A stretch of 64,000 bases of DNA from Aequorivita vladivostokensis (GTDB lineage Bacteria > Bacteroidota > Bacteroidia > Flavobacteriales > Flavobacteriaceae): positions 310,001-374,000 of the forward strand of contig NZ_JSVU01000004.1 in assembly GCF_000952855.1 (NCBI RefSeq). The letters are read 5' to 3'. The notes under the pieces were generated by a model, which worked only from the letters and a program-made list of their open reading frames with translations, was not told the DNA's origin and ran no database searches. This document shows, in pieces, positions 1 to 64,000 of this stretch. Position numbers and translations under genes: made by a program. The stretch's first letter is position 1. Each line of letters opens with the position of its first letter.

Positions 1-1
1 G

Positions 2-22
2 AAAATTGAAAATGAGGATTAA
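2..22 (+). CDS. 3' end of an upstream gene (last six codons)
   Basis: Six sense codons (KIENED) and a TAA stop are open from the window edge and end 3 bp before the GTG start of the DNA ligase. In related genomes a ligase-associated exonuclease often precedes this ligase, so this may be its tail. The fragment is far too short to identify, so that is inference from context only. Confidence 0.25.
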   Translation, partial: KIENED

Positions 23-25
23 GCT

Positions 26-1624
26 GTGAAAGATTTTGCCCAACTCATAAAAAAACTCGATAGCACCAACAAAACCAATGAAAAGGTTGCTGCGCTCACG
101 GAGTATTTTCAAAATGCGAATGATGCAGATAAACTTTGGACCATCGCAATTCTTTCGCATCGAAGACCAAAACGTCCCGTAAATACTACACTTCTTCGGC
201 TTTGGGCAACTGAAATCAGCGGGATTCCGCTGTGGCTTTTTGAGGAAAGTTATCACATTGTTGGCGATTTGGCGGAAACTATTGCTTTGATTATTCCCAG
301 TTGCGAGCGCAGCGAAGTAACCTCTAAGTCGTTATCTCAATACATCCTCGAAATAATCGAACTTCGAACCTTTCCCGAAGAGGAAAAAAAGAAATATCTG
401 CACGATAATTGGCTGGCGCTAAATTATTTTGAACGTTTCGTTTTCAATAAAATTCTTACCGGAAGTTTTAGAATTGGAGTGAGCCAAAAATTGATGACAC
501 GCGCCCTTTCAAAAGCTACCGGAATTGACGAAGACATTCTCGCTTATAAACTGATGGGCGATTGGACCCCCGAAAAAACAACCTATAAAAAACTTATTCT
601 CGAGCAAAACGAAGAGGATTATCTCAGCAAACCGTATCCATTTTATTTGGCGTATGCGGTGGAGGATAATTTTCAGGAGGATTTGGGACCCATTTCAGAT
701 TGGAGCTTTGAGCATAAATGGGACGGTATCCGAAGTCAGGTAATCATTCGAAACGATGAGGTTTTCGTTTGGTCGCGGGGTGAGGAATTGGTAACCGATA
801 AATATCCCGAATTTCAGGATTTCCTAAAAGTAATTCCCAATGGAACCGTGATTGATGGCGAAATCCTGCCTTTCGGCGAAGGAGAGATTGGTAATTTCAA
901 CGCACTTCAAACTAGAATTGGGCGAAAGAATATTTCCAAAGCACTGCTGAAAAAAACGCCCGTGATTTTGAATGCCTATGATTTGTTGGAATGGCAGGGT
1001 GAGGATATTCGCCAAAAACCTTTTTCGGAACGGAGAAAAATTTTGGATAAATTGATTCAAAATATCAATTCCGAAGAAATTGGTATCTATTTAAGCGAAA
1101 CAATGAATTTTGATACTTGGGAAGAAGCCGCCAAGGAAAGAGACCTTTCACGAGAAAAACGTAGTGAAGGTTTGATGTTGAAACGAAAGGATTCACCATA
1201 CTTAGTTGGAAGAAAAAAAGGCGATTGGTGGAAGTGGAAGATAGATCCCTTCACAATCGACGCAGTGTTAACTTACGCCATGCGCGGCCACGGAAGGCGG
1301 GCAAATCTTTATACAGATTACACTTTTGCTCTTTGGGACGAGGGCGAATTGGTAACTTTTGCCAAAGCCTATTCCGGACTGACGGATGCAGAATTTAGGC
1401 AAGTGGACGCATGGATAAAACGGAATACTTTGGAGCGTTTTGGTCCCGTGCGCAGCGTAACGCCACAGCACGTTTTTGAAATTGCCTTTGAGGGAATCGC
1501 GGAAAGCAGTCGGCATAAAAGTGGGATTGCCACGCGTTTTCCACGGATTCTTCGTTGGCGAAAAGATAAACCCATTGAAGAAGCAAACACCCTTTCTGAC
1601 CTAAAAGCATTAATCCCGAAATGA
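26..1624 (+). CDS. ATP-dependent DNA ligase
   Basis: This 532-aa protein should seal DNA nicks through a lysine-AMP intermediate. Motif I is KWDGIR with the adenylated lysine at residue 231. EGLMLKR and a following WWKWK segment match later nucleotidyltransferase motifs, and an OB-fold region follows. The N-terminal 200 residues form the helical DNA-binding domain usual in this ligase group. The GTG start is chosen because it gives the expected MKDFAQLIKKLD opening and an in-frame TAA lies just upstream. The stop overlaps the next start (ATGA), so ligase, helicase and phosphoesterase are translationally coupled, the arrangement called ligase-associated DNA repair genes in Bacteroidota. Residues 92-101 (SCERSEVTSK) may derive from an in-frame dispersed repeat. 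Confidence 0.95.
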   Translation: MKDFAQLIKKLDSTNKTNEKVAALTEYFQNANDADKLWTIAILSHRRPKRPVNTTLLRLWATEISGIPLWLFEESYHIVGDLAETIALIIPSCERSEVTSKSLSQYILEIIELRTFPEEEKKKYLHDNWLALNYFERFVFNKILTGSFRIGVSQKLMTRALSKATGIDEDILAYKLMGDWTPEKTTYKKLILEQNEEDYLSKPYPFYLAYAVEDNFQEDLGPISDWSFEHKWDGIRSQVIIRNDEVFVWSRGEELVTDKYPEFQDFLKVIPNGTVIDGEILPFGEGEIGNFNALQTRIGRKNISKALLKKTPVILNAYDLLEWQGEDIRQKPFSERRKILDKLIQNINSEEIGIYLSETMNFDTWEEAAKERDLSREKRSEGLMLKRKDSPYLVGRKKGDWWKWKIDPFTIDAVLTYAMRGHGRRANLYTDYTFALWDEGELVTFAKAYSGLTDAEFRQVDAWIKRNTLERFGPVRSVTPQHVFEIAFEGIAESSRHKSGIATRFPRILRWRKDKPIEEANTLSDLKALIPK

Positions 1625-4125
1625 AACAAGCCGAACTCATTTCCATCGCCGAGGATTGGTTTCAATCAAAAAATTGGAAATCATTTCCCTTCCAACACAA
1701 AACCTGGAAAGCCTTCCTCGACGGTAAGCACGGCCTGTTAAACGCCCCGACCGGTAGCGGAAAAACATACGCACTTTGGGTGCCGATTGTGCTTCAGTAC
1801 TTAAAGGAAAACACCGATTATAAAACGAAACACAAAAAAGGATTAAAGGCAATTTGGATTACACCTTTGCGAGCACTTTCCGTAGAAATTCAGCAAGCGG
1901 CACAACGTTTTGCAGATGATTTGGGAACGGGTTTGACCGTGGGAATCCGTACGGGCGATACTTCGCAGAGCGAACGCGCAAAACAGAAACGCCAAATGCC
2001 CGATCTATTAATTACCACGCCCGAAAGTCTGATGCTTTTATTGGCTTCAAAGGGATACGATAAAACCTTCAAAAACTTGACTGCAATTGTGGTGGATGAA
2101 TGGCACGAACTGTTGGGAAGTAAACGCGGCGTGCAAATGGAACTCGCACTTTCACGTTTAAAAACAGTTTCAAAAGAGTTGCGGACTTGGGGAATTTCTG
2201 CAACAATTGGCAATTTGGAGGAAGCGCAGGATGTACTTTTGGGCACTTCGGCTCCGCTCAGTGACCAATCTTTATCGGTGGTTGAGCGAAGTCGAAACCA
2301 CAGCAGGCAGAATTCGGTTTTAATAAAATCCACTCAAAAGTCAAAAGTTGAAGTCCGCTCCATCATTCCGAAGAAAATGGAAACTTTCCCGTGGCGTGGG
2401 CATTTGGGGCTGCATCTTTTAGAAGAAATCGTTCCCATCATAAAAGCCAGCAAAACCACGCTCATTTTCACAAATACCCGTGGACAATGCGAAATTTGGT
2501 TTCAGAAAATATTGGAAAAACATCCCGAATTTGCGGGCGAGATCGCGATGCACCATGGCAGCATTGGCAAAGACACGCGGCTTTGGGTGGAACAGGCCAT
2601 CCGCAACGAATCGTTAACCGCTGTTGTTGCAACTTCCAGCTTGGATTTGGGAGTAGATTTTGCACCCGTGGAAACCATTATCCAAATCGGGGGGCCGAAG
2701 GGCGTCGCAAAATTCCTGCAACGCGCCGGCCGCAGCAACCACCGTCCGGGCGAGCCGTCGGTGATTTATTTTTTGCCCACTCACGCGTTGGAATTGGTGG
2801 AAGCTTCAGCTTTAAAACGTGCTGTGAAAGAAGATGTGGTTGAAGATAGAATCCCGTATTTGTTGAGCTTTGACGTACTCATTCAATATTTGGTAACGCT
2901 GGCCGTGGGCAACGGATTTTTCCCAAAGGAAATTTTCCCCGAAATAAAAAGCACCTTTTGTTTTCAAGGAATCACGGAAGAACAGTGGAATTGGTGCCTC
3001 AATTTTATCACTTTAGGCAGCCAAAGTCTGCAAGCTTACGACGAATACAAAAAAGTGGAAGTCACTCCCGAAGGCCTTTTTAAGGTGGAAAGCAGACAGA
3101 TTGCAATGATGCACCGTTTGAGCATTGGTACAATTGTGAGCGATAGTATGATGCTCGTGAAATACGTCTCGGGTGGATTCATTGGCACAATTGAGGAATG
3201 GTTCATCAGTAAAATGAAACCTGGCGATACCTTTGTTTTCGCGGGGCGAACTTTGGAATTGGTCCGAATTCGGCAAATGATGGCGCAGGTTCGGAAGTCT
3301 TCAAAAAAATCTGCAAAAATTGTGAGCTTTTTGGGCGGGCGGTTGCCGCTTTCTTCACAAATGAGTAAAATTCTGCGGGAAGAATTGCAAAGTGAAGCCG
3401 ACCACAAACGAAACACTCCGGAATTAAAGGCGCTGAGCCATATTTTTGACAGGCAGGAACGCGAAAGTATCGTCCCCGGCGAAAATGAATTTTTGATTGA
3501 AACCTTTAAAACCCGCGAGGGGTATCACGCACTTTTTTATCCGTTTGAAGGGCGGTTTGTGCACGAAGCAATGAGCAGTCTGCTGGCGTACCGGATTAGT
3601 TTGCTGTCACCGATTACCTTCTCCTTGGCCTATAACGATTACGGTTTTGAACTGTTGAGCGACCAGGTTTTGGACATTCAAAATGTAATTGACAACAATC
3701 TTTTTTCCTCGGAATTTCTTTTTGACGACCTCCAAAAAAGTTTGAATGCTACGGAATTGGCACGTCGAAAATTTCGTGATATTGCAGTTATCAGCGGCAT
3801 GGTTTTTCAGGGCTACCCGAATAAAGTGATTAAAACGAAACATTTGCAGAGCAATAGCCAATTGCTTTTTGACGTATTTCGCGATTATGAACCCGACAAT
3901 CTTTTGTATCTTCAAGCCTATCGGGAAACCTTTGAGCATCAATTGGAAGAAGGCCGATTGCGATTGGCTTTGGAACGCATTAATTCACAAAAAATAATTT
4001 GGAAACAATGTGAAAAAGCAACGCCTTTCAGCTTTCCGATTATTACGGATAGACTTCGGGAAAAGCTTTCTTCGGAAAAATTGGCGGATCGGATTAAAAA
4101 AATGACTTTGCAATTGGAAAAATGA
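1621..4125 (+). CDS. Ligase-associated DEXH-box helicase (Lhr-like)
   Basis: This 834-aa superfamily 2 helicase of the Lhr type probably unwinds or remodels DNA for the ligase encoded just upstream. Visible motifs are Walker A APTGSGKT near residue 40, motif II DEWH near 160, SATIG (motif III), TTPES, a second RecA-like lobe with TNTRGQ, and QRAGRSNHRPG (motif VI). The C-terminal half matches the Lhr winged-helix and beta-rich regions in length. It overlaps the ligase and pdeM by ATGA junctions. Residues about 209-228 (APLSDQ...VVERSRNH) look like an in-frame inserted palindromic repeat in the linker after motif III. The reading frame is intact throughout. Confidence 0.93.
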   Translation: MKQAELISIAEDWFQSKNWKSFPFQHKTWKAFLDGKHGLLNAPTGSGKTYALWVPIVLQYLKENTDYKTKHKKGLKAIWITPLRALSVEIQQAAQRFADDLGTGLTVGIRTGDTSQSERAKQKRQMPDLLITTPESLMLLLASKGYDKTFKNLTAIVVDEWHELLGSKRGVQMELALSRLKTVSKELRTWGISATIGNLEEAQDVLLGTSAPLSDQSLSVVERSRNHSRQNSVLIKSTQKSKVEVRSIIPKKMETFPWRGHLGLHLLEEIVPIIKASKTTLIFTNTRGQCEIWFQKILEKHPEFAGEIAMHHGSIGKDTRLWVEQAIRNESLTAVVATSSLDLGVDFAPVETIIQIGGPKGVAKFLQRAGRSNHRPGEPSVIYFLPTHALELVEASALKRAVKEDVVEDRIPYLLSFDVLIQYLVTLAVGNGFFPKEIFPEIKSTFCFQGITEEQWNWCLNFITLGSQSLQAYDEYKKVEVTPEGLFKVESRQIAMMHRLSIGTIVSDSMMLVKYVSGGFIGTIEEWFISKMKPGDTFVFAGRTLELVRIRQMMAQVRKSSKKSAKIVSFLGGRLPLSSQMSKILREELQSEADHKRNTPELKALSHIFDRQERESIVPGENEFLIETFKTREGYHALFYPFEGRFVHEAMSSLLAYRISLLSPITFSLAYNDYGFELLSDQVLDIQNVIDNNLFSSEFLFDDLQKSLNATELARRKFRDIAVISGMVFQGYPNKVIKTKHLQSNSQLLFDVFRDYEPDNLLYLQAYRETFEHQLEEGRLRLALERINSQKIIWKQCEKATPFSFPIITDRLREKLSSEKLADRIKKMTLQLEK
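2246..2297 (+). repeat. Palindromic dispersed repeat inside the helicase gene
   Basis: Two arms, 2246-2266 and 2277-2297, are inverted copies matching at about 15 of 21 positions, with a 10-nt loop. The left arm carries CTTCGGCTCYGCTCAG, also found in the intergenic region at 34569-34584. The right arm reads TTGAGCGAAGTCGAAAC and encodes VVERSRN, a peptide signature I recognise from repeats scattered through flavobacterial genomes. The repeat is in frame and introduces no stop. Confidence 0.65.
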
Positions 4126-4763
4126 TTCAAAATATTTCAATTAAAAATAACGACTTCAAATTACACCCCAGCGGCACAATTTATTGGGAAGACAAGAAAA
4201 TGTTATTAATCGCCGATGTACATTTGGGAAAGGTGGCACATTTCAGAAAACACGGCGCGCCCGTTCCGGCAAATGCAGCGTACAAAAATCTTGAAAAACT
4301 TACAGAGATAAGCAACCATTTTCAACCTGAAACTATCTGCTTTTTGGGCGATCTTTTCCACAGTAAATTGAACGAGGAATGGCAGGATTTTGAAAAGTGG
4401 ACGGAATACACAAAGGCGGAAATAATCCTGATTTCGGGCAACCACGATATTATTCCACAGTATTTATACGAAGAATTGGGAATTAAGGTTTTTGACGAAT
4501 TGTTGCTCGACAGTTTTTTGTTGACCCACCATCCCACCGAGATTAAAGGTGCCTTCAACCTTTGCGGCCACGTGCATCCGGGGATAAAAATGAAGGGCGT
4601 GGGCAGGCAGTATTTGCGGTTTGCTTGTTTTTATAAAACCCTTAACAGCCTTATTTTGCCCGCTTTTGGTAACTTTACGGGAAAGCACATTTTAAAACCT
4701 TCGGAAAAGGACGAAATATATGCCATTGTTGAAGGGGAAGTGATTTGTGTTTCGAAAAATTGA
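4122..4763 (+). CDS. pdeM: Ligase-associated DNA repair endonuclease PdeM
   Basis: This 213-aa calcineurin-like metallophosphoesterase carries the metal-binding motifs in order: ADVHLGK (near residue 31), LGDLFHS (near 74), SGNHD (near 108), THHP (near 131) and CGHVHPG (near 148). The family is described as the nuclease partner of the ligase-helicase pair. The start overlaps the helicase stop by ATGA, so it is the last gene of the three-gene coupled operon. The physiological substrate is not known from the sequence. Confidence 0.92.
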   Translation: MIQNISIKNNDFKLHPSGTIYWEDKKMLLIADVHLGKVAHFRKHGAPVPANAAYKNLEKLTEISNHFQPETICFLGDLFHSKLNEEWQDFEKWTEYTKAEIILISGNHDIIPQYLYEELGIKVFDELLLDSFLLTHHPTEIKGAFNLCGHVHPGIKMKGVGRQYLRFACFYKTLNSLILPAFGNFTGKHILKPSEKDEIYAIVEGEVICVSKN

Positions 4764-4769
4764 TCCTTT

Positions 4770-5573
4770 ATGAAAAAAACACTACAAATAGCAAACATCA
4801 TCGCTTTCGTGACAACGGTTTTCGTCAATTATTTGTCAAACACGGGTGCGATAAACAATACCACAATTGGCGAAATTTCCGAAGCTACTAAAAACCTTTT
4901 TACGCCTGCAGGATATGCTTTCTCCATATGGGGACTTATTTATTTGATGCTTTTGGGATTTATAATCTACCAAAGCCGAAGCCTCTTCAGCAAAGTGCGC
5001 GATGATGATTTTATTTTAAAAACAGGCTGGTGGTTTGTGCTTTCCTGCTTCGCCAATATAATGTGGATTACGTTTTGGCTTTACGGATATATGGAATATT
5101 CCATCCTCGCCATTTTCGTGCTGCTCTTTTCACTGTTAAAGATCGTGATGAACAACCGGATGGAACTTTGGGACGCGCCAATTTCAGTAATCGCTTTCCT
5201 ATGGTGGCCCTTCGTTTTTTACAGCGGTTGGGTAACGGTTGCGAGTATTGCAAATGTAGCCGCATATTTAAAAAGTATAAATTGGGAAGCCTGGGGTTAC
5301 AGTGAAGTATCTTGGGCAGTAACGATGATTATTATTGCCGGAATAATAAACTTGGTGGTAACGTGGCGAAGAAATATGCGTGAATTTGCCTTGGTTGGAA
5401 CGTGGGCTTTGGCCGCAATTGCAGTAGCCAATTGGAACGTGAGCAAAACCGTTGCCTATGCAGCAATTGCGGTGGCCGCCGTTTTGTTTGTAAGCAGCAG
5501 TTACCACGGGTTTAAAAATAGAGCTACAAGCCCCAATATTAAATTAAGGGAACATCTCAATTCTAAAAAGTAA
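4770..5573 (+). CDS. Tryptophan-rich sensory-protein-like (TspO/MBR-related) membrane protein
   Basis: This 267-aa inner-membrane protein has about seven to eight hydrophobic segments and is rich in tryptophan. The PAGYAFSIWGLIY motif near residue 52 resembles TspO/MBR proteins and larger bacterial proteins annotated as tryptophan-rich sensory proteins. TspO proteins are about 160 aa, so this is a longer relative and ligand binding is not established. It starts 6 bp after pdeM and could be read through from the repair operon, though its role looks unrelated. Confidence 0.7.
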   Translation: MKKTLQIANIIAFVTTVFVNYLSNTGAINNTTIGEISEATKNLFTPAGYAFSIWGLIYLMLLGFIIYQSRSLFSKVRDDDFILKTGWWFVLSCFANIMWITFWLYGYMEYSILAIFVLLFSLLKIVMNNRMELWDAPISVIAFLWWPFVFYSGWVTVASIANVAAYLKSINWEAWGYSEVSWAVTMIIIAGIINLVVTWRRNMREFALVGTWALAAIAVANWNVSKTVAYAAIAVAAVLFVSSSYHGFKNRATSPNIKLREHLNSKK

Positions 5574-5619
5574 TTTTGGAATTTGGAATTTGGGATTTGA
5601 ATTCTTTGGAATTTCTCTT

Positions 5620-6972
5620 TTAAACCATTCCCTTAATATCATTTCCCCAAGTAGGGTACGCAAAAATCATGGCTTTAATATTTTCGGTAGTCAGTTTTCC
5701 ACACATTGCCAGCACGAATAGATTGATCATTTCTCCCGCTTCGGAAGCAATTATATGTGCGCCCAAAACAATATTTCGTTTTTTGTCCACGATCGTTTTA
5801 TAGGCGTAAACTTCGTCATTAATACGTTTTGCATTGAACCATTTCGGGACGCTTTTATATTCTACTACAAAATCATAACCTTTTTCCGTTGCCTCTTCCT
5901 CAGTTAAACCGATGGAAGCAACTTGCGGAAGGGTAAAGACCACAGAAGGAACCGGGGGGAAATCCATTTTTGTGTGGTTTCCGTTTCTGATATTCAACGA
6001 AACTATCCGCGCTTCCTGCGAGGAAGTGGGCGTTAATGGTAACGCCCCACTCGCCGAAACATCGCCACAGGCATAGACAGATTTATTAGTTGTATTCTGA
6101 AGAAATTCGTTCACAGAAATCCCCCTTTTTTCAAACGCGACATTTCCCTTTTCCAAATCCAGGTCGTCGATGGATGGCACGCGGCCGGCGGTATTGAAAA
6201 CCATTCGGGCGTCAACGGATTCGGTTTTACCATTCTTTTCGAAGGAAACACGAAAGTTTTTCTGAAGTTTTTCCACTTCGGAAACCTTTGCGTTGAAAAT
6301 AAATATAATCCCAAGTTCTTCCGAAGCTTTTGTGAGGTGCGAAACGATATCGGCTTCAAAAGGCCCGAGCGGACGATCCTCAAACTCAATTACCGTAACT
6401 TTTGCACCGCAGCGCGCGGCAATGTGGGCAAACTCCATCCCGATATAACCCGCGCCAACAAAGACGATACTTTCGGGCAGTTCTTCCAACTCCAAAAAAT
6501 CGTCGCTCACTTTTAAATGTTTCCTTCCGGGAATTTTCAGTTCCATCGGTTTTTGCCCGGTAGCGATCACGATTTTCTTCGCTTTCACCGTTTTTCCCTC
6601 TACCGAAAGTGTGTTTTCATCCAAAAATTTTGGCGATTGATGAAACATTTCAATTCCGGCTTCCTTCAATTTTTTTTCGGTGGAAGCAGGTACAGCATCG
6701 GTAAATTCACATTTAAATTTTTGAAGATCTTTCCAACTAATTTTTGGAACGGAAACGATTCCCTCCCCTTTTAAATTTTCCGAAAGCTGCATAGCTTCCG
6801 TAATTCCCACTAAAACTTTTTTCGGGTCGCAGCCTCTATTTGGGCAGGTTCCGCCAAATTCGCGGTTGTCGGCAATCGCCACTTTCATTCCTTCCGCAGC
6901 GCAATCAAACGCCACAGTTTTTCCGGCGGTTCCGGTTCCTATTACAAAAACATCGTATTCTTTTATTGCCAT
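5620..6972 (-). CDS. Pyridine nucleotide-disulfide oxidoreductase (FAD/NAD(P)-binding)
   Basis: This 450-aa flavoprotein is in the glutathione/mercuric/lipoamide reductase superfamily. It has an N-terminal FAD dinucleotide motif GTGTAG (near residue 12), a CPNRGC redox disulfide (C43 and C48), a second nucleotide-binding motif VGAGYIGMEFA, the FAD motif YACGDV and a C-terminal dimerisation domain. The classical catalytic HP(T)xxE is replaced by YPTWGND, so it is neither a canonical lipoamide dehydrogenase nor a glutathione reductase, and the substrate is unknown. I use the internal ATG at 6972 because MAIKEYDVFVIG is the natural N terminus; 37 upstream codons overlap the mfd promoter region. 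It is divergent from mfd. Confidence 0.88.
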   Translation of the reverse strand: MAIKEYDVFVIGTGTAGKTVAFDCAAEGMKVAIADNREFGGTCPNRGCDPKKVLVGITEAMQLSENLKGEGIVSVPKISWKDLQKFKCEFTDAVPASTEKKLKEAGIEMFHQSPKFLDENTLSVEGKTVKAKKIVIATGQKPMELKIPGRKHLKVSDDFLELEELPESIVFVGAGYIGMEFAHIAARCGAKVTVIEFEDRPLGPFEADIVSHLTKASEELGIIFIFNAKVSEVEKLQKNFRVSFEKNGKTESVDARMVFNTAGRVPSIDDLDLEKGNVAFEKRGISVNEFLQNTTNKSVYACGDVSASGALPLTPTSSQEARIVSLNIRNGNHTKMDFPPVPSVVFTLPQVASIGLTEEEATEKGYDFVVEYKSVPKWFNAKRINDEVYAYKTIVDKKRNIVLGAHIIASEAGEMINLFVLAMCGKLTTENIKAMIFAYPTWGNDIKGMV

Positions 6973-7037
6973 AAACCGAAAATAGAGAAACGCCCAAGTT
7001 ATTTGTGTTAGCAAAATGATAAAGTTGAATTTTGCAG

Positions 7038-7067
7038 TTTGAAAAATAATAAAGCGTACTATCTTTG
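7038..7067 (+). promoter_or_regulatory. Bacteroidota-type promoter of mfd
   Basis: TTTG at 7038-7041 and TATCTTTG at 7060-7067, 18 bp apart, match the Bacteroidota -33/-7 consensus (TTTG, TAnnTTTG). The mfd ATG at 7076 lies only 8 bp beyond the -7 element, so the mRNA would have almost no leader. Confidence 0.6.
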
Positions 7068-7075
7068 CCGTCCCG

Positions 7076-10000
7076 ATGAGCAAAACACTCGTTACTTCGC
7101 TTTATTCACGGTCTTCGCAAACACGAAAACTGGGGGAAACTATTGCTTCATCCGAAAATAAAATTCAAGTTTCTGGGCTCGTTGGCTCATCCCTTTCACT
7201 TGTAATTGCTGAAACTTTTTCTACTTCGGAATTGCCTTTTCTTTTAATTTTTAACGATAAAGAAGAAGCTGCCTATCATTTAAACGATCTCGAAAATTTG
7301 TTGGGCGACCAAAATGTGCTTTTCTATCCGGGAAGTTATCGGCGGCCGTATCAAATTGAAGAGACTGATAACGCGAATGTTTTGTTGCGAAGCGAGGTTT
7401 TAAATCGAATAAATTCCCGAAAAAAACCGGCGTTGATCGTAACCTACCCTGAGGCGCTTTTTGAGAAAGTTGTTACTCGAAAGGAATTGGAACGAAACAC
7501 GCTGAAAATTGCAGTAAACGATCAACTTTCCATCGATTTTGTAAACGAAGTTTTATTTGAATATCGTTTCAAAAGAACCGATTTTGTTACGGAACCAGGC
7601 GAATTTTCAGTGCGCGGGGGGATTTTGGACGTGTTCAGTTTCAGCAATGACGAACCGTACCGAATTGAGTTTTTTGGCGATGAAGTTGACAGCATTCGGA
7701 CCTTTGATGTGGAAACACAGCTTTCGTTGGAACAGGTGAAAAAAGTCGCCATTATCCCAAATGTGGAAAACAAAATGGTGGATGAAAACCGTGAAAGTTT
7801 TCTGAAATACATCGCTTCCAAAACCGTGGTTTTTCTAAAAAATGAAGAACTATTCAGCAGCGCAATCGACAATCTTTTCAAAAAAGCAACTGAAGCTTTT
7901 AACGCAATCGATTCAGAAATAAAACGCGCAAAGCCTTCGGAATTGTTCTGTACTTCGGAATTATTGAAGGTGCAGTTAAATGAATTTACAACGGTTCATT
8001 TAAAGAATAGTTCGATTTCAGATTCGATTTCGATTTCATTTTCAACCAAACCACAACCATCATTCAACAAACAATTCAATTTGCTGATTGAAAATTTGAA
8101 TGAAAATTCTGAAAAGGGTTATAAAAACTACATTTTCTGCAGCAGTGAACAACAGGCAAAACGCTTTCACGATATTTTTGAAGATGCCCAGCAAAATGTG
8201 GAACAATTTGAAACCATTGTATTTCCGCTGTTTCAAGGGTTTATTGATGACGATTTAAAAATAGTTTGCTATACCGACCATCAAATTTTTGAGCGCTACC
8301 ATAAATTTCAACTGAAAAACGGTTACGCCAAAAAGCAAGCGATTACCTTAAAGGAAATTACCAATCTGGAAGTGGGCGATTACGTAACGCATATTGACCA
8401 CGGAATTGGAAAATTCGGCGGCTTGCAGAAAATTGAAGTAGAAGGAAAAATGCAGGAAGCCATAAAACTTTTTTATGGTGAGCGTGATATTTTGTACCTC
8501 AGCATTCATTCGCTCCATAAGATTTCAAAATATAACGGGAAAGACGGGAAGGAGCCCAAAATCTACAAATTGGGCAGCGATGCGTGGAAAAAACTAAAGC
8601 AAAAAACCAAAACCCGCGTAAAGGAAATTGCCTTTAATTTAATTGAATTATACGCCAAACGCCGTACGTTGAAAGGTTTCGCTTTTGATCCGGACAGTTA
8701 TCTGCAGGCCGAACTGGAATCGTCCTTTATTTATGAAGACACGCCAGACCAAAGCACCGCGACGGAAGACGTAAAAAAGGATATGGAAAACGAGCGCCCG
8801 ATGGACCGCTTGGTCTGTGGCGACGTAGGTTTCGGAAAAACGGAAGTCGCTATTCGCGCGGCTTTTAAAGCGGTGGATAACGGAAAACAAGTCGCCGTTT
8901 TGGTACCGACCACCATTTTGGCCTTTCAGCATTTTAAGACTTTTTCCGAACGTTTGGCTGATATGCCCGTAAAAGTCGATTATCTCAACCGTTTCCGCAC
9001 CGCAAAAGAGCGCAAAACTGTTTTGGAGGAATTGAAAAACGGCAAACTCGATATTGTAATCGGCACGCATCAATTGGTTAACAAGTCGGTGGAATTTAAG
9101 GATTTGGGCCTTTTGATTATTGACGAGGAACAAAAATTTGGAGTTGCGGCAAAAGACAAATTAAAGACCATCAAAGAAAATGTGGATACGCTAACGCTTA
9201 CCGCGACGCCCATTCCGCGTACGTTGCAGTTCAGTTTGATGGCAGCGCGCGATCTTTCGGTTATCACTACACCGCCACCCAACCGCTATCCGGTGGAAAC
9301 GCACGTCATTCGTTTTGGGGAAGAAAGCATTCGCGATGCCGTTCGCTATGAAATTTCGCGCGGCGGACAAGTTTTCTTTGTTCACAATAGAATAGAAAAT
9401 ATAAAGGAAGTCGCCGGAATGCTCCAACGTTTGGTGCCCGATGCGAAAATTGGGATCGGACACGGGCAAATGGACGGAAAGAAATTGGAGGATTTAATGC
9501 TTCGATTTATGAACAATGAATTCGACGTTCTCGTTTCCACAACCATCATTGAAAGTGGACTGGACGTTCCAAATGCAAATACAATATTTATTAATAATGC
9601 CAATAATTTCGGGCTTTCAGACCTCCATCAAATGCGCGGTCGTGTGGGCCGAAGCAACAAAAAAGCGTTTTGTTATTTCATTACCCCGGAATATTCCGCG
9701 ATGACGGACGAAGCACGAAAACGAATAACCGCTTTGGAACAATTTTCTGAATTGGGAAGCGGTATCAACATTGCGATGAAAGATTTAGAAATCCGTGGCG
9801 CGGGCGATTTATTGGGCGGCGAACAGAGCGGGTTTATCAACGAAATAGGTTTTGAAACTTATCAAAAAATCCTTTCCGAAGCCATTGAGGAACTGAAAGA
9901 AAAGGAATTCAAAAACCTTTATGAAGAAACGGAAGGGCCGAAGAAGAATTTCGTAAAAGAAATGACCATCGATACAGATTTCGAATTGCTGTTTCCTGAC

Positions 10001-10417
10001 GATTACGTAAACAATATTACCGAAAGGCTCAATCTGTACACCAAATTGAACGAGCTGAAAAACGAGACCGAACTCCAAAAATTTGAAAAGGAACTGCTGG
10101 ACCGTTTTGGGGAAATGCCAAAACAGGCCGAAGATTTATTGAACAGCGTTCGAATAAAATGGATTGCCATTTCAATGGGTCTTGAACGCCTTGTGATGAA
10201 ACAGAAAAAAATGGTCGGTTATTTTGTGGCAGACCAGCAGAGTGCATTTTACCAAAGCGCAGCTTTTACCAAAGTGCTGCAATATGTACAAAGCCATCCA
10301 CAAAAAGTAACGATGAAGGAAAAACAAACCCGAAATGGCTTGCGGTTGTTGCTTACTTTTGAAGGTATTTCTTTTGTTGACAAAGCGCTTCGGGCTTTGG
10401 AGCCCTTTAGCGAATAA
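7076..10417 (+). CDS. mfd: Transcription-repair coupling factor Mfd
   Basis: This 1113-aa translocase removes RNA polymerase stalled at DNA lesions and recruits UvrA. In order it has a UvrB-like N-terminal region (GSYRRPYQIEETDNAN, then RGGILDVFSF), a RNA-polymerase-interacting CarD-like domain starting near residue 430 (EVGDYVTHIDHGIGKFGG), and an SF2 helicase core. The core has Walker A GDVGFGKTEVA near 582, DEEQKFGV near 682, TATPIPRTL, ESGLDVPNANT and QMRGRVGRS. A TRCF C-terminal domain follows. Length and architecture match the family. It is divergent from the flavoprotein gene. Confidence 0.97.
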   Translation: MSKTLVTSLYSRSSQTRKLGETIASSENKIQVSGLVGSSLSLVIAETFSTSELPFLLIFNDKEEAAYHLNDLENLLGDQNVLFYPGSYRRPYQIEETDNANVLLRSEVLNRINSRKKPALIVTYPEALFEKVVTRKELERNTLKIAVNDQLSIDFVNEVLFEYRFKRTDFVTEPGEFSVRGGILDVFSFSNDEPYRIEFFGDEVDSIRTFDVETQLSLEQVKKVAIIPNVENKMVDENRESFLKYIASKTVVFLKNEELFSSAIDNLFKKATEAFNAIDSEIKRAKPSELFCTSELLKVQLNEFTTVHLKNSSISDSISISFSTKPQPSFNKQFNLLIENLNENSEKGYKNYIFCSSEQQAKRFHDIFEDAQQNVEQFETIVFPLFQGFIDDDLKIVCYTDHQIFERYHKFQLKNGYAKKQAITLKEITNLEVGDYVTHIDHGIGKFGGLQKIEVEGKMQEAIKLFYGERDILYLSIHSLHKISKYNGKDGKEPKIYKLGSDAWKKLKQKTKTRVKEIAFNLIELYAKRRTLKGFAFDPDSYLQAELESSFIYEDTPDQSTATEDVKKDMENERPMDRLVCGDVGFGKTEVAIRAAFKAVDNGKQVAVLVPTTILAFQHFKTFSERLADMPVKVDYLNRFRTAKERKTVLEELKNGKLDIVIGTHQLVNKSVEFKDLGLLIIDEEQKFGVAAKDKLKTIKENVDTLTLTATPIPRTLQFSLMAARDLSVITTPPPNRYPVETHVIRFGEESIRDAVRYEISRGGQVFFVHNRIENIKEVAGMLQRLVPDAKIGIGHGQMDGKKLEDLMLRFMNNEFDVLVSTTIIESGLDVPNANTIFINNANNFGLSDLHQMRGRVGRSNKKAFCYFITPEYSAMTDEARKRITALEQFSELGSGINIAMKDLEIRGAGDLLGGEQSGFINEIGFETYQKILSEAIEELKEKEFKNLYEETEGPKKNFVKEMTIDTDFELLFPDDYVNNITERLNLYTKLNELKNETELQKFEKELLDRFGEMPKQAEDLLNSVRIKWIAISMGLERLVMKQKKMVGYFVADQQSAFYQSAAFTKVLQYVQSHPQKVTMKEKQTRNGLRLLLTFEGISFVDKALRALEPFSE

Positions 10418-10521
10418 CCCCTTTAAAATCAACGAATGTCGGGTAAATGTCGGGTGAAATTCACTTGAAAATATTGCACTATCTTTACTGCCATCGTACT
10501 ATTGCTTCATAAATTTTTAGA

Positions 10522-10583
10522 AAATGAAACATCCGCTAATTTTTTCTAATCAACGACAAAATATCTAATAGGATGTTCCATTT
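10522..10583. promoter_or_regulatory. Long inverted repeat upstream of an XRE-type regulator
   Basis: Arms 10522-10534 (AAATGAAACATCC) and 10571-10583 (GGATGTTCCATTT) are inverted complements at 12 of 13 positions, separated by 36 bp. The second arm ends 29 bp before the start codon of the helix-turn-helix gene at 10613. It could be a paired operator used for autoregulation or an RNA stem. The spacer 10418-10612 otherwise shows only a possible TATCTTTA -7 element at 10480-10487. Confidence 0.4.
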
Positions 10584-10612
10584 GACTTTTTAGAAACAAA
10601 TATAATAGACAA

Positions 10613-11425
10613 ATGAAACAACCAGAACTCGGTCGAAAAATTTTAGAACTTAGAAAACAAAAAGGATTAACACAGGAAGAACTTGTTGAGCAATGCAACA
10701 TTAATGTGCGGACCATTCAACGTATTGAAGCTGGCGAAGTTACTCCCCGAAGTTTTACGTTGAAAACGATTTTAAATGTTTTGGGCGAAGATTTGAAAAA
10801 CTTGCAAGAATCCGAAACTTCCCCTTTTGAAAATTTCAATTTAAAAGATATTGGCTTTTCTATTTTTTACATAAAATTGGCATGGATTTGCGGGATAATT
10901 TATTTTCTGTCAGGCTTTGTGGAATTTGCCGTGGACTATGCCCGATTTCAGGAAGATGAATTGATAATTCCAAAAGCCGCATATATCAGTATGAAATTTA
11001 TTGTAATGCTTGCCTATATTTATTTCCTATGGGGTTTTGTTTTGAGCGGCAAAATTTTCAATAATTATTTGTTGAAAATAGGTGCTTTCTTTTTAATTGG
11101 TACAACCGTTTTATTTTACGGGTACGATATGGCTTCACTCTACTTTGAACCATTTTACACCGAATATGTTATAACTATACAATCTATTTTCTTTGGAATT
11201 GGCAGTATTATTTTTGGCTTGGCCGTGATGCGATTGGAAAATCCCTTTGGTAAGATCCCGGGAATAGCCGGTGGTTTTGAAGTTGTGAGCGGAATCCTAT
11301 TTGTTATAGTTTTTATGGGATGGCTGGGGCTTGCCTTTTTAATTCCTGCTATGATTTTACAGATAATTTTGCTCTATAAAATTGAGGAGTTTTTGAAAAG
11401 TGAAGGCACGAAAGAAATAACGTGA
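10613..11425 (+). CDS. XRE-family HTH regulator with C-terminal membrane domain
   Basis: This 270-aa protein has an HTH_3 domain in residues 5-65 (LRKQKGLTQEELVEQCNINVRTIQRIEAGEVTPR). A segment of five to six predicted transmembrane helices follows, from about residue 90 to 260. Such HTH-membrane fusions occur in Bacteroidota and are presumed membrane-tethered regulators; the signal and targets are unknown. A long inverted repeat just upstream may be its own operator. It stands alone, facing the convergent yraN gene across two hairpin repeats. Confidence 0.8.
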   Translation: MKQPELGRKILELRKQKGLTQEELVEQCNINVRTIQRIEAGEVTPRSFTLKTILNVLGEDLKNLQESETSPFENFNLKDIGFSIFYIKLAWICGIIYFLSGFVEFAVDYARFQEDELIIPKAAYISMKFIVMLAYIYFLWGFVLSGKIFNNYLLKIGAFFLIGTTVLFYGYDMASLYFEPFYTEYVITIQSIFFGIGSIIFGLAVMRLENPFGKIPGIAGGFEVVSGILFVIVFMGWLGLAFLIPAMILQIILLYKIEEFLKSEGTKEIT

Positions 11426-11467
11426 TTTAGACTTTTGAAGAGATTTCTTCGGCGGATAAAGCGCATT

Positions 11468-11544
11468 AACTTTGACAAAGTTTAAAACTTTGTCAAAGTT
11501 GGGTTACGAACAAAACCCAATGGTTTTTGAAACCTTTGGGGTTT
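11468..11544. repeat. Two adjacent palindromic repeats between convergent genes
   Basis: At 11468-11500 two 15-bp palindromes (AACTTTGACAAAGTT and AACTTTGTCAAAGTT) sit side by side, and together they also form a perfect 16-bp inverted repeat around 11484. At 11513-11544 a second hairpin has arms AAACCCAATGGTTT and AAACCTTTGGGGTTT. Neither has a clear T tract, so they look more like dispersed repeats than simple terminators, although they lie between two convergent genes and could stop transcription both ways. Confidence 0.7.
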
Positions 11545-11553
11545 GAATCAGGA

Positions 11554-11916
11554 TTAAAAATGATAAAAGGCATTTTCAAAATGCTCCAGCTTTTCTGCTT
11601 TTTGGTTTTTTAGAATAGCAATTATATCAAACCGTACTTCCACATTTAGCTCGTTTGAAACGATATATTCATTGGCGGCCTTTACCAAAAGTTTGATTTT
11701 TGAAGGAGTTACAAAACTCTGTGGATCGCCAAAGAAATCGCTGTTACGGGTTTTTACCTCAACGATGACAACCGTGCCTTCTTCCTTTTGGGCGATGATA
11801 TCTATTTCCGCTTTATCAAAATAAAAGTTTCGGCGCAGGATTTTATAACCGTTGCGAAGCAAATATTGCGCGGCTATTTCTTCCCCTATTTTTCCGAGTT
11901 CGTTGTGTGAGGCCAT
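11554..11916 (-). CDS. YraN family (UPF0102) nuclease-like protein
   Basis: This 120-aa protein matches UPF0102/YraN across its length: GKIGEEIAAQYL near the N terminus, then RRNFYFDKAEIDIIA and VVIVEVKTR. The E...D...EVK pattern is the PD-(D/E)XK-like core of this Holliday-junction-resolvase-related family. The function of most members is not known. It starts 6 bp after the LD-carboxypeptidase on the same strand, so the two form an operon. Confidence 0.93.
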   Translation of the reverse strand: MASHNELGKIGEEIAAQYLLRNGYKILRRNFYFDKAEIDIIAQKEEGTVVIVEVKTRNSDFFGDPQSFVTPSKIKLLVKAANEYIVSNELNVEVRFDIIAILKNQKAEKLEHFENAFYHF

Positions 11917-11922
11917 TTTGAT

Positions 11923-12858
11923 TTACGATTTATGATTGCCGATATACGATTTTCTTGAGGTTGAAAATTGAATATTGATAGTTGAAGATTGAACATTTAT
12001 TTCAACTTCCCTTCCTAAAATCAATGCCCGATTATCCGCGATATGCCCTGCGGGAAAATTTAAAATCACTGGATAATTGTATTCTTTCACCAAATCCGCG
12101 ATTATTTCCTCAGCGGTTTTTCCGAAGTAAACCTTGTTGTCCTTCATCTCCGTCATTCCTCCAATGATAAGGGCTTTCAGATTTTTGAGGTAACCACTGC
12201 GCTTTAAATTCATCATCATTCTATCCACGTGATAAAGCATTTCGTCCAAGTCTTCAATAAAAAGGATTTTGCCATCGGTGTTCATTTCCGAAGCACTTCC
12301 GACAAGCGAATATAAAACCGAGAGGTTGCCGCCAATTAATACACCTTTCAAAATTCCGAGCGGAGCGACGGAATCTGCCCGTTTCATTTCAATACTATAT
12401 GCTTCCCCAAACAAAACTGTCCGAATGGATTCCCTGGCTTCCTCTGTTTTATTTTCAATCTCCAAACACATCTGCGCGTGCAACGTTTCAATTCCAAAAT
12501 TGTGGAGGTGCGAGTGCAAAACCGTAACATCGCTGTAGCCAACAATCCATTTTGGGGTTTTTTTGAAAGCCGAAAAGTCAAGTTTATCGATAATCCTCAC
12601 CGTGCCATAACCCCCGCGGGCGCACCAAATGGCTTTCACTTTTGGGTCGTCCAGCATTTGTTGGAAATCTGAAGCGCGCAATTCGTCACTACCTGCAAAC
12701 TGGTTTTCCTCGGCGCCGATGGTTTTTCCCAAAACAGCTTTCAATCCCCATTTTTCAAGTAATTTAAGCGCGGGCGTTAGTTCTTCTTTTGAAATTTTCC
12801 GCGCGGTGGAAACTATGCCAACCGTATCGCCCTTTTGAAGTTTATTTGGAGTAATCAT
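11923..12858 (-). CDS. LD-carboxypeptidase (peptidase family S66)
   Basis: This 311-aa serine peptidase of the LdcA/MccF family should trim the terminal D-amino acid from murein tetrapeptides during peptidoglycan recycling in the cytoplasm. The S66 triad is visible: Ser in GYSDVT, Glu in FIEDLDE and His in PAGHIADN. The start at 12858 gives the family-typical MITPNKLQKGDTVGIVS; the six-codon longer ORF start adds nothing conserved. The last 25 residues or so are rich in N, S and I, and encoded by low-complexity DNA unlike the rest, so they look like a readthrough extension. It is the first gene of an operon with yraN. Confidence 0.92.
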   Translation of the reverse strand: MITPNKLQKGDTVGIVSTARKISKEELTPALKLLEKWGLKAVLGKTIGAEENQFAGSDELRASDFQQMLDDPKVKAIWCARGGYGTVRIIDKLDFSAFKKTPKWIVGYSDVTVLHSHLHNFGIETLHAQMCLEIENKTEEARESIRTVLFGEAYSIEMKRADSVAPLGILKGVLIGGNLSVLYSLVGSASEMNTDGKILFIEDLDEMLYHVDRMMMNLKRSGYLKNLKALIIGGMTEMKDNKVYFGKTAEEIIADLVKEYNYPVILNFPAGHIADNRALILGREVEINVQSSTINIQFSTSRKSYIGNHKS

Positions 12859-12908
12859 GGATTTATTTAAGACCACAAATTACTACATTTATACGTACTT
12901 TTGTGCCT

Positions 12909-12928
12909 GCCTGCCCATTTTGGCAGGC
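12909..12928 (+). promoter_or_regulatory. Hairpin in the metG leader, behind a TAnnTTTG element
   Basis: GCCTGCC at 12909-12915 and GGCAGGC at 12922-12928 form a perfect 7-bp stem with a six-base loop. A TACTTTTG element (TAnnTTTG) lies at 12896-12903, so transcription would begin close to the stem and put the hairpin at the mRNA 5' end. The ATG is 14 bp downstream. The arms also resemble a CCTGCC/GGCAGG repeat common in flavobacterial spacers. Confidence 0.45.
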
Positions 12929-12942
12929 TTTCAAAAAAAATT

Positions 12943-15111
12943 ATGGACCAGAATTCAAACAGTTCCGCCACGGCGGATAGATATACAATTACCGCTGCAT
13001 TGCCTTATACAAACGGCCCTGTTCACATTGGCCATTTAGCGGGTGTTTATGTGCCAGCCGATATTTATGCGCGATACCAAAGGCTTCAAAACAAAGACGT
13101 GGCTTTTATTTGCGGCAGCGACGAGCACGGGGTGCCAATTACCATTAAAGCAAAAAAAGAAGGAATTACACCCCAGCAAGTAGTGGATAAATATCACGCC
13201 ATTATCAAAAAATCTTTTGAAGATTTCGGGATTTCCTTTGATAACTATTCGCGTACTTCTGCGGAAATCCATCATAAAACAGCTTCAGAATTTTTCAAAA
13301 AATTATATGAAGAAGGAAAATTTACTGAAGAAGTTACCGAACAATTATACGATGAAGAAGCCAATCAGTTTTTAGCAGACCGATATATCACAGGAACCTG
13401 TCCAAAATGTGGCAATGAGGAAGCCTATGGCGACCAATGTGAAAAATGTGGTTCAAGTTTAAATGCTACAGAATTAATTAATCCGAAAAGTGCCATTTCG
13501 GGAAATGTACCTATTCTAAAAGAAACAAAGCATTGGTTTTTGCCTTTAAACGAATATGAAGATTTTCTAAAAAAATGGATACTCGTTGACCATAAAAAGG
13601 ATTGGAAAACCAACGTTTACGGCCAATGCAAAAGCTGGATCGACGACGGTTTGCGTCCGCGTGCCGTTACCCGCGATCTCGATTGGGGCATTCCCGTTCC
13701 GGTGGAAGGAGCAGACGGAAAAGTGCTTTACGTTTGGTTTGATGCGCCCATCGGTTATATTTCCTCAACAAAGGAATGGGCGGAAAGAGAAGGCAAAAAT
13801 TGGGAAGATTATTGGAAAGATGAAAACACCAAACTCCTTCATTTTATAGGGAAAGACAACATTGTTTTCCATTGCATTATTTTCCCTGCAATGCTGAAAG
13901 CGGAGGGAAGTTATATTTTACCGAACAACGTTCCCGCGAATGAATTTTTAAATCTTGAAGGCAACAAAATTTCGACTAGTAAAAATTGGGCGGTTTGGCT
14001 GCACGAATATTTGGAAGATTTTCCTAATCAGCAAGATGTTTTGCGTTATACATTAACTTCGAACGCTCCAGAAACAAAGGATAACGATTTTACATGGGCA
14101 GATTTTCAAGCTCGAAATAATAACGAATTGGTTGCCATCTTCGGAAATTTCATCAACCGCGTAATAGTTTTGACCGATAAATATTACGACGGAATTATTC
14201 CCGAACCTGCAACTTTTTCAGAAATTGACGAACAGACTTTAAACGAATTAAAAGCCTATCCCGCTGTGATTGCGAGTTCAATTGAGCGCTACCGTTTTCG
14301 CGAAGCGCAGGCAGAATTAATGAACGTGGCCCGCCTCGGGAACAAATATTTAGCCGACGAGGAACCGTGGAAAACCATAAAAACCGACGAGGAACGCACC
14401 AAAACCGTAATGTATGTTGCACTGCAAATTGCATCGGCTTTGGCAATATTAAGTGAACCGTTTTTGCCGTTTACTTCGGAAAAGTTGAAAAATATGTTGA
14501 ATTTCCAAGCCTTAAAAATACAACCTACGTGGAAAAATATAGCCACACTTTCTCTCCCTTCGGGGGAGATGCCTTTAGGCAGAGGGGGGCATAAAATTGG
14601 AAAGGCCGAATTGCTTTTCAGCAAAATAGAAGATGAGCAGATTGAAGCACAATTAGAAAAATTGAAACAAACCAAAATGGATAATAAAGTAGAAAAAGAA
14701 CAAGTTGCTCCGACTGAAATTTCGCAAAGCAAGGGGCAGATTCCTTCGGCTGAAAAAGCCTCGGAATTAGCCTCGCAGAAGGCAACAATCCAATACGACG
14801 ATTTTGCAAAACTCGATATGCGCGTTGGAACCATAATTGAAGCCGAAAAAATGCCGAAAGCAGATAAACTTTTGGTGTTGAAAGTTGATACAGGAATTGA
14901 CGTTCGTACCATTGTTTCCGGTATTGCGGAAAGTTTTAAACCAGAGGAAATCATCGGCAAAAAAGTTACTGTTTTGGCGAACCTTGCGCCGAGAGCTCTT
15001 CGCGGTGTGGAAAGCCAAGGGATGATTTTAATGACTGAAAATGCTGACGGGAAATTGGTTTTTGTTAACCCTGGGGAAGATGGGGTTGAGAATGGGGCTA
15101 CTATCAACTAA
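12943..15111 (+). CDS. metG: Methionyl-tRNA synthetase
   Basis: This 722-aa class I aminoacyl-tRNA synthetase charges tRNA-Met. It has HIGH in the segment [12 protein letters not shown], a zinc knuckle [18 protein letters not shown], the KMSKS-loop variant KISTS, an anticodon-binding helical domain and a C-terminal EMAPII-like tRNA-binding domain ([15 protein letters not shown]). I start at 12943 ([23 protein letters not shown]); the longer frame begins with a TTG inside the leader hairpin. Residues about 537-549 ([13 protein letters not shown]) are encoded by a double-hairpin repeat and look like an in-frame insertion before the [10 protein letters not shown] segment. A secreted protein and tex follow closely on the same strand. 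Confidence 0.96.
14553..14581 (+). repeat. Double-hairpin repeat inside metG
   Basis: TCTCCC (14553-14558) pairs with GGGAGA (14564-14569) across a TTCGG loop. Directly after it TGCC (14570-14573) pairs with GGCA (14578-14581) across TTTA. The sequence stays in frame and encodes part of [13 protein letters not shown] in the linker between the anticodon-binding and C-terminal domains of MetRS. Such back-to-back perfect stems are not expected in coding DNA. Confidence 0.6.
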
Positions 15112-15126
15112 GAATTTTAGCAAGCT

Positions 15127-16596
15127 ATGAAATACATTCTTATCGCATGGGTCATTTTTTCGGCACCTTTAATTGCTCAAAAACAGGTGGTTGAATTAGA
15201 TAATATTACCTATTCAAATTTTATAAAAGAAGAAACAGCTTTTTCACTTTCAAATTCAGAGACAGGTGAATTGGCGCTTGTAATTCCAGATAAAAGAACA
15301 GTTGCGGCATATCTTTTTAATGAAAATTTTGAGCTCACTGACTCAATAACAGCAGAAAGTCTTCGAATAAAATTTAAAGATATTATAGGATATCGCGTTA
15401 CGGGTACGCATTATACTACGCTTTTTGCAACTGAAAATAAGCACTTTCTCGGTGTTGTGGATTTTGATTTTGAGACTGGCAAAACAAGAACAGAACAATT
15501 GGATATAAATCTTAGTTCTGAAGAAGTTCTTGAAACCGTAACCCATAATAATCGGTTTTTTTTGCTTTCAATAAATGATGATTTTGAAGGATTGATTGTG
15601 CGTGAATTAATGGAAAACGGAACACTTCATAAAACTGAATTGAAAATAAACGAGCCGGTTTCCATTAAAGATTTATTAACGCGCCGCAATAAACCTGATG
15701 AGGTAGATAAACGAAAAGGCAGCGTCTTCAATGAACCATTCGTCCCCGAAATTGTTGAAATCGATAATAAAAACCCAAATTCTTTAGAAACAACCTCAAA
15801 ACTCAATAAGCTTTATGCTAAGGATAATAATCTTATTTTAATCTTCGATAATTTTGAAGCCTTTACTTTGGTTTATTTTATTGATTTGTCGGATTTTTCA
15901 GTAACCGAAAAAAGGTTTCCACAAGAAATGGTAGATGGCAAATATTTGGAAAAAAGTAATTCGTTTTTATTTGAGGAAAAACTATTCCAAATTGCCGTTA
16001 GCGATGATAAACTAATTTTAAATATTTCAGACTTTAAAACTGGGGATATTATTAGGTCGTTTCGAGCAACAAAAGAAAGACCCATAAATTTCAAAAACAC
16101 CAATTTAAATCAGAAAAATGGAATGTTTATGGGTATTAATGAGATTAGGTATCTTGATGATACCGCACAGTTTTTACGCAAGGTAAATAATGGTTTGCCT
16201 GGTATTGCAATTACCCAAATTAATAACAATTATCAATTGACCATTGGCGGTACCCAGGTTTTGGGCGGCGGTGGCGGCGGAATGATGATGGCTGGAGGCG
16301 GTGTAGTAGGCGGTGCAGCTGGAGGTATGGTCGTTTCAATTTATTTCAACCCTACCTATTCAAGTTACGGAAGTTATAACAACACGAAATCAATTTATAT
16401 TGAATCTATTTTTGATGCCCAATTTAATCATATTCAAGGTTATCCTCTTGAAAATGTATTCGATAAGGTTAAAGCGTATCAAGATTCTTTCGAAAAAATA
16501 AGTGCCGAAGAAGTTTTTGCGCATAATGGCAAACTTTATTTTGGATATTATAACAAAAAAAGTGAAGTTTATAATATTGTTGAATTTGAGAATTAA
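15127..16596 (+). CDS. Secreted protein of unknown function with a glycine-rich segment
   Basis: This 489-aa protein begins with a signal peptide (MKYILIAWVIFSAPLIAQ), so it is exported to the periplasm or beyond. I recognise no family. The body alternates short beta-like and charged segments, perhaps a propeller-like fold. Residues about 378-400 form a Gly/Met/Ala-rich stretch (GGGGGGMMMAGGG...) that is atypical for its surroundings and may be a flexible or membrane-interacting loop. It starts 15 bp after metG and ends 17 bp before tex, so it is probably co-transcribed with both, without an evident functional link. Confidence 0.8.
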   Translation: MKYILIAWVIFSAPLIAQKQVVELDNITYSNFIKEETAFSLSNSETGELALVIPDKRTVAAYLFNENFELTDSITAESLRIKFKDIIGYRVTGTHYTTLFATENKHFLGVVDFDFETGKTRTEQLDINLSSEEVLETVTHNNRFFLLSINDDFEGLIVRELMENGTLHKTELKINEPVSIKDLLTRRNKPDEVDKRKGSVFNEPFVPEIVEIDNKNPNSLETTSKLNKLYAKDNNLILIFDNFEAFTLVYFIDLSDFSVTEKRFPQEMVDGKYLEKSNSFLFEEKLFQIAVSDDKLILNISDFKTGDIIRSFRATKERPINFKNTNLNQKNGMFMGINEIRYLDDTAQFLRKVNNGLPGIAITQINNNYQLTIGGTQVLGGGGGGMMMAGGGVVGGAAGGMVVSIYFNPTYSSYGSYNNTKSIYIESIFDAQFNHIQGYPLENVFDKVKAYQDSFEKISAEEVFAHNGKLYFGYYNKKSEVYNIVEFEN

Positions 16597-16613
16597 TACT
16601 ATAAAATCTTAGA

Positions 16614-18764
16614 ATGTTGCAATTGCTCAGATTCATAACCTCCCAAACCCAACTCCCCCCAAAAAGCGTTGAGAATACCGTAAAACTTTTAAACGAAGAT
16701 TGCACCATTCCCTTCATTTCCCGATACCGAAAGGAACTAACAGGAAACTTAGATGAGGTTCAAATTGGCGAAATCGTAAAATTCAAGGAACAATTTGAAG
16801 CACTGGAAAAACGAAAAATTGCCATTCTAAAATCCTTGGAAGAGCAGGAAGTTTTATCTGCGGAACTTCGGCAGAAAATTGAAGAAGCAACGGACTTGAT
16901 TGCTTTGGAAGATTTGTATCTGCCCTACAAAAAGAAGCGAAAAACCAAAGCAGATACCGCTCGCGAAAACGGTTTGGAACCCTTGGCCAAAATAATAATG
17001 GCGCAGACCCGAAATATTTCGAGTTCTGAAATTTCTTCACTTGCTTCAAAATACATAAAAGGCGAAATACATTCCGAAGAAGAAGCTTTGGAAGGCGCCC
17101 GCCATATTATTGCCGAATGGATTAATGAGCGAACCGATATCCGGAATATGCTTCGAAATCAATTGGAACGTTTCGCAACCATTTCCACCAAAGTGGTAAA
17201 GAAATTTGAAGATGACGAAAAAGCCCAAAAATTCCGCGATTATTTTGATTGGAACGAAGCGTTAAACAAAATCCCTTCCCACAGATTGTTGGCAATTCTG
17301 CGCGCAACTTCCGAAGGATTTATTCGAATTAAAATAGAAATAGATGATGAAAAAGCAATTTCAAAAATTGAAGAACGCATCGTCAAATCAAACGATGCGG
17401 CTTCAAAACAAATAAAACTCGCTATTGAGGACAGCTACAAACGCCTATTGTTTCCGGCACTTTCCAATGAAATTTTAACTGCCGCAAAAGAAAAAGCGGA
17501 TGAAACCGCCCTCAACGTTTTCGCCAAAAACTTAAAGCAACTTTTATTGGGTTCGCCTTTGGGTGAAAAGCGCGTTTTGGCCATCGACCCAGGTTTTAGA
17601 ACTGGCTGCAAAGTGGTTTGCCTTGATGCGCAAGGAAATTTGCACCACAATGAAACCATTTATCCGCATCCGCCAAAAAACGACACTTCAACCGCGATGA
17701 AAAAGATAAGTTCGCTCGCTGATGCCCATAAAATCGAGGCAATTGCCATTGGCAACGGCACGGCCTCGCGGGAAACGGAGCAATTTATAAAACGAATCCA
17801 ATTCAAAAATGCAATGCAGGTTTTTGTTGTGAGTGAGGCAGGCGCCTCCATTTATTCGGCTTCAAAAATTGCGAGAGATGAATTCCCGAATTACGATGTT
17901 ACGGTTCGCGGTGCAGTTTCCATCGGTCGCCGTTTGCAGGACCCGTTGGCGGAGCTGGTTAAAATTGACGCTAAATCCATCGGCGTTGGGCAATATCAGC
18001 ACGATGTGGACCAGTCAAAACTTAAAAGTTCGCTGGATACAACGGTGGAATTATGTGTAAATGCAGTAGGCGTAAACATAAATACCGCCAGTGTTCCGCT
18101 GCTGAGTTATGTTTCGGGCATCGGTCCAAAACTGGCAGAGAATATTGTGAATTATCGCGAGGAAAACGGCGCATTCAATTCCCGGGAAGAAATAAAAAAT
18201 GTACCGCGTTTGGGCGGAAAAGCCTTTGAGCAGGCCGCTGGATTTCTTCGTATAAAAAATGGAAAAAATCCGTTGGATGATTCTTCGGTGCATCCCGAAA
18301 GCTATAAAGTTGTTTCGAAAATGGCGAAAGATGAAAAGGTGAAAATTTCAGAATTGATAGGAAACAAGGCACTGCTTCAAAAAATAAATCTAGAAAAATA
18401 CATTTCAGAAAAAATAGGTCTTCCAACTTTGAAAGATATTTTAAATGAATTGGAAAAACCTGGATTGGACATTCGTGAAGCAGCGAAAGTGTTCACTTTT
18501 AACCAAAATATTAAAAATATAACCGATTTGCAGGAAGGGCAATTACTTCCCGGAATTGTAAATAACATCACCAATTTTGGGTGCTTTGTAGATATCGGAA
18601 TAAAGGAAAGTGGATTGATTCACGTTTCCAACCTTTCAGATTCTTTTGTAAAGGATGTAAACGAGCACGTTCATTTGCACCAACAAATTGTTGTAAAAGT
18701 GCTTGATGTGGATGTGGAAAGAAAACGCATTCAACTAAAACTTCACCAACTGGATACACGTTAA
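16614..18764 (+). CDS. tex: Tex family RNA-binding transcription accessory protein
   Basis: This 716-aa protein matches Tex throughout. It has an N-terminal helical domain (ISRYRKELTGNLDE), the YLPYKKKRKTKADTARENGLEPLA segment, a YqgF/RNase H-like domain near residue 320 (VLAIDPGFRTGCKV), helix-hairpin-helix motifs (VSGIGPKLAENIVNYREENG) and a C-terminal S1 RNA-binding domain starting near 645 (GIVNNITNFGCFVDIG). Tex/Spt6-like proteins bind nucleic acids and affect transcription; the bacterial role is only partly defined. It is third in a same-strand run with metG. Confidence 0.95.
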   Translation: MLQLLRFITSQTQLPPKSVENTVKLLNEDCTIPFISRYRKELTGNLDEVQIGEIVKFKEQFEALEKRKIAILKSLEEQEVLSAELRQKIEEATDLIALEDLYLPYKKKRKTKADTARENGLEPLAKIIMAQTRNISSSEISSLASKYIKGEIHSEEEALEGARHIIAEWINERTDIRNMLRNQLERFATISTKVVKKFEDDEKAQKFRDYFDWNEALNKIPSHRLLAILRATSEGFIRIKIEIDDEKAISKIEERIVKSNDAASKQIKLAIEDSYKRLLFPALSNEILTAAKEKADETALNVFAKNLKQLLLGSPLGEKRVLAIDPGFRTGCKVVCLDAQGNLHHNETIYPHPPKNDTSTAMKKISSLADAHKIEAIAIGNGTASRETEQFIKRIQFKNAMQVFVVSEAGASIYSASKIARDEFPNYDVTVRGAVSIGRRLQDPLAELVKIDAKSIGVGQYQHDVDQSKLKSSLDTTVELCVNAVGVNINTASVPLLSYVSGIGPKLAENIVNYREENGAFNSREEIKNVPRLGGKAFEQAAGFLRIKNGKNPLDDSSVHPESYKVVSKMAKDEKVKISELIGNKALLQKINLEKYISEKIGLPTLKDILNELEKPGLDIREAAKVFTFNQNIKNITDLQEGQLLPGIVNNITNFGCFVDIGIKESGLIHVSNLSDSFVKDVNEHVHLHQQIVVKVLDVDVERKRIQLKLHQLDTR

Positions 18765-18854
18765 TTAATCTTTAATATTGACCTAAATCATTAATCATTG
18801 GTTTTTAAAGACTAATTTTGCAGCTTTTATTATAATCCCTCCAATTTCAGTGTT

Positions 18855-19757
18855 ATGACAAAGCCCAGAATTGCCCTTGTCATTGGAATTATTTGTATTT
18901 CCATTTTCCCCATTTTGGTGAAACTCAAGTTGTCGCCCGCCATCGTTTCGGCATTTTACAGGATGGCAATTGCCGCGGCGGTGCTAGTTCCGTTTACTTT
19001 TTTATCCGGAAAGTTCAAAATTCCTTCGGTAAAATTGCTTTTCCTCACAATGCTGTGCGGCGCTATATTCGCCCTTGACGTAGCGGTCTGGAACATTTCC
19101 ATCCAGGAATCCACGGCTACACAGGCTACATTGCTAACCAATCTTTCCCCGGTTTGGGTGGGTATTGGTGCGTTTTTCTTTTTAAAGAATAAACCTACGC
19201 GAAACTTTTGGGTAGGAACGGTCATCGCGATTTTTGGGATGATAACCTTAGTGGGTTTCCACTTTTTTGTGAATTTAGACTTCAATCTCGCCTTTGTTTT
19301 CGCAATTCTTTCCGGTGTGTTTTATGCCATTTATATGCTGGTAAGTAAGTTTGTACTTTACGACGTTGAGGTGCTGCCTTTTATCACCTTAAGTACTTTG
19401 ACCTCTGCAGTTTTTCTGGGAATACTTAGTTATTTTATGAATGAACCTTTTACGGGTTTTGGGGAAATGGGCTGGATTTCGTTGATAATTCAAGGGTTGG
19501 TCTGCCAATTGGCGGCTTGGTTGCTCTTGGGCTATGCAACCAAACACATGCGCGCAACGCGGGTTTCGGTAAGTTTGCTGGGGCAAGCGGTCTTGACCAC
19601 AATCTTCGCGTGGATGTTTATAAATGAGGAAGTAACCCTGCAAATGATTGTTGGGGGAATTATTCTTTTATTCGGAATAAGGGTAACTTTCTATTCTAAG
19701 AAAATCCCGATTATTGGCAAAGAGGGAGAAGCGGCTGAAATTATTTCAAATGACTAG
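18855..19757 (+). CDS. EamA/DMT-superfamily transporter
   Basis: This 300-aa inner-membrane protein has about ten hydrophobic helices arranged as two EamA repeats, as in drug/metabolite transporters that export amino acids or metabolites. The substrate cannot be told. A TAATTTTG element at 18813-18820 may be its -7 box. Its 3' end overlaps the convergent ferredoxin gene by 4 bp. Confidence 0.88.
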   Translation: MTKPRIALVIGIICISIFPILVKLKLSPAIVSAFYRMAIAAAVLVPFTFLSGKFKIPSVKLLFLTMLCGAIFALDVAVWNISIQESTATQATLLTNLSPVWVGIGAFFFLKNKPTRNFWVGTVIAIFGMITLVGFHFFVNLDFNLAFVFAILSGVFYAIYMLVSKFVLYDVEVLPFITLSTLTSAVFLGILSYFMNEPFTGFGEMGWISLIIQGLVCQLAAWLLLGYATKHMRATRVSVSLLGQAVLTTIFAWMFINEEVTLQMIVGGIILLFGIRVTFYSKKIPIIGKEGEAAEIISND

Positions 19758-19984
19758 ATCAATTTAGTTGAAATAATTTTTACCGGACACGCTTTTGCGG
19801 CGAGTTCGCAAGTTTCAAATTGGGCGTTGTCCGCAATTTTTAAGGTGAAAAATCCTCGTTTTTCCTCGGAATGCAGTAGAACTGATTTACCGTCCTTTTT
19901 AGACATTCTGAAATAGGCCGGAGCCAGCTCCACGCAGTAATTGCAGCCGATGCACTTGTTCCGTTGCAGGGTTACCACGACCAT
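19754..19984 (-). CDS. Ferredoxin, single [4Fe-4S] type
   Basis: This 76-aa protein has CIGCNYC near residue 12 and a distal CELAAKACP, giving the CxxCxxC...CP set of a single-cluster ferredoxin. It should carry electrons in the cytoplasm. It directly follows the U32 protein on the same strand: that protein's stop codon begins at 19985, the base after this gene's start. U32 proteins are iron-sulfur enzymes, so this ferredoxin may be the electron donor of its neighbour; that is inference. Confidence 0.9.
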   Translation of the reverse strand: MVVVTLQRNKCIGCNYCVELAPAYFRMSKKDGKSVLLHSEEKRGFFTLKIADNAQFETCELAAKACPVKIISTKLI

Positions 19985-21226
19985 TTAGGGAGCTACTATT
20001 TTATACAGTTTGTCCGACGGGCGTATTCTAAACGGCGTTGGGATGGTACAGGAATCGCCTTTTTTTGCCGTGGAAAGCGACTTGTCATTTACAAGCATTT
20101 CTGAAAGCTCAAACTCTTTGGCGCCGGTAGTTGGTCCGGTAACTAAAACTTTGTCACCCAAGTTTAAATCGAAGGCTTCAATTTTGAATTCGGCGATTTT
20201 GGTTTTTGGGAAATAATGCACGCCCTTGCCAATGTACACCTTTTTCTGCGTGGCCTGTGAGCCATCGGTATTGCTCCATTCGCCCAGCTTTTGGCCCAGA
20301 TAATAACCACCCCAAAATCCGCGGTTATATACTTTGGCCAATTCGGCCATCCACTGTTCCACTTTTTCTTCGGAATAGGTTCCGTCGTAATACGAATCAA
20401 TGGCTTCGCGATAGGTTTTGGTTACTGTTGCCACATATTCCGGGGCGCGGCCACGCCCTTCAATTTTGAGGACTTTTACGCCCGTTTCAATCACTTCATC
20501 CAGAAAATCTACTGTACAAAGATCTTTGGGCGACATCATATATTCGTTGTCCAGTTCAATCTCAAAGCCCGTTTCCTGATCGATTACCGTGTATTTTTTG
20601 CGGCAATTCTGCTTGCAGGCTCCGCGGTTTGCAGAGGAATTGTGTGAATGCAGACTCAAATAACATTTCCCCGAAACGGCCATACAAAGGGCGCCGTGGC
20701 CGAAAATTTCCACTTCCACCAGATTTCCCGATGGGCCTTTTACCTGCTCCTTTTCTATCTGTTCGGTTATTTTTTTTATTTGCCGAAGGCTCAACTCGCG
20801 GCTCATCACCATAGTATCGGCGAACAGCGCATAGAATTTTACCGTTTCAATATTGGTAATATTTATTTGGGTTGAAATGTGAATTTCCATCCCAATTTGC
20901 CGGGCATAGGCAATCACGGCTTGGTCCATCGCGATAACGGCAGTCAAATCCGCGGCTTTGGCGGTATCCAATAGAGTTTTTATCAGTGACAGATCGTGGT
21001 CGTAAATGATGGTGTTTAGCGTAAGATAGGTGCGAACGCCTTTCTTTTTGCAACGTTTGGCAATCTCGGGCAGATCGGCAATGGTGAAGTTGATACTCGC
21101 CCGCGCCCGCATATTTAACTGTTCAACGCCAAAATAAACAGAATCCGCGCCATTGTCCAACGCGGCCTGTAACGATTCAAAATTGCCAGCCGGAGCCATC
21201 AATTCTATTTTTCCGGAGGAAGTCAT
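19985..21226 (-). CDS. U32 family protein (TrhP/RlhA/UbiU-like), probable RNA hydroxylation enzyme
   Basis: This 413-aa U32 protein was historically called a collagenase-like peptidase. Better-studied members (TrhP, RlhA, UbiU/V) are [4Fe-4S] proteins used in tRNA, rRNA or ubiquinone hydroxylation. It has ELMAPAGNFESLQAAL at the N terminus, a barrel domain, MSRELSL, and the signature GHGALCMAVSGKC with two further Cys in the RGACKQNC segment, the four presumed cluster ligands. The general form is closest to TrhP, which makes 5-hydroxyuridine in tRNA wobble positions. The start at 21226 (MTSSGKIELMAPAG) is preferred to the longer frame. It is divergent from the HDAC-like gene. Confidence 0.88.
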   Translation of the reverse strand: MTSSGKIELMAPAGNFESLQAALDNGADSVYFGVEQLNMRARASINFTIADLPEIAKRCKKKGVRTYLTLNTIIYDHDLSLIKTLLDTAKAADLTAVIAMDQAVIAYARQIGMEIHISTQINITNIETVKFYALFADTMVMSRELSLRQIKKITEQIEKEQVKGPSGNLVEVEIFGHGALCMAVSGKCYLSLHSHNSSANRGACKQNCRKKYTVIDQETGFEIELDNEYMMSPKDLCTVDFLDEVIETGVKVLKIEGRGRAPEYVATVTKTYREAIDSYYDGTYSEEKVEQWMAELAKVYNRGFWGGYYLGQKLGEWSNTDGSQATQKKVYIGKGVHYFPKTKIAEFKIEAFDLNLGDKVLVTGPTTGAKEFELSEMLVNDKSLSTAKKGDSCTIPTPFRIRPSDKLYKIVAP

Positions 21227-21335
21227 TTGCTTAAAAATTGAAAATTGCCACAAAAGTCGGGCATCGCTTCTTTATAAAATATGATATTTGTTAGGTTTAA
21301 GACTTTGCTTGAAAACGTTTCAATAAAATTTCAAA

Positions 21336-22460
21336 ATGCTGAAAATAGCGTACCATCCCATTTATAAATACCAATTGCCGCCCGGCCATCGCTTTCCGAT
21401 GGAAAAATATGAACTTTTGCCACAGCAATTGTTGCACGAAGGAACTTGCAGACCTGAAAACTTTTTTGAGCCTGGAATACTTTCCGAAGAAGAAATTCTG
21501 GCGGTGCATACCAAGGAATATTTTGAAAATCTGATGAATCTAACGTTAGACAAAAGTGCCGTTAGAAAAATCGGTTTTCCACTTTCGGAAACGCTCGTAA
21601 AAAGAGGGCGCGTAATCTCCCAAGGCACGATTGACGGCTGTGAATATGCTTTAAAATATGGCGTCGGGATGAACATAGCAGGAGGCACGCATCACGCCTA
21701 TGCAGGCCACGGCGAAGGGTTTTGTTTGCTGAACGACCAAGCAATTGCGGCGAAGTATTTATTAAAGAAATACAAACATGATGGGCAGATTGCTTCGCAG
21801 GCCCGCAATTGTGTTGTTAAAAAAATTTTAATTGTGGATTTGGACGTGCACCAAGGCAACGGGACGGCCAAGATTTTTGAAAAAGAAGAAAAGGTTTTTA
21901 CTTTCTCAATACACGGTGCGGGCAATTATCCCTTCAAAAAGGAGAAAAGCGATTTGGATATCCCCGTTCCCGATGGAACTGGCGATGAAATTTATCTTCA
22001 GAAATTGAAGGAAACCTTGCCAAAATTAATTGAAGCGCAGAACCCGGATTTCATTTTTTACTTGGCTGGCGTGGATATTTTGGAAACCGATAAGTTGGGA
22101 AGACTGAACTGCACGGTGGAAGGATGCAAGGCGCGCGATCGTTTTGTGCTGCAGCTTTGCAAAGATTTGAAAATTCCGGTGCAGGTGAGTATGGGTGGCG
22201 GCTACTCGCCGGAAATAAAAATTATCATTGAGGCGCATGCCAATACGTTTAGGATGGCACAGGAAATTTTCTTTTGGATCATGGGGAAGAAGAAAAAAGA
22301 TAATAAAAAGAAAAAAGGCCTAAAAAAGGAATGCTGCGAAAAATACCTAAAAAAAGGAGAGCATAAACGCTGCAAACGCTGCCCGTGTTTTGATATGACA
22401 GAGGAACAGCGTTTGCAACGGTTTGAGAATTTGGAAATAAAGCCAAATTCAAAAAATTGA
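21336..22460 (+). CDS. Histone-deacetylase-superfamily hydrolase with a Lys/Cys-rich tail
   Basis: This 374-aa protein is a zinc-dependent amidohydrolase of the HDAC/acetoin-utilisation family. It has HHAYAGHGEGFCLLND (active-site histidines), DLDVHQGNGTA (metal ligands), FSIHGAGNYPF and a MGGGYS loop; the substrate is unknown. After about residue 315 the catalytic fold ends and an extension follows: a lysine run (KKKKKDNKKKKGLKK), then ECCEKY...HKRCKRCPCF, a six-cysteine cluster that may bind metal. The tail is unusual for the family. It converges on recQ with a 3-bp gap. Confidence 0.88.
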   Translation: MLKIAYHPIYKYQLPPGHRFPMEKYELLPQQLLHEGTCRPENFFEPGILSEEEILAVHTKEYFENLMNLTLDKSAVRKIGFPLSETLVKRGRVISQGTIDGCEYALKYGVGMNIAGGTHHAYAGHGEGFCLLNDQAIAAKYLLKKYKHDGQIASQARNCVVKKILIVDLDVHQGNGTAKIFEKEEKVFTFSIHGAGNYPFKKEKSDLDIPVPDGTGDEIYLQKLKETLPKLIEAQNPDFIFYLAGVDILETDKLGRLNCTVEGCKARDRFVLQLCKDLKIPVQVSMGGGYSPEIKIIIEAHANTFRMAQEIFFWIMGKKKKDNKKKKGLKKECCEKYLKKGEHKRCKRCPCFDMTEEQRLQRFENLEIKPNSKN

Positions 22461-22463
22461 AAT

Positions 22464-24542
22464 TTAGAGATAAAGCCCCATTTTTATTTTCCAGTACGGC
22501 ATCTTTTCTTCGAAATATTCAAAATATGGTTTCAGTGCTTCGGGGTTTTCAAGTTTTATTTTGGCATCTTTTATTAGCTGGATTTCTTCCGAAGTAATGA
22601 ATTGCGAAAATTCGAAATCATTTCCCAATTGATGCATTTTTATAAAATGCCCATAAATGGAATCTTCGGAAAGACCACGTTTTGCGGCAATTTCGGACGG
22701 TGAAAGATTTTCTTCGGCAAACATTTTAAAACTGCGTTCGTGGGTTGGAAGATTGCTCTCCAAACCATCCAAATGCCGATTGATGACTTTCAGGAAATCA
22801 TCTGCATATTTTTCAAGTTTCGCCTCGCCAACTCCTGAAACTTCTGCAAATGCTTCACGGGTTCGCGGTTTTTTGTGTTCCATATCTTCCAAGGTTGCGT
22901 CGCTGAAAACCACAAAGGCAGGTTTGTTTATTTCTTGTGCCAACTTCAAGCGAAGTTCCCTCAGTTTATCGAAAAGTTCGGCTCGTTTTCTCGGCGCCCG
23001 TTCGGTTTTTACCGTTTCCACTTCTTGAATGATAACTGCCAAACGTACCTTTTTGCCTTCGAACAAAACTTTTTTGGCGAGGGGCGTGAGCAATAACCGG
23101 CCATTTTCGTGGAAGTAAATTTGCAAAACCCCTTGGTTTAAAAGTTGGATGGCATACTGTTGCAGGTCGCGCCATGCAATGTCCTTGGCCGCTCCGTAGG
23201 TTTTTATGTTTTGATAGCCTTTATCGTAAACCTGTGCGTTTTGTGCGCCTCGTAACACATCCAAAACCATCCCAAGGGCTTCCTGCTCCTGTAATCGCGC
23301 CACTGCCGAACAGATTTTTTGAGCGATAAGCGTGCCGTCAAAATATTTGGGCGGTGTTCTGCAGATATCGCAATTGCCGCAATCTTCGGTGATGTGCTCA
23401 CCAAAATAGCCGAGCAACGCCTTTCTACGGCAACTCAAGGCTTCGGCGTATTGCTGCATGCGTTCCAGTTTTGCCAATTGATAGGCCTCAGTTTCGGAGC
23501 CCTCGGCAAATTTCCGAAGCATAATGACATCTGCAAAACTGTAAAACAGGATGGTGTGCGCGGGCTGTCCATCGCGGCCACTCCGACCAATTTCCTGATA
23601 ATAGCCGTCTATATTTTTCCGCATGTTATAATGTATTACCCAGCGTACGTTGCTTTTGTCGATGCCCATTCCGAAGGCGATGGTCGCGACGATTATAGGT
23701 GAAATATCGTTGATGAAATTCTCTTGTATTTGCGTTCTTTCCTCGGAAGTCAAGCCTGCGTGGTATGCTTCCGCTTTATAGCCTTTTGCCGAAAGGGTGG
23801 CCGCGAGTTTCTCGGTACTTTTTCGGCTTAGACAGTAAATGATGCCGCATTCGTTTTTATGGTTTCTTAAGAAATCAAAAATATGCTTGTTGCGGTTTTG
23901 ACCGGGACGAACGTCCAAATAAAGGTTGGGCCTGTCAAAGGAAGCGATAAACGTTTCAGCGTTGGGAATAGCGAGCTGCACGGCAATATCTTCCCGGGTG
24001 GCGCGGTCTGCGGTCGCAGTTAAGGCTATTAATGGAACGTTTGGAAATTGTTCCTTCAAACTTTTAAGTTGGGTATAGGCAGGCCGAAAATCGTGCCCCC
24101 AACTGGAAATACAGTGTGCTTCATCAACCGCAAAAAGACCGATTTTTATTGTCTTCAGAATAAAATTCAACTGCGGAAGACTCTCGGGCGCTACATAAAG
24201 CAACTTTAAATTTCCGCTTTGTAATTCCCTTAAAACTTGCTGTTGTTCCTCGTACGGTTGCGAACTGTTGAAAAACTGGGCCGGAACGCCATTTGCTTTT
24301 AAGGCATCAACCTGGTCTTTCATTAAAGCAATTAATGGAGAAATAACTATCGCCGTACCATCCAAGGCCAAAGCAGGTAATTGAAAGCACAACGATTTAC
24401 CGCCGCCCGTAGGCATAATGGCAATTGTGTCTTTTTGGTCCAATACATTATTTATGATTTCTTCCTGATTGGGAAGAAAGCTGTCGTATCCGAAATGCGT
24501 TTTTAGCAGCTCGAACTTATTTAGCTGGGCAGTTGTTTCCAT
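22464..24542 (-). CDS. recQ: ATP-dependent DNA helicase RecQ
   Basis: This 692-aa 3'-5' helicase acts in recombination and fork repair. It has Walker A MPTGGGKS (K49), DEAH in AVDEAHCISSWGHDF, the FDRPNLY segment, the motif VI segment QEIGRSGRDG, the zinc-binding RQC region (CRRKALLGYFGE...CGNCDIC), an HRDC domain (AFAEVSGVGEAKLEKY) and a C-terminal helical HTH-like domain (RGLSEDSIYGHF). It is longer than E. coli RecQ (about 610 aa) because of this last domain, which is usual in Bacteroidota. The ssb terminator lies just upstream, so it is transcribed separately. Confidence 0.95.
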   Translation of the reverse strand: METTAQLNKFELLKTHFGYDSFLPNQEEIINNVLDQKDTIAIMPTGGGKSLCFQLPALALDGTAIVISPLIALMKDQVDALKANGVPAQFFNSSQPYEEQQQVLRELQSGNLKLLYVAPESLPQLNFILKTIKIGLFAVDEAHCISSWGHDFRPAYTQLKSLKEQFPNVPLIALTATADRATREDIAVQLAIPNAETFIASFDRPNLYLDVRPGQNRNKHIFDFLRNHKNECGIIYCLSRKSTEKLAATLSAKGYKAEAYHAGLTSEERTQIQENFINDISPIIVATIAFGMGIDKSNVRWVIHYNMRKNIDGYYQEIGRSGRDGQPAHTILFYSFADVIMLRKFAEGSETEAYQLAKLERMQQYAEALSCRRKALLGYFGEHITEDCGNCDICRTPPKYFDGTLIAQKICSAVARLQEQEALGMVLDVLRGAQNAQVYDKGYQNIKTYGAAKDIAWRDLQQYAIQLLNQGVLQIYFHENGRLLLTPLAKKVLFEGKKVRLAVIIQEVETVKTERAPRKRAELFDKLRELRLKLAQEINKPAFVVFSDATLEDMEHKKPRTREAFAEVSGVGEAKLEKYADDFLKVINRHLDGLESNLPTHERSFKMFAEENLSPSEIAAKRGLSEDSIYGHFIKMHQLGNDFEFSQFITSEEIQLIKDAKIKLENPEALKPYFEYFEEKMPYWKIKMGLYL

Positions 24543-24577
24543 TTTTGTAAAAATAGCGATTCAAACTTTAAAAAATT

Positions 24578-24602
24578 AAGCCCCCACCAAAAGCGGGGGC
24601 TT
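24578..24602 (-). terminator. Rho-independent terminator of ssb
   Basis: AAGCCCCC (24578-24585) and GGGGGCTT (24595-24602) form a perfect 8-bp stem. On the minus strand a TTTTTT run follows. It lies downstream of ssb and upstream of recQ. Confidence 0.8.
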
Positions 24603-24616
24603 GAATGGCCGGTCAT

Positions 24617-24952
24617 TTATTTACTCCCCAGCATGACCAGCTCGTTGCAAAATACTTCGGTGATATAATGTTTGTTGCCTTCCTTATCGTCCCAGGAACG
24701 ATTTGTAAGTTTTCCTTCAATTACAATTTCCTGGCCTTTGGTTATGTAGTTTTCGACTACTTTAACGAGGCCGCCTTTTACCACCACATTGTGCCAGTAG
24801 GTACGTTCCACTTTTTGTCCGTTCTTGTCTTTATAACTGTCGTCCGTGGCCATGGAGAATTTTGCCATTTTGTTGCCATCGGCGAAGGTTACGATTTCTG
24901 GGTCTTGGCCCAATCTTCCAATCAACTGTACTTTGTTTCTAAGTGCGTTCAT
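24617..24952 (-). CDS. ssb: Single-stranded DNA-binding protein, short form
   Basis: This 111-aa OB-fold protein is typical at the N terminus (MNALRNKVQLIGRLGQDPE, then DKNGQKVERTYWHNVV and GQEIVIEGKLTNRSW). It binds ssDNA as a multimer. It ends ELVMLGSK directly after the OB fold and lacks the disordered linker and acidic tip (DDDIPF-like) that recruits partners in canonical SSB, so a second full-length SSB elsewhere in the genome is likely. It ends in a strong terminator. Confidence 0.92.
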   Translation of the reverse strand: MNALRNKVQLIGRLGQDPEIVTFADGNKMAKFSMATDDSYKDKNGQKVERTYWHNVVVKGGLVKVVENYITKGQEIVIEGKLTNRSWDDKEGNKHYITEVFCNELVMLGSK

Positions 24953-25012
24953 GATTTCTAAAATTTAATATTAAACAATTGATACTATCGAATTTCATTT
25001 TATTCGACAGGA

Positions 25013-25020
25013 CAAACGTA
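25013..25020 (-). promoter_or_regulatory. Candidate -7 element of the ssb promoter
   Basis: On the minus strand the sequence reads TACGTTTG, matching TAnnTTTG, 60 bp upstream of the ssb ATG. No well-spaced -33 TTTG was found. The rest of 24953-25203 is A+T-rich spacer in which I see nothing else. Confidence 0.35.
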
Positions 25021-25203
25021 CGATGGCTTCCAAATTTTAGTTGGTTGTTACTTATTTACTTTCGTTTATAGTTGTTTGTAAGCGTTTGAAAACGAATATA
25101 TTATTGAAATTCAGGAATATAAATAATTAGATAATTATAAAAATTTCTGTACTTTAAAATGTTGAAAAATCACTTCTTTTAAAATTAACATAAAAAATCC
25201 GTT

Positions 25204-25725
25204 ATGAACAGCAGCAGATTGGAAGCTTTTAGCGATGGAGTACTCGCCATAATAATTACAATTATGGTATTGGAATTAAAGGTGCCGCACGGAACTGAGC
25301 TTAGTGATTTGGCGCCCGTGTTGCCCGTATTCCTCAGTTACGTTTTAAGTTTCATCTATGTGGGAATTTATTGGAACAACCACCACCACATGATGCACGC
25401 CGTAGAAAAGGTGAGCGGGGAAATACTTTGGGCAAACCTGCATTTATTGTTTTGGCTTTCGTTAATTCCTTTTGTTACGGGCTGGGTGGGCGAGAACCAT
25501 TTTGCCGAACTGCCTATGGCGATGTACGGTGGCGTGTTGTTAATGGCAGCAATTGCTTATTTTATTCTTCAGAATAGAATTTTGGCCGTTCAGGGAAAAG
25601 ATTCCCTGTTGGCCAAGGCTTTAGGAAAGGACTTAAAGGGAAAAGCGTCGCCCATAATTTATAGCGTCGCAATTATTTCTTCATTTTACAATCCATGGAT
25701 TGCGGGAACGCTGTATGTTTGGTAG
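25204..25725 (+). CDS. TMEM175-family (DUF1211) channel, C terminus frameshifted
   Basis: This 173-aa protein has the family signature RLEAFSDGVLAIIIT (the FSDG motif lining the pore of bacterial TMEM175 potassium channels) and about six hydrophobic segments. The frame ends early with ...LYVW and TAG. Directly after it, in the +1-shifted frame, comes ALMWLIPDKRIE..., the usual end of the family, stopping at 25784, the base before the convergent CBS gene's stop codon. Restoring one G at the GG of 25720-25721 would give LYVWVALMWLIPDKRIE. So either a real one-base deletion removed about 19 C-terminal residues or there is a sequencing error. The core with all pore motifs is intact. Confidence 0.85.
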   Translation: MNSSRLEAFSDGVLAIIITIMVLELKVPHGTELSDLAPVLPVFLSYVLSFIYVGIYWNNHHHMMHAVEKVSGEILWANLHLLFWLSLIPFVTGWVGENHFAELPMAMYGGVLLMAAIAYFILQNRILAVQGKDSLLAKALGKDLKGKASPIIYSVAIISSFYNPWIAGTLYVW

Positions 25726-25784
25726 CGTTGATGTGGTTGATACCCGATAAGCGGATTGAAATAGTTTTTAGGGAAAAGGAATAG

Positions 25785-26249
25785 CTACCACGTTTGCCCT
25801 TTCAGTTCCATGGCTGCACGCAGTACGTCGCTCTGACTGATTTGGCCTGCAAGTTTACCGTTTTCCAAAATAGGAAACCGGCGGTGTTTTGATTCCAAAA
25901 ATTTGTTTGCGGCGTCCAGGACGTTCATTTCACCATCAATGGTATCCACGTTTTTAATCATATGGTGCTCCACTTTTACATCTTCCATGGGGTGGTTGTG
26001 GTAGCGCGCATCGCTCAGTTCTTTCAGGCAGTCGCCTTCAGAAATAATACCTACCAATTCATTTTTATCATTAACCACGGGCCCACCGGAAATCCTTTTC
26101 TTCAAAAGTACTTCCATTACCTCAAGAATAGATTGTTCGGGCTTAAAGGTTACCAGATTGCGGGTCATATAATCAGAGACCTTTACTTTTTCCGAAGAGA
26201 CCTTCTTGATTGGCTTTGCCCTTCTGCCAATAAAACTTTTAATTCCCAT
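25785..26249 (-). CDS. CBS-domain pair protein
   Basis: This 154-aa cytoplasmic protein consists of two CBS domains: VSDYMTRNLVTFKPEQSILEV...SGGPVVNDKNELVGIISEGDCL and VDTIDGEMNVLDAANKFL...FPILENGKLAGQISQSDVL. CBS pairs bind adenosyl ligands and act as energy or second-messenger sensors. No effector domain is present, so it must act on a partner. A short basic N terminus (IGRRAKPIKK) precedes the domains. It converges on the TMEM175-type gene. Confidence 0.88.
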   Translation of the reverse strand: MGIKSFIGRRAKPIKKVSSEKVKVSDYMTRNLVTFKPEQSILEVMEVLLKKRISGGPVVNDKNELVGIISEGDCLKELSDARYHNHPMEDVKVEHHMIKNVDTIDGEMNVLDAANKFLESKHRRFPILENGKLAGQISQSDVLRAAMELKGQTW

Positions 26250-26415
26250 AATATCAAATTTTTGCGAACTTCTAATATAAGCAATTTTATTAAATTAGGT
26301 CATGGGGTCGCCAAGTTAATGCCAAATAGCGCTAAAACTCGACTTGCTGAATAATTAAAAACCATTAACTTAAAACAATTTAAGTTGTATTTTTAACTCC
26401 CGAAACTTCCCAACC

Positions 26416-28776
26416 ATGAAAAAACTTGGCGCTGTTCTATCTCTCCTGCTAATAATTGCCGCGATATATTATAGTTTTTATGGATTGACCCCGCATTATG
26501 AAGGTGATGAAACTGCCCCTGCGTCTGATTTTTCTGTGGACCGAGCGTTACGGCCTTTAAGTGAAATTTCAAAAAAACCACATTATTTAGGTTCCGAAGG
26601 ACACGAAGAAGTACGCCGGATTTTAATTTCAGAATTGCGGAAATTGGGGCTCGAGCCTCACATCCAAAAAGGCTTCAGTTTAAATCCCGAATCAAAAACG
26701 CTGGACAAACCTATAAATATTGTCGCCCGTTTAAAAGGTTCGGAAGACGGAAAGGCGCTTTTACTGCTTTCGCATTACGACAGTGCGCTTGTACCCTCCT
26801 TTGGCGCCAGCGATGCGGGAAGCGGGGTGGTTACCATCTTGGAAAGTGTGCGGGCGTATTTGGCGTCCAGGCAACTGCCCAAAAATGATATCATTATACT
26901 CTTTAGCGATGCCGAGGAAATTGGCCTGGACGGTGCAAAACTCTTTGTGAACGAACACCCGTGGGCAAAAAATGTGGGCTTGGTGCTCAACTTTGAAGCG
27001 CGCGGCAGTAGCGGCCCCAGCAATATGATTTTGGAAACTAATGGCGGAAACGCCAAACTGGTAAAGGAATTTATAGCGTCCAACCCAGATTTTCCCGTGG
27101 CTTCCTCGTTGATGTACAGCGTTTACAAAATGCTGCCCAACGATACCGATTCCACGATTTTTAGGGAAGATGGTGACATTCCCAGTTTTTTCTTCGCCTT
27201 TATTGACAGTCATTTTAACTACCACACCGCCAACGATACCTTTTACAATTTAAGCCGAAACAGTCTCGCCCACCAAGGCAGTTATCTGCTTCCGTTGCTG
27301 CATTACTTCGCCGATGCCGATTTGTCAAACTTGAAGGCCGAAACGGATGATGTGTACGTAAACCTTCCTTTGGTAAAAATGGTAAGCTATCCGTTTTCGT
27401 GGATTTTGCCAATGCTCATCTTGGCGGGGTTGTTATTCCTGTTTCTAATTTTTTACGGATTCCACAAACGAAAACTGAACGGAAAGATGATAGCCCTCGG
27501 CTTCGTTCCATTTCTGCTTTCCCTGATAGTCTGTAGCATTGTGGGGGTTTTTGGATGGAAGCTGATTCTTGCACTCTATCCGCAGTATCTGGAAATCCAG
27601 CAAGGTTTCACCTATAATGGGCATTGGTATATTGCTTTTTTCGTTTTTCTCTCTTTGGCAATTACGTTTGCGATTTATAAAAAATTCACCAATAAATTCA
27701 ATGAACCTCCATATTACTTAGCGCCATTGCTTTTTTGGTTATTGATTAATGTTGCAGTATTTATTTTTCTGAAAGGAGCCGCCTTTTTTATCATTCCCGT
27801 GTTTTTTGCGTTGCTTTCGTTTTTCGTCATGCTGCGGCAGGAGCGGCCCAATCTTTTGGCGATGGCATTATTGGCGGTGCCCGCACTGTTTCTTTTCGCT
27901 CCGCTTATTCAGTTTTTCCCCGTGGGGCTGGGCTTGAAAATGTTGGTGATAAGCTGTGTTTTCACCGTTCTGCTTTTTGGGTTGCTTTGGCCGGTTTTTG
28001 GATATTATAAAATGAAAGGGCTGCTTTCAACTGTATGTTTGCTGCTCGCGATATTATTCTTCGGAATTGCGCATTCAAAAAGTGATTTTTCCGAAGAGCG
28101 AAGAAAGCCAAACAGCCTGGTCTATTACAAAGACGCCGATGCCGATAAAACCTATTGGCTCACCTATGATAAGGAAATTGACGAATGGACACGGCAATAT
28201 TTGGGCGAAAATCCCGAAGATGCGTCCAAAATTTTAGGCGATGTAGCCTACAATAAATACGGCACCAAGTTTAGCTTGGCGAATAGGGCCCCGCAAAAAA
28301 CCATCCCCAATTTTGAGGTGATTTTGGAAGCGGACTCCCTGGTTGAAAACCTTCGGAAGGTGATGTTTACCATCGTTTCTAAACGGAAGGTGAACAAGAT
28401 TGACCTTTATGCTGAAAACACAGAATTTCAATCCTTAATTTTCAACGGAAAGGAAATGCCCGCTTCCCGTATTTCCGAAGATTACCGCGGCACAAGGAAC
28501 AGTGCGCTCATCAACTATTACGTTTCCGAAAATGATTCCTTAAAAGTGCAATTTTCCGTAGCCAAGGAAGCTCCAGTTACCTTTAAAGTCATGGAATATT
28601 CCTTTGATTTGATGGAGGATGCGCAATTCAACATACCAAAACGGCCCGATTATACTATGCCGAAACCTTTTGTAATCACCGATGCCGTGGCTGTAAAGCG
28701 TACTTTTTCAGTAGATTCGCTTCGATTGAAAGCTCGCGATACGTTGCCGATTAATGCTGTAAATACTTTTAAATGA
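26416..28776 (+). CDS. M28-family membrane metallopeptidase
   Basis: This 786-aa protein has an N-terminal signal anchor, then a zinc aminopeptidase domain of family M28. Metal ligands are visible in LLSHYDSA (near residue 118), SDAGSGV, DAEEIGLDG (catalytic Glu plus ligand, near 166) and FEARG, with a later His in FIDSHFNYHTANDT. After about residue 310 come eight or so transmembrane helices and a C-terminal soluble domain, the layout of ER-type Fxna/ERMP1-like peptidases and their bacterial relatives. The substrate is unknown. It overlaps the next gene by ATGA. Confidence 0.88.
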   Translation: MKKLGAVLSLLLIIAAIYYSFYGLTPHYEGDETAPASDFSVDRALRPLSEISKKPHYLGSEGHEEVRRILISELRKLGLEPHIQKGFSLNPESKTLDKPINIVARLKGSEDGKALLLLSHYDSALVPSFGASDAGSGVVTILESVRAYLASRQLPKNDIIILFSDAEEIGLDGAKLFVNEHPWAKNVGLVLNFEARGSSGPSNMILETNGGNAKLVKEFIASNPDFPVASSLMYSVYKMLPNDTDSTIFREDGDIPSFFFAFIDSHFNYHTANDTFYNLSRNSLAHQGSYLLPLLHYFADADLSNLKAETDDVYVNLPLVKMVSYPFSWILPMLILAGLLFLFLIFYGFHKRKLNGKMIALGFVPFLLSLIVCSIVGVFGWKLILALYPQYLEIQQGFTYNGHWYIAFFVFLSLAITFAIYKKFTNKFNEPPYYLAPLLFWLLINVAVFIFLKGAAFFIIPVFFALLSFFVMLRQERPNLLAMALLAVPALFLFAPLIQFFPVGLGLKMLVISCVFTVLLFGLLWPVFGYYKMKGLLSTVCLLLAILFFGIAHSKSDFSEERRKPNSLVYYKDADADKTYWLTYDKEIDEWTRQYLGENPEDASKILGDVAYNKYGTKFSLANRAPQKTIPNFEVILEADSLVENLRKVMFTIVSKRKVNKIDLYAENTEFQSLIFNGKEMPASRISEDYRGTRNSALINYYVSENDSLKVQFSVAKEAPVTFKVMEYSFDLMEDAQFNIPKRPDYTMPKPFVITDAVAVKRTFSVDSLRLKARDTLPINAVNTFK

Positions 28777-29582
28777 CAAATAAAACAATCGCCATTGCGG
28801 GTCTGGGATGGCTCGGGCAACCCTTGGCCTATCGCTTGGCGACGCTTGGCTATACCGTAAAAGGTTCGGTTACCACGGTTGCAAAGGCGGCCCTCTTGCA
28901 ACAAAATGGTTTTGATGCCTACCCCGTGGAAATTTCTGAAAATGGTATTGAGGGTGAGGTGCTGGCCCTGCTTAAAAACGTGGACTATTTACTCATTATG
29001 ATTCCGCCCGGGCTACGCAAAAATACCGGCGCAGATTATGTTTTGAAGATGGTCCATTTACTTTCGGCCATAAATGAGTCTGCAGTAAAAAAAATTGTTT
29101 TGGTGAGCAGCACTTCGGTCTATGATGATTCTCAGGGAAGGGTGACGGAGCGCGACGAGCCCAAACCCGAAACCATCGCGGGCAAGCAATTGCGCCAAGT
29201 TGAGGAATTATTTATGAATGCCGAAGGGTTGCAGACTACCGTAGTACGTTTTGGCGGTTTGATTGGGGGCAGCAGAAATCCCGTAAAATATTTGGCGGGA
29301 CGCAAGGATTTGGCAGACGGCAATGCGCCGGTAAATCTCATCCATCGGGACGATTGTATTAATATTTTGGTTGAAATTTTAAAAAATGATGCCTTCAGAA
29401 CAGTATTTAACGCAGTAAACCCGAACCATCCAAAAAAAGCGGAATATTACATCCAAAAGGCAAAGGAGCTTGGGCTGGAAGCTCCCACTTTTGCGGAAGC
29501 GGTTTCAAACGAAACTTTTAAGCAAGTGGATTCTGTCAATCTGAAATCTGTTTTGGATTATTCGTTTAGAACTTCTATTTAA
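28773..29582 (+). CDS. NAD(P)-binding SDR/epimerase-like protein (YeeZ type)
   Basis: This 269-aa Rossmann protein has the cofactor motif GLGWLGQPLA at residues 10-19, LVSSTSVYDDSQGRV, and a downstream GGLIGGSRNPVKYLAGR segment. It resembles the YeeZ-like extended SDR group, whose substrates are undefined. The YxxxK catalytic pair of classical SDRs is not obvious. It is translationally coupled to the M28 peptidase and ends in a bidirectional terminator. Confidence 0.82.
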   Translation: MTNKTIAIAGLGWLGQPLAYRLATLGYTVKGSVTTVAKAALLQQNGFDAYPVEISENGIEGEVLALLKNVDYLLIMIPPGLRKNTGADYVLKMVHLLSAINESAVKKIVLVSSTSVYDDSQGRVTERDEPKPETIAGKQLRQVEELFMNAEGLQTTVVRFGGLIGGSRNPVKYLAGRKDLADGNAPVNLIHRDDCINILVEILKNDAFRTVFNAVNPNHPKKAEYYIQKAKELGLEAPTFAEAVSNETFKQVDSVNLKSVLDYSFRTSI

Positions 29583-29587
29583 TAAAA

Positions 29588-29613
29588 AAAAGGAGCTTTT
29601 TACAGCTCCTTTT
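29588..29613. terminator. Bidirectional rho-independent terminator
   Basis: AAAAGGAGCT-type arm at 29588-29597 pairs with AGCTCCTTTT at 29604-29613, with A and T runs on either side. It lies between two convergent genes and can serve both. Confidence 0.85.
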
Positions 29614-29636
29614 ATTTCAATTACATATTTTGAAAA

Positions 29637-31703
29637 TTACCAAATACGAACTCTGTCTTCTGGTGCAAGATACATTGGGTCGCCTTCCTTAATGTCAAAA
29701 GCTTCATAGAAAGCATCCACATTCAGCAAAGGTTGCGTAGCGCGAACCATTCCCGGAGAGTGCGGATCGGTTTTCACTTGGTTGCGTAATGCCTCATCTC
29801 GAGACTTGGTGCGCCATACCGTGGCCCAGCTCATAAAGAAGCGCTGTTCTGGGGTAAAGCCGTCAATATTATCTGGACGGCCATTTTCCTTGTAAAAACG
29901 TTGCAGACCGTCGTAGGCACCCAATACCCCGCCAAGGTCGCCGATGTTTTCACCCAAAGTGAATTTACCGTTGATGTAAACGCTGTCCAAAACCTCTACA
30001 TTGCTGTACTGTTCTGCGAGCTTATCGCCGCGTTCGGTAAAGTTTTTAAGATCGGTCTCCGTCCACCAGTTTACCAAGTTTCCGTTGGCGTCAAAGCGCG
30101 AACCGCTGTCATCAAAGGCGTGCGAAATCTCGTGACCGATAACTGCGCCAATTCCACCGTAATTTACGGCTTCGTCTGCTTTGTAATCGTAAAAGGGAGG
30201 TTGAAGGATGGCCGCCGGGAAAACAATTTCATTGTTAAAAGGGTTGAAATAAGCGTTCACGGTTTGTGGGCTCATGCCCCATTCAGTGCGATCCACTGGT
30301 TCGTCTATTTTTTCAAGATTGTCCTTCAGGTTCCAAGTTTGCACGGCTACCATATTGTCATAATAGGTGTTGCCTGGTTTCACCTCCATAGAAGAGTAAT
30401 CTTTCCACTTGTCTGGATAACCCACTTTTACGGTGAATTTATCCAGCTTTTCAATAGCCTTAACCTTTGTGCTGTCGCTCATCCATTCCAAGGCGTTGAT
30501 ACGGTCCTTGTAGGCTGCAATCACATTTTCAATCATGGATTCTGCCTTTGCTTTTGCCTCTGGCGGGAACATTTCATCTACATATAATTTACCCAAAGCT
30601 TCGCCTACGCTACCATTAACCGTGGCTAGCGCACGTTCGTCGGCGGGCTTTTGTTTTTTGGTTCCTTTCAAGGTTGTTTCGTAAAAATCGAAATTGGCTT
30701 TGTCAATTTCAGTTGTCAACATGCCTGCAGAACTGTTTAAAGTGGACCAACGCATCACGGTTCGCCAAGTATCAAAATCTGGTTTTGAGAACATCTGCTT
30801 CAGGGTTTCCATATACTTTGGCTGCATCACGATAACTGTGTCCAGTTTTTTGTCGATGCCCATTTGCTCAAATGCCTTTTCCCATTGAATTTGTGGAAGC
30901 ATTTGTTGCAATTCTGCAATGCTTCGTGGGTTGTTGAAGTTTCTGAAATCGCGGCTGGCCACTTTATCCAATCTTGGGGTGGCAAGCTTAGTTTCAAATG
31001 CTAAAATAGTTTCAGCCTGCTTACGGGCAGATTCTTCGCTATCGCCTAAAAACTGTAGCATTCTGGTTATATGGTCCACATACTGCTCGCGGATTTTTAC
31101 CGAAGCGGGGTCTGTACTGGTGTAAAAATCACGATCTGGCAATCCCAAGCCGCCAGGGGTAATGTATGCGGAATTGATTGCACTATTGTTAGGATTAGAA
31201 AAGGCAGCAAGACCCAGGAAAGGTTGTGACACCGCAACGGCATCTTCCGTCATTAACTGCTGGAAGTCTTCCATGCTATCCATGGCCGCAATCTTTTCAA
31301 GTGCTGGTTTTAGTGGTTCAATTCCAGCTTTATCCCGTGCGGTTGAATCCAATTTTGATTCATAAATCATCAAGGCTTTGGCTTGGTCGGTATCGGGAGC
31401 GTATTTTCCGCTTTCCTTGGCCTTTGCCAAAATGTTCAGCATGTCCTTGCTGGTTTTTTTGCGCAAAATGGTGAAGCCGGCCCAACTGGTTTCATCGTCT
31501 GGAATCTCATTGTTCTTCATCCAGTTGCCGTTCACATAGTTGTAAAAATCGTCTTTCGGACTTACGGTAGTGTCCATGTTTGCAAGGATAATTCCGTGGG
31601 GCTCGGTGCCTGCCACGGCCACTTCGGTTTTGTCCTTACAGGCGGTTGCGGCAACTGCAATAACGGTAAAGGCCACAACGGGTTTTAAAAAATTAGTCTT
31701 CAT
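29637..31703 (-). CDS. M13-family metallopeptidase (neprilysin-like), lipoprotein
   Basis: This 688-aa zinc endopeptidase has the catalytic signature VIGHEISHAFDDSG (near residue 523), ENIGDLGGV as the third-ligand motif, NAYFNPFNNEIVFPAAILQPPF before the site, and a C-terminal W as in the family. The N terminus has a lipoprotein signal with cysteine after AVAATA (C22), so it is probably anchored in the outer membrane facing the periplasm or outside. It likely degrades peptides. It is downstream of, and probably co-transcribed with, a small lipoprotein gene. Confidence 0.93.
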   Translation of the reverse strand: MKTNFLKPVVAFTVIAVAATACKDKTEVAVAGTEPHGIILANMDTTVSPKDDFYNYVNGNWMKNNEIPDDETSWAGFTILRKKTSKDMLNILAKAKESGKYAPDTDQAKALMIYESKLDSTARDKAGIEPLKPALEKIAAMDSMEDFQQLMTEDAVAVSQPFLGLAAFSNPNNSAINSAYITPGGLGLPDRDFYTSTDPASVKIREQYVDHITRMLQFLGDSEESARKQAETILAFETKLATPRLDKVASRDFRNFNNPRSIAELQQMLPQIQWEKAFEQMGIDKKLDTVIVMQPKYMETLKQMFSKPDFDTWRTVMRWSTLNSSAGMLTTEIDKANFDFYETTLKGTKKQKPADERALATVNGSVGEALGKLYVDEMFPPEAKAKAESMIENVIAAYKDRINALEWMSDSTKVKAIEKLDKFTVKVGYPDKWKDYSSMEVKPGNTYYDNMVAVQTWNLKDNLEKIDEPVDRTEWGMSPQTVNAYFNPFNNEIVFPAAILQPPFYDYKADEAVNYGGIGAVIGHEISHAFDDSGSRFDANGNLVNWWTETDLKNFTERGDKLAEQYSNVEVLDSVYINGKFTLGENIGDLGGVLGAYDGLQRFYKENGRPDNIDGFTPEQRFFMSWATVWRTKSRDEALRNQVKTDPHSPGMVRATQPLLNVDAFYEAFDIKEGDPMYLAPEDRVRIW

Positions 31704-31779
31704 TTTATGGTTTTTAATTAAGGTATTTGTTGATTTTAAAATTATACTGAAAGCATAAGTTGCGCTTTTAGTGAGTTTG

Positions 31780-32370
31780 TTACATATTCTTATTCTTTTT
31801 ATCCTGAAGCTCTAAGTTTATGATGGAATCCTTATAGCGTTGCTGTTGCTTCAGTTCCTTATCCTCATCTTCCTTTCTTGAGAAATCTATTTTGTCTTTC
31901 TGGAATTTTTCGTTTAACTGGACAATCAGATTATTTACCGCCCCATTCATTTCTTCCAAGGATTGCTGCACCTTCAAAGAATCTATCGTCGCTTGGTGCG
32001 AGGCCTGAAAAAGTAGTGCGGTACGGGTTTTCAGTACCATCAATCGGCTATGGATAGGCTTGGTGTTTAAGGTATCTGGAATGTTGCTGAACAGCGAATC
32101 GGCATATTCCCGCAAAAGTTCGGAACGGTTGCGCAAGTCCTGATAATTGCTGCCGTTGGCATTTTTGGCTTCTGCAAGAAAATCTTCCAAAACACCCCAT
32201 CGGACAGCCTGCTTACTTGCAGGTTCTGAAAGTGGCTGAAATGTTCGGTCTTTCTCGCCAAAAATTATGGAGGCATCATTGGTGGGGGTTTGAGTTTGGT
32301 TTTCTTCGGAGGCATTTCCGCAGGAAAAAACAAAACCGACGAGCATTAAAAGGGGAATAATAAACTTCAT
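31780..32370 (-). CDS. Lipoprotein of unknown function
   Basis: This 196-aa protein starts MKFIIPLLMLVGFVFSCGN, a lipoprotein signal with C17. The rest is largely helical and charged, with a K/E/D/Q-rich coiled-coil-like C terminus. I do not recognise the family. The start at 32370 is chosen over a 60-codon-longer frame, which would overlap the divergent gene's promoter. It lies 76 bp upstream of the M13 peptidase on the same strand. Confidence 0.75.
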   Translation of the reverse strand: MKFIIPLLMLVGFVFSCGNASEENQTQTPTNDASIIFGEKDRTFQPLSEPASKQAVRWGVLEDFLAEAKNANGSNYQDLRNRSELLREYADSLFSNIPDTLNTKPIHSRLMVLKTRTALLFQASHQATIDSLKVQQSLEEMNGAVNNLIVQLNEKFQKDKIDFSRKEDEDKELKQQQRYKDSIINLELQDKKNKNM

Positions 32371-32433
32371 AAAAATAAAAAGTGGCACAAAGATACTGGT
32401 TATTAACCAAATGGGACATAATTTTTTTAAAGC

Positions 32434-32461
32434 TTGAAAGCGCTGATTATATGTATCTTTA
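32434..32461 (+). promoter_or_regulatory. Bacteroidota-type promoter
   Basis: TTG at 32434-32436 and TATCTTTA at 32454-32461, 17 bp apart, lie 30 bp before the ATG of the threonine-dehydrogenase-like gene. The spacing and sequence fit the TTG/TAnnTTTG consensus except for the last base. Confidence 0.5.
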
Positions 32462-32491
32462 CACTTCATTTTTTTTTGAAATAGCAAACAT

Positions 32492-33439
32492 ATGAAAAAG
32501 CGAATTTTGATAATTGGCGCCTGTGGCCAAATAGGAACGGAGTTAACCATTTACCTACGCGAAAAGTTTGGCAGCCATAAGGTAATAGCCAGCGATATTC
32601 GGGAGGGTGACGCGGAGTTGATGGAGAGTGGCCCGTTTGAAATTTTGGATGCCATGGATTACAATGCGGTGGAAGAAGTGGTTATTCGCCACGAAATAAC
32701 CGATGTGTATTTGATGGCGGCAATGCTTTCGGCCACTGCTGAAAAATTTCCCATGAAAGGATGGAACCTAAATATGAATTCACTTTTTCACGTTTTAAAT
32801 CTGGCAAAGGATAAAAAAATAGATAAAATATTTTGGCCGTCTAGCATTGCGGTGTTTGGGCCGTCCACGCCGAAAAACGATACGCCGCAGTACACCATTA
32901 TGGAACCCAGCACTGTGTACGGCATCAGCAAGCAGACCGGTGAGCGCTGGTGCGAATATTATTTTAACCGTTATGGCGTAGATGTTCGCAGTATTCGCTA
33001 TCCAGGATTAATCAGTTATAAAACCCTGCCGGGAGGCGGCACGACCGATTATGCCGTGGATATTTACCACAAGGCCTTAAAGCATAAAAAGTATATCTGT
33101 TTTCTGAATGCCGAAACTACCCTGCCGATGATGTTTATGGACGATGCCATTAGAGCTACCGTAAATATTATGGAAGCCGACAGGGAAAAGATAAAAATAA
33201 GAAGCTCCTATAATCTTTCTGCGATGAGTTTCAATCCTGAGGAAATTACGGAAAGCATCCAAAAACACATTCCCGACTTTAAAATAAGTTACGAACCCGA
33301 TTTTAGGCAAGCCATCGCCGACAGTTGGCCACAAAGTATTGATGACAGTGCGGCGCGCAAGGATTGGGGTTGGAAAAGCGAGATTTCCTTGGATGAAATG
33401 ACCAAAATAATGCTCACCAATTTAAAGGATAGGTATTAG
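32492..33439 (+). CDS. NAD-dependent epimerase/dehydratase family protein, probable L-threonine 3-dehydrogenase
   Basis: This 315-aa extended SDR has the NAD-binding motif GACGQIGTEL at residues 9-18, a serine in WPSSIAVFGPS and the YGISKQTGE catalytic tyrosine-lysine. The segments SIRYPGLISYKTLPGGGTTDYAVDIYHKAL and YNLSAMSFNPEEI are typical of SDR-type L-threonine dehydrogenases known from Flavobacterium. The enzyme oxidises threonine to 2-amino-3-oxobutyrate in threonine catabolism. No partner gene for glycine C-acetyltransferase is adjacent. Confidence 0.85.
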   Translation: MKKRILIIGACGQIGTELTIYLREKFGSHKVIASDIREGDAELMESGPFEILDAMDYNAVEEVVIRHEITDVYLMAAMLSATAEKFPMKGWNLNMNSLFHVLNLAKDKKIDKIFWPSSIAVFGPSTPKNDTPQYTIMEPSTVYGISKQTGERWCEYYFNRYGVDVRSIRYPGLISYKTLPGGGTTDYAVDIYHKALKHKKYICFLNAETTLPMMFMDDAIRATVNIMEADREKIKIRSSYNLSAMSFNPEEITESIQKHIPDFKISYEPDFRQAIADSWPQSIDDSAARKDWGWKSEISLDEMTKIMLTNLKDRY

Positions 33440-33441
33440 GA

Positions 33442-34317
33442 TTATTTATCCTCATCAAATATCACTTCCAGAATATTGGCTGTTCCATTTTTGCCTTCAT
33501 TGGAAATATATAGGGTGCCATCTGAGGCGAAAGTAATTCCCTCGGGCTGGGGAAATGATTCCTCATATAGTTTATGCAATTTTAGAAGTTTCCCGTTGTT
33601 GTCCATTATTAATACTTGCGGGTTTTTTCCCTCCAAAATATATAAATGTCCTGTTTTTGGATGAATGGCTATATCTGATGGGAAAAAATTTGAAAAGAGG
33701 TCCACATCGTCATCTGCATCTTTCGACTTAAATATAGGGTCGTCCAACGGAATTTTCAAGATGGGCAATGAATTGGATTTTTTGGTTTGGAGATCAAAGG
33801 CATAAATTCCCTTATAGTTTTTACTGCTGGGGTCAATGTCCTTTACCGCGAAAAGTAAGCGATTGTTGGATGTATCGGCCACTACCGATTCCATATTATT
33901 TCTTCCAGAGAAGGGGAGTTGATATTCGTTAGTTTTAAAATTGTTACTAAGGAAATTTTCAACTTCAAAGAGAAGGCCACTGCTTTCCATAACATAGGCC
34001 GTGCTGTCTGTTGTTGTTATCGCCTCATAATCGCCCGATTTTCCAAAAGATATTTTTTTCTCAACGAGGTTAGTCTGTAAGTTGTAGATAAAAAGAATTC
34101 CTTCCTCGTCCTGCACGGCAGCAATTTTATCGTCAGAAATCCATCGTATCCCGCTTATTTCATTTAATTCAATTGGCATATCCCATTTGCGTACAATGGT
34201 ATAGGTTTCTTCTTCCAGCCGCGGATTGAGGGCCGGATTTTCAAATGCATACCAAAGAATTCCAACAAAGGCAAGTACTCCCACAATTATAAAAAATGCA
34301 ATTCTGTTTTCTTTCAT
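33442..34317 (-). CDS. SdiA-regulated-domain (YjiK-like) protein, membrane-anchored
   Basis: This 291-aa protein has one N-terminal transmembrane segment (IAFFIIVGVLAFVGILWYAF) and a beta-propeller-like periplasmic domain. LNEISGIRW...DDKIAAVQDEEGILFIYNL near residue 50 and PEGITFASDGTLYISNEGKNGTA near the C terminus match the SdiA-regulated family. The function is not known. It is convergent with the threonine-dehydrogenase-like gene, with two bases between the stops. Confidence 0.8.
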   Translation of the reverse strand: MKENRIAFFIIVGVLAFVGILWYAFENPALNPRLEEETYTIVRKWDMPIELNEISGIRWISDDKIAAVQDEEGILFIYNLQTNLVEKKISFGKSGDYEAITTTDSTAYVMESSGLLFEVENFLSNNFKTNEYQLPFSGRNNMESVVADTSNNRLLFAVKDIDPSSKNYKGIYAFDLQTKKSNSLPILKIPLDDPIFKSKDADDDVDLFSNFFPSDIAIHPKTGHLYILEGKNPQVLIMDNNGKLLKLHKLYEESFPQPEGITFASDGTLYISNEGKNGTANILEVIFDEDK

Positions 34318-34345
34318 CTGTATAAAATATTTAATAAAGCGGAAG

Positions 34346-34407
34346 ATGTAATGCCCATATTATTTATCTTCAATCGGTTCACATGCGCTCGGGCGATGGC
34401 ATTACAT
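34346..34407. repeat. Inverted repeat in the spacer before tRNA-Arg
   Basis: ATGTAATGCC (34346-34355) and GGCATTACAT (34398-34407) are perfect 10-bp inverted copies, 42 bp apart. The spacer 34318-34607 also holds a fragment matching the palindromic repeat in the helicase gene (34569-34587, CTTCGGCTCTGCTCAG). I see no gene in this spacer. Confidence 0.45.
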
Positions 34408-34607
34408 AATCGGTTTTTTCTGTAAACCATAAATTAAGTGAAATAAAGCTAGTCTCTCCTTAAATTTATTATAAAAAACCAGGACTGTATGCTTTTTAGG
34501 TCTTGAACTACCGAAATTAGTCTAGGTGGCCTCCGTAAGCAATAAGAAAGGAACCTTGCCAAGAATCCCTTCGGCTCTGCTCAGGGTAAACTTCTCATCT
34601 TGTTTTG

Positions 34608-34679
34608 TAGCCTCACCAAGAATCGAACTTGGATCTAAAGTTTAGGAAACTTCTATTCTATCCATTGAACTATGAGGCC
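34608..34679 (-). tRNA. tRNA-Arg (anticodon CCU)
   Basis: The minus strand folds into a cloverleaf of 72 nt. The acceptor GGCCTCA pairs with TGAGGCT (one G-U), the T arm is CCAAG/CTTGG with the TTCGATT loop, and the anticodon loop is TTCCTAA with anticodon CCT. CCA is not encoded. It lies downstream of the topoisomerase gene on the same strand. Confidence 0.93.
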
Positions 34680-34744
34680 GGTATTATGGAACCGCAAAAT
34701 TAACTATTTTATGAGGATTGCTGACAGGAATTTAAAGAAGAACG

Positions 34745-35737
34745 TTATCCTTTCTTTCTTAAACGATTACGAAGCATGCACAAAACTCCAATTTCTTCCT
34801 TAGACAAGTTTTCCGCTTTTTTGAGCAATTGATTTATTTCCTTTTCAAAATATTTTAAGGTGCGGCCTTCGGTATAATCTTCAATTACTCTAGGGTCAAT
34901 ATAGCTGCTCCGGGCCACGGCGGGGGTGTTGCCTAAGGTTTCGGAAACCCGGTTCACGGCTTCCTTTATATTTTTGTCCAATAGCTTTTGGTCTTTCTCC
35001 TCAACTACGCCAAGTTCGTCCAGTGCTATGGCGGCTATCATCGTTCCTGCCCAGGTTCTAAAATCCTTTGCGGAAAATTCTTCGCCCATCACTTCGTGAA
35101 TGTAGCAATTTAGATCATCGCTCTTCACATCTATAATATTGTTGTCCTCATCCAGATATTTGAAAATCTCATAGCCCGGCATATCATCTATTTCTTGGAC
35201 AATCTTGGCAAGTTTTTTATCAACCACGTGCTTTTCCTGTTCTTGTCCAGATTTTCCATTGTAGGAAAATATGAGCTCATCGCCGTTTATAGTGAGATGC
35301 TTACTGCGCATGGTGGTTAAGCCGTAGGTTGCGTTTTCTTTGGAATAGGCCTCACTGCCCGGCCGAAAAAAGGCCGATTCTAAGAGACGGACCATAGTGG
35401 CCAGGACTTTTTCACGATTTAGCTTTCGTTTGCGCAAATGCTGGCCGGTAACACGCCGCATATGCTCCAATTGGTTGGCAAAATCTATAATCCGATCGAA
35501 CTTTTTGGCATTTTGTCTCTCGGTGTATTTAGGGTGATAAATATATTGTTTGCGGTCCTTGTCATCTCGGCCTGTTACCAAAAGGTCGGCATTTTGGTCT
35601 TCACTTATTTCTACATTGGTCCAAGCCGGCGGGATGACGAGGGACTTTATCCAATTGCGAGTTTCTTTATCTCTGATGGTTTTGCCCTTTTCATCTTTAT
35701 AGGTAAAGCCTCTACCGAGTTTTTTTCTTTTGTACAT
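34745..35737 (-). CDS. DNA topoisomerase IB (poxvirus-like)
   Basis: This 330-aa protein relaxes supercoils by a tyrosine-mediated nick. The N-terminal KLGRGFTYKDEKGKTIRDKET, the IPPAWTNVEI segment and the R/K motifs (HLRKRKLNREKVLATMVRLLE, FRTWAGT) match bacterial type IB enzymes, and SSYIDPRV holds the nucleophile Y279. The family is widespread but accessory. It precedes tRNA-Arg on the same strand and is the last core gene before the integrated element. Confidence 0.92.
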   Translation of the reverse strand: MYKRKKLGRGFTYKDEKGKTIRDKETRNWIKSLVIPPAWTNVEISEDQNADLLVTGRDDKDRKQYIYHPKYTERQNAKKFDRIIDFANQLEHMRRVTGQHLRKRKLNREKVLATMVRLLESAFFRPGSEAYSKENATYGLTTMRSKHLTINGDELIFSYNGKSGQEQEKHVVDKKLAKIVQEIDDMPGYEIFKYLDEDNNIIDVKSDDLNCYIHEVMGEEFSAKDFRTWAGTMIAAIALDELGVVEEKDQKLLDKNIKEAVNRVSETLGNTPAVARSSYIDPRVIEDYTEGRTLKYFEKEINQLLKKAENLSKEEIGVLCMLRNRLRKKG

Positions 35738-35881
35738 GACAATTTTTTGGTATTAAAATTAAGATAAATCCATTTCAGTATTTAACTCTTTAGGAATCTA
35801 TTAAGAAAGGATTTCCTGAGATATGAATCTAATAGCGTGGGAGTATCTATGGAGTATCCATAACTTATAGTCGCCTTAGGG

Positions 35882-35933
35882 TCGGCATACAATCGGCATA
35901 GAGTCGGCATAGAGTCGGCATACGGTCGGCATA
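35882..35933. repeat. Tandem repeat, 11-bp period, five copies
   Basis: TCGGCATA occurs at 35882, 35893, 35904, 35915 and 35926, each separated by three variable bases (CAA, GAG, GAG, CGG). The period is exactly 11 bp. Confidence 0.9.
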
Positions 35934-36155
35934 GAAAGGTTGGGTTGGATTAAGAAAAGGAATTGCCAACACCAGTGCAGTGGCGCTAATATACGCAACT
36001 ACGGCTGCCAAAGTCAAGGGAAAACCATAATTTACTATGTTTTTTTTGATATGCATCTCGAATGCCAATAGGGGGTGAAGAATTGTGGCCGATATATAAC
36101 CGGAAGAGTTTTTCTGAAAGCAATATGTATATACAATATTCCATATAAAAAACGA

Positions 36156-36197
36156 AAAAAGCCCAACATAACAGCTGGGCTTTTTGCTCCTCTTGGG
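36156..36197. repeat. Hairpin plus degraded tRNA 3' end
   Basis: AAAAAGCCCA (36156-36165) and TGGGCTTTTT (36176-36185) form a perfect 10-bp stem. GCTCCTCTTGGG follows, which equals the start of the attachment repeat (GCTCCTCCTCTTGGG) with three bases missing. The order terminator then tRNA end copies the layout at tRNA-Asn, so this looks like a decayed third copy. Confidence 0.5.
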
Positions 36198-36301
36198 TTT
36201 TTTTCGATGCGCTCCTAGGGTTGCTTACTTGGGACAAACTTATCGCCCAATACACTTAACCTAAAACAAAAAAACCAGCCTAATTAAAGACTGGCTTGTT
36301 T

Positions 36302-36349
36302 TGCTCCTCCTCTTGGGCTCGAACCAAGGACCCTCTGATTAACAGTCAG
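36302..36349. repeat. Left attachment repeat (attL), 48 bp
   Basis: The sequence is identical to 55774-55821 and corresponds to the 3' half of tRNA-Asn from the anticodon stem to past the acceptor end. It is not a complete tRNA here: the flanking base at 36350 diverges from the tRNA. Confidence 0.92.
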
Positions 36350-36459
36350 TAAAGGCATCTTTTCAGATAGAAGCAATTTTTTGCACAACGTTGCAAATAT
36401 AGGCATTTATAGAATTATGCACTTTCTCTTGTTTTCATATTTTGACTCTTTTTAGCCAA

Positions 36460-36492
36460 AATGTTTAACCTATGTTTAACCTATGTTTAACC
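36460..36492 (+). promoter_or_regulatory. Left subterminal 11-bp repeats, possible integrase arm sites
   Basis: Three units follow without gaps: AATGTTTAACC (36460-36470), TATGTTTAACC (36471-36481) and TATGTTTAACC (36482-36492). The first two recur in the same order and strand at 55702-55723 inside the right end. Subterminal direct repeats near both att cores fit arm-type integrase or excisionase sites. The stretch 36350-36653 contains no gene. Confidence 0.6.
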
Positions 36493-36653
36493 TGAAATTT
36501 TACAAACCTTCAAAATTAATGAAGTTGGCAATGTAATTTTAAATTAATATCAATAGAATTGTTTGACCTAAGAGTAACCAAACTTGAATTTTCAACCAAC
36601 TTTATATGTTTGGGAATACTTTTAAATCAACTAATTTTAAATCCATAATCTAT

Positions 36654-37013
36654 TTAAAAAGGCAAGTCATTATCTGGTTCATCCAAAAAACTTACTGGTT
36701 CTATTTCTGTAGGGCTATCTACTATTGGTTCTTGACCATTTAACAGCTCTATTCTCCATCCTTGAATGGAATTAAAGTATTTTGGCACACCTTCAGGATT
36801 TATCCATTCCCTGCCTCTAAAATTGACGCTAATTTTCACATCCTGACCTACTGCATACCTATCCAGCAACTCACATTTGTCTTGGGTGAATTCTATTAAA
36901 ATATGTTGGGGGAATTGTTCTTCAGTAGTGATTACTACTTCACGCTTTCTAAAGCCATTATCACCTATATTTTGGGTGTCATTCAACACTTTTATTTTAC
37001 CTGTTATTTCCAT
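36654..37013 (-). CDS. DUF3127 protein, SSB-like OB-fold
   Basis: This 119-aa protein matches DUF3127, an OB-fold family in Bacteroidota: MEITGKIKVLNDTQNIGDNGFRKRE, FTQDKCELLDRYAVGQDV and VNFRGREW. It ends EPDNDLPF, an acidic tip like that of canonical SSB, which binds repair and replication partners. A ssDNA-binding role in the element is therefore plausible but inferred. It starts 4 bp after the preceding gene and is the last gene of a five-gene minus-strand operon. Confidence 0.8.
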   Translation of the reverse strand: MEITGKIKVLNDTQNIGDNGFRKREVVITTEEQFPQHILIEFTQDKCELLDRYAVGQDVKISVNFRGREWINPEGVPKYFNSIQGWRIELLNGQEPIVDSPTEIEPVSFLDEPDNDLPF

Positions 37014-37017
37014 TATG

Positions 37018-37323
37018 CTAATAATTTATTTCATTAATAATTTTATCGAGGTTAATCAATTTGTGAGAATTAACTGTGCCTCTGTGTTTTTCAGAAACTT
37101 CGCAGAGTTTATCATACAGCGAAATGAATTCTATATTTTTTTTGATTGATTTGTGTTCTTCTACAACAACAGTTGGGAATTCGGCTTTAAGAATATTGAT
37201 GCATTTGCATAAATATTTGTAACGTTCTTCTTCCTTGATTAGCCACCAATCAATCTTTCCCCTTGTATAGGCACCATCTTCGGCTAATGATTTTAACTCA
37301 TTTATTATATCTATAAGCTTCAC
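37018..37323 (-). CDS. Unknown small helical protein
   Basis: This 101-aa cytoplasmic protein is rich in K, E, I and N, with no family recognised and no membrane segment. It overlaps the upstream membrane-protein gene by 4 bp (ATGA-type) and is followed 4 bp later by the DUF3127 gene, so it belongs to the same operon. The coupling suggests a joint role with the membrane proteins. Confidence 0.65.
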   Translation of the reverse strand: MKLIDIINELKSLAEDGAYTRGKIDWWLIKEEERYKYLCKCINILKAEFPTVVVEEHKSIKKNIEFISLYDKLCEVSEKHRGTVNSHKLINLDKIINEINY

Positions 37324-37955
37324 TTTAAAAAGGGCTTTATTTTTTCACTTAAGAGAATGTAGAGAGTAGTTTTCTTAATTATAAAATAGATAAATATTAT
37401 TATGAAAAAAGTTGCTATAAAAGCCATCCAATTAAACTCAAAATCCCCGTTTAAGTAACTGTTTTCAGTAGTTAATGTAAAGAAACCAGTTTCTGCACGT
37501 AAAGATTCTATAAATAAATCCTTTCTCCATTCTGCATTTTTGTTTAAAGCCATACTTAGCATATATGCATCAGGTTTTTTAAAGTAATAGCCAAAAACGT
37601 AAGAAATGGTTAAAGCCGCAAATACCCATACAGCCATCATTACAATTTCGGCATTCATAATTATTTGAGCTTTCATATATTTTCCATTGGAAAAGTTTCT
37701 TTTATTTGGTTTTTCAGTATCTGTGTTTTGTAGTAAAAATGCGTTAAGCTTTAGATTTGAATTGAAAAAACTCAATTTGTAAATTTTCTTATTTAAAATT
37801 ACAGTGGAAGTAAGAAACACTAAAATTAATGTCAAAAGTATCAGGATAAAATACTCACTGCGTAGATTTATAAACTCAGTTATATTGTACTTTATATAGG
37901 TCAAACCTACACCAGTCATAACAATTAAAGTTTTAAGTATATTTTCTTTTTTCAT
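37320..37955 (-). CDS. Unknown membrane protein, four predicted helices
   Basis: This 211-aa protein has hydrophobic segments near residues 7-20, 34-53, 103-124 and 175-199, with a soluble loop between the third and fourth. The family is not recognised. It starts at the last base of the upstream gene's stop codon and overlaps the next by 4 bp, so translation is coupled along the operon. Confidence 0.65.
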   Translation of the reverse strand: MKKENILKTLIVMTGVGLTYIKYNITEFINLRSEYFILILLTLILVFLTSTVILNKKIYKLSFFNSNLKLNAFLLQNTDTEKPNKRNFSNGKYMKAQIIMNAEIVMMAVWVFAALTISYVFGYYFKKPDAYMLSMALNKNAEWRKDLFIESLRAETGFFTLTTENSYLNGDFEFNWMAFIATFFIIIFIYFIIKKTTLYILLSEKIKPFLK

Positions 37956-38293
37956 TATCGTAGATTTAAAATTGAAAATAATGTTGAAGCAATAGAAATA
38001 ATCATAATTAGACTGCCATTGCTTCTAATAGCAGATGAAAACTTAAATTGTTTTTCTTGATTAAAATTTTTCTTTCTCATCGAAAGATAACCGCCAACGA
38101 AAATTCCAAGAGGTACAAAAGCGAATAGATATAACGATGATATTGAAATGATTGATAATCCCTGATTTACTTCATCTTTTCGGTTAAAAATTAAATAAAT
38201 CAGATTTATTCCGGCTAATAATAGTATTGGAGATAAAACAATTAGTAATGGAGATACCATTAATATTGCTGTAATAAATAATTGAATATTCAT
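37955..38293 (-). CDS. Unknown small membrane protein, three predicted helices
   Basis: This 112-aa protein has three hydrophobic segments (residues 5-38, 46-68 and 88-109) around a basic loop (RKKNFNQEKQ). The family is not recognised. It overlaps the upstream gene by 4 bp and shares its last base with the next start. It is part of the XRE-controlled operon. Confidence 0.65.
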   Translation of the reverse strand: MNIQLFITAILMVSPLLIVLSPILLLAGINLIYLIFNRKDEVNQGLSIISISSLYLFAFVPLGIFVGGYLSMRKKNFNQEKQFKFSSAIRSNGSLIMIISIASTLFSILNLR

Positions 38294-38691
38294 TTTGTTA
38301 TTTTTTTAATGATTAAGTATATGATTATGCTACCTACTAGCACTAAAGAATAAGTGTAAAAGTCAAAAGAGGTATTGTTAGCAATATGATTTATAGGTTT
38401 TTCTAAACTTTGCTCATCTTTATATCTTGAAAAATTGCCTTTATCGTCAGTTAAAACATTAGTTAAATGAGTGTTACCATCTTTATTGACATTTTCATTT
38501 GGTATGGTTGAAGTTGAATACTTTTTCTCTAAAGCTTGTCCTCGGTTCCATAGCTCTTTTGAAGATTCTGATTTGAGGATCTTACCATTCAATTCTAATG
38601 TTGAAACATAATTACCTTCAGCATCTACAATACCACGATCAATGTAACTATAGCCGTTTACTTCTAATACTTTAATGTCAAATTCATCCAT
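38290..38691 (-). CDS. Unknown tail-anchored protein
   Basis: This 133-aa protein has a soluble N-terminal domain (residues 1-108) with a beta-like repeat (GIVDAEGNYVSTLELNGKI) and one C-terminal transmembrane helix (YSLVLVGSIIIYLIIKKITK). The family is not recognised. It is the first gene of the five-gene operon, divergent from an XRE regulator whose likely operator lies between them. Confidence 0.65.
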   Translation of the reverse strand: MDEFDIKVLEVNGYSYIDRGIVDAEGNYVSTLELNGKILKSESSKELWNRGQALEKKYSTSTIPNENVNKDGNTHLTNVLTDDKGNFSRYKDEQSLEKPINHIANNTSFDFYTYSLVLVGSIIIYLIIKKITK

Positions 38692-38746
38692 AACACATTT
38701 TTAGATAGGTTTATTAAAACAAATATAAATGAATTTACAGACCGAT

Positions 38747-38780
38747 ATGTCTTTGGCTCGATTTAACATTTAAAAGACAT
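38747..38780. promoter_or_regulatory. Inverted repeat between operon and XRE regulator
   Basis: ATGTCTTT (38747-38754) and AAAGACAT (38773-38780) are perfect inverted copies 18 bp apart, between the divergent genes starting at 38691 and 38791. The position suits an operator for the XRE protein acting on both directions. Confidence 0.5.
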
Positions 38781-38790
38781 TTCAGTCATT

Positions 38791-39012
38791 ATGAAAGATA
38801 ATGACAGCAAGGCAATTCTATTAGAGTTGGCAAACAGAATAAAGACATTGAGGAATGAAAGAAATTTAACACAAGCTGTTTGCTATGAAGATACCGGCAT
38901 TAATTTTGGCCGTATAGAAAGAGGTGTAAGGGATATAAGCTTTACAACACTTGTGAAAATTTGCAAGTACTTTAATGTTTCAATGAATGAATTATTAAAA
39001 GATACTTTTTAA
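38791..39012 (+). CDS. XRE-family transcriptional regulator
   Basis: This 73-aa protein is almost entirely an HTH_3 domain (LANRIKTLRNERNLTQAVCYEDTGINFGRIERG, then DISFTTLVKICKYFNVSMNELL). Such single-domain XRE proteins commonly repress themselves and a divergent operon. Here the divergent five-gene operon and an inverted repeat in the spacer are the probable targets. Confidence 0.88.
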   Translation: MKDNDSKAILLELANRIKTLRNERNLTQAVCYEDTGINFGRIERGVRDISFTTLVKICKYFNVSMNELLKDTF

Positions 39013-39143
39013 AATTTCGCTATTAATACTAATCTATAAGATTTTCAACCGTACATTTTTAGCCTTAAAAAGCTGTATTCTCTTGCCCTCACAAATAAAT
39101 AATTCGTACTTCTTTTCAATTTTAGTATGTATAGAGTTGATGA

Positions 39144-39578
39144 TTACATTAACCCATTATCAGCAAAACTGAAATAATCACCTCTTGTAATTATTAAATG
39201 GTCCAAAAGTTCAATTTCAAGGAATTGACCAGCTTTTTTAATCTTGTAGGTAATATTTTTATCAGAGTTACTTGGATTAAGATTTCCACTTGGATGATTG
39301 TGGGCAACAATTATGTTACTAGCATTGCATTTTAAAGCAACTGCGAATACTAATTTTACATCGACAATTGTTCCGGATATACCTCCTTTGGACATAGAAT
39401 ATACTCCCAAAACCATATTGGCTCGATTTAATAATAAAATTTTAAATTCTTCTTGCAATTCAAGCGTATCTTTACACCAAGAATTCAGCAAAATTTTAGC
39501 GGAATCATTACTGTTGCTAACTTTTAGTTTCTTTTGTTTACTGGTTGAATATGAGACACTTATTTCTGAAATTTTCAT
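39144..39578 (-). CDS. RadC-family JAB/MPN-domain protein
   Basis: This 144-aa protein has the JAMM metal motif HNHPSGNLNPSNSD near residue 95 and the RadC segment DHLIITRGDYFSFADNGLM at the C terminus. The helix-hairpin-helix N terminus of full-length RadC is absent, as is usual in RadC copies on Bacteroidota mobile elements. The catalytic target is unknown; a role in element DNA processing or anti-restriction is only a guess. Confidence 0.88.
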   Translation of the reverse strand: MKISEISVSYSTSKQKKLKVSNSNDSAKILLNSWCKDTLELQEEFKILLLNRANMVLGVYSMSKGGISGTIVDVKLVFAVALKCNASNIIVAHNHPSGNLNPSNSDKNITYKIKKAGQFLEIELLDHLIITRGDYFSFADNGLM

Positions 39579-39932
39579 CGTTTTTTATTTAAAAATTGTT
39601 GATATTCTCAAATTTTTTTAATAACTTTGAAAAAGAAGTTTCTTTCTGAAACACTTCAGCGAAATTCTTCACAAACTCATTTAAATAAGGAGGATGGAAA
39701 GAGCTTTGAAGTTTCTTTCTTTTTGGTTCTTTTTCTTTCTTTAGACTTATCAAAACCTATTTATTCGTACTTACTCCTATTTTACTTTTACCTTCAGGCA
39801 AATTAATATATCCCAAGATGCCTAATCAGCTACAAATAACTATAAGCTAGGCTACTTGTAACCATATTTATTTATTTGAAGGTCAGTTCAATTATGAGTA
39901 AAAAAGAAAGGGTCTTTATAAAATTTTAAAAC
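39579..39932. other. Spacer without a gene
   Basis: This A+T-rich spacer has pyrimidine-rich TTTCTTTCT stretches (about 39710-39745). No open frame with recognisable features, tRNA or clear repeat was found. It includes the presumed promoter of the RadC-type gene. Confidence 0.5.
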
Positions 39933-39964
39933 ACAGCCCAATCTATCTATATAGACTAGGCTGT
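39933..39964 (-). terminator. Hairpin terminator downstream of the 126-aa protein gene
   Basis: ACAGCC (39933-39938) pairs with GGCTGT (39959-39964), with partial pairing inside the loop. T runs lie on both sides. It is 8 bp beyond the stop codon at 39972. Confidence 0.65.
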
Positions 39965-39971
39965 TGTTTTT

Positions 39972-40352
39972 TTATTCTGCTGGCTCTAATATGCCATTTT
40001 GCGAGAACACATTAGATGAAGCGGTAACTTTTTGTTCCTGCTTTGGCTTTCCAGCATCATCTATTGTATAAACCCATCTGTGGGAAAGTGTAATTTCCTC
40101 GCCAGTTTCCTTGACAACATATTCAAAAGGCTCACATTCCTCTTTAATGATGCTTCCCGGCATTTCTGTGCCAATTAGCCCATTGCAGGTCTGTTCATCA
40201 AATGTTGAAGGTATAAATGCCCTTTTTGCAGTTGCATAGAATTTGCCAGTAACTTTGCTTAATACCATTTCAATGCCACCTTGCAGTTCCAATACGAAGA
40301 ATGATGTTCCATCTTCCTTTTCTCTTTCTTTGTAATTAATAATTCTTACCAT
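39972..40352 (-). CDS. Unknown conserved-looking mobile-element protein
   Basis: This 126-aa soluble protein begins MVRIINYKEREKEDGTSFFVLELQGG and contains ITLSHRWVYT near the C terminus. I recognise it only as a type of hypothetical protein met on Bacteroidota plasmids and elements. The start at 40352 is preferred; the longer frame upstream has atypical composition and crosses a G-rich non-coding patch. A terminator follows the stop. Confidence 0.65.
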   Translation of the reverse strand: MVRIINYKEREKEDGTSFFVLELQGGIEMVLSKVTGKFYATAKRAFIPSTFDEQTCNGLIGTEMPGSIIKEECEPFEYVVKETGEEITLSHRWVYTIDDAGKPKQEQKVTASSNVFSQNGILEPAE

Positions 40353-40652
40353 TGTTTTTGATTTTTGAGTGTGAATAAATGCTCCCTGTTTTGTTTTATA
40401 CACGCAACAAATTATCTCAGCTATCAACTTGAAATAATATTGACTGCCAGAAAAAACTTTTGTTTGAAAAGTGGTAGGGGGGAGTTTCCCTTCCAGAACT
40501 AAGTGGGGGTTTTGAGCAGGGTAGGTCAAGCATTCACAGGAAAGACCAAAAATTTTATTTCTCAATTTTTTTTGGGTTAATTGATTCCTGCACTTAAATA
40601 ATGGTATTTTTAATGTTTAAAAATTTTTCTAAATAAAACCGAAGTATAGCAT
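40353..40652. other. Spacer with a G-rich patch, no gene
   Basis: Between the 126-aa protein gene and mod lies a patch (about 40470-40550) with G runs (GGTAGGGGGGAG, GTGGGGG) in otherwise A+T-rich DNA. It could hold a promoter, an origin or a transfer site, but no motif supports any of these firmly. Confidence 0.4.
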
Positions 40653-42254
40653 ATGCCAACATTAAATTGGATAGGAAAGGAAAAAGTAATTAACCATCAC
40701 CAAGATGTACCCTATAAAATTTTAGAACCTCAATACACTTTTGCCAATGGCAAGGAAAGTGAAGATGCTACTTCACAAAACAAAATTATTCACGGAGATA
40801 ACCTTGAAGCTTTAAAGAGCTTGTTGCCTGAATATGAAGGTAGAATAAAATGTATCTACATAGACCCACCATACAATACAGGTAATGAAGGTTGGGTATA
40901 TAATGATAACGTAAATGACCCTAAACTTAAAAAATGGTTGGGACAAGTTGTAGGCAAGGAAAGTGAGGATTTAAGTAGACACGATAAGTGGCTCTGTATG
41001 ATGTACCCAAGGCTAAAACTACTGCATAAGTTACTCGCTGATGATGGAGCAATCTTTATTTCAATTGATGACAATGAACAAGGATTTTTAAGAATTATCT
41101 GTGATGAAATTTTTGGTGGTTCTAATTTTTTAGCAAATGTTATTTGGGAAAAAGTATATAGTCCCAGGATGGATTCAAAAGGTTTTAGTGCAAGTCACGA
41201 TTTTATAATTTCTTATCAAAAATCTCCGCTTTTTAAGGTGAGAAAACTCAAAATAGAGCAATCTGATAAACAATTTAAAAACTATGATGAAGAAAAGAAA
41301 AAATATTACAGAAGTCGATCCTTAAAAAAGGAAGGTTCAAATTCCTTGAGGACAGATAGACCAAACCTGTATTATTCACTAAAAGACCCAGATGGAAATG
41401 ATATTTTTCCATTGAAACCAAATGGTGTAGAGAGCTGTTGGCGCTGGTCTATGGAAACCTATAATAAAAATGTAGAATTGGGGAATGTAGAATGGATTAA
41501 AAAAAATGGAAAGTGGCAAGTTTATGTGAAGCAGTGGAAAGAAAAAGATCCTAAAAGACCCCCTAATACTTTATGGATTAGTAAAGAAGTTGGGCACAAT
41601 CATAGTGCTAAAGATGAGATCAAGGGGTTTCAATTAAAATCTACGTTTGACACTCCCAAACCCTCAACGTTAATAGAAAGAATTATAAGTATTTCAGCTA
41701 ATAAAAATGATATTATCCTTGATTCCTTTGCAGGTTCAGGCACAACAGCCCACGCAGTTTTAAATCTAAACAAAGAAGATGGTGGCAATAGAAAATTCAT
41801 TTTAATAGAAATGGAGGATTATGCCAATACCATTACCGCTGAAAGAGTAAAAAGAGTTATTAAAGGTTATGGTGAAGGTTCAAAAACTATTGAAGGTACT
41901 GGTGGAGATTTTACATATTATGAATTAGGCAAACCTTTATTTTTAGACAATGGTTTTTTAAATGAAGAAGTTGAACTAGATAAGATTCTAGAATATGTAT
42001 GGTATAGTGAAACCAGAGCTTCATTTAAAAAACCGAAAGAGGAATACTTGTTAGGTTCTAAAAATGATACAGCATATTATTTTCAATACCAAAAAGACAG
42101 TTTAACCACATTGGATGAAACATTTTTAAGGTCTATAAAAACTAAGGCTAGCCAGTACATTATTTATGCAGATAATTGTTTGCTTGACCAAAGTATTATG
42201 GATAAATATAATATTGTATTCAAAAAGATACCTAGAGATATAAGTAGGTTTTAA
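40653..42254 (+). CDS. mod: Type III restriction-modification methyltransferase (Mod)
   Basis: This 533-aa N6-adenine DNA methyltransferase of the beta class has the catalytic DPPY at residues 71-74 and the AdoMet motif DSFAGSGTT at 357-365, in the order typical of Mod. The opening MPTLNWIGKEKVINHHQD is characteristic of type III Mod. The variable middle should recognise the target sequence. Mod methylates one strand and forms a complex with Res. The partner res is downstream, separated by a fic gene. Confidence 0.92.
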   Translation: MPTLNWIGKEKVINHHQDVPYKILEPQYTFANGKESEDATSQNKIIHGDNLEALKSLLPEYEGRIKCIYIDPPYNTGNEGWVYNDNVNDPKLKKWLGQVVGKESEDLSRHDKWLCMMYPRLKLLHKLLADDGAIFISIDDNEQGFLRIICDEIFGGSNFLANVIWEKVYSPRMDSKGFSASHDFIISYQKSPLFKVRKLKIEQSDKQFKNYDEEKKKYYRSRSLKKEGSNSLRTDRPNLYYSLKDPDGNDIFPLKPNGVESCWRWSMETYNKNVELGNVEWIKKNGKWQVYVKQWKEKDPKRPPNTLWISKEVGHNHSAKDEIKGFQLKSTFDTPKPSTLIERIISISANKNDIILDSFAGSGTTAHAVLNLNKEDGGNRKFILIEMEDYANTITAERVKRVIKGYGEGSKTIEGTGGDFTYYELGKPLFLDNGFLNEEVELDKILEYVWYSETRASFKKPKEEYLLGSKNDTAYYFQYQKDSLTTLDETFLRSIKTKASQYIIYADNCLLDQSIMDKYNIVFKKIPRDISRF

Positions 42255-42268
42255 ACTCAATAAACAAA

Positions 42269-42368
42269 TATTTGTGCATAAGAAGCTGTACGTGCACAAA
42301 AAAGAGTACTTTGTTGTGCATATAAAGGCAAACATATACAACTTTAAAGTATTATTTGTGCATAAGAA
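42269..42368 (+). promoter_or_regulatory. Phased TTGTGCAT repeats upstream of fic
   Basis: TTGTGCAT occurs at 42272, 42314 and 42356, exactly 42 bp apart. The first and third are part of a 16-bp perfect direct repeat (TATTTGTGCATAAGAA at 42269-42284 and 42353-42368). GTGCACAA at 42292-42299 is an inverted near-copy. The last repeat ends 9 bp before the fic ATG. Helically phased sites suggest a regulator binding cooperatively between mod and fic. Confidence 0.6.
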
Positions 42369-42377
42369 ACTAATAAG

Positions 42378-43442
42378 ATGAGTGAGATAAAAATACACGA
42401 ACTTCCTCCTAATACAAATTGTGAGACGGTGCCAATTTTAAAAGCACTTGCTAAGGCCAGTAGAGCTTTGGGTGAACTAAAGGGAGAGGTTAAGAAGATT
42501 CCTAATTCTCAAATTTTAATTGATACTTTATCCCTCCAAGAAGCTAAAGATAGTAACGAGATAGAAAACATTGTTACTACAGATGATGAATTATATCAAG
42601 CTGCTGTTGATGAAAATATAACTTCTGTTGCTGCTAAGGAAGCTACTAATTATGCTGATGCATTAAAGTTTGGATATAATATTATTAAAACAAAAGGAAT
42701 ATTAACTACTAATGACATTATAAAAATTCAACAAAGGATTGCACCTCATCATCCTGTAAGAAAAATTCCTGGAACGGTTTTAAAAAATCCTAGAACTGAG
42801 GAAGTAGTATTTACTCCTCCTCAAAACATCAAGGAGATAAACAATCTTTTGAATAATTTAGAAATCTATATAAACACCCCTGAATTCCATAATATTGATT
42901 GTTTAATAAAAATGCCCATCATCCATTTTCAATTTGAAAGCATCCATCCATTTTATGACGGCAATGGAAGAACAGGAAGAATATTGAATATGCTTTATTT
43001 GGTACAACAAAACTTGTTGGATATTCCCGTGTTATATTTAAGTAGCTATATAATAAGGAATAAGAATGATTATTATAGATTGTTACAAGAGGTAAGAACA
43101 AAGAGTTCTTGGGAAGAATGGATTATATGGATGCTTGTTGGAGTCGAGAAAACAGCTTTGGAAACTATTAAAGTGGTAAATAAAATTAAAATTTTAATGG
43201 ATGATTATAAAAATGAGATTAGAACAAATTTTAGTTTTTACAGCCACGACTTAATCAACATCATTTTTAAACATCCATATACAAAAATTGATTTTTTAGA
43301 AAGAGAGTTGGGAGTACACAGAAATACCGCTAGTAGTTATTTAAATACACTTGCAAGACACGGTTTATTAACCAAGGTTAAAATTGGCAAAAGAAATTAT
43401 TACATAAATCAAAAGCTTTTCAATATTCTAACCAAAAGATAA
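42378..43442 (+). CDS. Fic-family AMP-transferase-like protein
   Basis: This 354-aa protein has the complete Fic motif HPFYDGNGRTGR at residues 190-201, so it should transfer AMP or another nucleotide moiety to protein hydroxyls. A self-inhibitory motif of the (S/T)xxxE(G/N) type lies at S59-N64 (SNEIEN), which places it among class II Fic proteins with an N-terminal inhibitory helix. The C-terminal 80 residues look like a winged-helix domain (DFLERELGVHRNTASSYLNTLARHG). It sits between mod and res, 14 bp before res, so it is probably part of the restriction operon. Confidence 0.92.
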   Translation: MSEIKIHELPPNTNCETVPILKALAKASRALGELKGEVKKIPNSQILIDTLSLQEAKDSNEIENIVTTDDELYQAAVDENITSVAAKEATNYADALKFGYNIIKTKGILTTNDIIKIQQRIAPHHPVRKIPGTVLKNPRTEEVVFTPPQNIKEINNLLNNLEIYINTPEFHNIDCLIKMPIIHFQFESIHPFYDGNGRTGRILNMLYLVQQNLLDIPVLYLSSYIIRNKNDYYRLLQEVRTKSSWEEWIIWMLVGVEKTALETIKVVNKIKILMDDYKNEIRTNFSFYSHDLINIIFKHPYTKIDFLERELGVHRNTASSYLNTLARHGLLTKVKIGKRNYYINQKLFNILTKR

Positions 43443-43456
43443 CAGTATTAATATTT

Positions 43457-46135
43457 ATGGAATTAAAACCATATCAACATAGAGTTATAAAAGATTTAGA
43501 ACATTTCTTATTATATATACAAAAAGAGCCTACACCCTCAAAAGCATTTAATCAGTATTGGGAAGATAAATTAGGAATTCCATATACCCCCCAGTTAGAT
43601 GGTTCTTTTACAGGAATGAAACCCTACAAAGATAATATACCCAATGCAGTTCATATTGCAATAAAAGTACCTACTGCTGGCGGTAAGACCTTTATAGCTT
43701 GTAATGCTCTACATACTATAAATAAACAGTTCAATCAAGGAAATACAAAAGCAGTAGTTTGGCTAGTGCCTTGGTCTAATTTGTTGCAACAAACAGTTAA
43801 TAACCTATCTAACCCTAGCCATCCCTACAGGGAAAAATTAAATAGTTTATTTGGAAACAGAGTTGAGGTTTATGAAAAAGACCAGTTGTTACAAGGTGCT
43901 AATTTTAACCCTACTTCAGTAACAGAACAACTCAATATTTTTGTATTTAATTTCAGCAGTTTACGTATTAATTCGAGGAAAAAAGAGGACAGAAAAGTAT
44001 TCCAAGAAAATGGAGCTCTAGAGAGTTTTAGAAACACGATTGTTTCAAAAGACCTAGTACTGCCAGATACAGATGAAACAGCCTTAATCAATGTAATAAG
44101 AAGCTTGAATCCTATTGTAATTGTAGATGAAAGCCATAACGCAGAAAGTGATTTAAGCGTTGAAATGCTTAGAAATCTAAATCCATCTTTGGTACTTGAT
44201 TTAACTGCTACTCCCAAAGAAAACAGCAACATTATTTCTTTTGTAAATGCACTTGCACTTAAAAAGGAAAATATGGTTAAACTTCCTGTGGTAGTTTATA
44301 ATCACCATAAAAAAGAAGAAGTAATCACTAGTGCTTTGCACCTTCAAAGACAATTGGAGTTGCTGGCTATTGAGGAAGAAAAGCTGACTGGAAAATACAT
44401 TGGACCAATCATATTATTTCAAGCCCAATCAAACATTAAAGGAAAGGACAATACTACATTTCAAAAGATAAAAGAGCAATTAGTTAAGCTTCAAATTCCA
44501 GAGGAACAAATCAAGATTAAAACAAGTGGGATTGATGAGTTAAAAGGTATAGACCTAATGGCCAAAGGCTGCCCAGTTAAATACATTATTACAGTAAATG
44601 CCTTAAAAGAAGGTTGGGATTGTCCTAATGCCTATATATTAGCCTCCTTAGCTGATAAATCTTCTGCTGTTGAGGTAGAGCAGATTTTGGGTAGGGTATT
44701 AAGACAGCCCTATGTTGTTAAACATAAGGAAGCACTTTTGAATATGTCTTTTGTTTTGACAGCTTCCTCAAAATTCAATGAGACTTTAGATAGCATAGTA
44801 AAAGGATTACAAGAATCTGGTTTCAGTAAAGATGATTATTATGCAGAAGAAGCTCCAGAAGAAGAACTAACACCAAATGAAATTTTAAATCAAGATTTGT
44901 TTTCAGAACCTAAACCAGATGATTATGTGCAATCTGATGAAGATTTTGATATTAATAAAGTTGAGTTTAATCCAAACGAAGAAGTAACCTTAGAAACTAT
45001 TAAACAGCAAAATACTATAGTTTCACACATAACAGAAAAAGCAAAAGTTGAGGGGCAAACTTTTGAGCAAAAGGTTGATGAACTTGAAATTGATGATACT
45101 ACTTCCATTTTTACAGATATTATGAAAACTTCACCAAAAATCTATAGAATAGATGCTCAATTTAAAGAAGTAGCAAATGCTATCCAATTACCTCAGTTCT
45201 TTAAAAAAGTTGAGGAAAGCCAACTGGAAGAGGTTAGTTTGTTTGAAGAATTAAATTCTGAAGACCTCTACTTAAATAAGGTGAGTTTGTTGGATGGTTT
45301 TAAACTTTCAAATTACAGCACACAAATAACTTTTGATGAGATTTCCAAGGAAATATATGCAGTAGATTTTAATGAGCAAAAGAAGACTGCCACTGCCCAA
45401 AAAGTGAGCAAAAGAGCTAAAGATATTCTAGTTGATACTATTCTTTCCAAACCTAAAGAATCTCAAGTAAATCAAATCAGTAGCATCATTGTTTCCAAGC
45501 TTGGAGATATGACACCAATTTCCCAACAAGAACTCCAAAAATATGTGAGCAGAGTTTTTGACGACTTATCCAGTGAGCAAATTAGGGATATTGTAGATAA
45601 TGATTTTATCTATGTAAAAAAGATTAGGGACAAAATAAATGACTTGACCAATGAATACGCTAAAGAACGCTTTAAAATACTAATAGATAGCAACAAGATA
45701 ATTGTAAAAGAGAACTATTCATTTCCAGATTCTTTATCATTTTTAAACCCTAGCACTACCATTGCCAAATCCTTATATGACAGGGAAGGCAGTATGAATA
45801 ATTATGAGCAAAATATGATTATGGAAGTGGCTTCACTTGATAACATAGTGTTTTGGCATAGAAACCTTGAAAGAGGAAAAGGTTTTGCTTTAAATGGTTT
45901 TAGCTCCAATCATTATCCTGATTTTATTCTACACACTAAGAAAGGGAATATTATCCTGTTAGAAACCAAAGGAGATGTTTTTGATAATGATGATAGTAAG
46001 AACAAGAATATTTTAGGTAAAACTTGGGCTGAAAAAGCAGGAGATAATTTTAAATACTTTATGGTGTTTGAATCTAAACAGGTTGAGAATACATATACAG
46101 CTAGAAGTGTGATTGAAGTTCTTAGGGGATTATAA
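43457..46135 (+). CDS. res: Type III restriction enzyme, helicase-nuclease subunit (Res)
   Basis: This 892-aa protein has Walker A VPTAGGKT (residues 71-78), motif II DESH (224-227), TATPKE and the helicase motif QILGRVLRQPY. A C-terminal PD-(D/E)XK nuclease follows: PD at 821-822, then E836-T-K838. This is the full type III Res layout: ATP-driven translocation, then cleavage beside the recognition site. MELKPYQHRVIKDLEHFL is the normal N terminus. It is convergent with the large nuclease-like gene, 27 bp between stops. Confidence 0.93.
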   Translation: MELKPYQHRVIKDLEHFLLYIQKEPTPSKAFNQYWEDKLGIPYTPQLDGSFTGMKPYKDNIPNAVHIAIKVPTAGGKTFIACNALHTINKQFNQGNTKAVVWLVPWSNLLQQTVNNLSNPSHPYREKLNSLFGNRVEVYEKDQLLQGANFNPTSVTEQLNIFVFNFSSLRINSRKKEDRKVFQENGALESFRNTIVSKDLVLPDTDETALINVIRSLNPIVIVDESHNAESDLSVEMLRNLNPSLVLDLTATPKENSNIISFVNALALKKENMVKLPVVVYNHHKKEEVITSALHLQRQLELLAIEEEKLTGKYIGPIILFQAQSNIKGKDNTTFQKIKEQLVKLQIPEEQIKIKTSGIDELKGIDLMAKGCPVKYIITVNALKEGWDCPNAYILASLADKSSAVEVEQILGRVLRQPYVVKHKEALLNMSFVLTASSKFNETLDSIVKGLQESGFSKDDYYAEEAPEEELTPNEILNQDLFSEPKPDDYVQSDEDFDINKVEFNPNEEVTLETIKQQNTIVSHITEKAKVEGQTFEQKVDELEIDDTTSIFTDIMKTSPKIYRIDAQFKEVANAIQLPQFFKKVEESQLEEVSLFEELNSEDLYLNKVSLLDGFKLSNYSTQITFDEISKEIYAVDFNEQKKTATAQKVSKRAKDILVDTILSKPKESQVNQISSIIVSKLGDMTPISQQELQKYVSRVFDDLSSEQIRDIVDNDFIYVKKIRDKINDLTNEYAKERFKILIDSNKIIVKENYSFPDSLSFLNPSTTIAKSLYDREGSMNNYEQNMIMEVASLDNIVFWHRNLERGKGFALNGFSSNHYPDFILHTKKGNIILLETKGDVFDNDDSKNKNILGKTWAEKAGDNFKYFMVFESKQVENTYTARSVIEVLRGL

Positions 46136-46162
46136 TTCATAAATCAATAATCCTCAATATTA

Positions 46163-49100
46163 TTAAGAATTTATCTTTCTTTTTAAGACTTCTAAAACAG
46201 GTGGATTTTCAATATTTTCAGGGATAACTACTTCATCTCCTTTTCTAATAATCACACAATCCATATCATTCAATGAAATTTCCCAAGCATTTTTAATGAT
46301 TAATTCTTTTTTCTCAATTCCTCTAGTTAAGTCAGGTGTAAATTGCCCCTTACTATCTATATAGGCAGGATATAGAGTATAAGAACTGTCTCTGGTATAA
46401 TAATTAATAAGATTATCAAGATTTTTTGAATCTATTGCATTTAACTCGTGAAATCTAGATGAAACCACAGATACTTCACCTTCTTTTATTGGATTAGTAA
46501 AATTACTAGAAACATGAACCCTGTACCAATGGGGGTTTCCTTTATTTACCCCTTTTATAATAGCAATTCTAATTTTATCCTTTTCATCAATCTCACCGAT
46601 GTCTTTCCTCCATGCATCAAATATTTTCTTACCTGACTCAAAATTTTCAAACAATATAGTTAAGCCTAACTTATGATTTCTATCAATAAAAAAACCAAAA
46701 GCTCTCCATTTAGCCTCATCCCATAAATGACTATCAACTATTGAATGTACTTTTCTCTTATTATGTGGGATATTTTTAAAATCTTTTTCCTTTCTAGGAC
46801 TTTCTTCTTCTTCAATATTAAATTCCTTAATATCCAAATTCATTGGTTCTTTTCTAATATTGTCATAGGTCTTATGTTTCTTTTCTTTATACCAATCCTC
46901 AAAGAATAATTTTGGGTCATTTCCATAAAAATCTAACGCAAAAGAGTTATGATTAAAAGCTAAAGAAACTCTATGATAAACTTCTTCTTTTTCAAAAATA
47001 TTTTTTAAAAACTCCTTAGAGTCATCTATCATAAAATTTTTTGACATTATAGTAGCTATAAAAAATAGAATGTTTTTCCATAACTCATCTCTAAACTTCA
47101 ATTTGAAAAAATTAGTGCTATTAAGTTCTAACAAAAACTCATTTGATTGTTCTTGCGGTACAATATTTAGAGTTTCAACTTTCTGATTTTCATTTAATCT
47201 GATTATAATTTTTTCTGATATTGGAACGACATTATCAAATGATGTAGAAAAAAACCCTTCTAGAATAGCTAATAATGCTTCAGAAATCAAAAATAAATCT
47301 TTCTGTTTTGTAAATATAATCTCTATTTCAGCACCTAAAATTATTGTCTTAAATGTTATTTCATTTTCATTAATAAAATCTGTTTCATATAAAAATTGAT
47401 TTTTTATTGGTTGACTTATTATATTTGACATAAATTCCTTTAATTTTTCTTCTCCAAATTCTTCATTATCTACAGACTCAATAACTTTCTTAGTATGACC
47501 TAAAATATATAATAAAGTATCAGAAGAAATTTCTAGCCCCACAGACTCAAAAATATTTGGCGCTATTTTAAATTCTTTCGAAGAATACTCAGAATTTAAT
47601 ATTCTGTTGGATAACGAAATATCTATAAAAGAAAGAGTATTGTCTCTTTCTTCATCTAAATTAATCTCCACCTGTTTCTCTAGAACATTTATTAATTCAC
47701 ACACAGATAATATGGAGGGGATTCTGCCCAAAAGAATTTCATTTTTTGCTAAATCAATTGATATGTCATAAGTTTTCTTATTAACATATCCTTCTTTAAA
47801 CCAAGTCTTTAAGGACATTGCTGAAGCAAACAATAGACAGTTATGAGATGCCCATAAAAGCCCTAAATTTCTATAAGAATTAGATAGGAGTCGAAGGCTT
47901 AATATTAAAAGTTGTTCGCTCTCTTCTTTAGATAATTTGACGATTACCTTACCTAAAAAAACTACAGCATCTTTATACAGGCCCGCATCAAATTTATTAA
48001 TTGCTCTTCTAATAAAAGTATCACTTGCTGCTAATTCTGAATTTCGCTTTTCATTAATTATAGCGAGGCTCTCTATTAAATTATCATATTCTTTACTTTC
48101 GGGAAAAAGCTTTCCAAAAATCATAATAGATTTATAGGTAGAATCAAAAGGGTAACTTAAATGTCCACCTGCACTACATACTATTTCATCTAATTTTGAA
48201 AATATTGTTTCACAATCCTTTTCTTCATCTAAATAATCATAGATTAATGAAATATTATATAGAGTTTTAGCAGTTAATGCCAAGGTAAGATGATTTTTAT
48301 CTTTTGAGGCTATTTCTAAAAGAGTATGGAAAGTTTTCTTTTCGTTTTTAAAGTTTACTGTTTCGTGGAGTTCTTCTTTATGTGTTTTTAATATTGTAAA
48401 TAATGTACTATATAATTTTATTGAATTAATATTTGCATCACTATTGACAAGTTCTTTTACATATAAATAGTTCTCAACAAATACCTCTAAATCATTAAAC
48501 CAAAAAATCGAGGTCCAAGCTTGTTGGTAATATATCCTACAAAGTTGATTTTTATTATTAAGCTTTTTTGCAAATCTTAAAGCTCTTAAAAATTTCCCAT
48601 CAATTACTTCTCTTGAATCCTCTATCTCTCTAGACAGAATAGCACTTTGCAAACAATCTTCGATAAGTTGATAATCTATTTCAAAATACCTCTTAGGGTT
48701 TAATATACCTAACTCCAAATCTTCAATCAATTTTCTTCTTTCAGTATCATTTGCTCCTTGAAGAATCTGCTTTTCTTTATAAACATCTGATAAACCTAAT
48801 GAATCAACAACGACTTGTATTAAATCATTATTTATTATCTTTTCAATAATCCACTCACCATCAAGTATAGTAATATCTATATTGAATTCCTCTTTAAATT
48901 TATCTTGTGCATCCTTTTTTTTCTTACTAGAAATTTTACGATTACTAATAAAAAATATTTTGGTATATCCTCTTTTAGTGGATAGAATACTTTTAATATC
49001 ACTTCTTAATTTACCCCTCCAATCTTCTTTACTAGATATAGCAAATGCCCAATTTTCATCTTTTTTCCAGCCATTATCAGGAACATACCACTTATTAGAA

Positions 49101-49387
49101 ATTTCTTCAGAAACAGGATGTGTTTCGGTATCTGTTTTTCCATCACCACCTCCAGTTGGACCTACTTGAGGAATTAAATTTGGCGCAATAAATTTCTCAG
49201 CCAGTTTCCTTGCTAAGGATTCAAATTGGTCTTGTTTCTGATTTACAGATATGTTTTCTATTTCATAGGCTAATACTTCTTTAGATAGTTTTACCTTATA
49301 TACAGTCTCAGAATCTGAAAAGTATTCAGGTCTCAGGTTTTTATAAAAATCCCTTGGAGTTTTTAAATCAAAGTCTTCATTTTCCAT
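46163..49387 (-). CDS. Large protein with Mrr-like nuclease signature and helical-repeat body
   Basis: This 1074-aa protein has no family I can name. Residues 53-130 look like an Mrr/PD-(D/E)XK domain: QFESLARKLAEKFI, then GPTGGGDGKTDTE (D82 and D86 in the G-G-x-D-x-x-x-D pattern), then FAISSKEDWRGK, where SSK (118-120) takes the place of the QAK/EVK strand. Residues about 215-600 are helical with TPR-like spacing. The C-terminal 200 residues form a mixed domain (AFGFFIDRNHKLGLTILFENF and NPHWYRVHVSSNF). No Walker A is present. Adjacent to a type III restriction system, it is a candidate defence nuclease. Confidence 0.75.
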   Translation of the reverse strand: MENEDFDLKTPRDFYKNLRPEYFSDSETVYKVKLSKEVLAYEIENISVNQKQDQFESLARKLAEKFIAPNLIPQVGPTGGGDGKTDTETHPVSEEISNKWYVPDNGWKKDENWAFAISSKEDWRGKLRSDIKSILSTKRGYTKIFFISNRKISSKKKKDAQDKFKEEFNIDITILDGEWIIEKIINNDLIQVVVDSLGLSDVYKEKQILQGANDTERRKLIEDLELGILNPKRYFEIDYQLIEDCLQSAILSREIEDSREVIDGKFLRALRFAKKLNNKNQLCRIYYQQAWTSIFWFNDLEVFVENYLYVKELVNSDANINSIKLYSTLFTILKTHKEELHETVNFKNEKKTFHTLLEIASKDKNHLTLALTAKTLYNISLIYDYLDEEKDCETIFSKLDEIVCSAGGHLSYPFDSTYKSIMIFGKLFPESKEYDNLIESLAIINEKRNSELAASDTFIRRAINKFDAGLYKDAVVFLGKVIVKLSKEESEQLLILSLRLLSNSYRNLGLLWASHNCLLFASAMSLKTWFKEGYVNKKTYDISIDLAKNEILLGRIPSILSVCELINVLEKQVEINLDEERDNTLSFIDISLSNRILNSEYSSKEFKIAPNIFESVGLEISSDTLLYILGHTKKVIESVDNEEFGEEKLKEFMSNIISQPIKNQFLYETDFINENEITFKTIILGAEIEIIFTKQKDLFLISEALLAILEGFFSTSFDNVVPISEKIIIRLNENQKVETLNIVPQEQSNEFLLELNSTNFFKLKFRDELWKNILFFIATIMSKNFMIDDSKEFLKNIFEKEEVYHRVSLAFNHNSFALDFYGNDPKLFFEDWYKEKKHKTYDNIRKEPMNLDIKEFNIEEEESPRKEKDFKNIPHNKRKVHSIVDSHLWDEAKWRAFGFFIDRNHKLGLTILFENFESGKKIFDAWRKDIGEIDEKDKIRIAIIKGVNKGNPHWYRVHVSSNFTNPIKEGEVSVVSSRFHELNAIDSKNLDNLINYYTRDSSYTLYPAYIDSKGQFTPDLTRGIEKKELIIKNAWEISLNDMDCVIIRKGDEVVIPENIENPPVLEVLKRKINS

Positions 49388-49429
49388 TCAGAAGTAATAA
49401 TTATCATGAAAGAGAAAGTTACTAAAAAT

Positions 49430-49457
49430 AACCCAACTCCTAATGAAAGAAGTTGGG
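49430..49457 (-). terminator. Terminator of the DUF3871 gene
   Basis: ACCCAACT (49430-49437) pairs with AGTTGGGT (49450-49457) and is followed on the minus strand by TTATTTTT. It lies directly beyond the stop of the gene at 49464 and upstream of the large nuclease-like gene. Confidence 0.75.
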
Positions 49458-49463
49458 TGTCAT

Positions 49464-50495
49464 TCAACTCAAAAACCAAGAGTAATTACTATCACCCTCA
49501 ATTGCCTTTGAGAGACCTTCAGCAAATGTGAAGGCATTCTCATTCCTTTCCAGGAATGTATCAATGTAGGAACTCTTATTGGCTCCCGTGAAAAGATTAT
49601 AGACATTCCACATAGAAATATCTCCATCTTTATTTCTGCAAAAGCTTTCATCTTCGTAAAAGTCCTTTGCTATTGTATTAAAATGGCTATCTGTAAGCAA
49701 TAGCTCTGGCAATTTTGCTTTTTCAGCCTTTGGCAAATATTGAAATAATTTTGCCCTACCTATCAATTTTGCAAATTGGCTTTCAGACATTCTCTGCTTC
49801 TCAAATTTTGTCATATATGTCAATTGCTTGTCAATGTTATAACCTTCAACTAATTCAATAATATTGTTGTTCAAAACCTCAACACTATCTGCTTTCATCT
49901 CACTACTAAAACCATCTGTTGAAATACAAAGGTTACAGCAAACCATATTTTGAAACCCAATAAAGAACTTGAACTTTTCAGGACTTTTTTTACTATACAA
50001 ATTTTCTTGATTGTAAGCTCTTACACCTCCAATAGTCAATTCCAGCTCATTTCCCCCAATATTGGAAGTTATGGATGGCACTCTTGCTATCCAAGCCATT
50101 CTTTCATAATATGTGGTCTTTTGATGGTCCTGCAATTCAGATATTGGTAGTTGAAGCGCATCTGGTGTCCTTCCCTTGATTTGATGACTAATTCTAATTT
50201 CGGGTTTGCTGAGGTTTGTTCCCAAAACATTTGCAACACTGGCCATAGCAGATTCAATAAACTGACTGTGGCTAATTGTGATTTCATTGTCCTTGCTGAA
50301 CACTGGTATTACACAATCTTCCTTTAAATGTGAGAGGCTAACACTTTTCGTATTAGCCTCTATAAAAGGGTTCTTTTTATATCCTTTATTTTCTGAAGGT
50401 AGTTCTAAATCTGGTGCATTTTGTTGCTGACCTTCATTAAAATAAATATCTCTATTGTTCTGCCTATTGTGCTGTGCTACTGGTGTGATTTCCAT
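49464..50495 (-). CDS. DUF3871 family protein
   Basis: This 343-aa protein matches DUF3871, a family found on Bacteroidota plasmids and integrative elements. It has a variable N terminus, then SQFIESAMASVANVLGT...PEIRISHQIKGRTPDAL, IGGVRAYNQENLY and MWNVYNLFTGANKSSYIDTFLERNENAF. The biochemical role is unknown; the last segment resembles conserved regions of proteins dealing with antirestriction or plasmid maintenance. Its start overlaps the Sak4-like gene by 32 bp, so the two are co-expressed. Confidence 0.82.
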   Translation of the reverse strand: MEITPVAQHNRQNNRDIYFNEGQQQNAPDLELPSENKGYKKNPFIEANTKSVSLSHLKEDCVIPVFSKDNEITISHSQFIESAMASVANVLGTNLSKPEIRISHQIKGRTPDALQLPISELQDHQKTTYYERMAWIARVPSITSNIGGNELELTIGGVRAYNQENLYSKKSPEKFKFFIGFQNMVCCNLCISTDGFSSEMKADSVEVLNNNIIELVEGYNIDKQLTYMTKFEKQRMSESQFAKLIGRAKLFQYLPKAEKAKLPELLLTDSHFNTIAKDFYEDESFCRNKDGDISMWNVYNLFTGANKSSYIDTFLERNENAFTFAEGLSKAIEGDSNYSWFLS

Positions 50496-51330
50496 TTTGT
50501 GAAAAGTTTTTTGGGTTAATTAATTTTTCCAATTGTTCCTTTTTGGCTAGGTATTCAGTCTTTAATGGCAACTGAAAACTTGGATGTTCTTTGTACAGCT
50601 CCATCAACTGACCTACAGATAAACATTCTTCTATTCTTTGCTTCACATCCTGCTCTTTTATAGGAGATGTGCACCATTCTAAAATCCGTTTCCCTGTTGC
50701 TGTACTTATCAAGAATTCTGGTCTGCCAGAAAACAGATTGGTTCTGTCCTTGCTTGCAGTTGCAAAATGTTTGATGTCTAAGTCAAAAACAATGGTAAAT
50801 TCATAGGAAACATCATCCCTTTGCACTGCTTTAAGTCCTACTTTTTCTGGCACAAATTTTCCATCCTTTTGTTGCAATACATAATCCTGTTTTGTTCTCA
50901 TTGTAGCTATAATGTGGGCATCAGCCTGTAGAATCTTATTGATGAATGCTTTTTGTCTTGGGGTTACCTTATTCCAGTTTGCAAAGGAATTGCCGGGTAA
51001 CTTTGAATGGAAATCCAAAAGCTCATCCCACACTTGGGAAATGGAATCCAAAATTATTACTTCCATTCCCGCCTTTTCACAAACCTCAATAGCCTCAATA
51101 TATTTTTCTGGTGTGAAAGGTGGTTGAAGTTGTAATACATTGTAATTACCTAAATGGGCATAAAGGTCAGCTGAGCCATTTTCTGTATCTATTACAGCGA
51201 CTTTAGCCAAATTATCATTAGTTAGTCCTTTAGCAAGTAAAAGGGAACTTAAACTTTTTCCACAGCCTGAGGAGCCTTGTAAAGCCATTTTAATTTTGGC
51301 TTGTTTTCTTTCTGATTGTCGTAATTGCAT
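50464..51330 (-). CDS. Sak4-like RecA-fold ATPase
   Basis: This 288-aa AAA/RecA-fold ATPase has Walker A GSSGCGKS (residues 19-26) and Walker B VIILDSIS. VIDTENGSADLYAH and the HIIATMRTKQDYVL and GLKAVQRDDVSYEF segments match the phage Sak4 group of recombinases/annealases. It probably assists homologous strand annealing or replication of the element with an ssDNA-binding partner, perhaps the DUF3127 protein. It overlaps the DUF3871 gene by 32 bp. Confidence 0.83.
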   Translation of the reverse strand: MQLRQSERKQAKIKMALQGSSGCGKSLSSLLLAKGLTNDNLAKVAVIDTENGSADLYAHLGNYNVLQLQPPFTPEKYIEAIEVCEKAGMEVIILDSISQVWDELLDFHSKLPGNSFANWNKVTPRQKAFINKILQADAHIIATMRTKQDYVLQQKDGKFVPEKVGLKAVQRDDVSYEFTIVFDLDIKHFATASKDRTNLFSGRPEFLISTATGKRILEWCTSPIKEQDVKQRIEECLSVGQLMELYKEHPSFQLPLKTEYLAKKEQLEKLINPKNFSQNGNHTSSTAQ

Positions 51331-51402
51331 ATTCTTAATTTTTGAAGGTTAATATTATTTTGAATTTGTTAAGTTGGATATGAATAGATTCAGTGTATAA
51401 TG

Positions 51403-51433
51403 AAAAAGGCCCTCAATAATGAGAGCCCTTTTT
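51403..51433. terminator. Terminator at the 3' end of the integrase gene
   Basis: AAAAAGGC-C-CTC and GAG-A-GCC-C-TTTTT form an imperfect stem (51403-51414 with 51421-51433) around AATAAT. It lies 7 bp beyond the integrase stop on the minus strand. Confidence 0.6.
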
Positions 51434-51440
51434 ATCAGCT

Positions 51441-52673
51441 TTATGATGCATATTTCAGTATGGGTTCTTCCAAGAGCTTTGACATAGCATCGTCAATAAC
51501 AGTATCTTCAAATTCTTTCAAATATGAATTCGTAACACTTACATCACTATGCCCCATTGATTGCCCAATTAAATCTGAAGATATTCCTGCAAACTTCAAA
51601 TTTGTAGCATAACTATGGCGAATAACATATGAAGTAACATTTTGTTTTACACCTTGGATTTTCGCAATCTCCTTGAGTTGCTTGTTAAATTTTCGCAAGG
51701 TTTTATGCTTCCTATTTTCTACTTGCATTGGGGTGAGGTTTTCTTTTAATAAAATTGGAAATACATATCCTGTAGGTCTCTTTTGAGATTGATAATAAGA
51801 AATTATCTTTTTAACTGGTTCAGCCATCTTTACAGTAAATCTACCTTTGGTTTTTGAACGAATATATAAAATTCTATCCCCCTGAATATTATCCCATTTA
51901 AGCTTCATCATATCAATGAAATTCATTCCACCCATATAATAGCTGAATATCATATAGTTTTTAGTATCAACTAGATGAGGATATTTCTCTGTATCAAGTG
52001 CTTCCATCAACTTCATTTCATCTCTGGAAATTGCTTTCTTAATTCCTTTGCCTTTTAGCTTGGAGACTTTGTAGACCTTAAATGGATAATACTTTTCATC
52101 TACTATTCCTTTTTTGATTGCATCATTGTAGAGCGCCCTGATTTCTCGCATTTTTAGACCAATTCCACCATCTGTATTTTGTTTACTACGTAAATAGGTT
52201 TCATACTTATCAAGTAGGGAAGGGGTAATTTCCCTAAATACCAAACTCTTATTTTTTTGAAATTTAAAAAATGAAGTATATACATCCTTATAGGCTCTGG
52301 CATTTCCAGTTCTTCCAGCCTCATTTAAATCTGAAATCTTTTCCTTCCAAAATTCTGAAACTGTAATTTTTGATGATTTTTTCCCTCTGAATTTTTCTTC
52401 AAACTGGTTTAGAGTAAAATCAATATTTTCTAATTGAAATTCTGTTATAATTGCTAGTGCTTTTTCCCTTTGTTTAAGCAGAACCCTATTCCTTTGAATA
52501 TAATTTTTTTCGGTTTTTTTGAATTGCCCCGAATCTTTATCCCAATTGCTTTTTAAACATTCAAGACCTAATGTGATTACTTTAATTTTTCTATCCTTAA
52601 TAACCTTTAAAACCACTGGATATAAGCCTTTTTTGTTTGCTTTGTTCCTCAATATTATATTTATGCTTGCCAT
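51441..52673 (-). CDS. Tyrosine recombinase/integrase of the element
   Basis: This 410-aa protein has an N-terminal arm-binding domain (RNKANKKGLYPVVLKVIKDRK), a SAM-like core-binding domain (about residues 105-190) and a C-terminal catalytic domain. The catalytic residues seen are R352 in VIRHSYAT, H375 in GHSD and nucleophile Y384, with a lysine in RSKTKG. The first catalytic arginine is replaced: the box reads GGMNFIDMMKLKW with N251, and the usual box II histidine is Y, features shared with many Bacteroidota integrases. It should catalyse integration into and excision from tRNA-Asn. It lies next to the excisionase side of the element. Confidence 0.93.
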   Translation of the reverse strand: MASINIILRNKANKKGLYPVVLKVIKDRKIKVITLGLECLKSNWDKDSGQFKKTEKNYIQRNRVLLKQREKALAIITEFQLENIDFTLNQFEEKFRGKKSSKITVSEFWKEKISDLNEAGRTGNARAYKDVYTSFFKFQKNKSLVFREITPSLLDKYETYLRSKQNTDGGIGLKMREIRALYNDAIKKGIVDEKYYPFKVYKVSKLKGKGIKKAISRDEMKLMEALDTEKYPHLVDTKNYMIFSYYMGGMNFIDMMKLKWDNIQGDRILYIRSKTKGRFTVKMAEPVKKIISYYQSQKRPTGYVFPILLKENLTPMQVENRKHKTLRKFNKQLKEIAKIQGVKQNVTSYVIRHSYATNLKFAGISSDLIGQSMGHSDVSVTNSYLKEFEDTVIDDAMSKLLEEPILKYAS

Positions 52674-52735
52674 AATTTATTTTTTAGAAGGATGACAAAT
52701 TCCGGTTATAGTAACTTAGGAATGTGTCACAACTT

Positions 52736-53629
52736 TTATTTATTAATTAATTCCTCAAATTTTAAAATCAAACTTTTTCTCAGTAAGTTTTTCGTTTTCA
52801 ATAAATCGTTTTTTTCAAGAAGCTTTTGAAAAGCTATTCGTTCTCTGCTTTTAATGTTTCTGTTTTTCCTTTCTGAAAGCTTTTCCCAATAGTTGAAACT
52901 TATATATCTCTCCAACTGGATTATATCTTCACTGGGTATTATTGATTTTGGAGGTATGTCGTCAATTATTATCAGTTCATCAAACCTTTTGAGTAAGTCA
53001 TTAAAAAGGTTTCTTAGGCAATCTTTTTTCTTCAAATCGTGAATATTAAATACTCCAAAAGGATTAAAGCCCTTGCTGTTTTTATATTTTAATTCAAACC
53101 TGATTAGGTCATATTTCAAATTGAATTGTTTTGCCTTATCGTAGATTTTGAAGTAATAATTATAATGATTGAACTGTTTGTATTCTCCCCTACCACCAAA
53201 CTGTTCATTATGGTTATATAATGCCAGATTGTGAAGTATTATATTGTTTGAAATTACTTGCTCTGCTGGTTTCGATAATTTTAGATTTAAGCCAAATTCC
53301 AGTTGTGTAAGCCTAGTAGCTTTTATGTCTGTTAATTTGCTGTCGAGATAATTAATGGTACTGACCAAATCTGAATAAGTAAAATCATTATGGTTATGGC
53401 TTCTTTTTGAAACCATTTCATTATAGAGCTTATGGATTGAATTTTTTAGATAAGCCGATTTTTCATTTATACCTAGTTCCATACTACCAATTTTCACCTT
53501 GTAGGGGTATCGAATTTCTCCTGAGTGGTATTCCAGCTCAGTTAATAGTTCATCAAAATTTTCCTTCTTGCATACAAAGGGTTCAATTTTACTCTTGTCC
53601 TTGTACTGTAGTCTTACAAAATCAATCAT
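52736..53629 (-). CDS. Possible rolling-circle-type replication initiator
   Basis: This 297-aa basic protein has TRLTQLEFGLNLK, YYFKIYDKAKQFNL and LIRFELKYKN segments, resembling phage X/gene II-type and plasmid replication initiation proteins of Bacteroidota. A clear catalytic tyrosine motif could not be fixed, so the identification is tentative. It lies between integrase and excisionase, 4 bp after the latter on the same strand, a common place for Rep-like genes in elements that replicate after excision. Confidence 0.55.
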   Translation of the reverse strand: MIDFVRLQYKDKSKIEPFVCKKENFDELLTELEYHSGEIRYPYKVKIGSMELGINEKSAYLKNSIHKLYNEMVSKRSHNHNDFTYSDLVSTINYLDSKLTDIKATRLTQLEFGLNLKLSKPAEQVISNNIILHNLALYNHNEQFGGRGEYKQFNHYNYYFKIYDKAKQFNLKYDLIRFELKYKNSKGFNPFGVFNIHDLKKKDCLRNLFNDLLKRFDELIIIDDIPPKSIIPSEDIIQLERYISFNYWEKLSERKNRNIKSRERIAFQKLLEKNDLLKTKNLLRKSLILKFEELINK

Positions 53630-53633
53630 AGGA

Positions 53634-53927
53634 CTAGCTTTTTAAATTTCTAGTCAAATACTCCTCAATCTCTAGACTTGTGGAATCAGTTGATTCCACT
53701 TGACCCTTCAATATCCAATTATCAATATCTTCCCTCTTGAAGTAGATTTTTTTACCTCCAGGTTGATAAAAGGCTATTTCCTTAGCCTTGGTTTTTTTGT
53801 AGAGAGCTGACTTGGATATACTTAAATATTCTGAAGCCTCTTCAATTGTAAAAAATTCCTTCTGCTGTGTGTTAAGTTTTAATAGAAGTTCTTTTATTTC
53901 GTTTAATTCATTTTGGATAAATTCCAT
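53634..53927 (-). CDS. Excisionase-type helix-turn-helix protein
   Basis: This 97-aa protein has a MerR-like winged HTH of the excisionase family: FFTIEEASEYLSISKSALYKKTKAKE, then GGKKIYFKREDIDNWI. Such proteins bend attachment-site DNA and favour excision by the tyrosine integrase. A perfect 14-bp palindrome lies 16 bp upstream of the start, possibly its operator. It forms an operon with the Rep-like gene. Confidence 0.85.
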   Translation of the reverse strand: MEFIQNELNEIKELLLKLNTQQKEFFTIEEASEYLSISKSALYKKTKAKEIAFYQPGGKKIYFKREDIDNWILKGQVESTDSTSLEIEEYLTRNLKS

Positions 53928-53943
53928 AACTTTTAATTGTTAT

Positions 53944-53957
53944 GGATGTGCACATCC
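53944..53957. promoter_or_regulatory. 14-bp perfect palindrome upstream of the excisionase gene
   Basis: GGATGTGCACATCC is fully self-complementary and lies 16 bp before the start codon of the excisionase-type gene. The core TGTGCAC resembles the TTGTGCA(T/C) repeats in front of fic, so one regulator might serve both. Confidence 0.55.
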
Positions 53958-53991
53958 TGATTAATAATGGCACAAATAAAAGCAACAAAAA

Positions 53992-54011
53992 ACCCTTTGT
54001 TTTCAAAGGGT
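53992..54011 (-). terminator. Terminator of the 294-aa protein gene
   Basis: ACCCTTTG (53992-53999) and CAAAGGGT (54004-54011) form a perfect 8-bp stem with a TTTT loop. On the minus strand a TTTTTT run overlaps and follows the stem. Confidence 0.75.
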
Positions 54012-54022
54012 AAGAGAGGGTT

Positions 54023-54050
54023 AAGGTAAAATGTAAGGTAGAATGTAAGG
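54023..54050. repeat. 12-bp direct repeats
   Basis: AAGGTAAAATGT (54023-54034) and AAGGTAGAATGT (54035-54046) differ at one position, and AAGG follows as a partial third copy reaching the stop codon of the next gene. It lies between that stop and its terminator. Confidence 0.6.
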
Positions 54051-54935
54051 TTATTTCAGATACCTTGATTTAAGGTCTAAAATTTTAGAATCTATTTTAG
54101 ATTTTTCATTTTCATTTTTGGTCTTACCCCTTGATAGGGCTGCATAAATATCAGTACTTCTAAGTGGTTTCCCCTGCTTGTTTAAAAAAACCTTACTTTC
54201 CTCAATCGCAGAATGGGTAAAGCCGTGAAAGAATTGCTTTAATTGTTCTAAAAAATAGGCTATAATAAAGTTGTTTTGTGTAAAGTGAATTTTTTTCTCT
54301 AATAAATGAGGATTTGGTGCTGTGAATGCATTAATAAAATCCACCTCATCAATTTCATCATCGTGAATTATATCTAAAGAATAAGCTACTTCATATAAAT
54401 CGACATAAAAACTATATTTTAAATCCTTGTTTTTAAAGAATGTTACATCAGATTCCTTAGCTAGATATTTAAAAACTGGATGATGTTCCAAAATACTTCC
54501 AAATCTATCTTTAAGGCTATTTAAAATTTGTAACAATGAACTTTCAATCAGAAAAACCTCATCATTTTCAATCTTGCCTGCTCTTTTTAAAAGGGAATTT
54601 AAATCGTCATAAAGTCCCGAAAGTACATCTTGTTTTGCTGGAATTGAATCTAAAGCGGATATTTTATCTTCTATTCTTTCAAGAATTGAGGTTTTTTCGA
54701 AAACTAAAATTCTATTAAGAAAATCTTCTCGCTTAATAATATCTGTTACAAATATTGGCGTAGCCCCATTATCCTCAACCATTTCATCCTTCATATAATA
54801 ATCATATACGGGAATAAATTCATAACCTCTGTTTCGAAGTGTACTGTTTCCAACAAAGGAAGCTTTGAGAGATTCAATAGAATTTACAAATAACAAATCA
54901 AAGTAGAATGAAAGTATTTGATTGTCGCTATTCAT
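54051..54935 (-). CDS. Unknown mobile-element protein
   Basis: This 294-aa soluble, largely helical protein is of unrecognised function. The C-terminal segment (FIIAYFLEQLKQFFHGFTHSAIEESKVFLNKQGKPLRSTDIYAAL) looks conserved and is followed by a basic tail, so it may contact DNA. Proteins with this ending are, to my knowledge, found beside integrases of Bacteroidota elements. It has its own terminator, and repeats lie at its 3' end. Confidence 0.7.
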   Translation of the reverse strand: MNSDNQILSFYFDLLFVNSIESLKASFVGNSTLRNRGYEFIPVYDYYMKDEMVEDNGATPIFVTDIIKREDFLNRILVFEKTSILERIEDKISALDSIPAKQDVLSGLYDDLNSLLKRAGKIENDEVFLIESSLLQILNSLKDRFGSILEHHPVFKYLAKESDVTFFKNKDLKYSFYVDLYEVAYSLDIIHDDEIDEVDFINAFTAPNPHLLEKKIHFTQNNFIIAYFLEQLKQFFHGFTHSAIEESKVFLNKQGKPLRSTDIYAALSRGKTKNENEKSKIDSKILDLKSRYLK

Positions 54936-55043
54936 AATGTGGGAAAAAATTTATTGGTAGAATGCGAAAATGTTTAAAATTTATAATATAGAAAAGCCTC
55001 TACTAAATTAGTGGAGGCAATCAAATTTCTAGGTTAATACAAA

Positions 55044-55652
55044 TTATTTATTATCAAATGATTTACTATATCTCTTTAAAGCATCATACAAAATTTCAGC
55101 ATTTTCAGGACCACGAACCCCAATAACCAATTTATAACCAGCCTGCCTTTTATCTCCCCTAATAATATCTGGAAAAACATTAATGTATCCATCTGCCCCT
55201 CTCAATGATAGTGCATGAAACTCACAATTCTCAGTAAAATCATATACCTTGGAATATGGATACTGTTCGCCTGTTCTTCTATTTAGTTCTGTCAATCTCA
55301 ACAAATTATTTTCGAACTGTGCATTATATGGATTTTCTTTTTGCCAAACAAACCCATACTTATTGATATATTCAACAATCAACTCTTTAGTTTCTTCTAT
55401 TGACATTTCAACATTATCAAAATCCTCAATTTTTAAAATACTTCCATTTTCAAAAATCAATTTTGATACGTTTTTTTTAGGAATAATAAATATTGGGCCT
55501 TCTAAATTATCATAACTTTTGTATTTGATTTCATCAACACCAACTTCTAAAATTTTGCTTGAAATTGAATCTTTATTTGTTTTAATAATCACATCCTGTC
55601 CATATAAATATGAGGCCATAAATAATGAACTAATAAAAATTAATTTTTTCAT
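55044..55652 (-). CDS. Exported protein of unknown function
   Basis: This 202-aa protein has a signal peptide (MKKLIFISSLFMASYLYGQ) followed by DVIIKTNKDSISSKILEVGVDEIKYKSYDNLEGPIFIIPKKNVSKLIFENG. That module (a beta-rich opening ending in KxxVxxIxFxNG) is common at the start of Bacteroidota exported proteins of unknown role. It is the gene nearest the right attachment repeat and probably cargo. Confidence 0.72.
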   Translation of the reverse strand: MKKLIFISSLFMASYLYGQDVIIKTNKDSISSKILEVGVDEIKYKSYDNLEGPIFIIPKKNVSKLIFENGSILKIEDFDNVEMSIEETKELIVEYINKYGFVWQKENPYNAQFENNLLRLTELNRRTGEQYPYSKVYDFTENCEFHALSLRGADGYINVFPDIIRGDKRQAGYKLVIGVRGPENAEILYDALKRYSKSFDNK

Positions 55653-55701
55653 ATTAACATTTTAAATGCTTTGGTAATAAATCTCAAGATATAAAAATAC
55701 A

Positions 55702-55723
55702 AATGTTTAACCTATGTTTAACC
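55702..55723 (+). promoter_or_regulatory. Right subterminal 11-bp repeats, possible integrase arm sites
   Basis: AATGTTTAACC (55702-55712) and TATGTTTAACC (55713-55723) repeat exactly the first two units at 36460-36481, in the same order and strand. They lie 50 bp inside the right attachment repeat. Confidence 0.6.
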
Positions 55724-55737
55724 CACTAAAAACAGAA

Positions 55738-55763
55738 AAGCCTCCACATTTCTGTGAAGGCTT
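55738..55763 (-). terminator. tRNA-Asn terminator supplied by the element
   Basis: AAGCCT (55738-55743) pairs with AGGCTT (55758-55763), and CACA with TGTG inside. The hairpin lies just past the tRNA 3' end on the minus strand but within the element, so it appears to restore termination of the interrupted tRNA gene. Confidence 0.65.
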
Positions 55764-55773
55764 GTATTCATTC

Positions 55774-55821
55774 TGCTCCTCCTCTTGGGCTCGAACCAAG
55801 GACCCTCTGATTAACAGTCAG
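55774..55821. repeat. Right attachment repeat (attR), 48 bp
   Basis: The sequence is identical to 36302-36349. It covers the 3' part of the intact tRNA-Asn gene and stops in the anticodon stem. The 5' part of the tRNA (55822-55849) belongs to the chromosome only. Confidence 0.92.
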
Positions 55822-55849
55822 ATGCTCTAACCAACTGAGCTAAGGAGGA
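55776..55849 (-). tRNA. tRNA-Asn (anticodon GUU)
   Basis: The minus strand gives a 74-nt cloverleaf. The acceptor TCCTCCT/AGGAGGA is perfect with discriminator G. The D stem is GCTC/GAGC, the anticodon stem TCTGA/TCAGA with loop CTGTTAA and anticodon GTT, and the T stem CTTGG/CCAAG with loop TTCGAGC. It is the integration target; its 3' 46 bases are rebuilt by the element's repeat. Confidence 0.96.
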
Positions 55850-55962
55850 ATTTCGCTTTAGCGGTTGCAAATATACCTATTTTTTAATTCCGTCAAAATA
55901 AAAAATGAAACTTTATCAAATTTGTGGCAGATTTGTGGAGAACAATATTTTGGTTCAAAAAT

Positions 55963-56697
55963 CTATAAACCTTCTATTTCTTTGAGGAGCAATTTGTTTG
56001 CAGCAGTTTCGCTGTTTTCTAAAACTGTCTTTGCTTCCTCTATTTTATTTCCCTTTAAAAGGGCAAGGGCCAAGTAGAATCTTATTTCTTCAGAAAAAAC
56101 ACTCTTGGATTCTTTTTTGGCCAATTGCAGATATTTTTCGGCTTGGCGCGCGTTGCCATTTGCCAAATTTGCAACCCCGAGAAAATATACCACCGTATCG
56201 TTGTCGGGATGGGCGGCGTAAAGAGATTCCCAACGGTGAATGGCTTCAGCATATTCCTTGCGTTTGTAGTTTACCATTCCATGGTAAAAGTCGTAATCTG
56301 AGGAAGTCCCCATAGTTGTGGGCAATCCGGGATCGGGTTTAAAATTGGAAGAAAATACTTTTTCGGGAGAGTTGCTATTGTTTAAAATTGCCCAAGTGCT
56401 TACGCCAATCAATATTACAAGCGAGGCGGCAAGTGCAAGCCACTCACGCGATAGCCATTTTTTCTGGGGTTCCTCTTTTATTTCGGCGTGATAAGCATCC
56501 AGCGTATTTTGGAGGTTCTGTTCCTCAATACCTTGCATCACGGCTCGCTGTTCTTCCACCATAAGACGAAAAGCGGCGGAGCTATCCATGCGGCTATTGA
56601 ACTCGGCAAGCTCATCTGTGTCCAGTTTGCCCAGCAAGTATGCGTCTATCAGCTCTTGGTTTGCTTGAGTGTTCTCTATTTGGTTATTTGAGTCCAT
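55963..56697 (-). CDS. Anti-sigma-like membrane protein with TPR domain
   Basis: This 244-aa protein has an N-terminal cytoplasmic region (ELIDAYLLGKLDTDELAEFNSRMDSSAAFRLMVEEQR) like zinc-less anti-sigma domains of Bacteroidota. One transmembrane helix (WLALAASLVILIGVSTWAIL, near residue 85) and periplasmic tetratricopeptide repeats follow (FYHGMVNYKRKEYAEAIHRW, YFLGVANLANGNARQAEKYL). It overlaps the sigma factor gene by 14 bp and so probably holds that factor at the membrane; the signal is unknown. Confidence 0.8.
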   Translation of the reverse strand: MDSNNQIENTQANQELIDAYLLGKLDTDELAEFNSRMDSSAAFRLMVEEQRAVMQGIEEQNLQNTLDAYHAEIKEEPQKKWLSREWLALAASLVILIGVSTWAILNNSNSPEKVFSSNFKPDPGLPTTMGTSSDYDFYHGMVNYKRKEYAEAIHRWESLYAAHPDNDTVVYFLGVANLANGNARQAEKYLQLAKKESKSVFSEEIRFYLALALLKGNKIEEAKTVLENSETAANKLLLKEIEGL

Positions 56698-57271
56698 TGG
56701 GGATTGTTTGGGTCATTTTTTTTAATTGTTCCTGACAGCGATATTTTGCGTTGCGGGCTGAAGCCTCATCCATTTCCAATATTTGGGCTATTTCTTTGTA
56801 CGGTTTCCGTTCAAAATAAAACAGCCTTAGCAAGGTCTGGCAACGTTCGCTTAGATTGCCTATGCAATCCATGATTATTTTCACTTTTTTGTTGTTTGAT
56901 TCTTCAATGTCTATTTCCGGCTCTTCAAATTCTATATCACGATTTATAAAGGTTGTGTTCTTATATTTCACGCTGCGCACCTGGTCCAGCCATTTGTATT
57001 TGGCAATCTGAAACAGATAGCCGTTAATGGCAGTCTGGCTCTCTGCGGAAAACCGGTCGTTTTTAATATTTCGCCACATGGCTACGAACGCCTCTTGGTA
57101 CACGTCCTTGGCCTGCTGCTCGTCGCCGCTGTTTTTGAGTACGTAACGCTTCACCTTTGCAAAGTTGGTTATGTATAAATCCTTTAAGGTGGCAGCATCA
57201 TTTTGTTTGATGAGTGCTACCGTTCGGTTAAATGGCAAATCGTCTAATTTTTGGATGTTTTGCTTCTGCAT
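56684..57271 (-). CDS. ECF-type sigma-70 RNA polymerase sigma factor
   Basis: This 195-aa protein has region 2 (TNFAKVKRYVLKNSGDEQQAKDVYQEAFVAMWRNI) and region 4 (CQTLLRLFYFERKPYKEIAQILEMDEASARNAKYRCQEQL), the layout of extracytoplasmic-function sigma factors. It directs RNA polymerase to an unknown regulon. It is co-transcribed with the TPR/anti-sigma-like gene. rseP, whose product cleaves anti-sigma factors in other bacteria, is the next gene upstream but has its own terminator. Confidence 0.9.
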   Translation of the reverse strand: MQKQNIQKLDDLPFNRTVALIKQNDAATLKDLYITNFAKVKRYVLKNSGDEQQAKDVYQEAFVAMWRNIKNDRFSAESQTAINGYLFQIAKYKWLDQVRSVKYKNTTFINRDIEFEEPEIDIEESNNKKVKIIMDCIGNLSERCQTLLRLFYFERKPYKEIAQILEMDEASARNAKYRCQEQLKKMTQTIPNGLK

Positions 57272-57470
57272 GGGTTGTAAAACAATACAGAAAGATACAA
57301 TTTATCTGCAATCGTTTTATGATTTTTGAACAACTTAGGGTAAATAGCCCTTTTTTTTCGTTTAAATGAACACTTCCTTCTACCTAATATCGTGCAAAAA
57401 GTCCAAAAATTGCCTTTGCCATTTTCGAATACATCGGAAGGGACACCGAAATGTCATCGCAAAAGTCCAA

Positions 57471-57504
57471 AAAAATACTTCGGTTAAATTGCCGAAGTAT
57501 TTTT
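57471..57504 (-). terminator. Terminator of rseP
   Basis: AAAAATACTTCGG (57471-57483) and CCGAAGTATTTTT (57492-57504) form a perfect 13-bp stem with an 8-nt loop, 26 bp beyond the rseP stop. Confidence 0.9.
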
Positions 57505-57529
57505 AAAAAAGTTTTATAATAGTAGGTTA

Positions 57530-58861
57530 TTATTCAAACAACCAACGATAGATATCGTTTCCGTTGGCAAAGAGCACCAAGGCTATTAAAATGAAAAAGC
57601 CGACCATTTGGGCGTACTCCATAAATTTGTCGTTCGGTTTACGGCCTGTTACGATTTCATATAAAAGAAACATTACGTGGCCACCGTCCAAGGCTGGAAT
57701 GGGCAGGATGTTCATAAACGCAAGTATAATTGAAATCAAGGCCGTGGTGGCCCAAAAGCTCTGCCAGTCCCAAACGTCGGGGAACAGATTGCCAATGGCC
57801 CCAAAGCCGCCCACTTGGGTCGCTCCTTTTTTAGTAAAAACGTATTTAAACTGTGCCACATAATCCCTAAAGGTATTATAACCGAATCCAAATCCTCCAA
57901 CTATGCTTTCACCAAGCGTATATTCTATTTTGGTTTGACCCAACTGCGAACGCAACTTTTCGTTCGAAAAAGTAATGCCAAAAGTTCCTTTATCATCAGG
58001 AATAATTTTTAATGTATCCAGCTGATTGCCTCTGGCTATTACCACAATATTTTCATTTCCTTTGTTAGCCTCGGCAATTTTCTGAAATTCATCGAGATAC
58101 TGAACTTCTTGACCGTTTATTGAAACAATTTTGTCTGCTACTAAAACCCCAGCCTTCTGCGCGGGATAGTCTGCCCAAACTGAATCTATAATTGTACCTT
58201 GTCGCGGTGTAAAGGCAGGCATAATACCGCTTTCAAACATTTTTGACCCGGCATCTTCGGGCACTTCAATAATTTCAATACTGCCGTCGGCATGCTTTAC
58301 TTCTACTTTTGAAACATCGCGAACAAAAATATATCGGTTTATCTCCAATACGTCGTCCAACGGTTCGCCGTTGATGCTTAAGATCTGATCGCCATCCTGA
58401 AAACCGTATTCCTTAAATTGTTCGGTTACCGCAAAACCTTGAGGTAGATCGTCGTTCGTGGTAATATTTCGACCATAAACATATAATATGCCCATATAAA
58501 TAACGAAACCAACAATAATATTTACCGTAACCCCGCCAAGCATAATTATCAATCGTTGCCAGGCCGGTTTGCTTCGGAATTCCCACGGTTGCGGCGGCTG
58601 GGCCATCTGCTCCTTGTCCATGCTCTCGTCTATCATTCCCGAGATTTTTACGTAACCGCCCAAGGGCAACCAACCGATTCCATAAACGGTCTCGCCAATT
58701 TTCTTTTTGAAGAGCGAAAATTTCACATCAAAAAAGAGATAGAATTTCTCAACACGGGTCTTAAAAAGTTTTGCGGGAATAAAGTGCCCCAGCTCGTGCA
58801 GCACAATAAGAAAAGAAAGACTTAAAAGAAGTTGTATAGCTTTAACAGCAAATGGACTCAT
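57530..58861 (-). CDS. rseP: RIP metalloprotease RseP (site-2 protease)
   Basis: This 443-aa multi-pass intramembrane zinc protease of family M50 has HELGH at residues 22-26 in the first helix, the GYVKISGM loop, two PDZ-like domains (ADKIVSINGQEVQYLDEF is the second) and the C-terminal NILPIPALDGGH, where Asp is the third metal ligand. It cleaves transmembrane segments of anti-sigma factors or signal-peptide remnants. Length and layout are typical. Confidence 0.94.
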   Translation of the reverse strand: MSPFAVKAIQLLLSLSFLIVLHELGHFIPAKLFKTRVEKFYLFFDVKFSLFKKKIGETVYGIGWLPLGGYVKISGMIDESMDKEQMAQPPQPWEFRSKPAWQRLIIMLGGVTVNIIVGFVIYMGILYVYGRNITTNDDLPQGFAVTEQFKEYGFQDGDQILSINGEPLDDVLEINRYIFVRDVSKVEVKHADGSIEIIEVPEDAGSKMFESGIMPAFTPRQGTIIDSVWADYPAQKAGVLVADKIVSINGQEVQYLDEFQKIAEANKGNENIVVIARGNQLDTLKIIPDDKGTFGITFSNEKLRSQLGQTKIEYTLGESIVGGFGFGYNTFRDYVAQFKYVFTKKGATQVGGFGAIGNLFPDVWDWQSFWATTALISIILAFMNILPIPALDGGHVMFLLYEIVTGRKPNDKFMEYAQMVGFFILIALVLFANGNDIYRWLFE

Positions 58862-58999
58862 AGTTTTTTAAATATATTTTTATGAATAGACTCAATTTTT
58901 TATCACTCGATACCAAAATCGAGCCTAAAATAAGTTGCTTTCTCCGTATTGGATTCAGCAAAAAATCGCACAAAAGTAACCTTTTAGAGCTTGCAAAAA

Positions 59000-59027
59000 A
59001 AATAAGCGGGGGTGTTCCCGCTTATTT
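59000..59027 (-). terminator. Terminator of the M1 aminopeptidase gene
   Basis: AAATAAGCGGG (59000-59010) and CCCGCTTATTT (59017-59027) form a perfect 11-bp stem. On the minus strand it is followed by TTTTTTTT. It lies about 90 bp past the stop codon. Confidence 0.85.
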
Positions 59028-59118
59028 GTGATTCAAAATCAGGATTTTTTACCAAAAATTACAAGTAGATATTGTTTTTTTCTTAAGGTTTTATAGTCCT
59101 ATTTGTAGTTGAAAAAAG

Positions 59119-61053
59119 TTATTCCTTCACAACCGTTTTATTGATTGTTCCTTCGGAAGTTTCAATCTGAAAGAACAGGATTCCGTTTGAAAATTTCGAA
59201 ATATCTATTCTTTCTGAAAACTTTTCAGCAAACAACAATTGTCCCAAGGCATTGTAAATATTGATTTCCTCGACATTAATTGCGGCTGGTTTCACCAGAT
59301 TAATCATTCCCGAAGTTGGATTTGGATAAAGAACAAATTGTTGGTCCAGTGCAAAACTCTCTGTTCCCAAAACCACATTGTTGTTGCGGGAAATTAAATG
59401 ATAGTCGGGGTCAAATTGAACACTTTGCACCGTAAAACCGACAATAGGTTGAAAAAATTGATTGTTTTGGGTGTTGTCCAACACTATGTCCAAGGTCTCT
59501 CCCTGGGTGCCAATAATGCGTAAGGGTACGGGCGCCTCAAAAAATGAAACGGAAGGGTGGCTCTGGGTCTGCGATATTTCCACGTTAATATTAGATTGTC
59601 CGCCGGCTTGGTTCCACGTGATAGTATAGCGAGGGTAGCCTTCGCCGTAAATCCAGTCGTTAAAAAATTCCGAAAGGTCTTCGCCTCCCGCAGCGACCTC
59701 CATATTTCGGATGAGGTCTGGCGTTTTGGCATAGCCATAAGATAAGGCCGGGTCTGCCAAATAATTCTTCAAACCTTGAAAGAAGACCGCATCGCCCAGT
59801 TTCTTGCGAAGCATATGCAGCACCATGGAACCTTTGTTATAACTAAGCCTGCTGCTGAAAATTCGATTCACCGAAGTTGTATCCTGCGCCGGAACATACA
59901 CAGACCCATCGGGGTAGTCCGTGATGGAAGCTATTTTATCCTGCCGCCAAGATCTAAAATCGGAGGCGCCATCAAAATCCTCCACTACCAGTCCCGAGAG
60001 ATAGGTAGCGAAACCTTCATTAAGCCAAATGTCTTGCCAGCTACCGCAGGTAACTTTATCGCCAAACCATTGATGCGCGAGTTCGTGCGCGATTAACCCA
60101 CGGCCCAGACTGCCCATAAAGGAAACTGTAGTATGTTCCATGCCCCCGCCCCAGCCAAACTGCGCGTGCCCATATTTTTCATTAGCATAGGGGTAGGGCT
60201 CAAAAAGATTGGTAAACAGGTTCATAATATCCACGGTTACTGGCGTGCGGGATTGTGCGTATGAAAGGTCTTCGGGATAGATATAGTTAACAATTTCAAA
60301 GGGATTTCCATTGTTGTCAACCGTATGCGAATAAACCGTATAGTTGGTTACGGCAATGGCAATCAGGTATGCCGGGATAGGGTATTGATGTCTGTAATGG
60401 GTAGTCTTGTTATTTCCGTTGATGGTCTGTCCCATTTCCAGACCGTTGGCCACGGCAATATATTCTTCATTGGAAGGATTGAAACGGGGTGTGGTAATAT
60501 AGACATCTATCATATCAATCTTATCGTTCAAATCCTGTTTGCAGGGCCACCAAGCCTTTGCCCCGAAAGGTTCCGAAAGGGTCCACATTACAGGATCGCC
60601 ATTGTGGGTGTCCGTTTCAAAAGAACCAAAACCCGAGCTAACAGGATTTCCGGAATAACTTACCGATAGCGAATCCAGAACTCCCTGCGCCTGTATCTGT
60701 GGAAGGGTGATTACAACCTCATCATCGTTGTTTTGGGTAAAGCTGAGCGGCGTACCGCGCTGCGTAACCTGCGATACGGTCATGTTGTCCACAAGTTCAA
60801 AGGTTATGGTGTTCATGTTTTCCTTTGCCTCAAAATAAGAAGTCACTTTCCCTGTAATAAAGGCCTGTGATGGGTTTACCGTAAATTCCAATCGGTGGTA
60901 TTTCAAATCGTAATTGCCAGTATTGAGGTTTACCGGTTTGCCAAACCAGCCCGTTGCGGCCGTGGCTTCGGCCTCGCTGACGTCATCTTGAAATTGTTGC
61001 GGATAGGATAAAAAAGAGCTTAGAAATAACAGGGAGAGTATAAGTGTTTTCAT
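59119..61053 (-). CDS. M1-family aminopeptidase with type IX secretion sorting domain
   Basis: This 644-aa protein has a signal peptide (MKTLILSLLFLSSFLSYPQQ), an N-terminal beta domain and a gluzincin catalytic domain with HELAHQWFGD near residue 325, NEGFATYL downstream supplying the third zinc ligand, and a GGGMEHT substrate loop (GAMEN equivalent). The C-terminal 75 residues (FVLYPNPTSGMINL, then INIYNALGQLL and FSNGILFFQIET...KTVVKE) are a type A T9SS sorting domain, so the enzyme is secreted across the outer membrane and probably degrades external peptides. Confidence 0.93.
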   Translation of the reverse strand: MKTLILSLLFLSSFLSYPQQFQDDVSEAEATAATGWFGKPVNLNTGNYDLKYHRLEFTVNPSQAFITGKVTSYFEAKENMNTITFELVDNMTVSQVTQRGTPLSFTQNNDDEVVITLPQIQAQGVLDSLSVSYSGNPVSSGFGSFETDTHNGDPVMWTLSEPFGAKAWWPCKQDLNDKIDMIDVYITTPRFNPSNEEYIAVANGLEMGQTINGNNKTTHYRHQYPIPAYLIAIAVTNYTVYSHTVDNNGNPFEIVNYIYPEDLSYAQSRTPVTVDIMNLFTNLFEPYPYANEKYGHAQFGWGGGMEHTTVSFMGSLGRGLIAHELAHQWFGDKVTCGSWQDIWLNEGFATYLSGLVVEDFDGASDFRSWRQDKIASITDYPDGSVYVPAQDTTSVNRIFSSRLSYNKGSMVLHMLRKKLGDAVFFQGLKNYLADPALSYGYAKTPDLIRNMEVAAGGEDLSEFFNDWIYGEGYPRYTITWNQAGGQSNINVEISQTQSHPSVSFFEAPVPLRIIGTQGETLDIVLDNTQNNQFFQPIVGFTVQSVQFDPDYHLISRNNNVVLGTESFALDQQFVLYPNPTSGMINLVKPAAINVEEINIYNALGQLLFAEKFSERIDISKFSNGILFFQIETSEGTINKTVVKE

Positions 61054-61136
61054 TAGAAATTGATATTAAATTTCAATTCAGGGTAGCCTTGAATTTTTCT
61101 GATGTTAAATGTATTCATTTTGCCACTTTTAGCCCT

Positions 61137-61144
61137 TATTTTTG
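61137..61144 (+). promoter_or_regulatory. Candidate -7 element of the SCO gene
   Basis: TATTTTTG matches TAnnTTTG and lies 39 bp before the ATG at 61184. A TTTG at 61119-61122 could be the -33 element, though its 14-bp spacing is short. Confidence 0.4.
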
Positions 61145-61183
61145 CGGCGAAATATATTTGATTTCAGTCTAAAATTGTACGTC

Positions 61184-61849
61184 ATGCTTACGTTTTTCAG
61201 GAAATATAAATTCTTTGCGGTGGTGTTATTTGTTCTGTCGGCCATAATCATCACAATTATCTATCAACTTATGAAGCCGAAGGAAATGCTGAAAATTTAC
61301 CAGCCAGCGGATGTTTCCGAAGAGCTTGTGGATAGCACCCTTCATTATGTGAAGAAATATCATACCATTGCCGATTTTAGCCTTACCAACCAAAACGGAA
61401 AAACAATCACCCAAGACGATTATAAAGACAAAATCTATGTGGCGGATTTTTTCTTCACTACCTGCCAGACCATCTGCCCAATAATGACGGATCATATGGT
61501 GAAAATTCAGGAAGCTCTTAAAAATGACGATGGGGTTCTGCTGCTTTCACATACGGTTACCCCCGAAATTGATAGCGTGGCGCAACTTAAAAAGTACGCT
61601 CTGGAAAAAGGCGTGAATGATGCCAAATGGAATTTGGTAACCGGAGATAAAAAGGAAATTTACGACTTAGCCCGAAAATCGTATCTCGCGGCAAAGGATG
61701 TGCCCTTTCAGGAAAATGATCTGGTGCACACCGAGAATTTTGTTCTGGTGGATAAAAAGAAGCGCATCCGCGGTTTTTATGACGGGACCGATCCCGAAGC
61801 AATAGAAAAACTACTGGCAGATATTGAAATTTTGAAACAGGAGGATTAA
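61184..61849 (+). CDS. SCO1/SenC-family copper chaperone
   Basis: This 221-aa thioredoxin-fold protein is anchored by one N-terminal transmembrane helix. The copper-binding CQTIC (CxxxC) near residue 97 and the distal histidine in DLVHTENFVLVDKK are present. It delivers copper to the CuA site of cytochrome c oxidase in the periplasm, or acts as a thiol-disulfide reductase for it. The start at 61184 is chosen because the longer frame begins with TTG inside the promoter. Confidence 0.92.
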   Translation: MLTFFRKYKFFAVVLFVLSAIIITIIYQLMKPKEMLKIYQPADVSEELVDSTLHYVKKYHTIADFSLTNQNGKTITQDDYKDKIYVADFFFTTCQTICPIMTDHMVKIQEALKNDDGVLLLSHTVTPEIDSVAQLKKYALEKGVNDAKWNLVTGDKKEIYDLARKSYLAAKDVPFQENDLVHTENFVLVDKKKRIRGFYDGTDPEAIEKLLADIEILKQED

Positions 61850-61921
61850 CTTCTGAAGGCTTAATTCATTTCCACACCTAAAATATCTCAAAAGGTCTTT
61901 TCCCACGTCCTTTTTTTCCTT

Positions 61922-61929
61922 TACTTTTG
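61922..61929 (+). promoter_or_regulatory. Candidate -7 element of feoAB
   Basis: TACTTTTG matches TAnnTTTG and lies 28 bp before the feoA ATG. No convincing -33 element or Fur box could be recognised. Confidence 0.4.
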
Positions 61930-61957
61930 CCTTGTTTAAAATCAATCTAAATAAAAG

Positions 61958-62185
61958 ATGGTCATAACTATCGCTTCCCTTAAAAAAGGGCAACGGGGTA
62001 TTATCAAGGAATTTTCAATAGATGCCGTTCCTTTAAAGCTTTTGGAAATGGGCTGTCTTCCCGGCAATGAGGTCTCCTTGGTCCAAATGGCTCCCTTCAA
62101 CGATCCGCTGTATCTGAATATCAACGGAAGCCATCTGGCCATTCGCAAGGAAACCGCCAGCAAGATTGAAATTGAATTGATATAG
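61958..62185 (+). CDS. feoA: Ferrous iron transport protein FeoA
   Basis: This 75-aa SH3-like protein has the FeoA pattern LKKGQRGIIKEFS, LLEMGCLPGNEVSLVQMAPFNDPLYLNI and LAIRKETASKIEIE. It interacts with FeoB and supports Fe(II) uptake across the inner membrane. It ends 6 bp before feoB, so the two are one operon. Confidence 0.93.
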   Translation: MVITIASLKKGQRGIIKEFSIDAVPLKLLEMGCLPGNEVSLVQMAPFNDPLYLNINGSHLAIRKETASKIEIELI

Positions 62186-62191
62186 ATAGTA

Positions 62192-64000
62192 ATGGCAAAA
62201 CACATTAACGTTGCACTTATTGGAAACCCGAATACCGGAAAAACCTCGGTATTCAATAGGCTTACCGGTTTAAACCAAAAAGTGGGGAACTATCCCGGCA
62301 TTACTGTTGAAAAAAAACAGGGCACCTGCAAGTTCGGTCGCGCTTGCAAGGTACATATACTCGATTTGCCCGGTACCTACAGCCTAAACGCTTCCTCGTT
62401 GGATGAAAATGTGGTTATTGAACTGCTGCTCAACAAAAACGATAAAGACTTTCCCGATGTAGCCGTGGTGGTCGCCGACGTGGAAAACCTAAAGCGAAAC
62501 CTGCTGCTCTTCACGCAAATAAAGGATTTGGGGATACCCACAATTCTCGCCATAAATATGTCTGACCGGATGAAAAGGAAGGCCATAACCTTGGATGTGC
62601 CTTTGCTGGAAGAAAAGTTGCAGACCAAAATTGCACTTATCAGTTCGCGAAAAAATCTTGGTTTTGATTATTTAAAGGAATTGATTGAAAACTACAACCA
62701 ACTCTCCACAAAACCCTGCTTGAATGCCTCGAGCATATCGCCCGAATATTTTGACCGTTTGCGAAAGGCCTTTCCAAACCAGGATCTTTATAAATTATGG
62801 TTGGTAATAACCCAGGACGTCAATTTTGGAAAGCTCGACCGGAATGAACTGAAGGGAGTCGCCTCTTTTCAGACGGAATCGGTGAGCAATTTGAAACGGC
62901 TACAGCAAAAGGAAACCGTGGCCCGCTATCAATTTATAAATGAAACCTTAAAGGAAACCCTTCACATAGACACCGCAAACGCCAAGGATTTACGGAGCCG
63001 CTTAGACCGTGTTTTGACCCATAAGGTTTGGGGTTACGTAATTTTCTTCGGAATACTGCTGCTCATTTTTCAAGCAATTTTTGACTGGAGCGCCTACCCG
63101 ATGGATTTTATTGACAGTACCTTTGCGTCTTTCAGCGAATGGGCCAAAAATACCCTGCCACCGGGCGATTTTACAAATTTAATAGCTGAAGGAATTATTC
63201 CCGGGCTCGGCGGAATCGTCATTTTTATTCCCCAGATTGCGTTTTTATTCCTATTTATTTCCATTTTGGAAGAAACGGGCTATATGAGCCGTGTGGTCTT
63301 TTTGATGGACAGAGTGATGCGGCGTTTTGGACTCAGCGGAAAAAGCGTGGTGCCGTTGGTGGCAGGAACTGCCTGTGCCATTCCCGCAATTATGGCAACC
63401 CGAAATATTGAGAATTGGAAGGAACGGTTGATAACTATTTTGGTGACGCCCTTTACCACCTGTTCGGCGCGCCTGCCAGTTTATTTGATAATTATTGCGT
63501 TGGTAATTCCCGATACCCGAGTTTTGGGAATTTTCAGCCTACAGGGACTTACCCTTATGTTTATGTATATCCTGGGCTTTGGCGCTGCCATATTTTCGGC
63601 CTATTTGCTGGACAAGATTTTGAAAATACGAAGCAAAAGTTTTTTTGTGGTTGAAATGCCCAATTATAAGCTCCCGCTTCCCAAAAATGTGTTTATTACC
63701 GTTGTTGAAAAAACCAAGGCCTTCGTTTTTGGGGCAGGTAAGATTATTCTCGCTATTTCCATTATTCTTTGGGTAATGGCTTCCTATGGCCCCGGACAAT
63801 TTAACCGAGCCGAGGAAATTGTACGTGCCGACTATGCAGGACAGGATGTTTCCGAAGAGGTTATAGAAAGCCATATTGAAAGTTTTAAATTGGAACATTC
63901 CTATATAGGAAGGATAGGCCACGCCATTGAGCCAGCCGTTAGACCTTTGGGATATGATTGGAAAATAGGAATTGCCATTGTAAGCTCTTTTGCCGCGCGG
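62192..64000 (+). CDS. feoB: Ferrous iron transporter FeoB (partial, 3' end cut)
   Basis: The frame is open for 603 codons from ATG at 62192 to the window end. The N-terminal G domain has GNPNTGKTS (G1), DLPGTYSL (G3) and NMSD (G4). A helical spacer follows, then the membrane part with GGIVIFIPQIAFLFLFISILEETGYMSR, the GTACAIPAIMATR gate segment and FTTCSARLPVYLIII with its conserved cysteine. FeoB imports Fe(II) through the inner membrane under G-domain control. About 100 or more C-terminal residues lie outside the window. Confidence 0.95.
   Translation, partial: MAKHINVALIGNPNTGKTSVFNRLTGLNQKVGNYPGITVEKKQGTCKFGRACKVHILDLPGTYSLNASSLDENVVIELLLNKNDKDFPDVAVVVADVENLKRNLLLFTQIKDLGIPTILAINMSDRMKRKAITLDVPLLEEKLQTKIALISSRKNLGFDYLKELIENYNQLSTKPCLNASSISPEYFDRLRKAFPNQDLYKLWLVITQDVNFGKLDRNELKGVASFQTESVSNLKRLQQKETVARYQFINETLKETLHIDTANAKDLRSRLDRVLTHKVWGYVIFFGILLLIFQAIFDWSAYPMDFIDSTFASFSEWAKNTLPPGDFTNLIAEGIIPGLGGIVIFIPQIAFLFLFISILEETGYMSRVVFLMDRVMRRFGLSGKSVVPLVAGTACAIPAIMATRNIENWKERLITILVTPFTTCSARLPVYLIIIALVIPDTRVLGIFSLQGLTLMFMYILGFGAAIFSAYLLDKILKIRSKSFFVVEMPNYKLPLPKNVFITVVEKTKAFVFGAGKIILAISIILWVMASYGPGQFNRAEEIVRADYAGQDVSEEVIESHIESFKLEHSYIGRIGHAIEPAVRPLGYDWKIGIAIVSSFAAR

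What the first reader, a model, noticed from the sequence alone, without database searches (positions are those of the whole stretch)
46163..49387. 1074-aa unassigned protein with an Mrr-like nuclease signature beside a type III restriction system
The sequence shows a GGDGKTD motif (D82, D86), an SSKEDWRGK segment in the place of the catalytic QAK/ExK strand, a long helical-repeat middle and a distinct C-terminal domain. Known families: Mrr-like endonucleases use G-x-D-x-G-x-D plus QAK. Inference: a modular sensor-nuclease in which the helical repeat detects a phage or DNA state and the N terminus cuts. It is convergent with res on a mobile element, where defence genes cluster. I cannot match it to a named defence system.
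Basis: partly seen in the sequence, partly recalled or inferred. Interest (0 to 1): 0.75.

Follow-up and report, generated by a model that had tools for sequence, protein, structure and literature searches.

The report
Mobile nuclease-solenoid protein, likely phage defence
A large uncatalogued bacterial protein, with a DNA-cutting-enzyme fold at one end and a long helical arm behind it, travels on mobile DNA among many kinds of bacteria, often near known anti-virus genes, and is probably a one-protein virus defence of a kind not yet described.

The parts
46163..49387 (-). the gene: 1074-aa nuclease-solenoid protein (P0001)
   Evidence: 228 relatives
48788..49288 (-). residues 34-200: PD-(D/E)XK nuclease-fold domain
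49130..49144 (-). D82-x-K-x-D86 motif (within GGDGKTD)
   Evidence: D82 and D86 in 78 of 78, K84 and E88 in 77 of 78; loop modelled at pLDDT about 50
49010..49036 (-). S118-x-K120 ... K126 segment (SSKEDWRGK)
   Evidence: S118, W123, K126 in 78 of 78; K120 in 72 of 78
47396..48754 (-). residues 212-664: TPR-like alpha-solenoid
46883..47362 (-). residues 676-835: mixed alpha/beta region, fold not identified
   Evidence: AF2
46166..46762 (-). residues 876-1074: C-terminal alpha/beta domain, seen only with this family in the sample searched
   Evidence: AF2; its profile hits 3 of 395 phylum genomes: two full-length members and one 366-aa frame with a stop
36299..36349 (.). left att repeat (51 nt)
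   Evidence: 98% identical to 55771-55821; junction in G018 and G005
55771..55821 (.). right att repeat, overlapping tRNA-Asn 55775-55849
51441..52673 (-). tyrosine integrase of the island
   Evidence: PF00589 8.6e-17
50464..51330 (-). AAA_24 ATPase, Sak4-like, island core
   Evidence: PF13479 2.6e-17; phrog_1366 2e-73 and phrog_124 1.3e-9
49464..50495 (-). DUF3871 protein, island core
   Evidence: PF12987 1.8e-129; same order in two G019 islands and G011
40653..42254 (+). type III methyltransferase (mod), neighbouring cargo
   Evidence: PADLOC MTase_III 1.6e-209
42378..43442 (+). SoFic-like Fic protein between mod and res
43457..46135 (+). type III restriction subunit (res)
39144..39578 (-). 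RadC-like gene of the island
   Evidence: PF04002 4e-39
36654..37013 (-). DUF3127 gene at the left end of the island
   Evidence: PF11325 4.2e-30

Best explanation
It is a one-protein, horizontally moving defence effector. Shown by computation: a PD-(D/E)XK (Avs4-like) nuclease fold at the N terminus, a TPR-like solenoid of about 450 residues, a family-specific alpha/beta C-terminal part, no recognisable NTPase, no fixed partner gene, mobile and often defence-rich surroundings. Inferred: the solenoid and the C-terminal part bind a cue of infection (a phage protein or an abnormal DNA end or structure) and hold the nuclease idle until then; when triggered the nuclease cuts DNA and stops the phage or kills the infected cell. 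It works like Avs4 or other STAND sensors with an N-terminal nuclease, but without the ATP-driven oligomerisation module.
For: Fold of the N domain. Solenoid. Conservation of D82, D86, E88 and S118-x-K120. No Walker A. Shorter nuclease-TPR relatives L176 and L177, of which L176 was scanned and has clear Pfam TPRs. No constant partner. Single copy in each of 35 carrier genomes searched. Mobility: island and empty sites, plasmids (15 of 72,556 records), the two Aequorivita copies in different clades. Defence context: at E 1e-15 or better, 205 PADLOC families among 139 of 161 neighbour ORFs (20 of the 80 loci) against 11 among 124 of 146 control ORFs from the same contigs; HamA-type gene and helicase next door in two lineages; SIR2-domain gene in the same slot of a sister island.
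Against: No activity data. Foldseek gives no match below E 0.001 for the N domain (best 3.6e-3). The loop that carries D82 and D86 is modelled at pLDDT about 50. Ser stands where Glu or Gln is usual (recalled), and K120 is absent in 6 of 78 (5 of these have Lys at the next position); the E. coli copy has Arg there, followed by Lys, and Gln for E88. The PADLOC contrast counts families, not genes: the most-hit family has only 4 of 139 neighbour ORFs (2 of 124 in the control), most listed families are type I restriction models that overlap, only 25 of the 205 were shown, and control ORFs also hit some models. So enrichment by gene is not measured. L006 and L013 (a truncated relative) show no clear defence gene within 8 kb in an incomplete annotation.
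Confidence: 0.62

Rival explanations
1. A modification-dependent (type IV-like) restriction enzyme: the C-terminal part reads modified bases or non-self DNA and the nuclease cuts that DNA directly, without sensing a phage protein.
Against: A long TPR-like solenoid is typical of protein recognition (recalled); the C-terminal profile finds no believable solved relative (its one hit is a designed TPR), though that excludes nothing.
Confidence: 0.18
2. An accessory of a neighbouring system (type III R-M in the window, Hachiman elsewhere).
For: Convergent with res in the window; directly upstream of a HamA-type gene and a helicase in L048/L170 and L010.
Against: HMM searches of 35 carrier genomes: HamA in 4, next to the gene in 1 (G343, which is L048); the window's type III methyltransferase model in 5, next to the gene in none (places of the gene). 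Single-sequence tblastn over 100 loci agrees but is insensitive: the two HamA genes do not find each other. No neighbour cluster exceeds 7 of 91 loci.
Confidence: 0.04
3. A catalytically dead nuclease fold used as a DNA-binding or scaffold module, in regulation or maintenance of mobile elements.
For: Ser before Lys in 78 of 78; K120 lost in 6 of 78; some copies lie beside ParA/ParB-type genes.
Against: D82 and D86 in 78 of 78, K84 and E88 in 77 of 78 over many phyla; dN/dS over the first 210 codons is lower than over the whole gene in 9 of 9 pairs.
Confidence: 0.1

Closest known systems
Avs4 (AVAST type 4) STAND sensor with N-terminal nuclease
   Different: No STAND NTPase found; 1074 against over 1500 residues; a C-terminal alpha/beta part of its own; no PADLOC model matches it.
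STAND proteins with swappable N-terminal effectors (TIR, SIR2, Mrr_cat), as described in PMC9122126 (two passages read)
   Same: Effector at the N terminus, repeats behind it.
   Different: The NTPase between them is missing.
Mrr-like restriction endonucleases (Pfam Mrr_cat PF04471)
   Same: Order of helix, G-x-D-x-G-x-D-like motif and xK (recalled for Mrr); the shorter relative L176 has a sub-threshold Mrr_cat match (E 0.014).
   Different: No match in the window protein or 45 relatives; Ser replaces Gln; hhalign 0.7% with three classic-type domains, 35% with four STAND-type ones and 38% with eight mixed ones, aligning 33-34 columns only (the split into types is mine).
MspJI and AspBHI modification-dependent nucleases
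   Different: There it lies in the C-terminal part of a chain under half the size; no solenoid (recalled).
Hachiman HamA
   Different: A separate gene family with a helicase partner (PMC12278908: start of abstract in the listing, passages); absent from 31 of 35 carrier genomes.

Membership tests
PD-(D/E)XK nuclease superfamily | alpha-beta-beta-beta-alpha-beta core | tested here: met
PD-(D/E)XK nuclease superfamily | acidic residue in the beta hairpin | tested here: met
   D82 and D86 in 78 of 78
PD-(D/E)XK nuclease superfamily | (D/E/Q)-x-K on the next strand | tested here: inconclusive
   S118-x-K120: S in 78 of 78, K in 72 of 78; five of the six exceptions have K one place on
PD-(D/E)XK nuclease superfamily | metal-dependent DNA or RNA cleavage | not testable with these tools
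   needs purified protein
Pfam Mrr_cat (PF04471) | score above the gathering threshold | tested here: not met
   window protein at E 1: no match; 45 relatives: not among the 25 families shown of 34, each of which has at most 2 members; L176, a shorter relative, 16.0 bits against a cut-off of 21
Avs / STAND NTPase sensors | STAND P-loop NTPase module | tested here: not met
   Walker A pattern in 0 of 78; no NTPase family for the window protein nor among the 25 shown for 45 relatives; residues 212-664 all-helical
Avs / STAND NTPase sensors | N-terminal effector plus C-terminal repeats | tested here: met
Avs / STAND NTPase sensors | activation by a conserved phage protein | not testable with these tools
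   needs phage challenge
Hachiman (HamA-HamB) | is HamA or HamB, or a constant partner of them | tested here: not met
   no HamA match; HamA model in 4 of 35 carrier genomes, beside the gene in 1; a DUF1837 gene beside it in 1 of 11 annotated plasmid loci
Type III restriction-modification | constant association with mod and res | tested here: not met
   MTase_III model PDLC03644 at E 1e-20 in 5 of 35 carrier genomes, on another contig than the gene each time

The most novel reading that the evidence does not exclude
A phylum-spanning class of solo immune sensors that dispense with the STAND NTPase: one chain in which a TPR-like solenoid and a C-terminal module of new fold recognise the invader and directly unleash an Avs4-like nuclease, exchanged between bacteria as cassette cargo of tRNA-borne islands.
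Probability: 0.35. Interest if true: 0.78.

Novelty: new variant of a known kind. Interest (0 to 1): 0.57.

Why it matters
If right, it adds a widespread defence family that the model libraries searched here miss and asks how a nuclease-repeat sensor can be kept off and switched on without an ATPase. A copy exists in 23 of 5,426 complete E. coli genomes, so the question can be tested in ordinary laboratory strains.

Tried and rejected
Sequence-only links: phmmer of the protein against the PDB gave nothing at E 1; hmmsearch with the family profile gave two designed helical proteins (0.012) and one competence-related protein at E 1.5; the N-terminal profile gave one chance match (0.064), the C-terminal profile one designed TPR. 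Profile-profile comparison with Mrr_cat domains was weak (a first attempt used some loci on the wrong strand and is void). Foldseek and VIA with the full model were filled by solenoids, so the N domain was folded alone; the region 676-835 and the C-terminal domain were not folded alone (both jobs used), so their folds are open.

The type III and Hachiman accessory readings were dropped because neither partner is constant. A phage gene was dropped: one unverified phage record of 50,697, whose other ORFs look like a Bacteroidales mobile element (by eye), and 5 relatives among 66 candidate stretches of viral contigs.

Prevalence in samples, the window's own genome counted in each: 2 of 59 relatives; 5 of 249 family genomes, of which two match only within the solenoid; 5 of 395 phylum genomes with the N-domain profile, of which two are full-length, one a 73-aa frame and two the shorter architecture. 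In one search, 3 of 35 rows report one stop inside the match; the ORFs for those loci are open, so I take it to be the terminal stop but did not check.

Rows dropped: of the 15 plasmid records, H5, H7, H14 and H15 were not fetched; L013 and L014 (partial) were left out of the alignments; L038, L067 and L081 were left out of A2. PADLOC neighbour scans used 20 of 80 loci.

Print: seven literature searches ran, including one for five accession numbers of relatives (0 papers). I saw passages of PMC7159879, PMC9122126, PMC12278908, and passages and one section of PMC13092281. Supplementary tables could not be read, so a relative may be listed in the DefensePredictor tables.

Full report
OBSERVATION. 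The 1074-aa ORF is on the minus strand and converges with res at a distance of 27 nt. A terminator-like hairpin (read by eye) separates the gene from DUF3871 upstream on the same strand, so it may be its own transcription unit.

FAMILY. Curated libraries have nothing for it: Pfam 0 families at E 1, PADLOC 0 at 0.1, NCBIfam one sub-threshold match (0.033), PHROGs 0 at 0.1. From 12 members (the window, one congener, nine plasmid hits, one; aligned) one scan of the species-genome collection matched 495 stretches, of which 228 encode relatives; the best 80 were kept. This is a lower bound, since only two peptide patterns were used. Of the 80, 76 are complete ORFs of 1049-1139 aa; three run into a contig end and one is 561 aa. 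For 45 family members the libraries again give no family: no Pfam model in more than 2 members, best E 0.0036; PADLOC one match at 0.0072; NCBIfam three single matches at 0.005-0.008.

SPREAD. In a tree of 79 sequences (78 of the 80 loci and the window; quick method, no bootstrap) the rows fall in 15 phylum-level groups; Bacteroidota need 8 changes and Pseudomonadota 6. Contig binning errors in metagenome genomes may add some. The window copy groups with Chryseobacterium polytrichastri (support 100). Locus L048 is titled uncultured Aequorivita and shares its contig length and coordinates with G019, a congener of the window's genome, so the window's genus is inferred to be Aequorivita. That second copy falls in another clade, with Tamlana and other Bacteroidota (support 100), so the genus took the gene up at least twice or kept distinct copies. 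Each of 35 carrier genomes has exactly one match. E. coli has it too: 26 of 5,426 genomes match, 23 over 80% or more of the gene, one over 33% and two over 56 nt; all at 99% identity or more and on chromosomes. The one I looked at lies between prophage tail-fibre genes with a partial integrase and the pao genes, and its protein is 28% identical to the window's over 1099 columns (E 8e-128).

ACTIVE SITE. D82, D86 and S118 are in 78 of 78, K84 and E88 in 77, E111 and K120 in 72. In five of the six sequences without K120 a Lys follows at the next position. The E. coli copy has Arg at K120, followed by Lys, and Gln at E88. K126 is invariant and is also kept in the shorter relatives L176 and L177 (by eye). 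So the scheme D86 (with E88 or D82) plus K120 is likely, but K126 deserves a test of its own. Catalysis is not shown.

LINK TO MRR. The window protein does not reach Mrr_cat. Two genomes of the same phylum hold shorter proteins (open frames 717 and 683 aa, L176 and L177) that match about profile positions 114-201 of the N domain (E 1.3e-10 and 3.8e-9); L176 carries clear Pfam TPRs (7.8e-23) and a sub-threshold Mrr_cat (0.014). They look like a bridge between Mrr-like nucleases and this family and show a nuclease-TPR pairing in a shorter protein.

NO ATPASE. A Walker A pattern is in 0 of 78 sequences and no NTPase family appears. This sets it apart from Avs and other STAND sensors, whose effectors (TIR, SIR2, Mrr_cat) sit on an NTPase with repeats (PMC9122126, passages).

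ISLAND. A 51-nt direct repeat at 36299-36349 and 55771-55821 (98% identical), the right copy overlapping tRNA-Asn, brackets 19.5 kb. In 2-kb windows G+C is 0.27-0.35 inside, 0.36-0.38 across the borders and 0.39-0.45 outside. In two congeners the flanks are contiguous, their alignments overlapping by 48 and 51 nt: empty sites. The island has an integrase, AAA_24, DUF3871, RadC and DUF3127 genes. DUF3871 is found in 4 of 28 genus genomes, one of them a 59-aa frame. In G019 two further islands of the same layout carry other cargo at the same place: a SIR2-domain protein with a ResIII helicase and an N6/N4 methylase (L171), and a UvrD-like helicase, unassigned genes and an Eco57I-type enzyme (L169). 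In G011 (L172) AAA_24 and DUF3871 are followed by genes that I did not scan. So the window gene occupies a cargo slot filled by defence-type genes in both sister islands that were scanned. G019's own homologue is not in these islands but beside a HamA gene and a helicase (L170).

NEIGHBOURHOODS. Among 1157 neighbour ORFs of 91 loci no cluster spans more than 7 loci. PADLOC, E 1e-15: 205 families for 139 neighbour ORFs within 4.5 kb at 20 loci, 11 families for 124 control ORFs from the same contigs. I gave 139 of 161 and 124 of 146 ORFs because of the residue limit. These are family counts, inflated by overlapping type I models; the most-hit family has 4 of 139 ORFs against 2 of 124, so enrichment by gene is not measured. 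Of 11 annotated plasmid loci (annotation incomplete) five show clear defence-type genes: NACHT and AbiEii (L003), SMEK (L005), S8 peptidase with ATPase (L009), DUF1837 and helicase (L010), S8 with ATPase and SAVED (L014). Kinase, transposon, HipA or HNH genes at L007, L008 and L011 are ambiguous, L004 has only a distant toxin-antitoxin gene, L006 and L013 nothing clear; which genes count as defence-type is my judgement.

PARTNERS. HMM searches of the 35 carrier genomes found HamA in 4, beside the gene in 1 (G343 = L048), and the window's type III methyltransferase model in 5, never on the gene's contig.

MECHANISM. Shown by computation: fold, architecture, conservation, mobility, context. Inferred: sensing by solenoid and C-terminal part, autoinhibition, DNA cleavage, defence. 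Overall confidence in a defence nuclease 0.62; the sensor part is the weakest step.

NOVELTY. The parts are known kinds; the combination, without an NTPase and with its own C-terminal domain, is in none of the libraries searched. Supplementary tables of recent screens could not be read, so prior mention cannot be excluded.

Noticed in passing
window 36299-55821; L169, L171, L172: A family of Aequorivita islands with a constant integrase/AAA_24/DUF3871 ... RadC/DUF3127 frame and swappable cargo (type III R-M plus this gene; SIR2 plus ResIII and methylase; UvrD-like and Eco57I-type genes).
   Followed up: partly
window 40653-46135: The type III system has a SoFic-like Fic gene between mod and res.
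   Followed up: no
L176, L177: Shorter proteins with a related nuclease domain followed by TPRs (scanned in L176); Arg at the place of K120.
   Followed up: partly
E. coli hits: Of 23 genomes covering 80% or more of the gene, two have an IS within the match (H31, H42) and four have it annotated as two proteins (H32, H45, H46, H47).
   Followed up: no
L170 7124-14692; L010 7947-15024: In two distant lineages the homologue sits directly upstream of a HamA/DUF1837 gene and a helicase on the same strand.
   Followed up: partly
window 49388-49463: Terminator-like hairpin followed by T-rich sequence between DUF3871 and the gene (by eye).
   Followed up: no
L012: A record deposited as an unverified bacteriophage carries a full-length homologue but its other ORFs look by eye like a Bacteroidales mobile element.
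   Followed up: no
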